This document shows, piece by piece, positions 1-36,098 of a stretch of 36,098 nt of DNA. Position 1 is the stretch's first letter. Each line of letters begins with the position of its first letter. The notes under the pieces were generated by a model. It was not told the DNA's origin and ran no database searches. It saw nothing but the letters and a program-made list of their open reading frames with translations. Position numbers and translations under genes: made by a program. The stretch is from NCBI RefSeq assembly GCF_004339675.1, contig NZ_SLVM01000032.1:1-36098 (forward strand). Direction: 5' to 3'. The DNA comes from Rhodovulum steppense (GTDB taxonomy: Bacteria > Pseudomonadota > Alphaproteobacteria > Rhodobacterales > Rhodobacteraceae).

Positions 1-184
1 GCCCGGGCTCGCAATTTTGATCTGGACCCCGGTCCGCGCATCACCATACCGGCCCGCGGCATGTCACGGCCGCACCTGAGAGGCCTGAAACATGAACGCA
101 CCCGATCACATGCTCAGAAGGTCAGAAAATCCTTGCATCGCAGGGCGCATCCAAACATGGACGCCGATAAGGGGTCACGATTCA

Positions 185-286
185 ATGCCGATTGGCCGTG
201 AAGGTATAGCCCTCAAGGCCCTCAGCGGCGCCATCGGCCTGATCCTCGTGATCCTGATCGTGCTGGTGCTGACCGGCCGCCTGTGA
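185..286 (+). CDS. Small single-pass membrane protein, 33 aa
   Basis: A very short ORF whose last 22 residues (LSGAIGLILVILIVLVLTGR region) form one strongly hydrophobic segment ending in a short basic tail, so an inner-membrane peptide is likely. The ATG at 185 is preceded by AAGGGG with a spacing of about 10 bases. An in-frame ATG at 92 would give 64 residues, but the extra N-terminus is polar and low in character, so I prefer the shorter form. A strong hairpin follows the stop codon. The function is unknown and I do not recognise a named family. The presence of a product is inferred from the ribosome binding site, the membrane segment and the terminator. Confidence 0.5.
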   Translation: MPIGREGIALKALSGAIGLILVILIVLVLTGRL

Positions 287-333
287 CGCGCCCCTGACGG
301 TCAGCCCCCCGGCCTGCTCGGACAAGGCCGGGT

Positions 334-361
334 AAGGAGACGGGACGCGGCCCGTCTCCTT
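334..361. terminator. Bidirectional intrinsic terminator
   Basis: An 11-base perfect stem AAGGAGACGGG / CCCGTCTCCTT with loop ACGCGG, followed by TTTC on the plus strand and preceded by A residues for the minus strand. It lies between the convergent genes ending at 286 (+) and 376 (-), so it can serve both. Confidence 0.75.
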
Positions 362-375
362 TCGCGTCGGTTCGC

Positions 376-609
376 TCAGCGCCGACGCACCGAGTTGCCG
401 CCTGCGAGGATGTTGTTGATCAGCGCGGCCACGGCAGCGTTCAGCGCATCCTTTTCGCCCGGCGGGGCAAATTCGTGCGCCGCGGCTGCATCCTGCAGGA
501 CGCCGACGATCTCCCTCTCTGGCAGGATGTTGCGGTCATTGAGCGCGAGCAGGAGCGATTCGCAGATTGCCAGCGCGGCGGTTCCGGCGATGTCGTTGGG
601 AACGTTCAT
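376..609 (-). CDS. Small hypothetical protein, 77 aa
   Basis: A mostly alpha-helical soluble protein, alanine-rich, with a middle part (ESLLLALNDRNILPEREI) and a basic C-terminus ending RRR. No catalytic motif or membrane segment is visible. I do not recognise a named family, though small helical proteins of this type occur in Rhodobacterales. The ATG at 609 has GAAGG about 11 bases upstream. A TTG at 627 would add six residues. The gene diverges from the Crp/Fnr regulator at 788, and the two start codons flank a palindromic EcfG-type promoter at 664-690. General stress control is therefore likely, but this is inference from the promoter only. Confidence 0.6.
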   Translation of the reverse strand: MNVPNDIAGTAALAICESLLLALNDRNILPEREIVGVLQDAAAAHEFAPPGEKDALNAAVAALINNILAGGNSVRRR

Positions 610-663
610 GATCGGCTGCGCCTTCAATTCCTAGGAAACGATTCGGGTCTGCGTCGACCGCAT

Positions 664-690
664 GGAACGCTTCGGCAGCATAGGCGTTCC
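664..690. promoter_or_regulatory. Bidirectional EcfG-type (general stress) promoter
   Basis: On the plus strand GGAAC (664-668) and CGTT (685-688) are separated by 16 bases. On the minus strand GGAAC (690-686) and CGTT (669-666) are also separated by exactly 16 bases. The two promoters overlap as one palindrome, GGAACG-N15-CGTTCC. The match is to the known EcfG/SigT consensus of alphaproteobacteria. Predicted transcripts start about 90 bases before the Crp gene (788) and about 50 bases before the minus-strand gene (609). Confidence 0.75.
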
Positions 691-787
691 CTGACGGTCG
701 CGACTGATCGAGAGCAGTGTCAGGCGCTTCTTTTCGGCCCCTCGGCAGCTGCGCGACAGACAGCCCATCCTCACCGGAGCCTTTCCC

Positions 788-1519
788 ATGCTGATGCTGC
801 AAAGCCCGCTGACACGAAAGCTCGCGGCCTATGTCGCCCTGTCGGGCGCCGATCTGGAGACTCTGGCGCGCCTGCACAGGCGCCGACGGAGCTTTCAGTC
901 CGGTCACGAGCTGATCCATGAGGGGCAGGGCAGGGCCTCGGCCTTCATCCTGTCCGAAGGCTGGGCGTACTCCTACAAGCTTCTGCCGGATGGCGGGCGG
1001 CAGATCGTCGATTTTCATATCCCCGGCGACTTCCTCGGGCTGCGCAGCATCCTTTTCCGGACTGCCGATCATTCCATCGAGGCCATAACCCGCATTGAGG
1101 CGACCGAGGTCCTGGCCCCGGACATCCTGGATGCCTTTGCCGAGGCCCCGCGTCTGGCCACCGCCGTCCTCTGGGCGGCATCGCGCGACGAGGCGGTGGT
1201 GGTGGAGCATCTGGTCAACGTCGGTCGGCGTTCGGCTGAGGAGCGCATGGCGCATTTCCTGCTGGAACTCGGGGCGCGGCTGGCCCTCGTGGGGGCGGGC
1301 GACCGGACCGGTTTCGATTGCCCGCTGACGCAATATCACCTCGCCGATGCGTTGGGGCTGAGCGCGGTGCATGTCAACCGCGTGCTGCGCCACCTGCGCG
1401 AGGAGGGCCTCGTGACCTTCCGGAACGGGCGCGTGGACTTCGACGATTTCGACAGGCTCAAGAAGGTCGCCGCGTTCGACACCGGCTATCTCGATCAGGA
1501 CGGCCCGCTGCTGCGCTGA
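788..1519 (+). CDS. Crp/Fnr family transcriptional regulator
   Basis: 243 residues, the usual length of the family. An N-terminal cyclic-nucleotide-type beta-roll spans about residues 20-130 (HELIHEGQGRASAFILSEGW; IPGDFLGL), followed by a dimer helix and a C-terminal winged helix-turn-helix at about 170-225 (LTQYHLADALGLSAVHVNRV LRHLREEGL is read across the recognition helix). No cysteine cluster for an Fnr iron-sulfur centre is seen, so the signal is not evident. The ATG at 788 has GGAG 8 bases upstream. It is driven by the plus half of the EcfG-type promoter at 664-690. It is followed convergently by a small charged protein, the same arrangement as the broken copy at 25.2-25.6 kb. Target genes are unknown. 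Confidence 0.9.
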   Translation: MLMLQSPLTRKLAAYVALSGADLETLARLHRRRRSFQSGHELIHEGQGRASAFILSEGWAYSYKLLPDGGRQIVDFHIPGDFLGLRSILFRTADHSIEAITRIEATEVLAPDILDAFAEAPRLATAVLWAASRDEAVVVEHLVNVGRRSAEERMAHFLLELGARLALVGAGDRTGFDCPLTQYHLADALGLSAVHVNRVLRHLREEGLVTFRNGRVDFDDFDRLKKVAAFDTGYLDQDGPLLR

Positions 1520-1525
1520 GTGCCC

Positions 1526-1548
1526 TCCCCGGCAGGTCCAGCCGGGGA
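1526..1548. terminator. Hairpin between convergent genes
   Basis: Perfect 8-base stem TCCCCGGC / GCCGGGGA with a 7-base loop, located just after the Crp stop codon and before the end of the convergent small gene. There is no T-run, so termination is plausible rather than certain. Confidence 0.45.
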
Positions 1549-1564
1549 AGGTCAGTGCGGACGC

Positions 1565-1759
1565 TTATGCCAGCGCGCGGGCGGCTGCGTCCAGTTCGCG
1601 GCTGCACTCGCTGTCGTGCTTTGCGGCCATGGCCTTCTCGGCCGCCTGATAATGCTTCAGCGCGGCGTCCTTCCTCGGTCCGGCGGGCGCCTTGTCCCAG
1701 GCCGCCTTGACGGACTTCATCTTCTCGGCGGTGCCGGGTACGGGGGATTTCGCGTCCAT
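1565..1759 (-). CDS. Small charged helical protein (copy 1), 64 aa
   Basis: A lysine- and alanine-rich protein with the core KMKSVKAAWDKAPAGP and a second half KDAALKHYQAAEKA, probably two amphipathic helices joined at the Pro-Ala-Gly-Pro turn. A paralogue lies at 25414-25602, with 44 of 54 aligned residues identical. Both copies sit convergent to a Crp/Fnr gene or its remnant, so the pair is a duplicated module. The ATG at 1759 has AAGGA 8 bases upstream. A conserved 14-base element lies 167 bases upstream. No family name or function is known to me. A cytoplasmic stress role is a guess from the neighbourhood. Confidence 0.75.
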   Translation of the reverse strand: MDAKSPVPGTAEKMKSVKAAWDKAPAGPRKDAALKHYQAAEKAMAAKHDSECSRELDAAARALA

Positions 1760-1925
1760 GGGCTTCGTCCTTGCTGGGTCTGCCCGAATTGACGAAGCCT
1801 CCCTGCCGGGCCGGACGAGTGCCCGGTTGCCGAGCAGGGAAGCTTCGCCGTCGCTCGAAACAGACAACCGACGGCGGAATATGGTGCCGTCACGAACACC
1901 CTACCGACGCTTCTCGCGGGTGTTA

Positions 1926-1939
1926 CTGACGTAGGTTGG
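1926..1939 (-). promoter_or_regulatory. Shared upstream element, copy A
   Basis: Read in the direction of the downstream gene the sequence is CCAACCTACGTCAG. Copies B (25764-25777) and C (31029-31042) read CTAACCTGCGTCAG and are likewise upstream of small genes in the same orientation. It may be a promoter part or an operator; which one cannot be told from sequence. Confidence 0.45.
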
Positions 1940-1989
1940 CGTCGCACGGATTAGTTTCGTCACGATCCATGACCCCCGGAAAAGCGATG

Positions 1990-2011
1990 GGGCCGGGGTT
2001 GCCCCTGGCCC
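1990..2011 (-). terminator. Terminator of the OmpA-like gene
   Basis: On the minus strand, GGGCCAGGGG and CCCCGGCCC pair with one bulged base around the loop CAA, and CGCTTTT follows a few bases later. It lies 29 bases beyond the stop codon of the lipoprotein gene. Confidence 0.5.
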
Positions 2012-2039
2012 TCGCCACTGTCGCAACCGACTACTGAGT

Positions 2040-2684
2040 TCAGTTGGTCGGTGTGATCACGATCTCGACCCGGCGGTTCTGCGCCCGGCCGGCGGCGGTC
2101 GCATTGGACGTGATCGGCTCGTAGAAACCGCGCCCGGAGACCGTGATCCGCGACGCGGCGGTCCCGGCGGCGATGAGCTTGCGCGCCACCGCCATCGCCC
2201 GCTCCTGGCTGAGCTGGTTGTTGTAGGCCGCCGAGCCGACATTGTCGGTGTGACCGACCACGCGGACCGTCGAGGCCGGATGCTGCCGCAGACTGTCCGA
2301 TACCGCTCGCAGCGCCGGACGGAACCCCGGATCGACGACCGAAGACGCGGTGCGGAACGTGACCGACTCGGGCAGGATCACCCGAAGTTGGGATCCGGTG
2401 TTGGTGATGTCGGCGCCGGTGCCGGCAAGCGAGCGCCGCAACTCCCGTTCCTGCGCTGCCATCTGCGCCCCGATGGCGCCGCCGACGGCCGCTCCGACCG
2501 CGCCGCCGATGACCGTTGCCCGGGTATCGCCGCCGATGACCTGGCCTGCTGCGGCCCCGGTCAGCCCGCCGATGATCGCGCCGGTCCCGGGCTGGTTGGC
2601 CGTGCCGTCGGGATTGGTGCACCCCGCCAGTGTCAGCGCTGCCGTCGTGATGGCAATCGCGATAGTCCTTCGATATCCGCCCAT
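2040..2684 (-). CDS. OmpA-family outer membrane lipoprotein
   Basis: 214 residues. A signal peptide ends in a lipobox TLAGC with the lipidated cysteine at 22. A glycine-zipper segment follows at about 35-90 (GAIIGGLTGAAAGQVIGG; VIGGAVGAAVGGAIGA), then an OmpA C-terminal peptidoglycan-binding domain at about 105-214. This has the hallmark VVGHTDNVGS, SQERAMAVARKL and AGRAQNRRVEI. The protein should be anchored in the outer membrane and hold peptidoglycan. The ATG at 2684 has AAGGGGG 7 bases upstream; an upstream in-frame extension has no signal-peptide character. About 270 bases separate it from the glucan synthase gene, and I see no gene in that stretch. Confidence 0.9.
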   Translation of the reverse strand: MGGYRRTIAIAITTAALTLAGCTNPDGTANQPGTGAIIGGLTGAAAGQVIGGDTRATVIGGAVGAAVGGAIGAQMAAQERELRRSLAGTGADITNTGSQLRVILPESVTFRTASSVVDPGFRPALRAVSDSLRQHPASTVRVVGHTDNVGSAAYNNQLSQERAMAVARKLIAAGTAASRITVSGRGFYEPITSNATAAGRAQNRRVEIVITPTN

Positions 2685-2952
2685 CGTGCATCCCCCTTGA
2701 TGGAGAGCCCCGGCCATGCATGTGCGCGACTGACTCCCCCAATGATCCGGACAATGGCAGGGACGCGGATCATCCGGGCTGATCTGAATTAGCTTGAAAT
2801 CAAAAATACTTGGGCTTTCCGCGCGCAGAGCACCGCGTCGGGCCGGCTTGAGGTCGACGGGTTTCGCGGGGGCCGGGTGAAGGTCCGTCAAGTGCTGTCG
2901 GGGCGGTGAAGACCAGGCCCCGCTGGCCGGCGCGGCAACGGCGCGGTCCGCC

Positions 2953-5900
2953 TCACATGACCGGGGGCGAAGGGACAGGACTCAGGGTGACGGCCAGACG
3001 GTGCGATCCGCCCGAGAGCTTGACGGTCAGCCGCCCGTCTGCCGGGTGAAGGGGCGCGCCATCCAGCGTCGCCGTGGCAATGCCGTGGCCGGTCCGGCCG
3101 GGGTTGTCGATGGTGATTGCCAGCCGGGTTCTGCCGATCGTGACGGTGGCGGACATCCGCGGCCAGGCTTTCGGAAAGCAGGGGTTCAGGACGAGGTCCC
3201 CGCCTGCGCGGGTCAGACCCAGCAGGCCCTCGATCCCCGCGCGATACATCCAGGCCGCCGACCCGGTGTACCACGTCCAGCCGCCGCGCCCCGCATGGGG
3301 CGCGCTGGCATAGACATCGGCGGCGACCACATAGGGCTCGACCTTGTAGCGGGCGGCATCCTCTGGCGTCAGGGCGTGGTTGATCGGGTTGAGCATCGCG
3401 AACAGCCGCCCCGCGGCGTCGCCGTCGCCCATGCGGGCGTGTGCCAGCACCGCCCAGATCGCAGCGTGCGTGTACTGCCCGCCGTTTTCGCGCAGGCCCG
3501 GGGGATAACCCTTGATGTAGCCCGGATCCTGCGGGGTGGCGTCGAAGGGCGGCGCGAACAGCAGGGCGAGGCCGGGGTCGGGGCGGATCAGGTGTTCGGT
3601 CATCGATGCCATGGCGGACGCGGCGCGCTCGGGATCTGCCGCGCCCGAGAGGACGGCCCAGCTCTGCGCGATGCTGTCGATGCGGCATTCCCGGGATGCG
3701 GCCGACCCCAGTGGCGTGCCGTCGTCATAGGTGCCGCGGCGATACCAGGCGCCGTCCCAGCCCTCGCGTTCTATGGCCTGCCGCACCGCCTCGGCGTGGC
3801 GGCGCCAGCGTTCGGCCCGCGCGGGGTCGCGGGGCCGCGCCAGCGGCGCCATTGCCTCGATGGTGGCGATCAGCAGCCAGCCCAGCCAGACCGAGGTGCC
3901 GCGCCCCCTCTCGCCCACGCGGTTCATGCCGTCATTCCAGTCGCCTGTGCCGATCAGCGGCATGCCGTTCTCGCCGGTCAGCGAGATCGCCTGATCGAGG
4001 CCCCGCGCGCAGTGTTCGAACAGGCTTGCGCTCTGGTCCGAGACGCTGGGCAGGAAGAAATCGTCATGCACGCCCGGCAGCAGCGCCGGGCCCTCGATAA
4101 AGGGCACCTCCTCGTCCAGCACGTCGGCATCGCCGGACACCGCCACATACTGCGCCACCGCATGGCCCAGCCAGACCCGGTCGTCCGAGATCCGGGTGCG
4201 CACGCCTTGGCCCGAATGCGGCAGCCACCAGTGCAGAACATCGCCTTCGGGGAACTGGCGCGCGGCCGCACGCAGCAGATGCGCCCGCGTCAGGTCCGGC
4301 CGCAGGGCGGCCAGCGCCATGCCGTCCTGCAACTGGTCGCGGAAGCCGTAGGCGCCGCTGGCCTGATAGAACCCCGCCCGCGCCCAGATCCGGCAGGCGA
4401 GCGTCTGATAGAGCAGCCAGCCGTTCAGCATGATGTCCATCGCGCGGTCGGGCGAGGTCACCTGAACTGCGCCCAGCAGGTCTGCCCAGTGTTCCGTCAC
4501 TTCGGCAAGCGTCGCCTCGGGGTCGGTGGCGCGATGGCGCAGGATCAATTCGCGCGCTGCCTCGCGGCTGTCGGCCTGGCCCAGCAGGAACAGCACCTCC
4601 ACGCTCTCGCCCGGGGCCAGCACGATGCGGCGTTGCAGGGCGGCGCAGGGGTCGAGCGCGGGGCCGGTTCGGCCGGACAGGGGCGCGGCCCCGATCCCCT
4701 CGGGGTTTGCCATGCCGCCGCCGACGCCGAGGATCTCGGCCCGGTCGGCGCTGTGGCTGGCGGTGCCGGCGCCCAGATCGGCGAAGGCCACGCGGCCCGC
4801 GAAGGCGAGGGAGAACGGGTTGCGGGCAAGGATGGCGCCGGTCTCCGGGTCGGCCTCGGTGATGACATGGCGCAGGGTCGCTCCGCGCGACGGCCCCAGC
4901 ACCCATTCGACATAGGCGGTCACCGACAGCGGACGCGGGCGGTCGGTGGTATTGCGCAGCGTCAGGTGGGTGATCTTGACGGGGTCCTCCAGCGGCACGA
5001 ACTGCACCATCCGCGCGTCGATCCCGTTGGCGGCATGCTCGAAAGTGCTGTGGCCGAATCCGTGGCGCGCGACATAGAGGCCGCTGTCGCGGATCGGTCG
5101 AGCCGTCGGCGTCCAGGTCGCGCCGCTGTCGAGGTCGTGCAGCAAGATCGCCTCGCCCGCCGGGTCCATGACGGGGTCGTTCGACCAGGGCGTGATCTGA
5201 TTCTCGCGGCTGTTGACGGCCCAGACATGGCCCGCGCCCAGCGCCGAGACCTGAAAGCCGAAGCCCGGGTTGGCGATCACGTTGATCCAGGGGGCTGGCG
5301 TCGTCTGCCCATCGCGCAGGACGGTGACGTATTCGCGCCCGCCGTCAGCAAAGCCGCCGGTGCCGTTGAAGAACTCCAGCCTGGAGGTGTCGAAGGCTGG
5401 GGCGGACGGCCCTGCGGTTTGCGGGCGGGCGAGCGCCCGCCGTCGCGGCGGGGTGGCGGCGGGCGCCGCGTCGATCTGCTGGCCGATGCTGCCCCGGCCG
5501 GCGACCAGCACCACACTGGCCACAGCCAGCAGCAGTGCCCGCGCCTCCGGCCCGATCAGGTCGCTGCGCAGCACATGTACAGCGCCGTCGGCCATCCCCT
5601 CGGGCGGCTGCGCGCGCGGCCGCGACCGGGCCGAGCGCACCGCGACCTCGATCATGGTCTGCAAATCCTGCACATAGGAGGCCGCGCGGTCGTTCAGCAC
5701 CACCACATCGACGGCAAGCTGCCGCATCCGCAGGTATTCATGGGCCGCCAGAACCTCCTGCAATCTTGGCGCGTCCTCTGCATCCTCGATGCGCAACAGG
5801 ATGATGGGCAGATCGCCCGAGATCGCATGGGGCCACAGCGCAGACTGAGGCCCCACCCCGACCAGGATGGTGGCGGCGGGCACCCGCAACCGGGCGTCCG

Positions 5901-8900
5901 CCCGGATCAACATGCCGCCGAGGCGCTGGAAATCGGCCGCCGCGGCATGGGTGATGTCCAGATGCCGCAGCTGCACCTGCGCCTGCGTCCAGGCCAGCGT
6001 GACCGCCCGGCCAAAGGCTGACGGGTCGCGGTGGCGGTCCACCAGGTCAAGGAGCACATCCGGGTCGTCGGCGACCATGGTCCAGAAGGTCACCCGCGCC
6101 ATCCCCCCCGCGGGCACCACCACCGACCGGCGGATGGCAAAGATCGGGTCCAGCACCGTGCCGATGCTCTGCGACAGCGGCGCAGTGGCCATGGCCGCCC
6201 GGCCGATGCTGCCGCCCGCGCCGACGAACCTCGCCCGGTCCGTCTCGATCTGGATCGGCGCGGCCTCCGCCCCCTCGACCACGGCGATGTGGGCGGCCCA
6301 GACCTCGGGGTCGGTGGGGGACCGGCGGCGGCGCGTGGCGACTATCACGCCCAGCTCGGGCAGGTAGTCGGTCACGACGAACAGCTTGGAGAACGCCGGA
6401 TGCGCCACATCGGCCGCCAGCGGCGCCAGCACCAGCTCGGCATAGGAGGTCAGGTCGATCTCGCGCGCCCGGCGGCCGGTGTTGGTCAACGTCACCCGCC
6501 GCGCCTCGGCGTCGTCCTCGGCCGAGACGACGACCTCGGTCAGGGTCGTCAGGTCATCGGTCTGGTGGGTAAAGGCGGCGTGATGCTCGCTGAACACCGC
6601 CCCGTGGCGGGCAGGATCGGCGCCGGTGGGCTGCATGCCTGCGGACCAGAGCGCGCCTGACGCCCGGTCGCGCAGGAAGATGAACGCCCCCTGCCCCGCC
6701 GTCGTCGGATCGTCGCGCCAGCGCGTCACCGCCAGGTCGCGCCAGCGGCTGTAGCCCGCCCCCTTCGGCGTCAGGACCACCCCATAGGTTCCGTTCGAGA
6801 GCAGATGCGCCGTGGGTGCGGCCTCCGCCGGGGCGGGGAACCGGCGGACCACCGGCTGGGAGGCGGGTTCGGGCGCGGTGGCGAGCACCTCGCGCGCGCG
6901 GGGCGGCGCATCGGTGGCATCGCGCGGCACCCGCTCCTGCAGCAGCAACTCCACCGCCCGGATCATCGGTTCGGCGTGGAAGCGTGCACGCAGGCGGCTG
7001 TCCTGCACGCAATTGGCGATGGCGGCGATGGTCATGCCCTGGTGATGGGCCATGAAACTGCGCACGATGGCGCGGTCGGCCCCGGCCGGCAGGCGTGTCG
7101 GGGTGAAATCCACCGCCTCGTAGAAGCCGAACCGCCCCTCGGCCCCCAGCGCCGCCAGCCGGGCAAAGTTGCGCAGCGCGGCCGCCGGGTCGACCATGGC
7201 CGCCAGCGCCGTTGCATAGGGCGCGACCACACGGTCCGCGCCCAGGCCGCGCTTCAGCCCCAGCCCGGGCACGCCGAAGTTGGAATACTGAAACGTCATC
7301 TCCAGATCGCGGGCGTTGTAGGCGGATTCCGACACGCCCCAGGGGATACCCAGCGTCTCGGCATAGGCGCGCTGGCGGGCAACGATGCGGCGGCCAGTTT
7401 CCTCCAGTGTTGAACCCATCGGTTCCTGCAGCACGAGGGACGGCATCAGGTATTCGAACATGCTTCCCGACCAGGAGACCAGCGCCGAGCCCGCGCCCAG
7501 CGGGGTCGCCGCACGGCCCAGGCGGAACCAGTGGCGGGTCGGCACGTCGCCCTTGGCGATGGCGACGAGGCTTGCCAGCCGCGCCTCCGAGGCGAGAAGA
7601 TCGTAGCAGCTGTGGTCCAGCCGGTTTGTGGCCAGCGAAAAGCCGATGGAGAGGAGTTTCTTGTCGCAGTCGAGCAGAAATGCGAAGTCCATGCCGGTCG
7701 CGACCGCGCGGGCGGTGCGTTCGACCGCGGCAAGGCGGGGGCCGAGATCCAGATTGCGGTCGGCGACGTGGCCGGCCAGCCCCGCGCGCATGGCCTCGCA
7801 CCAGAAGGCCTCGTCCGAGGCGGGATCGCAGGCGGCACGGGCATGCGCCGCGGCGCCCTCGGCCAGCGACAGCAACCGGTCGAGCGGCGCACCCTCCGCC
7901 AGCGCCTTTGCCAGGCCCGCCAGCAGATCGTCCAGCGCCGGGTCGGGCGCGACGGCAAGCGCGCGTTCGGCCAGCCGCAGGCCATCGCGCAGGCCGGCGC
8001 GCCAGTCCGCACCCCTGGTGGGCGCCGCCCGCCATTCGGCGCAGGCCTGCGCCACCGCGATCAGGTGCCCGGCCAGATTGCCGCTGTCGACCGAGGATAC
8101 ATAGCCCGGCTCCAGCACGCGCAGGTCGTCGGTGGCGTGCCAGTTGTGCAGATGGCCCCGGAACCGGGGCATGCGCTGCATGGTGGCCAGCGTCCGCTCC
8201 AGCCGCGTCAGGGCATTGGCCCGCCCGATCCAGCCCAGATCATGCGCCGCGGTCACGGACAGAAGATACATGCCGATATTCGTCGGAGAGGTGCGCCGCG
8301 CCAGCGCCGGGCCGGGGGTTTCCTGGAAGTTGTCGGGCGGCAGGAAGTTGTCGGCCGCGGTGACGAAGGTCTCGAAATAGCGCCAGGTGCTGCGAGCGAT
8401 CAGCCGCAGGCCTTGTGTGTCCGCCTGCGTCAGGGGGCCTCGGCGGTGCAGCGGCGCGGGCTGGCTGATGCGGTGGGCGACGGCGGGGCTGGCGAGCCAC
8501 AGCAGGGCGAAGGGCAGCACCAGCGGCCCGACCGCGGGGTTGAGCGCCGCCGCCCCGCCCGCCACGCCGAGGCCAAGCGTGATACCCAAACCCATGCGCC
8601 GGTACGCACCGGGCTGGTCACCCTTCGTCGTCTGCGCCGCCGTCACCCATTCCAGCAGGTTGCGGCGCGACACACCCAGCCGCCAGGCGGTGCGCAGGAT
8701 CGCGTCGCCCATCCGCAGGGCGGTGTCGGGCAGGAAGGTGACCGCCAGCATGATCTGCGCCAGCGCCGCACGCGCGTCCGCACCCAGCGCCGCGACATGG
8801 CTGCGCGCCGTGATCCCGGCCCGGCCAGGCTGCAACACGAAGGGCAGCGGCAGCAGATGCGGCAGCGCGAGCATCGCCAGCACCGCCAGCGTCCAGCCCA

Positions 8901-11439
8901 CCGCCACCGGCAGAGGCAGCAGCCAGCCCGCCGCCAGCGCCGCCAGCGTCAGTGGCGGCGTCAGCGACCGGCGCAGATTGTCGATGATCTTCCAGCGGCC
9001 GAGCGCGGGCATTGCCCCCCGCCCGACCAGCCAGGGTAGAAGCTGCCAGTCCCCGCGCACCCAGCGGTGCTGTCGGCGGGCGGCGACGTCGTGGCGCGCG
9101 GGGAAATCCTCGACCACCTCGATGTCCGAGACGAGGGCCGCGCGCGCGAAAATGCCCTCGAACAAGTCGTGGCTGAGCATGGTGTTGTCCGCCACCCGCC
9201 CGGACAGCGCCGCGGCAAAGGCGTCGACATCGTAGATGCCCTTGCCGGTAAAGGATCCCTCGCCGAACAGATCCTGATAGACGTCCGAGATCGCCGCGCC
9301 ATAGGCGTCGATCCCCGCGTGACTGGCGTGGATGCGCTGGAACAGCGAGCCTTCGGGGCCGACCGGCAGGGCCGGCGTGACGCGCGGCTGCAGGATGCCG
9401 TAGCCTTGCGTCACCCGCCCCAGTGCGGGGTCGAGGCGCGGCCGGTTCAACGGGTGCGCCATCTTGCCGACCAGCCGCCGCACGGTGTCGCGCATCAGCC
9501 GCGTGTCGGCGTCCAGCGTGATGACGAAGCGGACGTCCTTCGGCACCACAGCAGGCGCGAGGAAGCTCGTGTCCGTCGCCCCGCGCAACAGGCGGTTCAA
9601 CTCTGCCAGCTTGCCGCGCTTGCGCTCCCACCCCATCCAGACGCCCATGGAGGGGTTCCACAGGCGCCGGCGATGCAGGAACAGGAAGCGGTCGCCACCG
9701 GGCGATGGGTACGCCGCGTTCAGGCGGGCGACTTCGGCCCTGGCGAGCGTGATCATCGCGGCGTCCTGTGGCGCGGTCTCGGTGGTGGCATCGGGCCCGT
9801 CGGACAGCAGCGCGTAATGCAGCGCGCCTTCGGTACTGGACAGGTGGTGCACCTCCAGCTGGACGATGGCGGCGGCAACCTCCTCGGCATTGACCAGCAG
9901 GATCGGCACGGCGACGAGGCAGCGCAGGTCAGGCGGCACCCCCGCGGCCAGCTCCATCCCCGGCAGGCGCTGCGGGGCGACCGACCGTGTGACCGCGAGG
10001 TTGACGAGCGCATTGCCTGCCTCCAGCGCAAGAGCCAGGCCCGCGACGGCCAGCGCCAGCGCGGCCCAGCCCTGTGCCCCCGACAGCCACAGTGCCAGCG
10101 CCAGGATGGCCAGCGAGGCCAGGCCGATGGCGGCCAGATACCCCGTCAGGCCCGCCCGCGCGACAAGGCGCCGGGCGCGCAATCCCGGCCGCGCACCGTA
10201 GCCGATGCAGCTCTCCAGCGTCCCGCGTCCCGGCCCGATCAGCCAGTGGCCGGGGTCGCGGTTGGCCTCCCCCTCGCCCCCGGCGGCGAGCGCCAGCGCG
10301 GCTCCGGCGACCTCTGCCTCCGGCTTCCCCGAGCCGCGCGCAAGCGTTTCAATCGCGGTGCGATAGAGGTTGCGCGTCGAGAAATCGAGCGCGGCGAAGT
10401 CCGACGCCGCGCGCAGTTGCGCGTCGACCGGGCTGACCTCCTCGAAGAAGTCCTGCCAGTCCATCTCGGAGATCAGGCGCATGCTGGTGACGACATTGCG
10501 CATGGTGACGTTGGAGGCGCCCTGCCGCTGCTGGGCGTGCAGGATCACCGTGTCCCGCGTCATGCCCTGTGCTGCGAGCCGGTCGTCGAGCCAGCCGCAG
10601 AGGGGGGTCTCGGTCGGGTCGCAGCCGCGCAGGCGCTTGGCGATCTGGGCAGCCAGGATCTCGGGCAGCGGCGCGCCCTCCAGCGGGGCGACGGCCTGCG
10701 CCAGCCGGAGCGTGGGCGAGGATCGGGCAGCGGTCGCGGGGCCGCGCCCGTCGTCCGTGACGAGCGGGCCATCGACCAGCCTGTCTGCCGCGTCACGCTC
10801 TGCATGGGCCGCCACGATCTCGTCCGACAGCCGGCGCGCGTTCTCGATCAGCACGATGCGCAGGGTGATTGCCACCGCCCACAGCTCGCCGATGGTGAGC
10901 GGCTCGACCGTCTGATAGGCACGCACGAAGCGGGCCAGGACCGGTGGATTGAGCAGGCTGTCGGTGTGGGCGACATAGGCCCAGGCGAGGCCGAGGACGC
11001 GCGGATACCCGGCAAGCGGCCCCTCGGCCAGTTTCGGCAGCTGGCGATAATAACCGGGCGGAAGGTCGCCCCGGATCTGTAGCAGCTGCTGCTCGATGAT
11101 GTGGAAGTTGTCCAGCAGCCATTCCGCGGCAGGGGTGATCGTCTGTCGCGCCCGCACCGCCTGCGCGCAGGAGCGATAGGCGGCAAGGAGGACATCGGCG
11201 TTGTCGCCGACCCTTGCGGCAAGCGGCATCACGCGCATGCGCCGACGCGTGACCCGCTGGGCTTGCGCAAGGGAGATTGCATGATGTTCGAGGCGCTCGG
11301 CGCCGAACAGGTCCGCGCGGATGACCGTGCTTTCTCGCCACAGATCTGAGCGCGCACGCCTGCGGGCAGTGCCGGGCCAGAGCGATACTCCTGCCCCTGA
11401 CCCGGCCAGAGAACGCTGGCCTGCGGCTCGGGGGATCAC
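2953..11439 (-). CDS. Cyclic beta-1,2-glucan synthase
   Basis: 2828 residues, close to the roughly 2830-2870 of the NdvB/ChvB/Cgs family. It makes and cyclises periplasmic beta-1,2-glucan from UDP-glucose at the inner membrane, for osmoadaptation and host interaction. Order: N-terminal region from about 40; membrane segments at about 430-490; GT84 domain at about 500-820 with LDADTR (642-647) and RQHRWVRGDWQ (about 789-799); more membrane segments at about 825-870 and beyond; a glycoamylase-like region at about 1000-1500 (GVSESAYNARDLEM); two GT36/GH94-type beta-sandwich repeats near 1550 and 2020; and a GH94 phosphorylase domain with DWNDGMN at 2500-2506, thought to control chain length. The GTG at 11439 lacks an obvious ribosome binding site but overlaps the preceding stop codon as GTGA, which supports this start by translational coupling. 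The conserved part begins only near residue 40. Confidence 0.95.
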   Translation of the reverse strand: MIPRAAGQRSLAGSGAGVSLWPGTARRRARSDLWRESTVIRADLFGAERLEHHAISLAQAQRVTRRRMRVMPLAARVGDNADVLLAAYRSCAQAVRARQTITPAAEWLLDNFHIIEQQLLQIRGDLPPGYYRQLPKLAEGPLAGYPRVLGLAWAYVAHTDSLLNPPVLARFVRAYQTVEPLTIGELWAVAITLRIVLIENARRLSDEIVAAHAERDAADRLVDGPLVTDDGRGPATAARSSPTLRLAQAVAPLEGAPLPEILAAQIAKRLRGCDPTETPLCGWLDDRLAAQGMTRDTVILHAQQRQGASNVTMRNVVTSMRLISEMDWQDFFEEVSPVDAQLRAASDFAALDFSTRNLYRTAIETLARGSGKPEAEVAGAALALAAGGEGEANRDPGHWLIGPGRGTLESCIGYGARPGLRARRLVARAGLTGYLAAIGLASLAILALALWLSGAQGWAALALAVAGLALALEAGNALVNLAVTRSVAPQRLPGMELAAGVPPDLRCLVAVPILLVNAEEVAAAIVQLEVHHLSSTEGALHYALLSDGPDATTETAPQDAAMITLARAEVARLNAAYPSPGGDRFLFLHRRRLWNPSMGVWMGWERKRGKLAELNRLLRGATDTSFLAPAVVPKDVRFVITLDADTRLMRDTVRRLVGKMAHPLNRPRLDPALGRVTQGYGILQPRVTPALPVGPEGSLFQRIHASHAGIDAYGAAISDVYQDLFGEGSFTGKGIYDVDAFAAALSGRVADNTMLSHDLFEGIFARAALVSDIEVVEDFPARHDVAARRQHRWVRGDWQLLPWLVGRGAMPALGRWKIIDNLRRSLTPPLTLAALAAGWLLPLPVAVGWTLAVLAMLALPHLLPLPFVLQPGRAGITARSHVAALGADARAALAQIMLAVTFLPDTALRMGDAILRTAWRLGVSRRNLLEWVTAAQTTKGDQPGAYRRMGLGITLGLGVAGGAAALNPAVGPLVLPFALLWLASPAVAHRISQPAPLHRRGPLTQADTQGLRLIARSTWRYFETFVTAADNFLPPDNFQETPGPALARRTSPTNIGMYLLSVTAAHDLGWIGRANALTRLERTLATMQRMPRFRGHLHNWHATDDLRVLEPGYVSSVDSGNLAGHLIAVAQACAEWRAAPTRGADWRAGLRDGLRLAERALAVAPDPALDDLLAGLAKALAEGAPLDRLLSLAEGAAAHARAACDPASDEAFWCEAMRAGLAGHVADRNLDLGPRLAAVERTARAVATGMDFAFLLDCDKKLLSIGFSLATNRLDHSCYDLLASEARLASLVAIAKGDVPTRHWFRLGRAATPLGAGSALVSWSGSMFEYLMPSLVLQEPMGSTLEETGRRIVARQRAYAETLGIPWGVSESAYNARDLEMTFQYSNFGVPGLGLKRGLGADRVVAPYATALAAMVDPAAALRNFARLAALGAEGRFGFYEAVDFTPTRLPAGADRAIVRSFMAHHQGMTIAAIANCVQDSRLRARFHAEPMIRAVELLLQERVPRDATDAPPRAREVLATAPEPASQPVVRRFPAPAEAAPTAHLLSNGTYGVVLTPKGAGYSRWRDLAVTRWRDDPTTAGQGAFIFLRDRASGALWSAGMQPTGADPARHGAVFSEHHAAFTHQTDDLTTLTEVVVSAEDDAEARRVTLTNTGRRAREIDLTSYAELVLAPLAADVAHPAFSKLFVVTDYLPELGVIVATRRRRSPTDPEVWAAHIAVVEGAEAAPIQIETDRARFVGAGGSIGRAAMATAPLSQSIGTVLDPIFAIRRSVVVPAGGMARVTFWTMVADDPDVLLDLVDRHRDPSAFGRAVTLAWTQAQVQLRHLDITHAAAADFQRLGGMLIRADARLRVPAATILVGVGPQSALWPHAISGDLPIILLRIEDAEDAPRLQEVLAAHEYLRMRQLAVDVVVLNDRAASYVQDLQTMIEVAVRSARSRPRAQPPEGMADGAVHVLRSDLIGPEARALLLAVASVVLVAGRGSIGQQIDAAPAATPPRRRALARPQTAGPSAPAFDTSRLEFFNGTGGFADGGREYVTVLRDGQTTPAPWINVIANPGFGFQVSALGAGHVWAVNSRENQITPWSNDPVMDPAGEAILLHDLDSGATWTPTARPIRDSGLYVARHGFGHSTFEHAANGIDARMVQFVPLEDPVKITHLTLRNTTDRPRPLSVTAYVEWVLGPSRGATLRHVITEADPETGAILARNPFSLAFAGRVAFADLGAGTASHSADRAEILGVGGGMANPEGIGAAPLSGRTGPALDPCAALQRRIVLAPGESVEVLFLLGQADSREAARELILRHRATDPEATLAEVTEHWADLLGAVQVTSPDRAMDIMLNGWLLYQTLACRIWARAGFYQASGAYGFRDQLQDGMALAALRPDLTRAHLLRAAARQFPEGDVLHWWLPHSGQGVRTRISDDRVWLGHAVAQYVAVSGDADVLDEEVPFIEGPALLPGVHDDFFLPSVSDQSASLFEHCARGLDQAISLTGENGMPLIGTGDWNDGMNRVGERGRGTSVWLGWLLIATIEAMAPLARPRDPARAERWRRHAEAVRQAIEREGWDGAWYRRGTYDDGTPLGSAASRECRIDSIAQSWAVLSGAADPERAASAMASMTEHLIRPDPGLALLFAPPFDATPQDPGYIKGYPPGLRENGGQYTHAAIWAVLAHARMGDGDAAGRLFAMLNPINHALTPEDAARYKVEPYVVAADVYASAPHAGRGGWTWYTGSAAWMYRAGIEGLLGLTRAGGDLVLNPCFPKAWPRMSATVTIGRTRLAITIDNPGRTGHGIATATLDGAPLHPADGRLTVKLSGGSHRLAVTLSPVPSPPVM

Positions 11440-11630
11440 CGCAAGGTCGGCAGGCTACTGTTTTCAGACCCCTTTTCGTCCGGGCCTGAATCAACCGGTG
11501 TCGCGGACCAGGTCGGCGTCGCTTCACGCACGCTGCGAGGCGCGTTCCTGCCTGCCGGGCCATCCCGCCAGTCCGCTCGGATGCGGCGGGTCATCGTGGT
11601 CCATTCTTCCTCGATCCGATCCCAATTCAT
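11436..11630 (-). CDS. CsbD-like small protein, 64 aa
   Basis: The N-terminus MNWDRIEEEWTTMTRRIRAD follows the start of CsbD stress proteins (MNWDxIxGxWxQxKGKxKxxW), with a tryptophan at 21. The C-terminal half is low in complexity and unlike CsbD, so this is a divergent or partial member. The ATG at 11630 has AAGGA 7 bases upstream, better than the in-frame ATG at 11651. Its stop codon overlaps the GTG of the glucan synthase gene by four bases, so the two are probably one transcription unit. A near-consensus EcfG-type promoter lies at 11689-11714. CsbD proteins are typically induced by general stress; their biochemical role is not known. Confidence 0.65.
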   Translation of the reverse strand: MNWDRIEEEWTTMTRRIRADWRDGPAGRNAPRSVREATPTWSATPVDSGPDEKGSENSSLPTLR

Positions 11631-11688
11631 GTACAGGTCCTTTCTGGACATGGCAGGCCGCCGTTCCGGCGACGCTGGTCTCCCCTTC

Positions 11689-11714
11689 AACAACCTCCGT
11701 CCCGGACGCGTTCC
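11689..11714 (-). promoter_or_regulatory. Candidate EcfG-type promoter for the CsbD/glucan synthase unit
   Basis: Read on the minus strand: GGAAC (11714-11710), 17 bases, TGTT (11692-11689). The -10 differs from CGTT by one base and the spacer is the longer permitted form. It ends about 60 bases before the ATG at 11630. This is weaker than the sites at 664, 11969 and 13593. Confidence 0.4.
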
Positions 11715-11968
11715 ACCGTGGCGGGGCAGCGGTGGGCCTGCGTCATGTCGGACAGGCCCCTGACAGGCGCGCTGGCACAGCCGGGCCGACATCGGGCAGG
11801 AAGAGGATACCGCTGCCCGGCCGTGACCGGACTGATGCATGTTGGTGACGGCCCATGCCTGCCCACCTGTCACGAGACTTTTCCACTTGCAGGTTGCGGT
11901 CGGGCACGGCCCCTCCCTCCGCCGCCTTCAAAGGAGCCGCCGGGTCCGGACCGTTCATCGGGAATAAG

Positions 11969-11993
11969 GGAACGCGCCCTGCTACCGCGCGTT
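11969..11993 (+). promoter_or_regulatory. EcfG-type promoter of the PRC-barrel gene
   Basis: GGAAC (11969-11973), 16 bases, CGTT (11990-11993), a full match to the alphaproteobacterial general stress consensus, ending 64 bases before the ATG at 12058. The rest of the 427-base gap from 11631 to 12057 holds this site and the minus-strand candidate; I see no convincing gene in it. Confidence 0.75.
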
Positions 11994-12057
11994 GTCCTCG
12001 TGTCGGGCAAACACGCGATCGGTTGTCGATCTGCCCCTTGCCCGCGGAGGACTTTCG

Positions 12058-12933
12058 ATGAAACGGCTTCTTTCAACCACCGCGCTTGCGCTGGCGCTTG
12101 GCTTGCCTTCTGCGATTCTGGCCCAGAGCACGCCCGCTCCCGAGCGCGCGACGCAGAGCCAGAGCGCCAGCATGGCGGGGTTTCTGAGCCAGCGGGACCA
12201 ATCCGACCTCTTCGCATCCGAACTGATGGGCCATGATGTCCATGCGCGTCGGGTATCCGCAGACGCTTCGGCAGCAAGAACCGGGGCCATGGCTACGGTC
12301 AGCCGGGCCGATCTGGACGAAATGGACAACATCGGCCAGATCAACGAGATCGTGCTGTCGCATGACGGTCAGGTCCGCGCCATCGTGATCGGCGTCGGCG
12401 GCTTTCTTGGCATGGGCGAGCGCGATGTGGCGGTCACGATGGATCAGGTGACGTTCGCCTCCGATCCCGAAGATCGCGCGCAGATGCATGTCATCGTGAA
12501 TGTCGCAGCGGAGATGCTCGAAGGCTCCCCTGCCTATGACCGTTCGTCGATGATAGACGGCGGGCCGATGGACCGGACCGGCGCGGCCACGACCAACCGC
12601 ACGTCACTTGACCGGCCGGAGATGACCCGCGACGGGTACAATCTGGTCGATGCGACGCGCGTCACGACCGAAATGCTGGTCGGCGCGACGGTGTATGACC
12701 CGTCAGACACATCTGTGGGGACGGTCGAAAAGCTGGTCCTCGATGCTGACGGGGCGATCACGAACTTGATCATCGATTTCGGCGGTTTCCTGGGGATGGG
12801 CTCGCACCAGGTGTCGGTGCGCTTCGACGATCTGACGATCTTTTCGAACGACCGCGCCACCGACATGCGCATCTACGTGGATGCCACCAAGAAGCAGATC
12901 GAGGCCCTGCCGCAGTACCAGGCGATGAACTGA
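12058..12933 (+). CDS. Periplasmic protein with two PRC-barrel domains
   Basis: 291 residues. A signal peptide covers about 1-22 (LALALGLPSAILAQ). The two PRC-barrel domains are at about 52-150 and 205-285. Each has the family signature of a turn plus beta-strand core (IGQINEIVLSHDGQVRAIVI GVGGFLGMGER; VGTVEKLVLDADGAITNLII DFGGFLGMGSH). The domains probably arose by internal duplication. The ATG at 12058 has GGAGGAC upstream. An EcfG-type promoter precedes it and a strong hairpin follows the stop. PRC-barrel proteins in alphaproteobacteria are common in stress clusters; the ligand is unknown. The cytoplasmic single-domain relative lies convergent at 13037. Confidence 0.85.
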   Translation: MKRLLSTTALALALGLPSAILAQSTPAPERATQSQSASMAGFLSQRDQSDLFASELMGHDVHARRVSADASAARTGAMATVSRADLDEMDNIGQINEIVLSHDGQVRAIVIGVGGFLGMGERDVAVTMDQVTFASDPEDRAQMHVIVNVAAEMLEGSPAYDRSSMIDGGPMDRTGAATTNRTSLDRPEMTRDGYNLVDATRVTTEMLVGATVYDPSDTSVGTVEKLVLDADGAITNLIIDFGGFLGMGSHQVSVRFDDLTIFSNDRATDMRIYVDATKKQIEALPQYQAMN

Positions 12934-12986
12934 AGCACTCCTGCGGGGCCATGCGTGGCCTCGCAGCCGACCACGGCAACGGGAAA

Positions 12987-13011
12987 GGCCACGCACCCCG
13001 GGTGCGTGGCC
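12987..13011. terminator. Bidirectional terminator between the PRC-barrel genes
   Basis: Perfect 11-base stem GGCCACGCACC / GGTGCGTGGCC with loop CCG, preceded by AAA on the plus strand (a T-run for the minus-strand gene) and followed by CTCCTCATT. It lies between convergent genes ending at 12933 and 13037. Confidence 0.7.
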
Positions 13012-13036
13012 TCCTCATTCTGGCCCAGTTCTGGCG

Positions 13037-13396
13037 TCAACCGCCGTGATGCGGCATCGCCTTCAGCTTGTCCTTGGTGGTGTCCATGTGAACGCGCACA
13101 TCGGACCCGCCGGTTGCCCGCAGCACCGTGAGGTCGCCGAAGGGGACCAGCACCGAATGCGCGCCGATGCCGAGGAAACCGCCGACATCGATCACGGCCG
13201 CGGTGATCCGGCCCTCCGATCCGATCTTGAGCGCGCTGACCGAGCCGATGGACTCGTCCTCGCGGCCATAGACCTTGGCGCCTTCCAGATCCGACGACTT
13301 CAGCTCGTGGACTGCCGCCTTGGCATACCCGTCGCGGGCAAAGGCGTGGGTGCCGCCGCCGGACGCGCCGGTGGGTGTGGTTGTGGTGGGTGTCAT
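13037..13396 (-). CDS. Single-domain PRC-barrel protein
   Basis: 119 residues without a signal peptide, so probably cytoplasmic. After a threonine- and glycine-rich N-terminus, one PRC-barrel domain spans about 28-112 (SSDLEGAKVYGREDESIGSV; AAVIDVGGFLGIGAHSVLVP). It resembles each half of the two-domain protein at 12058. The C-terminus (MDTTKDKLKAMPHH) parallels that protein's end (VDATKKQIEALPQY), so the two share an ancestor. The ATG at 13396 has AGGGAG 6 bases upstream. An EcfG-type promoter lies 173 bases upstream. The role is unknown; stress-related by promoter and family context. Confidence 0.85.
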   Translation of the reverse strand: MTPTTTTPTGASGGGTHAFARDGYAKAAVHELKSSDLEGAKVYGREDESIGSVSALKIGSEGRITAAVIDVGGFLGIGAHSVLVPFGDLTVLRATGGSDVRVHMDTTKDKLKAMPHHGG

Positions 13397-13568
13397 GATG
13401 TTCTCCCTGTTCCCGGAGGGGCCGGGAACTCTGAGCGCAGGGGCCCCCTGCAGGGTCGTGGATCGCCGCTCCGCTCGCGCCGCGAAGGTCTTGGCGCGGT
13501 GTCGATCAATGACGGGGTCAACGCAGCGCACCCCGGTATTCGGATCGTGCGGCGGGTCGTACATGGAC

Positions 13569-13593
13569 AACGCCGCAGCGCAGGGGACGTTCC
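13569..13593 (-). promoter_or_regulatory. EcfG-type promoter of the single-domain PRC-barrel gene
   Basis: Read on the minus strand: GGAAC (13593-13589), 16 bases, CGTT (13572-13569), a full consensus match. It sits just after the end of the esterase gene (stop at 13609) and points to the ATG at 13396, implying a leader of about 165 bases. Confidence 0.7.
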
Positions 13594-13608
13594 CTGGCGC
13601 GCGCGCCG

Positions 13609-14820
13609 TCAGCGAGGCCGGGCCAGAAAGAACCCCACCATTTCCGCCGACGCGTCGGGCCCGCGCGAATCGGTGAAGGAGCCGCCGGCCTTGCCCCCCG
13701 ACCAGGCGTGGCCTGCGCCCGCGACCTGCCAGAGTTCCACATCGACCGTTCCGTCGGGCAACGCATACTCGGTGCGCAGATAGCTCCGGCCTGCTGCCTC
13801 GGCGGGCGTCACCCGGGCCGGGGTCCGGGAGCCGACCGCGGCCAGCACGATCTGCGGCGCGTTGGAGGGGTGCACGGCACTGTCGGCATCGCCGTGAAAG
13901 ACGATCCGGCGGGCGGGGGCACGGCTGCCCGCCGCCGCTGGTCTGCGTGCCCGCGCGGCCGCCGGTGTGCCGCCACTGCGCATGGCGGAGAGCGCCGACA
14001 TGACATCGCTGGCCGCCCCGCGCGCAAGCCCCGAATGCACGCCCACGGCCGAGAAGACATCCGGATAGGTCTCGGCCACGATCACCGCCATCGCCCCGCC
14101 TGCGGACAGGCCGGCGACGAACACGGCCTGTCGGTCCAACCCGAATTCCCGCATCAGAGCGCGGGTCAGGCCGGCAAGGATCGCCGGCTCTCCCCTGCCG
14201 CGGGCCTGGTTGACGGGCACGAACCAGTTCCAGCAGGACGCGCCGTTGTGGTCGCGGGTCTGCTCCGGCCAGGCGACCGCCAGACCGTGCTTCTGGGCCA
14301 GCGCGTTCATGTCGGTGCCGGTCGCAAAGTCGTCGGGGTTCTGTGAACAGCCGTGCAGCATCAGAATTAGGCCCGTCGGCCCCTGCGATTGCCCGGCCGG
14401 CAGGAAGAGCTTGAAGTCGCGGGTCCCGGCGCGACCGCGATAGGTGCGGTCCAGATACTGTGCGCCCCGGGGTATAGGCGGCGGGCGCGAAGGCGTGGGG
14501 ACACGATCGAGCAGCAGGCGGGCGGGCAGCGATGACCGCGCCGCGCGCAGCTGCTTCACCACGGCGCTCAGACGCCGGTCCACCTTCGCGCCAGCCCGGG
14601 ATGCCGCTTTGCGCCGTGCCTTTGCAGGCGGCTTGCGGTGCTTTATCGCGACGGTCGGCTTGCCCGGCGTCATGGCCTGCAGGGTCGACAGTGTCTCAAG
14701 CGTGGTCTTGATTACTGCAGCACCTATAGCCCGCTGCATCGCCCTTGCGGAGGACCGCGGCTTGCCCGCGCGGGCAAGCCGCATCGCCCGGCGCATCGTG
14801 CGCGGGATGGTGAATTTCAT
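13609..14820 (-). CDS. PHB depolymerase family esterase
   Basis: 403 residues, an alpha/beta hydrolase of the short-chain polyhydroxyalkanoate depolymerase / LpqC type. The nucleophile elbow GLSAGG has Ser239; Asp311 (FHGDAD) and His371 (GAGHAW) complete the triad. The oxyanion region is LMLHGCSQNPDDF at 153-165. The first 110 residues are very basic and predicted helical, with no typical signal peptide, and may bind a polymer or granule surface. Family members cleave polyhydroxyalkanoate or other esters; the true substrate cannot be read from sequence. The ATG at 14820 is clear. The 183-base gap upstream holds no gene, and no EcfG-type site was seen there. Confidence 0.85.
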   Translation of the reverse strand: MKFTIPRTMRRAMRLARAGKPRSSARAMQRAIGAAVIKTTLETLSTLQAMTPGKPTVAIKHRKPPAKARRKAASRAGAKVDRRLSAVVKQLRAARSSLPARLLLDRVPTPSRPPPIPRGAQYLDRTYRGRAGTRDFKLFLPAGQSQGPTGLILMLHGCSQNPDDFATGTDMNALAQKHGLAVAWPEQTRDHNGASCWNWFVPVNQARGRGEPAILAGLTRALMREFGLDRQAVFVAGLSAGGAMAVIVAETYPDVFSAVGVHSGLARGAASDVMSALSAMRSGGTPAAARARRPAAAGSRAPARRIVFHGDADSAVHPSNAPQIVLAAVGSRTPARVTPAEAAGRSYLRTEYALPDGTVDVELWQVAGAGHAWSGGKAGGSFTDSRGPDASAEMVGFFLARPR

Positions 14821-15003
14821 CCGAGGTCCCTCGAGGCTGGGCGCACCTGTTGTGGCGCCGTCCCGGCATCATGCCCGGCATCGCCCGCCTTGACGCTAAC
14901 ATGCGGTGTTGCCTCCGCCGCGCGGCAGTGACTTCGTCCGAAGTCAGGGGCAGCGGGGATGCACTCTCGCCGTGGCCCCGACACTTCTCCGCCTCGCCCT
15001 GGC

Positions 15004-18000
15004 CTAGACGCCCGGCAGTCCGGCTGCCAGCGCCAGCCGGACGAGGTCCGGCAGCGAGGTGGCTCCGGTCTTGCGCATCACCGCCGCCCTGTGGTTCTCG
15101 ACCGTGCGCTGGTTGATGCCGAGGTCGGCGGCGATGATCTTGTTCGGCGCGCCCTCCAGCACCCTGGCCAGAACCTCGCGTTCGCGCGGCGTGAGATCGG
15201 CGAAGGATTTCAGCGCGATGCGCCGCGCGCCGTGGCGGGCGCGATCGTCGATCGCCTGTTCGAGGGCCTGCCCGATGCTGGCCAGGAGATCCGCCGCGCT
15301 GGCCGGTTTCTCGATCAGATCCGCGGCGCCCGCCTTCATCGCGCTCACGGCCATGGCCGTGTCGCCACTTCCCGTCAGCATCACCGCAGGCAGGGACGAG
15401 CGCTCCGCCCGCAAGGCCTCCAGCAGCGCCACACCGCCCATGCCGGGCAACCGGTCGTCGATGACCAGACAGGCCCTGGCGCCCGGACGGGGAGCGGCCA
15501 GAAATGCCTCGGCCGACGGGTAGGTGATCACGTTCCATCCCTCGGCCTCGAACAGGCGGCGGGTGGCCTCGCGCACCATGGGGTCGTCGTCCACGATGTG
15601 CACTGTCGCCTGGTCGGCCGCAGAGCCGGCGAGGTGTTGCGCCCGGGCTGCCCCGGCGCCCTGCAGCAGGGCGGCGATCCGGTCCAGCAGCACGTCGGGC
15701 AGGACGGGCTTGGCGATCTGCACGAAGGGGGTTCTCGCGATCTCGCGCATCGTCGCGGCCGTGATGTCGCCGGTCAGGATGATGGTCGGGATGCCATGGC
15801 CCAGAGCCCGAGGCATATCCTGCGCCAGCGACAGGCCGGACACACCGCCATGCAGGTCGAAATCCGTCAGCAGCAGGTCGGGCGGCTTCGCGGCCCCGTT
15901 GGCCCAGGCGAGGGCATCCGGCGCATTGGCCATGGCGACGACGCTGTGTCCCTCGGCCGTGAGCGCACGGGCAAGCAACTGACGGAGTTCGTCCTCGTCC
16001 TCGACCAGCAGGATCGTGCCGGTCTGTCGGCCACCCTCGACCGGCGCTGTGTCCGCCAGCGCTGCAGGCTCGGCTGCGGCCAGCGGAAGCGTGACCATGA
16101 AGGTCGATCCCTTGCCCTGGACCGACCGGACATCCACCGGATGAGCCAGCAGGTCCGCCAGCCGCTGGACGATCGACAGCCCCAGCCCGAGGCCCTGCGC
16201 GGCCAGGAACGCAGGCTGCTCGCCCCGATGATAGGCGTCGAAGATCGCCTTGCGCTCGGACGCGGCCACACCGATGCCGCTGTCGCAGACCTGAATCGTC
16301 AGACGGTCGCCGCGGATGCGGCATCCCATCACGATGCCGCCCCTCGGCGTGTATTTCACCGCATTCGACAAGAGGTTGCGCAGCATCTGCTCAAGAAGCT
16401 GCGGATCGGTCCGCACCCAGGCCTTGCTCGGCACCACCCGCAGCTTCAGCCCCTTCATCTCGCACAGCGGCGCGAACTCGTCGGCAAGACGCGCCATGAG
16501 CGGGGCAACCGCGATGGCCCGCACCTGCGGCCGCACGATGCCGGCCTCGATGCGGTTCACGTCGAGCAGAGCGTCAAGCATTTCGGTCATCGTCTTCAGC
16601 GTGCGGTCCAGCAGCGCCGCCAGCCGCAGCGCCTCGGCTCCCTTGCGGCCGCGCGTCATCAGCTCGTGCAGCAGCGCCAACGACTGCAACGGCTGGCGCA
16701 GGTCGTGGCTGGCGGCGGCGAGGAACCGCGACTTCGCAAGCGTCGCGCGGTCGGCCTCGGCCCTCGCGGCGACGAGTTCCTCATGCGTGCGCTTGTTCTC
16801 GGTGATGTCGACGAAGGTGATCACCACGCCTTCGACGCGCCCGCCATCGGCGCGATAGGGCTGGACCCGGCGCAGATACCAGATGCCCCCGGCGCCAGCG
16901 ATCTCGCGTTCGATCGGGCTTGCCGTCGCCAGCACCGCGGCCGCGTCGGCGGCAAGATTGGTGTCGCTCGACAGGGCCGCCAGATCGGACAGCGGCCGGC
17001 CGATATCGGTCGGTATGACATTGAAAACCGCGCGGGCGGTGGGTGTGAAGAACCGGATGTTCAGGGCGCGGTCGAGGAAGATCGTCGCCACATCGGTGCT
17101 GTAGAGCACGTTCTGCAGGTCGTTCGCGGTGGTGCGGTGGCGTTCGACGGTCTCCTGCAACTGGGCGTTCAGCGCGGTCAGCTCCTCGTTGAGCGCCTGC
17201 AACTCCTCCTTCGAGGCGAGCAGCTCCTCGTTGGTCGACTGGAACTCCTCGTTGACCGACAGTGCCTCGGCGGTATCGGCGGCGTGGCCCTCGACCTCCT
17301 GTTCCAGTTCGCGCAGGGCGTCGCTGAGATCGTTGCGGGTCGCCTCCAGATCGGCTTCGAGTTCGGCGATGCGCGATGCGGCATCCGCCGCCCCGGGCGC
17401 ATCGGCCAGCGACCCGGTCGCCGCGGGCGGGGCCTCGAGGAAGCAGGCGAGCAGCAGGTCTTCCTTGCCGGCCTGGACGGCGCGCAGCTCGATATTGAAC
17501 CGGCCCTCGCGCGTCGAGCGTCCGCCGGGAACGACGACGACCGGATTCGCGGCGTCGCAGGACGCCGCCGCCATGCGGAACCGTGCGTGCAGCGTCCGGG
17601 GCAGCATGCCCAGAAAGCCCGGATCGGGGTGGCCCTGCGTGACGCTGAGATAGCGTTCGGTCGGGCCCAGCAGAAAGAGACAGTCGAACCGGCGGTTCAT
17701 CAGCACGGCCGCGGGCGCGTAATTCTCCAGAACGACCCGCCGACACAGCTCCGCCAGGGAGGTCCTGCGACTTGGCTTCGGGTAGGCCTCGACGGGCCTC
17801 GCGGTCCGCGCGCCGGCTGCGACATGCAGATCGCCCGGCCGGCCGGGGCCGACGCAGCGCCAGAGCCGGGCGTCCTTGTGGGCGACCTCGAAGCTGCCAT
17901 CTTCCGGCCCGGGCGTTTCGGCAGCCCCCAGCAGCAAAAGCCCGCCGGGACGCAACGAGAATGCGCATAGCCCGATCACCCGCCGCTGCGCCTCCGGCTC

Positions 18001-19320
18001 CAGATAGATCAGCACGTTGCGGCACGACAGCAGGTCGATGCGCGAGAACGGCGGGTCGGACAGCAGGTCCGCCACGGTGAAGACGATCACGTCACGCAGT
18101 TCCGGCCGGACCCGCCAGCCGCCCGCCTCGGCCTCGAAGAACCGTGCAAGCCGCGCGGGCGATACCACGCCTGCGATGTCGGCGGGATAGAACCCCTCGC
18201 GGGCGGTGGCCACCGCGTCGGCGTCGATGTCCGAGGCGAAGACCTGAAGGCCGGCCTTCGAGCCTGCCGCTTCCAGCGCCTCGATGCAGAGCATGGCCAG
18301 GCTGTAGGCCTCCTCGCCGGTGCTGCATCCGGCCACCCAGACTCGCAGCGGCCGGTCGGCGGGCTGGGACGCGATCAGTTCGGGCAGGGCTGTCGCGCCG
18401 AGGTGCTCGAACACGCCCGGATCGCGGAAGAAGCTCGTGACATGGATCAGCAGATCGGCCGTCAGCCGCGCAAGCTCGGTGCTGTCGGCGCGCAGCATCG
18501 TCAGATACCGCTCCGTCTCGTCCGGCCCACAGCCAGCCATCGCCATGCGACGGGCGATGCGGCGCTTGATCGTTCCAGTCTTGTACAGCGTCACATCCTG
18601 CGGGGCCGTTTCCGCGACGAGCGAGATGATGGCATCGAAGTCCCGCTTCGCCCCCGGCCCCGCAGCGCCGGGCGTCACGGCTGTCCGACCCGCGCCGGCC
18701 TTCGCGACTCCTGATGGGTTCGCCACAGCCCCGGCGGCCAGCTGACCCAGCACCGCCGGCATGTCCGCGATGCCCAGGACGTGATCCACGAGACCGGTGG
18801 CAATGGCGCTGTCCGGCATGCCGGAATACCCGGCCTCCTTCGGGTCCTGCGCCAGGATCAGCCCGCCTGCGTCATGGATGGCGCGCAGCCCGCCGCTGCC
18901 GTCCGTGCCGGTCCCCGAAAGCACGATGCAGGCCAGCGGCGATGACGCCTGCCGTGCCAAAGACTGCAACAGCACGTCGAAGGGCAGGCGCACCGCCTTG
19001 CCGCGCTCGGGGGCAGGGGTGTGGAGAACGCCGTTCTCGACGGTCAGAAAGACGCCCGGCGGGATGACATGCAGATGGGCAGGCCGCAGCGTCATGCCCT
19101 CGGCGGCCAGAACCACCGACAAGGCGGTGTCCCGTGCCAGAAGGTCGACCATCATGCTGTCATGCGACGGGTCGAGGTGCAGGACCAGCACGAAGGCCGC
19201 CTGCATGTCGCCGGGCATCGCCTTCAACAGCGCGCGGCATGCCTCGAGCCCGCCTGCGGATGCGCCGATGGCAACGATGGGGAGCGCAGGACCGGGCGTT
19301 CGAGCGCGCTCATTGGACAT
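15004..19320 (-). CDS. CheB-CheR-PAS-histidine kinase-REC-REC-HTH fusion
   Basis: 1438 residues, soluble, no membrane segment. Order: CheB methylesterase at 12-195 (Ser21 in GASAGG, His48, Asp140); CheR methyltransferase at 225-500 (SAM loop VAGCSTGEEAYS at 329-340, LLSCRNVLIYL); long coiled coil at about 645-735; PAS at 735-845; HisKA with His872 in SHDLRQPL; HATPase at about 970-1090 (NLLSNAVKYTP); receiver 1 with Asp1153; receiver 2 with Asp1288 (VIDDRLPGMGG); LuxR/FixJ-type HTH at about 1370-1438 (LTPREREVLARVLEGAPNK). CheB-CheR-PAS-kinase proteins are known. Adding two receivers and a DNA-binding end puts sensing, phosphorelay and transcription output in one chain. The ATG at 19320 has GGGAAG upstream. 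It is transcribed away from the EcfG-like gene at 20160. The signal and targets are unknown. Confidence 0.92.
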   Translation of the reverse strand: MSNERARTPGPALPIVAIGASAGGLEACRALLKAMPGDMQAAFVLVLHLDPSHDSMMVDLLARDTALSVVLAAEGMTLRPAHLHVIPPGVFLTVENGVLHTPAPERGKAVRLPFDVLLQSLARQASSPLACIVLSGTGTDGSGGLRAIHDAGGLILAQDPKEAGYSGMPDSAIATGLVDHVLGIADMPAVLGQLAAGAVANPSGVAKAGAGRTAVTPGAAGPGAKRDFDAIISLVAETAPQDVTLYKTGTIKRRIARRMAMAGCGPDETERYLTMLRADSTELARLTADLLIHVTSFFRDPGVFEHLGATALPELIASQPADRPLRVWVAGCSTGEEAYSLAMLCIEALEAAGSKAGLQVFASDIDADAVATAREGFYPADIAGVVSPARLARFFEAEAGGWRVRPELRDVIVFTVADLLSDPPFSRIDLLSCRNVLIYLEPEAQRRVIGLCAFSLRPGGLLLLGAAETPGPEDGSFEVAHKDARLWRCVGPGRPGDLHVAAGARTARPVEAYPKPSRRTSLAELCRRVVLENYAPAAVLMNRRFDCLFLLGPTERYLSVTQGHPDPGFLGMLPRTLHARFRMAAASCDAANPVVVVPGGRSTREGRFNIELRAVQAGKEDLLLACFLEAPPAATGSLADAPGAADAASRIAELEADLEATRNDLSDALRELEQEVEGHAADTAEALSVNEEFQSTNEELLASKEELQALNEELTALNAQLQETVERHRTTANDLQNVLYSTDVATIFLDRALNIRFFTPTARAVFNVIPTDIGRPLSDLAALSSDTNLAADAAAVLATASPIEREIAGAGGIWYLRRVQPYRADGGRVEGVVITFVDITENKRTHEELVAARAEADRATLAKSRFLAAASHDLRQPLQSLALLHELMTRGRKGAEALRLAALLDRTLKTMTEMLDALLDVNRIEAGIVRPQVRAIAVAPLMARLADEFAPLCEMKGLKLRVVPSKAWVRTDPQLLEQMLRNLLSNAVKYTPRGGIVMGCRIRGDRLTIQVCDSGIGVAASERKAIFDAYHRGEQPAFLAAQGLGLGLSIVQRLADLLAHPVDVRSVQGKGSTFMVTLPLAAAEPAALADTAPVEGGRQTGTILLVEDEDELRQLLARALTAEGHSVVAMANAPDALAWANGAAKPPDLLLTDFDLHGGVSGLSLAQDMPRALGHGIPTIILTGDITAATMREIARTPFVQIAKPVLPDVLLDRIAALLQGAGAARAQHLAGSAADQATVHIVDDDPMVREATRRLFEAEGWNVITYPSAEAFLAAPRPGARACLVIDDRLPGMGGVALLEALRAERSSLPAVMLTGSGDTAMAVSAMKAGAADLIEKPASAADLLASIGQALEQAIDDRARHGARRIALKSFADLTPREREVLARVLEGAPNKIIAADLGINQRTVENHRAAVMRKTGATSLPDLVRLALAAGLPGV

Positions 19321-20159
19321 CGTATCTTCCCGCCAGAGGGGGCACCGCGCCCGGCACGCAAAACCGTCACATGCGAAGGCTATTTCGTCGTCGCGCTGCC
19401 GTCATGCATGACAACGGTATCATCCTTTTCGGCCGTGCAGAAGCCGGGCTTTTCGGGATCGTCGTTATCGCCCGACGGTCCTGCGGCGCGCAGTTTTCCG
19501 ACCGGGCTCACCGGTGCACCCGGCGCTCTACGCTTTGTCTAAGTAGATTCCGGGGCTGTCGGCGCGACCGACCGATGGCTAGCTTCAACCCACGGCATGT
19601 AGTCGCATTAACCAGTGTGAAGTTGTCCGGACAGCCGGGTTGCGTTCATGGCGAACGTTTCAAAAGCCCCCAAAGTCGGCTCGCGTTTCTTCGCCGGCGA
19701 CGAGTCCGGCTGTCCGGCCATTGCGAAGGAATTCTCGAGGACGGCACGGAACGTGCCCAGCGCGGTGCGTTGATCGTTCCCGGAAGCCCGTTCTCCATCG
19801 CTCGTCCACCGCTGAAAAGGAATGAGAAGCTGGACCATGGCCAAGCTCATCCCTGCTCCCGGAACGATCGGAGCCTTCATCAGGGCGCCCGGCGTCTCCT
19901 CTCCGACCCCGCCATCGCCCTGGAGACAGAAACGCCGACTCCCGTGCCAGCGGTGACGCAGATCAAATGCGGCAAGGCGAACGTGCGGACCCACGCCATG
20001 CACGGCCCAGACCTCCGGCGAGGCCGACAGCTCCGACCGGAGCCGCAGCACTGCGAGCCGCCTTCATCTCATCCGGACGCAAACTCGCTCCCCCATCGGA
20101 CGGGCACGGCCCCGCGGGAAGCCGACAACTCCCGTCATCGGAAAGGTGACACGAAGACC
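19321..20159. other. 839-base gap with only weak ORFs
   Basis: No gene here can be supported with confidence. Three short candidates exist: minus 19380-19511 (43 aa from GTG, acidic, ending DGSATTK), plus 19648-19773 (41 aa starting MANVSKAPKVGSRFFAGDES), and plus from the ATG at about 19836 (starting MAKLIPAPGTIGAF). The composition is somewhat less GC-rich near 19540-19640. A GGAAC-N15-CGTT sequence at 19748-19771 resembles an EcfG site but is one base short in the spacer. This gap separates the divergent kinase and sigma factor genes. Confidence 0.4.
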
Positions 20160-20729
20160 ATGATTGACGTCCATCCGTTTCATTTCCTCCTGCCGCCGCA
20201 GGCCGCGGTCCTGTTTCGCTTCGCCCTCAGGCTTGCCGCCGACGAGACTCGGGCCGAGGATCTGGTTCAGGAGACCTTCCTCAAGGCCTGGGCGAGTCGC
20301 GACAGTTTCACGCCCGGCACCGAACTGAGGGGGTGGCTGTTCACCATCCTTCGCAACACGTTCTATTCCAGCCTCCGCAAGCACATACGCGAGGTGGAGG
20401 ACGTGGACGGCAGACTTACGGCGCTGCTCTTCGAGGAAGCGGCGCAGGAGCATTCCGTCGACCTGAACAAGCTGATTTCGGCCATGGCAAGGCTCCCCGA
20501 AATCCACCGTCGGCCGGTCGTCCTCATGGGGGCATACGGATTTTCGCAGCAGGAAGCGGCCGATGCCTGCAACTGCGCCGTCGGCACGATCAAGAGCCGC
20601 GTCAGTCGCGGACGGTCCGAACTCGGCCGTGCATTCGGTCGCGACCCGGTGGAGCCCCACGGAACGATCACGCACCCGGGGCCGTTGGCAGACCGGCATG
20701 TCGGGGCTTGCATGAGCGAAACGCCCTGA
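20160..20729 (+). CDS. EcfG-like RNA polymerase sigma factor (ECF)
   Basis: 189 residues. Region 2 (RAEDLVQETFLKAWASRD, then GWLFTILRNTFYSSLRK) and region 4 (LPEIHRRPVVLMGAYGFSQQ, then CAVGTIKSRVSRGRSEL) match the ECF15/EcfG general-stress group closely. EcfG factors direct polymerase to GGAAC-N16-17-CGTT promoters and are normally held by NepR and released by phosphorylated PhyR. Neither nepR nor phyR is found in this window, so this may be a secondary EcfG paralogue. The ATG at 20160 is preceded by AAAGG at a rather long distance; the open frame runs further upstream but without sigma-factor similarity. The C-terminal tail after about residue 165 is extra. Confidence 0.88.
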   Translation: MIDVHPFHFLLPPQAAVLFRFALRLAADETRAEDLVQETFLKAWASRDSFTPGTELRGWLFTILRNTFYSSLRKHIREVEDVDGRLTALLFEEAAQEHSVDLNKLISAMARLPEIHRRPVVLMGAYGFSQQEAADACNCAVGTIKSRVSRGRSELGRAFGRDPVEPHGTITHPGPLADRHVGACMSETP

Positions 20730-20754
20730 AACCCCGCAACGACAGGAGCCGGAC

Positions 20755-21081
20755 ATGGAACGAGCGGACACCGAGAAGGACACCCTGATCATGGATCGTT
20801 CGATGCTCCTGCGGAGGGCAAGGGCTCCGCGGCTGCGGGCACGCTCCCTGGCCGAGTTGCGAGACCTGTCCGCGGCGCTCTCCGATGCCTGTGCGGCGTC
20901 CAAGGCGGACGCCCTGCGGAACATACGCGCCCGTTGGGCCGATGCTCCGGAAGAGGCCGACGAAAGCACATGCGGCTTCGCAGATCTCTTTGCCGCGCTT
21001 CGCCGCGTGCGAGCCGAACTCCAGCGTCGTCAGGACGAGAGGGCGGCCGCTGCGCAACGGACCCTGGCCCTGGATCGCTAG
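20755..21081 (+). CDS. Hypothetical helical protein downstream of the sigma factor
   Basis: 108 residues, rich in Arg, Ala and Glu, apparently all alpha-helical (SLAELRDLSAALSDACAASK; ADLFAALRRVRAELQRRQDE). The ATG at 20755 has AGGAG 6 bases upstream; an in-frame ATG at 20791 also exists. It starts 25 bases after the EcfG-like gene, so the two probably share a transcript. It is not NepR: no NepR-type core is seen and it is longer. Its position would suit a sigma-factor partner, but no family is recognised and that role is inference. Confidence 0.65.
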   Translation: MERADTEKDTLIMDRSMLLRRARAPRLRARSLAELRDLSAALSDACAASKADALRNIRARWADAPEEADESTCGFADLFAALRRVRAELQRRQDERAAAAQRTLALDR

Positions 21082-21191
21082 CGGCTGTCCGGTCGGGGCT
21101 GCTCTCGTCCCGGGACGTTCCGGAGGTCGACGATCTTCGCCCACTTGGCGCCCCGTCCTTCCGGCCGCGTTCGGTTGCCAGTTGCCGCGCC

Positions 21192-21869
21192 CTACCCCGT
21201 CACGACCCCATCGCCCACCACGACCTGTCGCCGGCAGAGGCTTGCGATCTTCTCGTCGTGGGTGGAGATCAGGAAGGTCGTGCCTTCGTCGCGGTTGATC
21301 TCGGAGATCAGCGCCATGACCTGCATGGCGGCGGCGCGGTCGAGGTTGCCGGTCGGCTCGTCCGCCAGCACCAGTTCCGGCCGGTTCATCAGTGCGCGAG
21401 CCACCGCCACGCGCTGCTTCTGACCGCCCGACAGGTTTGCCGTGGGGAAATCGATCCGTTCGGCCAACCCCATCCGTGCCAGCAACTCGCGCCCGCGGGT
21501 CCGGGCGGCAGCCGTCTCGCGGCCCTCGCGCACGGCGGTGGGGAAGACCACGTTCTCAAGCGCGGTGAAGTCGGGCAGCAGGTTGTGGAACTGGAACACG
21601 AAGCCGATGTGCAGGTTGCGAAACAGCGTCAGCGCCCTGTCGTCGGCTGCGACCAGATCCGTCCCGAGCATCGAGTGGCTGCCCGCGGTGGGTTTCATCA
21701 GCGTTCCGAGGATGGTCAGCAGCGTGCTCTTTCCCGACCCGGACGGGCCCAGCAGCGCCGTGAGTTCTCCCGCCTGCAGCGTCAGGGACAGCCCGCGCAG
21801 GACCCGCGTCGCCGCCTCGCCCGACCCGAAGGTCTTGACCAGCCCTTCGACCCGGACCAGCGCGCTCAC
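21192..21869 (-). CDS. ABC transporter ATP-binding protein (LolD/MacB type)
   Basis: 225 residues, a complete nucleotide-binding domain: Walker A GPSGSGKST at 41-49, Q-loop in FVFQFHNLLP, signature LSGGQKQRVAVARAL, Walker B LVLADEPTGNLD, H-loop STHDEK. The EPTGNLD form and the length match LolD and the MacB-type ATPases that power mechanotransmission rather than substrate passage. The start overlaps the permease stop by four bases (ATGA). With the permease and adaptor it forms a three-gene operon. The substrate is unknown: lipoprotein, small molecule or peptide export are all possible. The convergent 110-base gap to 21081 holds no gene. Confidence 0.92.
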   Translation of the reverse strand: MSALVRVEGLVKTFGSGEAATRVLRGLSLTLQAGELTALLGPSGSGKSTLLTILGTLMKPTAGSHSMLGTDLVAADDRALTLFRNLHIGFVFQFHNLLPDFTALENVVFPTAVREGRETAAARTRGRELLARMGLAERIDFPTANLSGGQKQRVAVARALMNRPELVLADEPTGNLDRAAAMQVMALISEINRDEGTTFLISTHDEKIASLCRRQVVVGDGVVTG

Positions 21870-23071
21870 TGGCTGATCGCCGTGACCGGATCGACCCGCG
21901 CCGCCGCACGTGCCGGCAGGATCGAGGCAAGGATCGCGCCCAGCACCGTCAGCGTGATCGCCAGCCCGTAGGACCCCTGGGTGATGTCCATCGGCAGGGT
22001 GCCGGGCCGGAATGCCTCGCGCGAGGGGAAGGGCAGAAGCGCCAGATAGCCCAGCCCCGCGCCCATCAGCCCGCCCAGAAGCCCGATCAGCGCGCCCTGG
22101 GTGACGAAGACGACGACGACGAACCCCCGCCCCGCGCCCATGGCCCGCATGATGCCGATCTCCGGCCGGCGGCGATAGGTCGAGAGCAGAAGCGCCGAGG
22201 CGACCCCGATCACGATGGTGATCAGGGCAAAGGACTTCAGGAAGTAGCCTGTCTGCGCCTGCGCATTCAGCGCTTCCTTCAACTGTTCGGCGCCGTCGGT
22301 CCAGGGAACGACATCGAGTCCCGTCAGGCCCCGGATCCGCAGCGCGGTCGCGTCGGCGGCGTTGAGGTCGGCCAGCTTGATCTCGATCCGGGTGACGCCC
22401 TGCGGCATCGCGAAGAGCGTGCGGGCGGTGGGCAGGCTGACGAAGACGCTGCTGCTATCGATCATGCCATTGCCGGTCTGGAAGATTCCGCTCAGCGTCA
22501 GCATGGTTGACACTCCGCCGGACGATTGCAGCCGCAGCGTCTGGCCAAGCCCGAGCGACAGATCGTCTGCCAGCCTCTGCCCCAGGACGACAAGCCCCGA
22601 TCCGAGCCGTGCCGCCCCTTCGACCATATAGCCGTCGAGGTTCAGGATCGCGGATTCGCGCCCCGGTTCCAGCCCCGTTACGCTGACCTGTGCCACCTGC
22701 GCGCCGCGCGTCAGGAACCCCGCGCCCGTGATCTGCGGCGAGACGGCGACCACACCGCGGACGGCCTCGATCAGCGGGATCCAGGTCGCTGCCTCGGCCA
22801 GCGTTGCGGTCCGCATGCGGCCCTTTTCGGTGACGGCAAGGACATGGCCTTCGGGCGAGATCAGGATGGCGGGCTCTGCATCCTCGGCCTTGATCGTAAC
22901 ATGGCTGATGTCGCCCACGGTCCGTGACAGGATGAAGTCGGCCAGCCCCCCGATCAGCGCCGACATGAAGACGAAGATGAAGACGCCGACCGCAACGCCG
23001 AGCACCAGAAGTGCGGTCTGGGCCTTGCTGGCGGTCAGGTACCGGATGGCGATCTTCAGCGCATAGAGCAT
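21866..23071 (-). CDS. FtsX/MacB-family ABC permease
   Basis: 401 residues. One membrane helix near the N-terminus (about 18-42, ALLVLGVAVGVFIFVFMSAL), a periplasmic MacB-type core domain at about 45-260, then three helices (about 275-300, 325-352, 370-392) forming the FtsX domain. It has no fused ATPase; that is the next gene. Its ATG shares one base with the stop of the adaptor gene (TGATG). The family transmits ATP-driven movements to a periplasmic partner, here the HlyD-like adaptor. Two such subunits would form a homodimer. Confidence 0.9.
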   Translation of the reverse strand: MLYALKIAIRYLTASKAQTALLVLGVAVGVFIFVFMSALIGGLADFILSRTVGDISHVTIKAEDAEPAILISPEGHVLAVTEKGRMRTATLAEAATWIPLIEAVRGVVAVSPQITGAGFLTRGAQVAQVSVTGLEPGRESAILNLDGYMVEGAARLGSGLVVLGQRLADDLSLGLGQTLRLQSSGGVSTMLTLSGIFQTGNGMIDSSSVFVSLPTARTLFAMPQGVTRIEIKLADLNAADATALRIRGLTGLDVVPWTDGAEQLKEALNAQAQTGYFLKSFALITIVIGVASALLLSTYRRRPEIGIMRAMGAGRGFVVVVFVTQGALIGLLGGLMGAGLGYLALLPFPSREAFRPGTLPMDITQGSYGLAITLTVLGAILASILPARAAARVDPVTAISQ

Positions 23072-24252
23072 CAGCGGCGCTCCACCCGCACGGCCTGCCC
23101 GTCGACGATGCCCGCGGCATCGACTATCACGACATCGCCCGGCGCAAGTCCGGCGGTCACGATCAGGCGCGCGGCGGGCCAGTCGATCACCGCCACAGGG
23201 CGACGGTGTGCGATGCCGTCGACGACGACCAGCACCGCCGTGCCGTCATCCCCTGTGCGGATTGCCGTGCGCGGCACCGTGACGGCCGCATCCTGACGCT
23301 CGACGATGATGTTGGCAGTGACGGTCAGTCCGACCGGCGCGGTCACGGGGTCGTCGAATGCAAGCTTCACGGCGAGCCCTCCCGTCGCGGGATCCACCCG
23401 TTGCGACACGAAGGCGACTCGACCTCCCCGGCCGGTCGTATCGCCCAACAGTTGCAGCAACGCCTGCTGGCCTGCGCGGATCTGCATGGCATGGGCTTCG
23501 TCCACGTCCGTCTCGACGACCAGCTGGCTCAGATCGGCGATGGTGAGCAGCACCGTCGAGGGGTCGACGTTCTGTCCGGGTTCCACATTCAGCTCCAGCA
23601 CCGTTCCCGTGATCGGCGCGCTGATGGTGTAGTCCGCAAGATGGATCTGCGCCTGTTCGACCAGAGTGGTCATCCGGGTCACATCCTGTGTCGCCGCCTG
23701 CAGCGAGCGCTCGGCATCCTCCAGTACCGATCGGGCGACATTGGCGCCCAGTGCCTGTGTTCGGGCATAGGTTGCGGCCGCCTGCTCCCGCGCCACCCGC
23801 GCGGCATCCAGCCCCGCCACGGCCTGCCGCACCATGGCCTGTTGCGTCGACGAGTCGAGCCTTGCCAGCTCGGTGCCCGACTGCACGGCATCCCCCTCAT
23901 CGACCAGCACCTCGGCCAGTTGGCCGCTGACGAGCGCGCGAACGTCCACCGAATGCAGTGCGGCGACCCGTCCGTTGACGGCGAGGACCCGTGTGACAGG
24001 GGCAAGAGCCGCTGTCTCGACCGCGACCGGGAAAGGCGCAGGGTCCCAGGGCCGCAACCACAGGCCCAACCCGATCGCCAGCGCCAGCGCTATCCCTCCC
24101 GACCACCAGAACGCGAGGCGTCTGCGTCTCGCGGGGGTATGCGACGCGGTGGCGGGCCCCTCCAGCATTGCCGAAGCTCGGGCCTCCGCTGCCCCATGTG
24201 GCGACGGCGTCGCATGGGCTGCTGCGATGGGGTCCGGTTCAAGTGTCCACAT
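23071..24252 (-). CDS. HlyD/MacA-like periplasmic adaptor
   Basis: 393 residues. The cytoplasmic N-terminus is followed by a membrane anchor at about 46-66 (LAFWWSGGIALALAIGLGLW). The lipoyl-type beta-hairpin halves (VRALVSGQLAEVLVDEGDAV; ISAPITGTVLELNVEPGQNV) enclose an alpha-helical hairpin rich in Ala, Gln and Arg. A C-terminal beta-barrel region follows. It would bridge the permease to an outer membrane channel, not encoded nearby. I chose the ATG at 24252; a TTG at 24300 would add 16 residues without an obvious ribosome binding site. First gene of the three-gene operon. Confidence 0.88.
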   Translation of the reverse strand: MWTLEPDPIAAAHATPSPHGAAEARASAMLEGPATASHTPARRRRLAFWWSGGIALALAIGLGLWLRPWDPAPFPVAVETAALAPVTRVLAVNGRVAALHSVDVRALVSGQLAEVLVDEGDAVQSGTELARLDSSTQQAMVRQAVAGLDAARVAREQAAATYARTQALGANVARSVLEDAERSLQAATQDVTRMTTLVEQAQIHLADYTISAPITGTVLELNVEPGQNVDPSTVLLTIADLSQLVVETDVDEAHAMQIRAGQQALLQLLGDTTGRGGRVAFVSQRVDPATGGLAVKLAFDDPVTAPVGLTVTANIIVERQDAAVTVPRTAIRTGDDGTAVLVVVDGIAHRRPVAVIDWPAARLIVTAGLAPGDVVIVDAAGIVDGQAVRVERR

Positions 24253-24318
24253 GGTGCAATCCTGAGGCGGGCCCGCAGGTGACCCTGACGCTTCTGTCAA
24301 GCATCACGCCACGCAGGG

Positions 24319-24465
24319 TTATTCGCCCGGCAGGACGGCAGCGTTGATGTGGATCAGTTTTGTAATTGCCTTCACGTGCTCCATCCCGTCCGACAGGAAG
24401 CCGCCGGTGCCGCAGGTGGGATCGTAGAGGGTCCGGATCAGGGTAAGCGAGGGTTTCCGCGCGGG
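24319..24465 (-). pseudogene. Relic of a type I restriction methyltransferase (hsdM-like)
   Basis: The minus-strand frame contains RTLYDPTCGTGGFLSDGMEH, which carries the SAM-binding motif DPTCGTGGF of HsdM N6-adenine methylases. Only about 25-30 residues look like HsdM; the frame upstream is unrelated and the part after DGMEHV diverges and stops at once. It has neither the NPPF catalytic motif nor a helical N-terminal domain. It is a fragment left by rearrangement next to the IS110 scar, with no function expected. Confidence 0.6.
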
Positions 24466-24715
24466 GGTGATGTCTACGAGTGCGACGAGGTCGTGTCGGC
24501 GGACCTGTCCGCGCATGCCCGCATCATGGCCCTCGCCCGCATCGAAGCGGCACTGTCGCTGGTCCGGGACGGCGCGGTCTATCCGCGGCTCTGCGCACCT
24601 TTCTGCAGAAGCTGCCGGTCGCGCGATGTCATCCGAGTCGATAGCGGATGAGCTGGAGCTGACTGAACTGATGCGGTGGATGCCCCCACCCAGCGGCATC
24701 TCGTATGCCATGATG

Positions 24716-24730
24716 GTTCCGCAGGAACCG
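24716..24730 (+). repeat. Short perfect stem-loop upstream of the IS110 transposase
   Basis: GGTTCC-GCA-GGAACC, 16 bases before the transposase ATG. In IS110-group elements the non-coding left end carries a structured bridge RNA, and this hairpin lies in that position. Whether it belongs to a bridge RNA is inference. Confidence 0.4.
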
Positions 24731-24746
24731 AACGGAGGGCACATCG

Positions 24747-25190
24747 ATGACGACGACGATCAGCATGCTGGCGATCGACCTGGCGAAGGGCAGCTTCCAA
24801 GTTTGCGCAATCGGACCGGATTGGGCGGTTCTATACAACCGCGTGCTATCCCGGGCCCGTCTGATGACACTATTGGCAGAACAGTCGGCCTGCGTGGTTG
24901 CGATGGAGGCCTGCGCCACGTCGCATCATTGGGGCCGCGTGGCGCAGTCCCACGGCCACGAGGTGCGCCTGGTGTCGGCAGCGTATGTGAAGCCTTTCGT
25001 CAAACGGCAGAAGAACGACAAGGCTGATGCCGAAGCCATCGCGGAGGCGGCCTCGCGCCCGACCATGCGGTTCGTGGCCGTGAAAGGTGCCGAGACCCAA
25101 GGCCGGGCGGTGGCGTTCCGGACGCATCAGTGCCTGGTGCGGCAGCGCACACAGCTCATCAACGCGCTGCGGGGGCATCTGGCCGAGTTC
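24747..25190 (+). mobile_element. IS110-family element, 5' part only
   Basis: Encodes about 148 N-terminal residues of an IS110 transposase: the RuvC-like DEDD domain with Asp11 (MLAIDLAKGSFQVC), Glu54 (VVAMEAC), Asp91 and Asp94 (QKNDKADAEAIAEA), then the start of the linker (RQRTQLINALRGHLAEFGL). The C-terminal Tnp domain with the catalytic serine is absent, so the element cannot move by itself. The 5' leader upstream of the ATG, including the hairpin at 24716, seems to be kept. The left boundary is not defined. Confidence 0.8.
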
Positions 25191-25355
25191 GGCCTGAGTG
25201 CGGTTCACGTGAACCGCGTCTTGCGGCAGCTTCGCGAAGCTGGGCTGGTGACCTTCCGGGACGGCCGTGTGACGTTTCACGACCATGGCGGGCTGGTGAA
25301 ACTTGCAGAGTTCGATCCGGCCTATCTGGATCAGACCGGACCGCTGCTGACATGA
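24747..25355 (+). pseudogene. In-frame chimera: IS110 transposase N-terminus fused to Crp/Fnr C-terminus
   Basis: A single 202-residue open frame. Residues 1 to about 148 are IS110 transposase; residues about 149-202 (SAVHVNRVLRQLREAGLVTF and onward) are the recognition helix and C-terminal wing of a Crp/Fnr regulator. This part is 39 of 55 residues identical to the intact regulator at 788-1519. The join falls where both proteins read L-A-(E/D)-x-x-G-L, suggesting a short-homology deletion. The first helix of the HTH and the whole sensor domain are lost. The ATG at 24747 has GGAGGG about 9 bases upstream, so it could still be translated. A function is doubtful; I class it as a broken gene. 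Confidence 0.8.
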
Positions 25356-25357
25356 GA

Positions 25358-25388
25358 GGGCCGCCCTCCGTCGATCGGCAGGCGGCCC
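25358..25388. terminator. Hairpin after the chimeric ORF
   Basis: Stem GGGCCGCC (25358-25365) / GGCGGCCC (25381-25388) between the convergent chimera and small gene, in the same relative position as the hairpin at 1526 after the intact Crp gene. No clear T-run. Confidence 0.4.
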
Positions 25389-25413
25389 GGGCGGTCGGAT
25401 CAGACGGCGGAGG

Positions 25414-25602
25414 TCACGCGAGCGCGTGGGTCGCCGCGTCGAGTTCCCTGTTGGTCTCGGCGTCGTTCTTCGCCATGTCTGCCTTCTCGGCGGCCTGGTA
25501 ATGCTTCAGGGCCGCATCCTTCTTCGGGCCGGCGGGCGCCTTGTCCCAGGCGGCCTTGACGGATTTCATCTTGTCGGCCGTGTTGGTCTGTTCGGGAGTC
25601 AT
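25414..25602 (-). CDS. Small charged helical protein (copy 2), 62 aa
   Basis: Paralogue of the product of 1565-1759: the core KMKSVKAAWDKAPAGPKKDA is nearly unchanged and 44 of 54 aligned residues agree. Differences cluster near the C-terminus (DMAKNDAETN). The ATG at 25602 has AAAGGA 9 bases upstream. Like copy 1 it lies convergent to a Crp-type coding end and has the conserved 14-base element 162 bases upstream. The gene itself appears intact although its Crp neighbour is destroyed. Function unknown. Confidence 0.75.
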   Translation of the reverse strand: MTPEQTNTADKMKSVKAAWDKAPAGPKKDAALKHYQAAEKADMAKNDAETNRELDAATHALA

Positions 25603-25635
25603 GGGGTGTGTCCTTTCGTGGACGTTCCGAGAATA

Positions 25636-25688
25636 AGAAGCGTGCCGACATGCCGACCTTTTGGGGATCGGCACGCCCACACGCTTCT
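25636..25688. repeat. Overlapping inverted repeats, two alternative hairpins
   Basis: AGAAGCGTG (25636-25644) pairs with CACGCTTCT (25680-25688), while GCGTGCCGA (25640-25648) pairs with TCGGCACGC (25668-25676). The left arms overlap by five bases, so both stems cannot form fully at once. They lie 34-86 bases upstream of the small gene's ATG, probably in its leader. Confidence 0.5.
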
Positions 25689-25763
25689 CGGGTACTCGGA
25701 AAACTGCCCCGCCAAATATTCGGCAGGCATGTTCCGTCTAGCCGATGACAAGGCACTGCCGCA

Positions 25764-25777
25764 CTGACGCAGGTTAG
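25764..25777 (-). promoter_or_regulatory. Shared upstream element, copy B
   Basis: Read toward the gene at 25602 the sequence is CTAACCTGCGTCAG, identical over 14 bases to copy C (31029-31042), flanked by GGA in both. It is 162 bases from the ATG, almost the same distance as copy A from its gene. From here to 26101 there is no gene I can support. Confidence 0.5.
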
Positions 25778-26101
25778 TCCAGCCGCGCGCAGCGGATCGA
25801 CCTCGCAGACGACAGGAAATCAGGGGTCGGCGTCGGTCGGGGCGCACGCGGTCAAGAGCCGCCCCCCGGGACCGAGAACAGACCGGCAAGCCCCCCGGCG
25901 CGGACCAGCCGGGTCGCGGTGCCGACTAGGCCCCCCAGCCACCAAGGGGTGGCCGCCCGCAACGCTGATCCAGGTAAGTGCATCGCCTGCCGGCTGTGAG
26001 AAGATCGGAAATCGGGGTCGCTTGCCGCGCGATGACCGGCGCGTGCCGTCCCGTTTCGGCAATGGCGCCTCCGGCAGGCACAGCCATCAGGGGAAAAGAC
26101 C

Positions 26102-26314
26102 ATGACACAGACAAACATCATCGGGCTCGTCGTGCTCGCAGTCGGCGCGGTTCTGCTGTTCTTCGCCTGGAGGGCATCGAATACGCCGGTCGAGCAGATG
26201 TCAGAGGCGCTGACCGGCCGCTTCACCGGCAATACGATGTGGTATCTGATCGGTGGGGTGATCGGTGTCGTGGCAGGCACCGCACTGCTTGTCCGCGGCC
26301 TTGTCCGCGTCTGA
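26102..26314 (+). CDS. Small two-helix membrane protein (DUF3185-like)
   Basis: 70 residues with two hydrophobic segments (about 6-23, VVLAVGAVLLFFAW, and 46-66, LIGGVIGVVAGTALLV) joined by a polar loop containing ALTGRFTGNTMW. The loop motif and layout are those of DUF3185 proteins. The ATG at 26102 has AGGGG 9 bases upstream. It begins a run of same-strand genes leading into the Mla-type operon, about 100 bases before the next gene. The role is unknown; inner-membrane location is clear. Confidence 0.8.
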   Translation: MTQTNIIGLVVLAVGAVLLFFAWRASNTPVEQMSEALTGRFTGNTMWYLIGGVIGVVAGTALLVRGLVRV

Positions 26315-26412
26315 ACCTTTCGGCGGTGACGATCCCGGAAGGGGGCGTTTCCGCAGATGTCTCTGCGGGCCAGCACCGGCCCGATAACCTCAACTTTCCA
26401 GGAACCGATCCA

Positions 26413-26604
26413 ATGAATCTCGTAAATCTCGTGGTCACTCTTGTCGTCGTCGGCGTCGGGCTGTGGGCGATCAACACCTATCTCCCGATGGATCGCAAGA
26501 TAAAGCAGATCCTCAACGTGGTGGTCGTGATCCTCGTCGTCCTCTGGTTGCTGCGCGGCTTCGGCCTTCTGGGCGATATCGGCGCGATCAGCGTCGGTGG
26601 CTGA
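26413..26604 (+). CDS. Thivi_2564-family membrane protein, 63 aa
   Basis: Two hydrophobic helices (LVNLVVTLVVVGVGLWAI and ILNVVVVILVVLWLLRGFGL) around the conserved NTYLPMDRKIKQ loop, the pattern of the Thivi_2564 small membrane family. The ATG at 26413 follows AGGAACC. The C-terminus overlaps the GTG start of the MlaE-like gene by eight bases, so it is probably translated with it. In the 98-base space before it are two small hairpins (26351-26368 and just after). No function is known for the family. Confidence 0.8.
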   Translation: MNLVNLVVTLVVVGVGLWAINTYLPMDRKIKQILNVVVVILVVLWLLRGFGLLGDIGAISVGG

Positions 26605-27676
26605 GACGACCGCGCCGACCCGGTCGACTTTGGCCCTTTCGGGTCCTGTGACGCTGGCCACCCTCGGCGCGGTTCGTGCGCGGCTTGACGAGGCCGCAGC
26701 CGACGCAGCGGTGGATGTCTCGGCGGTCACGCGGCTGGATACGGCGGGGGCGTGGCTGCTGAGCACGACCGGGCGGCGTGTCGAGGGCGGCGACGAAGCC
26801 CAGCGCCTGCTGATCCGGACGGTGGGGGAGGCCATGCCGTCGGCTGTCAAGGTCGAGCCGCGCGGCCTGGGGCGGCGTGCAGGCGACGTGCTGGCGGGTG
26901 TCGGCATGGCCGTGGACGGATTTCTGGCCGCAACGGCGCAGAGCCTCGGGTTTCTGGGCGTCGTCATGGCCCGGCTGGCCGCCACGCTGGCCCGTCCCCG
27001 GCGCCTTCGGCTGACCGCCCTCGTGCACCACATGCAGGATGTCGGGCTGAACGCCGTGCCGATCGTGGCGCTGATGGGCTTTCTCATCGGCGTCGTGCTG
27101 GCGTTTCAGGGTGCTGCGCAGCTGCGCCAGTTCGGGGCCGAGGTCTTCGTGGTCGACCTGATCGCGGTCTCGATCCTGCGCGAACTGGGCATTCTGCTGA
27201 CAGCGATCATCGTCGCGGGGCGCTCGGCCTCTGCTTTCACCGCGGCCATCGGCTCGATGAAGATGCGCGAGGAGATCGACGCCATGCGCGTGCTCGGGCT
27301 GGACCCGATCGAATTGCTGGTGCTGCCGCGCCTTCTGGCGCTGGTGATCATGCTGCCGATCCTGGGGATGGTCGCCAACCTGTCCGGACTGTTCGGCGGC
27401 GGGCTGATGGCCTGGATCGAGCTTGGCATCTCGCCCAGCCAGTTCCGCACGCAATTGCTGGCGGATGTCGACGCGGCGCAGGCGCTGGTCGGCCTGTCCA
27501 AGGCGCCGGTCTTCGCGGCGATCATCGCGCTGGTGGGCTGTCAGCAGGGGTTGCTGGTCGAGGGCGATGCGGAATCCCTGGGCATGCGGACCTCGCGCGC
27601 GGTGGTGATCGCGATCTTTCTGGTGATCGTGGTGGATGCGCTTTTCTCGGTGTTCTTCGCGGTCTGGGGGGTGTGA
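26597..27676 (+). CDS. MlaE-type lipid ABC permease with N-terminal STAS domain
   Basis: 359 residues. Residues about 10-85 form a STAS-like domain (LSGPVTLATLGAVRARLDEA; VTRLDTAGAWLL), followed by the MlaE/YrbE permease at about 115-359. The permease has the conserved region GFLIGVVLAFQGAAQLRQFG, RELGILLTAIIVAGRSASAF and EEIDAMRVLGLDP. In E. coli MlaE and MlaB (STAS) are separate subunits; here they are one chain, a known alternative form. The GTG at 26597 overlaps the previous gene. With the next three genes it should form an inner-membrane complex moving phospholipids between inner and outer membranes. Confidence 0.92.
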   Translation: MAETTAPTRSTLALSGPVTLATLGAVRARLDEAAADAAVDVSAVTRLDTAGAWLLSTTGRRVEGGDEAQRLLIRTVGEAMPSAVKVEPRGLGRRAGDVLAGVGMAVDGFLAATAQSLGFLGVVMARLAATLARPRRLRLTALVHHMQDVGLNAVPIVALMGFLIGVVLAFQGAAQLRQFGAEVFVVDLIAVSILRELGILLTAIIVAGRSASAFTAAIGSMKMREEIDAMRVLGLDPIELLVLPRLLALVIMLPILGMVANLSGLFGGGLMAWIELGISPSQFRTQLLADVDAAQALVGLSKAPVFAAIIALVGCQQGLLVEGDAESLGMRTSRAVVIAIFLVIVVDALFSVFFAVWGV

Positions 27677-28449
27677 TGCAGGCCGAGACCGTCATCGAGG
27701 TCAGGGGCCTGACCAACCGCTTCGGCGCGAACGTTGTCCACGAGGACCTGTCGCTCGACGTGATGCGGGGCGAGGTGCTCGGGGTCGTCGGCGCCTCGGG
27801 CAGCGGGAAATCGGTGCTTCTGCGCAGCATCGTGGGGCTGATGACCCCGAGCGCGGGGCAGATCACCATGCTGGGCACGGATGTGCTGGGCGCCAGCGCG
27901 GCCGACCGGGCGGCCGTGAGCGCGCGCACCGGCGTGATGTTCCAGGATGGCGCGCTGTTCTCGGCGCTGACCGTGCGCGAGAACGTGGCGGCACCGATGC
28001 GCGAACGGCTGGGGGTCGACGCGGAAACCCGGGCTTCGCTGGCCGATCTGCGCATTTCCATGGTCGGCCTGCCGCCCGAGGCGGGCGATCTGTTTCCCGC
28101 CGCGCTGTCCGGGGGCATGCGCAAGCGCGCGGGGCTGGCGCGCGCCCTGTCGCTCGACCCCGAGATCCTGTTTCTGGACGAACCCACGGCAGGCCTCGAC
28201 CCGATCAGCGCCTCGGCCTTCGACACGCTGTTGAATTCGCTGCGCAAGGCCCTCGGATTGACGGTGTTTCTGGTGACCCATGACCTCGACACGTTGCAGG
28301 CCACCTGCGACCGGGTCGCCGTGCTGGCCCGGCGCCGGGTGCTGGTGACGGGAACCATGGCCCAGATGCGGGCGGTCGACGACCCATGGGTGCAGTCCTA
28401 TTTCAACGGCCCGCGCGCCCACGCGGCCCTGGCCGTGGCGGGCGGCTGA
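27676..28449 (+). CDS. MlaF-type ABC ATPase
   Basis: 257 residues. Walker A GASGSGKS at 39-46, Q-loop in GVMFQDGALFS, signature ALSGGMRKRAGLARAL, Walker B ILFLDEPTAGLDP, H-loop VTHDLDT. The GGMRKR signature and the ISASAFD stretch after Walker B are those of MlaF/Ttg2A. One base is shared between the MlaE stop and this ATG (TGATG), and one with the following gene. It powers the lipid transporter. Confidence 0.93.
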   Translation: MQAETVIEVRGLTNRFGANVVHEDLSLDVMRGEVLGVVGASGSGKSVLLRSIVGLMTPSAGQITMLGTDVLGASAADRAAVSARTGVMFQDGALFSALTVRENVAAPMRERLGVDAETRASLADLRISMVGLPPEAGDLFPAALSGGMRKRAGLARALSLDPEILFLDEPTAGLDPISASAFDTLLNSLRKALGLTVFLVTHDLDTLQATCDRVAVLARRRVLVTGTMAQMRAVDDPWVQSYFNGPRAHAALAVAGG

Positions 28450-29351
28450 TGGAAACCCGCGCGCGCTTCGTGCTGGTGGGTCTGGTCACGATCCTTGGCC
28501 TTCTCGCCGGACTGGGATTTGTCCTGTGGCTCGCCAAGGTCCAGATCGACCGGACTTACGCGCAATACGACATCCGCTTCGGCACGGTCGCAGGTCTGAG
28601 CCAGACCGGCGCCGTCCGGTATAATGGCGTGGATGTCGGCAAGGTGGTGAGCATCGCGCTGGACCGGGATGATCCCTCGCTGGTGCGCGTGCGCATCGAG
28701 GTCTTCGCCAGCACCCCCATCCGCGCCGACACCGTCGCGACGCTTGCCTCGCAGGGCGTGACGGGCGTCGCCTTCATCGCGCTGGAAGGGGGCAGCGCCG
28801 ACGCCGAGCCCCTGAAACGGGTGCCTCCGGCGGACGTGCCGGTGATCCCGTCCGGAAGATCGGTGGTGCAGGATCTGATGATCACCGGACCCGACCTGCT
28901 GGCGGAGGCGACCGCGCTCATCGCCGAGGTCCGGGGCTTTGCCACACCGCAGAACCGCGAAGCCGTGGCGGGACTGCTCGCCAACCTGGCAGACGCCAGC
29001 GGGCGAATCGACGCGCTCGCCACGCGCGCCGAGGCGACGCTCTCCCGGGTCGACGCGGTCCTCGCTGCGGCAGAATCTGGGGTCACGGCCGCCGACGGCC
29101 TGCTTGCGCGCGACGTGCCGGCGCTTGTCGCCGATCTCCGCTCTGTCGTCGACAGCACGGCCGGGGCGATGGACGGGATCCGCGGGCTGACCCGGGGTGA
29201 TCTGCCGCGCCTCGCGGCGCAGATCGGCACGCTGATCCAGGATGCAAGCGGCGTGATCGCGCGGTTCGACGCGCTTGCCCGCCAGATCGGCAGCGATCCC
29301 GGCCGTTTTCTTCTGGGCAACGAGACCCCGGAATACAGGAGGTCCCAATGA
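28449..29351 (+). CDS. MlaD/MCE-domain lipid transport protein
   Basis: 300 residues. One N-terminal membrane anchor (about 7-29, FVLVGLVTILGLLAGLGFVL), then an MCE domain at about 37-115 (VRYNGVDVGKVVSIALDRDD; TLASQGVTGVAFIALEGG). A long helical C-terminus is rich in Ala, Asp and Val (130-285), which in this family forms the tunnel stalk. The protein is longer than E. coli MlaD and resembles the alphaproteobacterial form. It stands in the periplasm on the MlaE/MlaF complex. The stop overlaps the next ATG. Confidence 0.92.
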   Translation: METRARFVLVGLVTILGLLAGLGFVLWLAKVQIDRTYAQYDIRFGTVAGLSQTGAVRYNGVDVGKVVSIALDRDDPSLVRVRIEVFASTPIRADTVATLASQGVTGVAFIALEGGSADAEPLKRVPPADVPVIPSGRSVVQDLMITGPDLLAEATALIAEVRGFATPQNREAVAGLLANLADASGRIDALATRAEATLSRVDAVLAAAESGVTAADGLLARDVPALVADLRSVVDSTAGAMDGIRGLTRGDLPRLAAQIGTLIQDASGVIARFDALARQIGSDPGRFLLGNETPEYRRSQ

Positions 29352-29959
29352 GCCTTACGCGCCGCAGTCTTCTGTCGATGTCGGTACTGGCAGGTCTGTC
29401 CGGCTGCGGCGCCGTGTCCGCGGTGTCGCGGGCGAGCGAGCCGCGCGACACCTACACCCTCTCGCCGCTTGGCCCGGCGGCGGCGCCGCGCACAGGCTCG
29501 GGCCATCTGGTCGTCGAACTGCCGACATCCGGGGGCGAGTTGTCCACGGATCGTATCCTCATCAAGATTTCACCCCGGCAGGCGGAGTATCTGCCCGATG
29601 CCCGCTGGTCCGAAGCGACCCCGGCGATGGTGCAGACCCTGCTGGTGAATTCGCTCCTGAACCGCGGCGGGCTCCGCCTCGTCACGCGGGTCGGGGCCGG
29701 GCTCATGCCCGACCACACCCTGATGACCGAGATCACGGCGTTTCAGGCCGAATTGATCGGCCCGGACCGGGCGCAGGTCCGCATCGCGCTTCAGATGACC
29801 CTGATCCGCGAAGCCAACCGTTCGATCGCCGGCACGCGGCGCTTCGGGGCGACCGTGGAGTCGGCGTCGGACGGCAGTGCCGCGCTGATCGCCGGCCTCG
29901 ACGCGGCCATGCAATCGGTGCTCGCCGAAGCCATCGGCTGGGTGCAGGCAAGGACCTGA
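29348..29959 (+). CDS. ABC-type transport auxiliary lipoprotein (DUF330/PqiC-like)
   Basis: 203 residues. An arginine-containing signal peptide ends in the lipobox LSGC with Cys20. The mature part begins with DTYTLSPLG, the usual start of this family, and includes RILIKISPRQAEYLPDARWS, the segment shared by PqiC-like lipoproteins. It overlaps the MCE gene by four bases (ATGA). In this transporter type it takes the outer-membrane end of the path. No MlaC-type soluble carrier is seen nearby. The operon appears to end here. Confidence 0.88.
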   Translation: MSLTRRSLLSMSVLAGLSGCGAVSAVSRASEPRDTYTLSPLGPAAAPRTGSGHLVVELPTSGGELSTDRILIKISPRQAEYLPDARWSEATPAMVQTLLVNSLLNRGGLRLVTRVGAGLMPDHTLMTEITAFQAELIGPDRAQVRIALQMTLIREANRSIAGTRRFGATVESASDGSAALIAGLDAAMQSVLAEAIGWVQART

Positions 29960-30008
29960 GCGAGGTCAGGCCCTGCCGGTCGCACCGCAACATGGCGCGC
30001 AGGCCCGC

Positions 30009-30419
30009 CTAATGCGCTGGCGTCTGCTGGTGGGTCAGGCGCACCCAACTGGTGTCATCCCTCAGGTAGGTCGAGGTGCAGAGCGCCTCGCAGATCGGAT
30101 CGCCGCTGCGTTCGGCGGAGACGCGATAGGCGAGGACCGCGACATCGCCCCTGCCCGTGAGATAGCGCTCGCTCATCACGACCGAGCGCCACCTCTGCGC
30201 GACGTCCCGTTCGCGCCAGAGCGCATCGCCCTGAAGGATGCCGGCCGGATAGGGAAAGACGAAGACGGCCCCCTTGGCGGTCATCCGGCGCGCGCTGTCC
30301 ACGCCGCCGGTCCAGAACCGTTCCTCCATGTCCCAGAGGGCCGCTTCGTCCTGAGCGGGCAGGGACCCCGGCTTTCGGGCCGACGGCACGCGGCGCTCGG
30401 GGCGCGATGCGGATATCAT
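30009..30419 (-). CDS. NTF2-like (SnoaL/DUF4440 type) protein
   Basis: 136 residues. After a basic 20-residue lead the layout is NTF2-like: a helix with DEAALWDMEERFWTGG, MTAKGAVFVFPYPAGILQGD, then strands RYLTGRGDVAVLAYRVSAER and WVRLTHQQTP. Such cone-shaped folds bind small ligands or act as simple enzymes; no catalytic set can be named. The ATG at 30419 overlaps the stop of the upstream gene (ATGA), so the pair is cotranscribed. Convergent to the Mla-type operon with a 49-base gap. Confidence 0.75.
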   Translation of the reverse strand: MISASRPERRVPSARKPGSLPAQDEAALWDMEERFWTGGVDSARRMTAKGAVFVFPYPAGILQGDALWRERDVAQRWRSVVMSERYLTGRGDVAVLAYRVSAERSGDPICEALCTSTYLRDDTSWVRLTHQQTPAH

Positions 30420-30835
30420 TCGCCCATCCCCGACGACCCGCCGAACATGATCTGTGCCAGGACAAGGAATGCCGCGAGGATCGCCCAGAATGCGCCCGAG
30501 GAGATCGGAAAGCCGATCTTCGCCGCAGCACCCGTGCTGCCGGGACGCGCGGCGCCTTCGGGAAGCAGACGGGTCAGGTCCCGCCCCACCGGACCGTGGT
30601 CCTGCCCGAGCGCGGGCACGTCGCGAACGCGCGCCAGCAACAGACCGAACCGTGTCGCCGCGCCCTCCCGGCCCAGCGCGGCAAGCTCTGCCGCCTCTGC
30701 CCACGGATCGAGGTTCAGTCGCGCCAGCGCCGACAGGACGGTCACCGCGCTGCCGCGCCTGTCCTCGCCGACATAGGCGTAGAGAAAGCGCTCGAACTCG
30801 GGCGGGTTCGGGTTGAGGATATTTGTGCTGGCCAT
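30416..30835 (-). CDS. Hypothetical protein with C-terminal membrane anchor
   Basis: 139 residues. The N-terminal 60 residues are acidic and helical (PPEFERFLYAYVGEDRRG; SALARLNLDPWAEAAELAAL). The middle is Pro/Gly-rich and a hydrophobic helix closes the chain (about 112-132, GAFWAILAAFLVLAQIMFGG). The first half therefore likely faces the cytoplasm. The ATG at 30835 has GGAG then AGGA upstream. It is translationally coupled to the NTF2-like gene. I do not recognise the family. No EcfG-type site was found upstream; a 14-base element lies in the divergent gap but points the other way. Confidence 0.75.
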   Translation of the reverse strand: MASTNILNPNPPEFERFLYAYVGEDRRGSAVTVLSALARLNLDPWAEAAELAALGREGAATRFGLLLARVRDVPALGQDHGPVGRDLTRLLPEGAARPGSTGAAAKIGFPISSGAFWAILAAFLVLAQIMFGGSSGMGE

Positions 30836-31028
30836 TGTGGTCCTGCTCCCTGATCGAGGCTGTGCCGCATCCTGCAGCACGATGGCCCGGGCACGACGCC
30901 AGGCGACGACGATCCTGATCCCGACATCCTTACCCGCTTGTCGGTCCCGGCGCGCTTACACAGGTCAGTCCGACCGGCTGTCCTTCGGAGCCGCAGCCGC
31001 CCGCGACCCGGCCTGCCGATGACCGGGA

Positions 31029-31042
31029 CTAACCTGCGTCAG
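31029..31042 (+). promoter_or_regulatory. Shared upstream element, copy C
   Basis: CTAACCTGCGTCAG, preceded by GGA as in copy B, 120 bases before the ATG at 31162 and in the same orientation relative to the gene as copies A and B. The downstream gene is not related to the other two, so this is not simple paralogy. The rest of the 326-base gap (30836-31161) shows no supported gene. Confidence 0.5.
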
Positions 31043-31161
31043 CCCCGGACGACCCGTCCTGCCGTACAAGAAGGGAAGGGCGTTCGATCATGCGGGCGGT
31101 GAAGCCGATGGGCGGAGCGCAGGACCACGCGACGACCCCACGGACCATGCGGAGGTCAGCA

Positions 31162-31476
31162 ATGCTCACGCGGTCGACCAGACGGACGGTGACGTTCTTC
31201 AATCCGTTCCCCCTGTCCGGATACGTCGGCGAACTGTCGGCCGGCGACTACGAGGTCATCGTCGAGGAGGAGCTCCTTCAGGGGCTCAGCTTCGAGGCGT
31301 GGCGACGGACGGCGACCTACCTGACGGTGCACGGCAGGGGCAGTCCTGCGGGGCGAACGGAGATGCGCGCGACGACCGAACAGGACCTGACCGCGGCGCT
31401 GGGCCGGGATCAGGCCGAGACCCGGGGCAACACTGACAGCGAGGCGGCGCTTTCTCCGCAGGAGGATGGATCATGA
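31162..31476 (+). CDS. Small conserved hypothetical protein, 104 aa
   Basis: The first 60 residues form a compact domain: TVTFFNPFPLSGYVGELSAG, DYEVIVEEELLQGLSFEAWR, RTATYL. This pattern (a beta-rich core with EEELLxGLSFxAxRR) recurs in small alphaproteobacterial proteins of unknown role. The rest is polar and probably disordered. The start at 31162 is chosen for GGAGGTC upstream; an in-frame ATG at 31090 lacks that. It opens a tightly overlapped operon reaching to 35399. Copy C of the conserved element precedes it. Confidence 0.75.
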   Translation: MLTRSTRRTVTFFNPFPLSGYVGELSAGDYEVIVEEELLQGLSFEAWRRTATYLTVHGRGSPAGRTEMRATTEQDLTAALGRDQAETRGNTDSEAALSPQEDGS

Positions 31477-31817
31477 ACACTCCCGAATGGCTCAAACCCG
31501 GCATCTACGGCGCCGTGATCGGCGCGGTTCTCGTCGGTGTGGTCGGCTTCACCTGGGACGGCTGGGTGACCGGCGGCACCGCCGATGACAAGGCAATGAC
31601 GATGTCCCAGAAAGATGTCGTGGCGTCCATGGTGCCGGTCTGCCTCGACATGGCGCGCTCCGACCCGGCGCGAGCGGACAAGATGGCGACGATCCGGGCC
31701 GCCTCGACTTACCAGCGGCGCGACGCGCTCATGGCGGCGGGCTGGGCAACAATGCCCGGAACCGACGGCCCGAACCGCGACATCGCGCAGGCCTGTCTCG
31801 CGGAACTCGAACTCTGA
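31473..31817 (+). CDS. Membrane-anchored hypothetical protein, 114 aa
   Basis: One hydrophobic segment near the N-terminus (about 11-30, GIYGAVIGAVLVGVVGFTWD), then a roughly 80-residue soluble part with MSQKDVVASMVPVCLDMARS, DKMATIRAASTYQRRDALMA and a second cysteine near the end (AQACLAELEL). The two cysteines may pair if the domain is periplasmic. The ATG overlaps the previous stop as ATGA. Unknown family, though similar anchored proteins occur in this bacterial group. Confidence 0.75.
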   Translation: MNTPEWLKPGIYGAVIGAVLVGVVGFTWDGWVTGGTADDKAMTMSQKDVVASMVPVCLDMARSDPARADKMATIRAASTYQRRDALMAAGWATMPGTDGPNRDIAQACLAELEL

Positions 31818-31835
31818 GCGACTGGGGAACAGCAA

Positions 31836-32051
31836 ATGGAGCCGGACATGGCCTTCGAGACATCTCGAAACGTCGCGGACAGGGGATCGACACTTCCTTC
31901 CGCCGAACGGGCCGTGCAGCCGGGAGGGGTTCAGGTCCGGGAGAGGAACGGGATCTGGGAGGTCAGGGACAATGGCGTCTTTCGCGGTGACTACCACCAG
32001 AAGGAACACGCCCTCGAGGCTGCGGCACGCCTGAAGGGGTCGCGACGATGA
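31836..32051 (+). CDS. DUF2188-like small protein
   Basis: 71 residues. The C-terminal half (VQVRERNGIWEVRDNGVFRG, then DYHQKEHALEAAARL) resembles DUF2188: three short strands with a tryptophan, then a helix. Two starts are possible: ATG 31836 (GGGGAA upstream) or ATG 31848 (GGAG 6 bases upstream). The stop overlaps the next ATG. Function unknown. Confidence 0.7.
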   Translation: MEPDMAFETSRNVADRGSTLPSAERAVQPGGVQVRERNGIWEVRDNGVFRGDYHQKEHALEAAARLKGSRR

Positions 32052-32260
32052 CGGATGGCGTTCCGACGCCAGCGTGGCTGGAATGGCCGATAGAATCCGC
32101 CGAGAACGAGGGGATGCCGCCAAGGTCGGGAAACCCGGAGGAACCGGACCGGGGCGCCCCCCCGCGGGCTGACCGTCAAGCTGCCGGTCACCTCCCAGGA
32201 ATACCCGGCATCACCGCAAGGAAGCCGAATGGCCAAGGGCCGGAAAGGCAAAGCTCATGA
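32048..32260 (+). CDS. Small proline-rich hypothetical protein, 70 aa
   Basis: A short polar chain (TPAWLEWPIESAENEGMPPR) without a recognisable fold. The case for it is positional: its ATG overlaps the preceding stop and its own stop overlaps the next ATG, both as ATGA, so ribosomes can run through. It may serve mainly to couple translation to the secreted protein that follows. Unknown family. Confidence 0.5.
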   Translation: MTDGVPTPAWLEWPIESAENEGMPPRSGNPEEPDRGAPPRADRQAAGHLPGIPGITARKPNGQGPERQSS

Positions 32261-33060
32261 CACCCACCATCAAGCCAGGGATGACGCCGTCGGCACGGTT
32301 GATTGCCGGTTTGTCCATCGCTGCCGGTCTGATGGCGTCTCTCGCCTTTCCGGTGGTCGCGCAGGATGGCACCGGCCCTATTCCGGAGAATGCGGCGGCG
32401 CGGAGCTATGGTGGCGGCTGGGACTGCGCCCTCGGATACCGTGTGAACGGTGCAGAGTGCCTCGCCATCGCGATCCCCGAGAATGCCCATGCGACCGGCC
32501 GCTCCTACGGGTCGGGCTGGGCGTGTGGCCGTGGATACGAAGAGGTGGGCGGGACCTCCTACACCCCGATCGCCGTGCCCGCGAACACCTTCCTGCGGTC
32601 TTCGGGCTACGACTGGCAGTGTGATCGCGGGTACCGGAAGGAGCTGGCGGCGTGCGTGCAGATCGTTCTGCCGGACCATGCGCATCTGACAGAAGAGAAC
32701 TCGGGGTCCGGCTGGGCCTGCGAGCGCGGCTTCACGGCGTCCGCCGACGCCTGCGTCCCGATTGCCGTGCCGGAGAAAAGCTATCTGAACAATGCGGATT
32801 TCGGCGCGGCATGGGTGTGCGAGAGTGGTTTCGTCGAGGACGAAGGATGCTGCGACTCGGTCGTGCTGCCATCGAATGCGTTTCTCGATCCCGACACCTA
32901 CGGACCCGGATGGCGGTGCGACCGCGGATACGAGCCTCGGGACGGCGGGTGTGTCGGAAACGACCTGCCCGCCAACGCCCATCTCGACCGGTCCGGCAAC
33001 CGCTGGCGGTGCGACCCGAGCTTTCAACGCACAGGCGCGGCGTGCATCCTTGGACGATGA
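32257..33060 (+). CDS. Secreted protein with seven cysteine repeats
   Basis: 267 residues. A signal peptide spans about 1-35 (LIAGLSIAAGLMASLAFPVV, cleavage near VAQ). The mature chain is seven repeats of about 30-35 residues with the pattern (I/V)x(V/L)PxNAxL...GxxWxCxxGY......C. Repeat 2 lacks its second cysteine (GGTSYTP) and repeat 5 has one extra (DEGCC), so the total stays even at 14. The layout suggests one disulfide per repeat in a rod-like extracytoplasmic protein. Similar repeats exist in other uncharacterised proteobacterial proteins; I know of no function. It is upstream of two transglutaminase-like genes, so it could be their substrate or partner, but this is inference. The ATG overlaps the preceding stop. 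Confidence 0.8.
   Translation: MTPTIKPGMTPSARLIAGLSIAAGLMASLAFPVVAQDGTGPIPENAAARSYGGGWDCALGYRVNGAECLAIAIPENAHATGRSYGSGWACGRGYEEVGGTSYTPIAVPANTFLRSSGYDWQCDRGYRKELAACVQIVLPDHAHLTEENSGSGWACERGFTASADACVPIAVPEKSYLNNADFGAAWVCESGFVEDEGCCDSVVLPSNAFLDPDTYGPGWRCDRGYEPRDGGCVGNDLPANAHLDRSGNRWRCDPSFQRTGAACILGR
32370..33051 (+). repeat. Seven tandem coding repeats, about 90-105 bases each
   Basis: The region encodes the units described for the secreted protein. DNA identity between units is modest; the conserved codons are those for Trp-x-Cys, Gly-Tyr/Phe, the second Cys and Leu/Val-Pro. It is therefore an old protein repeat rather than a recent DNA expansion. Confidence 0.75.
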
Positions 33061-33080
33061 GGCGCACTTCGAAGTGCGCC
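33061..33080. repeat. Perfect 20-base palindrome after the cysteine-repeat gene
   Basis: GGCGCACTTCGAAGTGCGCC starts directly after the TGA at 33058-33060 and ends 14 bases before the next ATG at 33095. As RNA it gives a strong hairpin with a TTCGAA tip. It has no T-run. It could be a stability or attenuation element between the two genes, or a protein-binding site. Confidence 0.6.
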
Positions 33081-33094
33081 ATGGCGCCCCCGGC

Positions 33095-33961
33095 ATGCGC
33101 ATCAGCATCGGGTGCCGTCTTCGCTACAGCCTGCCGCAGCCAACGCCGCTGATCGCCATGCTGAACGTGCACTACTCGCGCTTCGGCGATCTGGAACGCG
33201 CCGATTATCTCGTGACATCACCCAGCGTGCCGCTGGAAAGCTACCGTGACGGTTTCGGCAACTGGTGCACGCGGATGGTGGCGCCGGTCGGCGATTTCAC
33301 GCTCTCCAGCGATGGCATATTCCGTGATCCGGGCCTGCCGGATCCGGTTGCGCCGCTGGCCGACCAGCACCAGGTTCAGGACCTGCCGTTCGAAACGCTC
33401 GTCTATCTGCTGGGCAGCCGCTACTGCGATACCGATATCCTGTCGGAAAAGGCCTGGCGCCTGTTCGAGGGGACACCGCCCGGATGGGCACGGGTGCAGG
33501 CCATCTGCGATTTCGTGCACCAGGGCGTGTCTTTCGACTACATGCAGGCCAGTGCGACCCGGACGGCGTCCGAGACCCTCGCCGGGCGCGCTGGCGTCTG
33601 TCGCGACTATGCGCATCTCGCCATCGCCTTCTGCCGCTGCATGAACATTCCGGCCCGCTACTGCACCGGATACCTGAGCGACATCGGCGAGCCGGAGCCG
33701 CATCCGCCAGGGGACTTCGCCGCCTGGATGGAGGTCTTTCTGGAGGGGCGTTGGTGGGTCTTCGACCCTCGCAACAACACAAGGCGCACCGCGAGGATCC
33801 TGATCGCCCGGGGTCGGGACGCCGCCGATGTGCCGCTGACGCAGACATTCGGCCCGAACACGCTGTCGGAGTTCGAGGTCTGGACCGTGGAAGCGCGAGA
33901 CGATGTGGCGAACGACGCATCGGACGCGCCTGCGGCCTCGATGGGGCGCTCCTCGCCATGA
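33095..33961 (+). CDS. Transglutaminase-like protein lacking the usual histidine
   Basis: 288 residues. The N-terminal beta domain begins with MRISIGCRLRYSLPQPTP. The transglutaminase core has Cys169 (AGVCRDYAHLAIAFCRC) and Asp224 (WWVFDPRNN). At the place of the catalytic histidine the sequence is FAAWMEV, that is Ala209 where His-Ala-Trp is usual. Relatives with Asp-Phe-x-Ala-Trp exist, so this may be a subfamily using another residue or an inactive partner. The C-terminus (ILIARGRDAADVPLTQTFGP) is typical of the group. No signal peptide. The ATG at 33095 fits the family start; its stop overlaps the next gene. Confidence 0.85.
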   Translation: MRISIGCRLRYSLPQPTPLIAMLNVHYSRFGDLERADYLVTSPSVPLESYRDGFGNWCTRMVAPVGDFTLSSDGIFRDPGLPDPVAPLADQHQVQDLPFETLVYLLGSRYCDTDILSEKAWRLFEGTPPGWARVQAICDFVHQGVSFDYMQASATRTASETLAGRAGVCRDYAHLAIAFCRCMNIPARYCTGYLSDIGEPEPHPPGDFAAWMEVFLEGRWWVFDPRNNTRRTARILIARGRDAADVPLTQTFGPNTLSEFEVWTVEARDDVANDASDAPAASMGRSSP

Positions 33962-34275
33962 CGGGTGATCCCATAGACCTCGACGAGCGGAGGGCGGCCG
34001 CTGGAAAGCGGAGGATCGCAGTGCGGAGGCGGCCTGCGGATCGCGCGTCCCGTCCCGCGCAGGCCGGGCACCCGGACACCGCACAGATCGATGCGCAGCT
34101 GCTGGCCGGCCCCGCCCGGACCTGGATCGAGGTGACGGAAAAATGCCGATTCCTTCTGGAACGCTATGCCGAAACCGGGGCTGCGCAGGACTCCCGAACC
34201 CGGAAACTCATCGCGCGTGCGCTTGGCGATATCGCGCGCCTGAACAAACGCGAGGACGCGAAACATGACGCATGA
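33958..34275 (+). CDS. Hypothetical protein, 105 aa
   Basis: The N-terminal half is basic and probably disordered (ERRAAAGKRRIAVRRRPADR). The C-terminal half is helical (GPARTWIEVTEKCRFLLERY; TRKLIARALGDIARLNKRED). No motif or named family. The ATG overlaps the transglutaminase stop (ATGA) and the 3' end overlaps the zinc-ribbon gene by 11 bases, so it is embedded in the operon. Confidence 0.65.
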   Translation: MTGDPIDLDERRAAAGKRRIAVRRRPADRASRPAQAGHPDTAQIDAQLLAGPARTWIEVTEKCRFLLERYAETGAAQDSRTRKLIARALGDIARLNKREDAKHDA

Positions 34276-34465
34276 TCTGCACTTGGCCGGGCCGAAGACC
34301 AGGGCCCATGCCGATGTCGCCGCCGAGCGCACCTGCCTGCGATGCAGGAGCGACGGCTTCGGCCAGCGCATCTGTGCACGCTGCAAGGCTACGGCCTCCT
34401 GGCGCAATGCCGTGCCCGGGGCCAGCGGGCAAGGCCGTCGCCGGTCCGGCGGCCGCTCGTCCTGA
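34265..34465 (+). CDS. Small zinc-ribbon protein, 66 aa
   Basis: The middle reads CLRC...GFGQRICARCK, two CxxC pairs 12 residues apart, a likely zinc ribbon of the type found in small alphaproteobacterial proteins. The ends are low-complexity and basic. The start at ATG 34265 lies inside the preceding gene's end. It could bind nucleic acid or a protein; nothing more can be said. It ends 10 bases before the second transglutaminase gene. Confidence 0.7.
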   Translation: MTHDLHLAGPKTRAHADVAAERTCLRCRSDGFGQRICARCKATASWRNAVPGASGQGRRRSGGRSS

Positions 34466-34475
34466 GGCCCCGTCC

Positions 34476-35399
34476 ATGACGCTGGTCACGATCACCCATT
34501 CCACCACCTACCGTTACGCGGGCCGTGTCGCGCTCGGGCCGCACAGGCTGATGCTGCGTCCGCGCGAGACCCCGGATCTGCGGCTGATCAGCTTCGACAT
34601 GGACGTGTCACCGGCCGCCGACATCGTCTGGTCGCACGATGTCGCGGGAAATTCCGTCGCCTCCGCCAGCTTCACGTCGGCGTCCGACATGCTGGCCGTG
34701 CGCTCGCGCACGACGGTCGAGCTGACCGCCCCCGCCTGGCCGGTCTTTGCCATCGCCGCGTCCGCCGCCAGCTATCCGTTCCTCTACGCGTCCGACGACC
34801 GGATCGACCTCGGCGCACTTGCCGTGCCGCAATACGCCGACGCCGCCGGGCGTCTGTCGTCATGGGTCGAGGGGTTCGTGATGAACCGGCCGACAGACAC
34901 GCTGTCCCTGCTGAAGGATCTCAGCAATGGCGTGGCCACCCGGATTTCCTATCAGAGCCGCGAGACGGAAGGCACCCAGGGGCCGCTCGAGACGCTCGAC
35001 CGGGGATGGGGGTCGTGCCGGGATTTTGCCGTTCTCCTTGCCGAGGCGGCCCGCACGCTCGGCTTCGGCGCGCGGCTCGTGTCCGGCTATCTCCACGACC
35101 CCTCGGGCAGCCGCCTCGGATCGGCGGGGACAGGGTCCACCCATGCCTGGGTGGAGGTCTTCATACCCGGCGCCGGCTGGATCCCCTTCGACCCGACCAA
35201 CCGCGCGGTCGGTGCCGCGAACCTCATTCCCGTCGCCGTTGCCCGGCACATCGCGCAGGTCACGCCGGTGGCGGGCAGCTTTCTCGGAACGAATGTCGAT
35301 CTGCTGTCGATGGAGGTTATCGTGAAGGTCGCGGATGCACCTGGTTCTTGTGTTCCGGGTCCCGACCACGGCGCCTCTGCAGGTGCCGCGCTCGGCTGA
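34476..35399 (+). CDS. Transglutaminase-like protein with complete triad
   Basis: 307 residues. The N-terminal bacterial transglutaminase-like domain starts ITHSTTYRYAGRVALGPHRL. The core has Cys181 (GWGSCRDFAVL), His223 (STHAWVEVF) and Asp239 (IPFDPTN), a full Cys-His-Asp set. The end contains ARHIAQVTPVAGSFLGT, standard in the family. No signal peptide, so cytoplasmic. These enzymes are cysteine peptidases or amidases in practice; the substrate is unknown. It shares an operon with the His-lacking relative at 33095. The ATG at 34476 is chosen to fit the family start. Last gene of the operon. Confidence 0.9.
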   Translation: MTLVTITHSTTYRYAGRVALGPHRLMLRPRETPDLRLISFDMDVSPAADIVWSHDVAGNSVASASFTSASDMLAVRSRTTVELTAPAWPVFAIAASAASYPFLYASDDRIDLGALAVPQYADAAGRLSSWVEGFVMNRPTDTLSLLKDLSNGVATRISYQSRETEGTQGPLETLDRGWGSCRDFAVLLAEAARTLGFGARLVSGYLHDPSGSRLGSAGTGSTHAWVEVFIPGAGWIPFDPTNRAVGAANLIPVAVARHIAQVTPVAGSFLGTNVDLLSMEVIVKVADAPGSCVPGPDHGASAGAALG

Positions 35400-35667
35400 A
35401 GGCGCCACGGCCGACCAAGCTTGAGGCGCATGGGCAGAGAATGCATTCTGTATTCAAAAATTAGATTCGGAGAACGTCCGATTGTGGATCGGCATGGAAG
35501 CGTGAACCTCCCCTTTGGGGGGGGCCAACACTCCGCAATCACGACGTTTTCTATCGATAAGGTGGGGTCATGATCGGCGCCGACGTTGACCCCGGCTGCG
35601 GCGCTGAAAGTTTTTTTGCTTCAATGACTGGGAAGTCCACGCAGTGGGGTCAAGTTTCGGCGCCTAT
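35400..35667. repeat. Gene-free stretch with GGGGTCA repeats, likely IS end debris
   Basis: Three related motifs: GGGGTCATGATCGGCGCC (about 35563-35580), its partial inverse GACGTTGACCCC just after, and GGGGTCAAGTTTCGGCGCC (about 35645-35663), with a T-rich run (35610-35618) between them. Repeated short motifs at an end are typical of IS21-type elements, but I cannot name one. The last motif directly adjoins the broken end of the IS66 transposase. No ORF is supported here. Confidence 0.4.
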
Positions 35668-36098
35668 TTACACAATTGGACGAACCAGATTTTCGACAGC
35701 GTTGGAGTCGATCTCGACGCGGCCGTCGGTCAGGAAGGTCTGCAACCCGTCCCAGTGGTTATGGATATAGGCGAGCTTTTCGCCGAGGCGGGACTTGGCG
35801 GAGACGCGCAGGCGTTGCGCTTGCAGCCATTCCCCGAAGGCGGCGACCAGGGGCGCGGATCGGGCCTTTCGGGCCGACAGGCGCTGGCCGGGGGCGCAGC
35901 CACGGATGTCCTTTTCGACGGCATAGAGTTCGGCGATCCGACGCAGGCCCTCGGCGGCGATCTCGGACCCGTCGCGGTCGAAGACCTCTTTCAGCTTGCG
36001 CCTCGCATGGGCCCAGCAATGCGCCACGGTGATCGGATCGCCGCCTTTCCGGGACGGCCTGGTCAGCCGGTTATAGCCCGGATATCCGTCGATCTGCA
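35668..36098 (-). mobile_element. IS66-family transposase (TnpC), truncated at its C-terminus, partial at window edge
   Basis: The reading frame enters from the right edge (starting LQIDGYPGYNRL) and contains the IS66 core: VAHCWAHARRKLKEVFDRDG, AELYAVEKDIRG, and RLGEKLAYIHNHWDGLQTFL. It ends with DGRVEIDSNAVENLVRPIV, which includes the last catalytic glutamate of the DDE set. Intact IS66 transposases continue for roughly 50-60 more residues; here a TAA follows at once and sequence of another element takes over. The copy is therefore broken at this end. The rest lies outside the window. Confidence 0.85.

Follow-up and report, generated by a model that had tools for sequence, protein, structure and literature searches.

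Hybrid two-component systems of Bacteroides join a sensor, a kinase, a receiver and a DNA-binding domain in one chain; their sensors lie in the membrane, their output domain is an AraC-type HTH and they are not known to contain CheB or CheR. In other bacteria CheB, CheR and PAS domains are fused in proteins annotated by NCBI as 'chemotaxis protein CheB' or 'CheR family methyltransferase', and a passage of one paper mentions a CheB-CheR hybrid, RC1_3878, of Rhodospirillum centenum (PMC2890560). The literature passages retrieved by full-text search did not state the substrates of CheB-CheR fusion enzymes.

The window analysed here is a 36,098 bp stretch of Rhodovulum steppense (contig NZ_SLVM01000032.1). 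Between 15,004 bp and 19,320 bp it encodes, on the minus strand, a CheB-CheR-PAS-kinase-REC-REC-HTH protein of 1438 amino acids (P0001) in one uninterrupted frame, with the ATG at 19,320 bp and the stop codon at 15,004 bp–15,006 bp; the initial annotation had listed the coordinates without a strand. The possibility that a frameshift or an assembly error had joined two genes, one of the outcomes that the initial annotation said would overturn it, was ruled out as 69 of 80 related loci spanned the query in one frame, the gene was also intact in two further genomes of the genus (91–99% identity) and it was under purifying selection (dN/dS against the Rhodovulum strictum copy 0.29 overall and <0.5 in every domain). 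Among the remaining 11 loci, six reached a contig end, L084 diverged near its end, L041 was split and L086, L087 and L091 stopped after the first receiver. Split forms do occur elsewhere (L041; L303, Methylocapsa); nothing pointed to a join in the R. steppense copy, for which this explanation has a negligible probability.

The order of parts was CheB, CheR, an additional PAS-fold domain, a 93-residue helix, PAS, HisKA-HATPase, REC, REC and a FixJ-type HTH, all coordinates below being on the minus strand. The CheB methylesterase domain (residues 14–195, 18,736 bp–19,281 bp; Pfam match 16–190) contained the Ser21, His48 and Asp140 triad. The methyltransferase region (residues 226–480, 17,881 bp–18,645 bp; Pfam CheR_N 227–264 and CheR 294–479), which matched CheR structures in Foldseek, had the SAM-binding TGEE, conserved Arg and CRN motifs (R299, E336, E337, D364, N435). 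Between CheR and the helix, AlphaFold secondary structure indicated a PAS-fold domain at residues of about 518–629 (17,434 bp–17,769 bp), a region that matched no Pfam family and gave tandem-PAS matches in Foldseek with loose superposition. The secondary structure also revealed a long single helix, a coiled-coil linker, at residues of about 647–739 (17,104 bp–17,382 bp), followed by a PAS_10 domain (Pfam, residues 735–840, 16,801 bp–17,118 bp). The kinase (residues 862–1081, 16,078 bp–16,737 bp; HisKA 862–927, HATPase_c 972–1081) carried His872 and was recognised by Pfam, NCBIfam and the alignment, as was the first receiver, REC1 (residues about 1102–1215, 15,676 bp–16,017 bp; Asp1153), so that a hybrid histidine kinase with its catalytic residues was present in the chain. 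The second receiver, REC2 (residues 1240–1349, 15,274 bp–15,603 bp; Asp1288), was the better of the two Response_reg matches, and had the phospho-Asp, Thr and Lys residues in front of a GerE-type HTH (residues 1376–1430, 15,031 bp–15,195 bp). Residues 1236–1434 matched the NCBIfam FixJ model PRK09390 with 216 bits, below its equivalog cut-off of 255, and the PDB FixJ structure 5xso (2e-38), and Foldseek returned FixJ 5xt2; this agrees with the FixJ-like response regulator claimed earlier.

When P0001 was aligned with 80 relatives (L009, L010, L012 and L041 omitted), S21 was kept in 76/78, H48 in 78/78, D140 in 77/78, H872 and D1153 each in 81/81 and D1288 in 76/76 of the sequences with a letter at the position. 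Each of these six residues was exactly where the initial annotation had placed it, and the Pfam order bore out its single chain ending in an HTH; its list of seven parts was correct in the parts it named, and omitted the PAS-fold domain and the helix. The chain had no obvious membrane segment, its most hydrophobic 19-mer averaging 1.68 and lying inside CheR, which is consistent with the predicted soluble protein. No HPt family was matched by Pfam in the chain, so that the proposed phosphorelay, in the His-Asp-His-Asp sense, was unsupported; His872 could pass its phosphate directly to either receiver. Pfam also found no MCPsignal domain (PF00015), and the protein was not classed as an MCP.

Two features are new beyond the initial annotation, a Glu-Glu ladder on the helix and a DNA motif upstream of the gene. 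The CheR-PAS linker helix bore heptad-spaced Glu-Glu pairs resembling chemoreceptor methylation sites at residues 691/692, 698/699, 705/706 and 712/713 (17,182 bp–17,250 bp), and we propose from their sequence that they are the substrate of the fused CheR in cis. A methylation-site consensus for MCPs, E-E-x-x-A-S/T, is given in a passage of PMC1079850; P0001 had one exact and three partial matches to it, and 71 of the 871 Glu-Glu pairs across 131 coils matched it strictly. At least four pairs were present in 130 of these 131 distinct coils, which had a PAS behind them and intact CheR motifs (Q or D allowed at residue 336). Eleven coils with sound CheR motifs and CheB altered, incomplete or off the contig kept 4–7 pairs. 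Where CheR was absent or degenerate the ladder dropped to 0–3 pairs in 10 of 11 testable coils, representing at most about eight lineages (the Shinella coils L163, L164 and L302 being a single lineage); the exception, L279, retained five pairs with a truncated CheR whose SAM motif was gone. A gene-order search around G075 added one relative (G691) to G264 and G075, and no further case of a dead CheR. Ladders were also found in Deinococcus and Leptolyngbya, and in Azospirillum lipoferum, where CheB is a separate gene.

The loci behind these counts came from whole-genome and plasmid searches with P0001, residues 1–843 (both of which contain the coil) or the back part as queries, and not from the pattern-seeded set. 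The helix was the most conserved stretch of the 80-locus alignment; this ranking was not treated as proof, since one of the seed peptides is located within the coil. The counts excluded L001, L012, L105, L106, L110 and L245–L271 (shorter copies of full places), identical coils and frames with no PAS recognised behind CheR; among the latter, with intact CheR motifs, 15 frames of 826–1325 aa had 6–8 pairs and five split or short pieces had 0–2. L287 (contig edge) and L125 (a frameshift with both halves present) were not scored as CheR-lost, L278 began at a contig edge with CheB not covered, the L121 frame ended about 0.4 kb from a contig end, and L123/L110, without CheB, CheR and coil, lay outside the counts.

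The upstream motif, AGCCCCGGAATCTACTTA, was located roughly 220 bp before the ATG (19,540 bp–19,557 bp, minus strand) and is likely, from its sequence distribution, to be the operator of the HTH. Its consensus, AGnnTCGGAAwCTACTCA, was derived from counted k-mers, with the FixJ box, which we take it to resemble, serving as the lead. It was present in 38/75 gene upstreams, about half, and absent from 31/75 with two mismatches allowed. With at most one mismatch, 120 sites were found in 1.05 Mb of loci compared to 0–1 for reversed or shuffled motifs. In the R. steppense genome, the motif had two hits with up to one mismatch and the reversed control three, so that only exact sites count there. In some genomes the motif lay beside stress genes (ten examples), three of which (YflT and two Dps-like) came from two genomes without the full-length gene.

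A divergent ECF sigma factor gene (20,160 bp–20,729 bp, plus strand) had near-identical copies only in the three Rhodovulum genomes that carry the main gene. As the sole strict site lies in the region shared with it, the chain may drive this sigma factor. Two PRC-barrel frames, 13,037 bp–13,570 bp (minus strand) and 11,992 bp–12,933 bp (plus strand), whose starts are probably further in, had ECF-type promoters at 13,569 bp–13,593 bp and 11,969 bp–11,993 bp respectively; such promoters preceded PRC genes in 12/15 and 11/14 cases compared to 20/451 others. Directly downstream of the main gene was a PHB-depolymerase-type esterase (13,609 bp–14,820 bp, minus strand), whose cluster, c6, occurred in the window and 12/80 loci. 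A general stress response through PhyR-NepR, with the neighbouring sigma factor as its EcfG, was rejected: the NepR anti-sigma factor (PF18557) had no match in the R. steppense genome, the Caulobacter control being positive, and an EcfG-type promoter was rare at the main gene (3/75).

We consider it an evenly balanced proposition that the protein combines a stress-response kinase and a transcription factor in one soluble chain and adapts itself with its own enzymes. The two PAS domains would sense a cytoplasmic cue and signal through the long helix to the kinase, leading to autophosphorylation of His872. Asp1288 of the FixJ-like REC2-HTH would then receive the phosphate directly, with REC1 (Asp1153) a competitor, sink or gate. 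The fused CheR would methylate, and CheB demethylate, the Glu-Glu pairs of the helix as on chemoreceptors, thereby resetting the gain of the kinase. The phosphorylated protein would bind the motif ahead of its own gene, as well as the copies that some genomes have next to stress genes, and might drive the ECF gene, whose product would transcribe the PRC-barrel genes from GGAAC-N16-CGTT promoters.

The helix could instead be merely structural, a parallel signalling coiled coil whose Glu-Glu pairs are heptad salt bridges, with CheR and CheB acting in trans on chemoreceptors. S-helices are well known as connectors of sensor domains, and MCPs of the same genome, 3/5 of those tested having no run of two such pairs with Gln allowed, could be the trans substrates. 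Four short complete CheB-CheR proteins (L228, L238, L240 and L241; 562–681 aa, PAS not found) had intact CheR motifs without a ladder, so that CheR is not invariably accompanied by one. No Glu-specific decay was found in the CheR-lost coils (Glu kept at 30/76 compared to 80/207 for other ladder positions, p = 0.89), which places the constraint on the stretch as a whole and not on Glu alone. However, the pairs had MCP-like small residues at −3 and +4, and a run of two such pairs was found in only 1/621 neighbour genes, that one an MCP (this background came from a crude gene caller that included false frames and missed the ECF gene of the window). Furthermore, the ladder eroded on CheR loss although PAS and kinase remained; in L161 the helix still joined the preceding region to PAS and two of four pairs were lost. 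The dN/dS of the helix against R. strictum, 0.05, was the lowest of nine regions. A purely structural helix is a real possibility, albeit a doubtful one. That CheB and CheR are idle dimerisation or sensing modules on a conventional hybrid kinase fused to its output is improbable: some relatives lack CheR, or both enzymes, and still carry the same output cassette, and the literature yielded no adaptation phenotype for any member, but the catalytic residues of both enzymes were nearly invariant in 78–81 sequences and their dN/dS against R. strictum was 0.16 (CheB) and 0.13 (CheR).

The HTH might also regulate something else, the motif being read by another factor, such as a FixJ-type regulator encoded separately, that has the chain itself as a target. 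A stand-alone FixJ-type gene adjoined a site in L342, and such regulators could read it; the L086 and L087 loci kept a site elsewhere although their proteins had no REC2-HTH; and exact sites occurred in two genomes without the full-length gene. This is nevertheless unlikely, as an exact site occurred in 6/14 genomes with the gene compared to 2/275 others, and the only exact site in the R. steppense genome adjoined this gene. Moreover, 55/62 loci with the recognition helix TVENH had a site compared to 0/6 in which it was changed to V, A or H (most of the six being Acidiphilium or Acidocella, and locus lengths differing).

Among 289 sampled genomes of the class, 14 carried full-length forms, at 15 places in all, the G191 copy having one internal stop. 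In 20 plasmid records a single place covered 80% or more of the query; 18 of these reached residue 1424 or beyond and two ended at 1212. Rarity of the architecture was not supported by these genomes or by the 69/80 spanning loci. The initial annotation would have been overturned by a broad set of identical architectures already characterised; such a set does exist, and full-text literature searches found no characterised member of it. Residues 1–843 were matched (E 1e-40) in 93/397 sampled genomes of the phylum, some matches ending at CheR, and also in the R. steppense genome (L002).

The suggestion of a self-contained signalling system is supported, and the coil ladder and upstream motif would, on sequence grounds, strengthen it. 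Somewhat short of even confidence, we suggest that CheR-PAS sensors carry a built-in methyl-accepting helix and that here the adaptation loop and a transcription factor share one chain, placing chemotaxis-type memory on stress genes through an operator of its own. Two enzymes that normally tune separate receptors, together with what appears to be their own stretch of receptor, may form a complete self-adjusting stress switch. If true, receptor methylation would reach beyond chemoreceptors to CheR-PAS sensor proteins across bacteria, and kinases and gene regulators in general would have adaptation by reversible methylation at their disposal. CheB-CheR fusions are common, as the phylum matches show; the ladder gives an exact testable answer in the form of four named glutamates in one protein, and the conserved motif supplies a readout for the family.

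Compared with known systems, the protein shares CheB, CheR, the Glu-Glu coil and PAS with the CheB-CheR-PAS fusions, but its chain goes on with a kinase, two receivers and a DNA-binding domain. Its kinase-receiver module (residues 857–1211) resembles HisKA-HATPase-REC of NahK/ErcS in NCBIfam at 323 bits, below the subfamily cut-off of 400, and is fused to CheB-CheR and an HTH. The best Foldseek match for the HK-REC-REC part was the hybrid kinase 6qrj, which we take to be ShkA of Caulobacter; the chain here adds an HTH, and Asp1153 is conserved. The sensor-to-DNA-binding arrangement is that of the Bacteroides hybrids, with CheB, CheR and a FixJ-type HTH setting it apart. Its heptad Glu-Glu ladder with small residues resembles that of MCPs, but Pfam matched no MCP signalling domain in the chain. 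As in FixL-FixJ, a PAS kinase would drive a REC-HTH regulator that is FixJ-like along its length; unlike FixL-FixJ, sensor and regulator are one chain with an extra receiver, CheB and CheR, and the regulator scores below the FixJ equivalog level.

The main gene was found to be one open frame, read on the minus strand from 19320 to 15004, that encodes P0001, a protein of 1438 aa. Pfam and NCBIfam assigned to it CheB, CheR_N, CheR, PAS_10, HisKA, HATPase_c, two receivers and a GerE HTH. The six catalytic residues named in the initial annotation were all correct, and hardly any variation was seen across 81 aligned sequences at the catalytic positions of the kinase, the two receivers, CheB or CheR. 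An AlphaFold model of residues 8–850 (49 sequences, mean pLDDT 78) revealed an additional PAS-like fold at approximately 518–629 and one unbroken helix at approximately 647–739, between CheR and PAS_10, which we have designated the coil. In structure comparisons, ShkA, FixJ and StyR were matched by the back half (mean pLDDT 85), and CheR and CheB by the front half, which also superposed loosely on tandem PAS structures, FixL among them. A membrane segment was not apparent, as the most hydrophobic 19 residues fell inside CheR, and no HPt was found in the chain through which phosphotransfer would run. The best reading of P0001 is a cytoplasmic sensor kinase that carries both a FixJ-type output and an adaptation module in its own chain, with an operator close to the start of its gene; sensing would be coupled to the kinase by a helix on which that module would act.

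The nearest named relative by the main gene was Rhodovulum tesquicola (99%), and the gene was intact in three of 16 Rhodovulum genomes (G000, G007 and G008, its own genome counted). The query was spanned in one frame by 69 of the 80 loci kept from a scan of genome contigs, and a join of two genes by frameshift or assembly error, raised as a possibility in the initial annotation, was excluded. An even draw of the class contained the full-length form in 14 of 289 genomes, at 15 places, with an internal stop in the G191 copy. The CheB-CheR-PAS part was far commoner: 93 of the 397 phylum genomes matched it. The plasmid search covered 72,556 records, of which 212 matched; in 20, a single place covered at least 80% of the query, and in 18 of those the match extended to residue 1424 or beyond. 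These 18 included two from Caballeronia (Betaproteobacteria), one from Roseateles flagged UNVERIFIED_ORG, and a Methylocapsa polymorpha plasmid (L303) on which CheB is encoded separately, immediately ahead of a gene that carries the remainder and is annotated as a CheR family methyltransferase. Against R. strictum the main gene had a dN/dS of 0.29 as a whole, falling to 0.09 in the HTH and 0.05 in the coil.

The coil was the best-conserved stretch of the protein in the 80-locus scan. As one seed peptide of that scan lay inside it, its ladder of heptad Glu-Glu pairs was counted on loci from whole-genome and plasmid searches, a pair being Glu-Glu with a small residue (A, S, T or G) at −3 and +4. 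The pairs of P0001 start at residues 691, 698, 705 and 712, the second being an exact match to the published recognition sequence of methyl-accepting sites (E-E-x-x-A-S/T, from passages of PMC1079850). Four to eight pairs were present in 130 of 131 distinct coils with intact CheR motifs and a PAS behind, and two in the remaining one, in a table that left out frames without a recognised PAS. Among such frames with intact CheR motifs, 15 long ones had six to eight pairs and five split or short pieces had 0–2; four complete short CheB-CheR proteins (L228, L238, L240 and L241; 562–681 aa) with intact motifs had neither PAS nor ladder. The 80 family genes had runs of four to six, with one exception of two. 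For comparison, 621 other genes called in the window and the 80 loci were counted: 581 had no pair, 39 had runs of one, and a single gene, an MCP by Pfam, had a run of two. With Gln allowed, an MCP of the same genome as P0001 (in L306) had a Glu/Gln run of three, and the other four tested there had runs of 2, 1, 1 and 1.

Of 11 testable coils in which CheR was lost or degenerate, 10 had an eroded ladder; as three come from Shinella, these represent no more than about eight lineages by an estimate made without a tree. Of the nine coils lacking CheR, five had no pairs and the others had one, two, three and five, the last (L287) being cut by a contig end. Degenerate CheR was accompanied by no pairs in L124 (DQEDH at five motif positions) and by one in L289 (SEDDN). 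L279, with a truncated CheR homologous from residue 377, yet retained five pairs, which speaks against a link between CheR and the ladder; L125, frameshifted with both halves present, also kept five. A further 11 coils with intact CheR motifs and a CheB that was altered, incomplete or off-contig retained four to seven pairs. Since CheR-lost coils were eroded and CheB-altered coils intact, the ladder tracks CheR, not CheB, among PAS-bearing relatives. One limit on this link is that, in the 10 CheR-lost coils, Glu was kept at 30 of 76 positions and the other ladder positions at 80 of 207, which is alike (p = 0.89); 36 CheR-intact proteins with the same output cassette kept Glu at 287 of 288 and the other ladder positions at 727 of 828. 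This pattern argues that the whole ladder stretch is constrained by CheR, whether as a methyl acceptor or as a docking surface, either of which would account for it.

Ladders were also found elsewhere. Azospirillum lipoferum encoded a CheR-PAS-coil-PAS protein with a run of seven, its CheB being a separate divergent gene, and runs of five were present in two Deinococcus proteins and one Leptolyngbya protein. On the Niallia taxi plasmid L350, a sensor-kinase frame with a run of three (3–2399), whose coil reads TEELQTQSEELQAQSEELQTQTEEL ahead of the kinase His motif, was followed directly by a stand-alone CheR (2432–3262). This arrangement, seen once, suggests that the ladder also marks kinases methylated in trans. 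Plasmid relatives without CheR that retained the PAS-kinase and later parts occurred in Shinella (L163, L164 and L302), Neorhizobium (L161) and Phyllobacterium (L162); in some of them CheB and the coil had also decayed or gone missing. Polysaccharide genes adjoined the CheR-less gene in those Shinella and Neorhizobium records that are annotated.

Counting k-mers upstream of the main gene yielded CGGAATCTACTCA and an A variant of it, which aligned sites lengthened to AGnnTCGGAAwCTACTCA, a candidate operator. In 1,045,799 bases of loci there were 120 sites (13-mer, at most one mismatch); in the same loci the reversed motif gave 0 and five shuffled motifs 0, 0, 1, 1 and 0. Counted per gene, with some sites common to divergent neighbours, the motif was upstream of 38/75 family, 7/8 Dps-like, 9/17 lone-receiver and 3/7 c11 (a neighbour-gene cluster) genes, and of 1/15 ECF, 0/29 PRC-barrel and 57/456 other genes. 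The exact extended pattern was present in eight of the 289 class genomes: 6 of the 14 that have the full-length gene and 2 of the 275 that lack it. Its reversed control occurred in three. G083, one of the two exceptions, has a CheB-CheR gene, and its site lies 2.1 kb beyond the portion of that gene that matched. Ten site-adjoining proteins, picked by eye, included YflT-type, Dps-like, Cpn10, Zn-alcohol dehydrogenase, HAD-hydrolase, PRC, Band_7 and BON proteins and one FixJ-type regulator, the YflT-type and both Dps-like proteins coming from the two exception genomes. The window site (19540–19557, minus strand) had no counterpart in 100 shuffles and was the only exact 13-mer match in its genome, which had one one-mismatch site elsewhere; because the reversed control gave three at up to one mismatch, the weight of this genome is limited to the exact site. 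Of 62 loci whose predicted recognition helix reads TVENH, 55 contained a site; none of the 6 with V, A or H in place of N did, and all 4 with TVESH or TIDNH did. We take the motif to resemble the FixJ box. Genome G319, in which BON, PRC, slipin and dehydrogenase genes adjoin some of the 14 exact copies, offers a candidate regulon.

The main gene lay in a sigma factor and stress-gene context. Divergent from it, beyond the motif site, was an ECF sigma gene with a PhyR_sigma2 match (20160–20729), present at 98–100% identity in the same three genomes as the main gene. Of the other 58 genomes, 20 had relatives of only 43–54% identity (E 1e-30); one of these, G027, carried its relative and its own main-gene copy on one contig. 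ECF genes of this cluster occurred in 16 of 80 loci and were upstream and divergent in 12 of these; NepR was absent from the genome of the window. PRC-barrel clusters, represented in the window at 13037–13570 (minus) and 11992–12933 (plus), occurred in 14 and 15 of 80 loci. What we take to be an ECF-type promoter pattern preceded 12/15 and 11/14 PRC genes versus 20/451 other genes. GGAAC-N16-CGTT occurred four times in the window (0.2 expected), twice upstream of PRC genes. Two overlapping matches on opposite strands (664–690) may form a divergent ECF promoter pair.

Elsewhere in the window, a 2828-aa minus-strand frame (2953–11439) encodes a giant protein resembling cyclic glucan synthases: it combines a glucoamylase-like domain with the supersandwich and catalytic domains of GH94 and also matches a glycosyltransferase weakly. 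Its cluster, c7, was present in 10 of 80 loci plus the window. A minus-strand MacB-type exporter set (21192–24300) comprised an ABC ATPase, an FtsX/MacB permease and an HlyD-type adaptor in one run, and its clusters (c12, c14 and c15) lay near the main gene in 5–6 loci. The 202-aa plus-strand frame at 24747–25355, matching an IS110 transposase in its first part and a Crp-type HTH in its last, appears to be an insertion sequence that was cut short and continues into a regulator gene.

A full-text literature search covering few subscription journals returned nothing on this architecture, as judged by titles and the start of abstracts. A CheB-CheR hybrid is mentioned, without function, in a passage of PMC2890560; the passages of PMC6194562, PMC1079850, PMC12654446, PMC4951495, PMC9239204 and PMC10767990 contain no such mention. 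Membership of P0001 among the MCPs, FixJ or NahK was rejected, as each failed a defining test by domain and family profiles, and the protein was filed with the CheB-CheR-PAS fusions and hybrid kinases.
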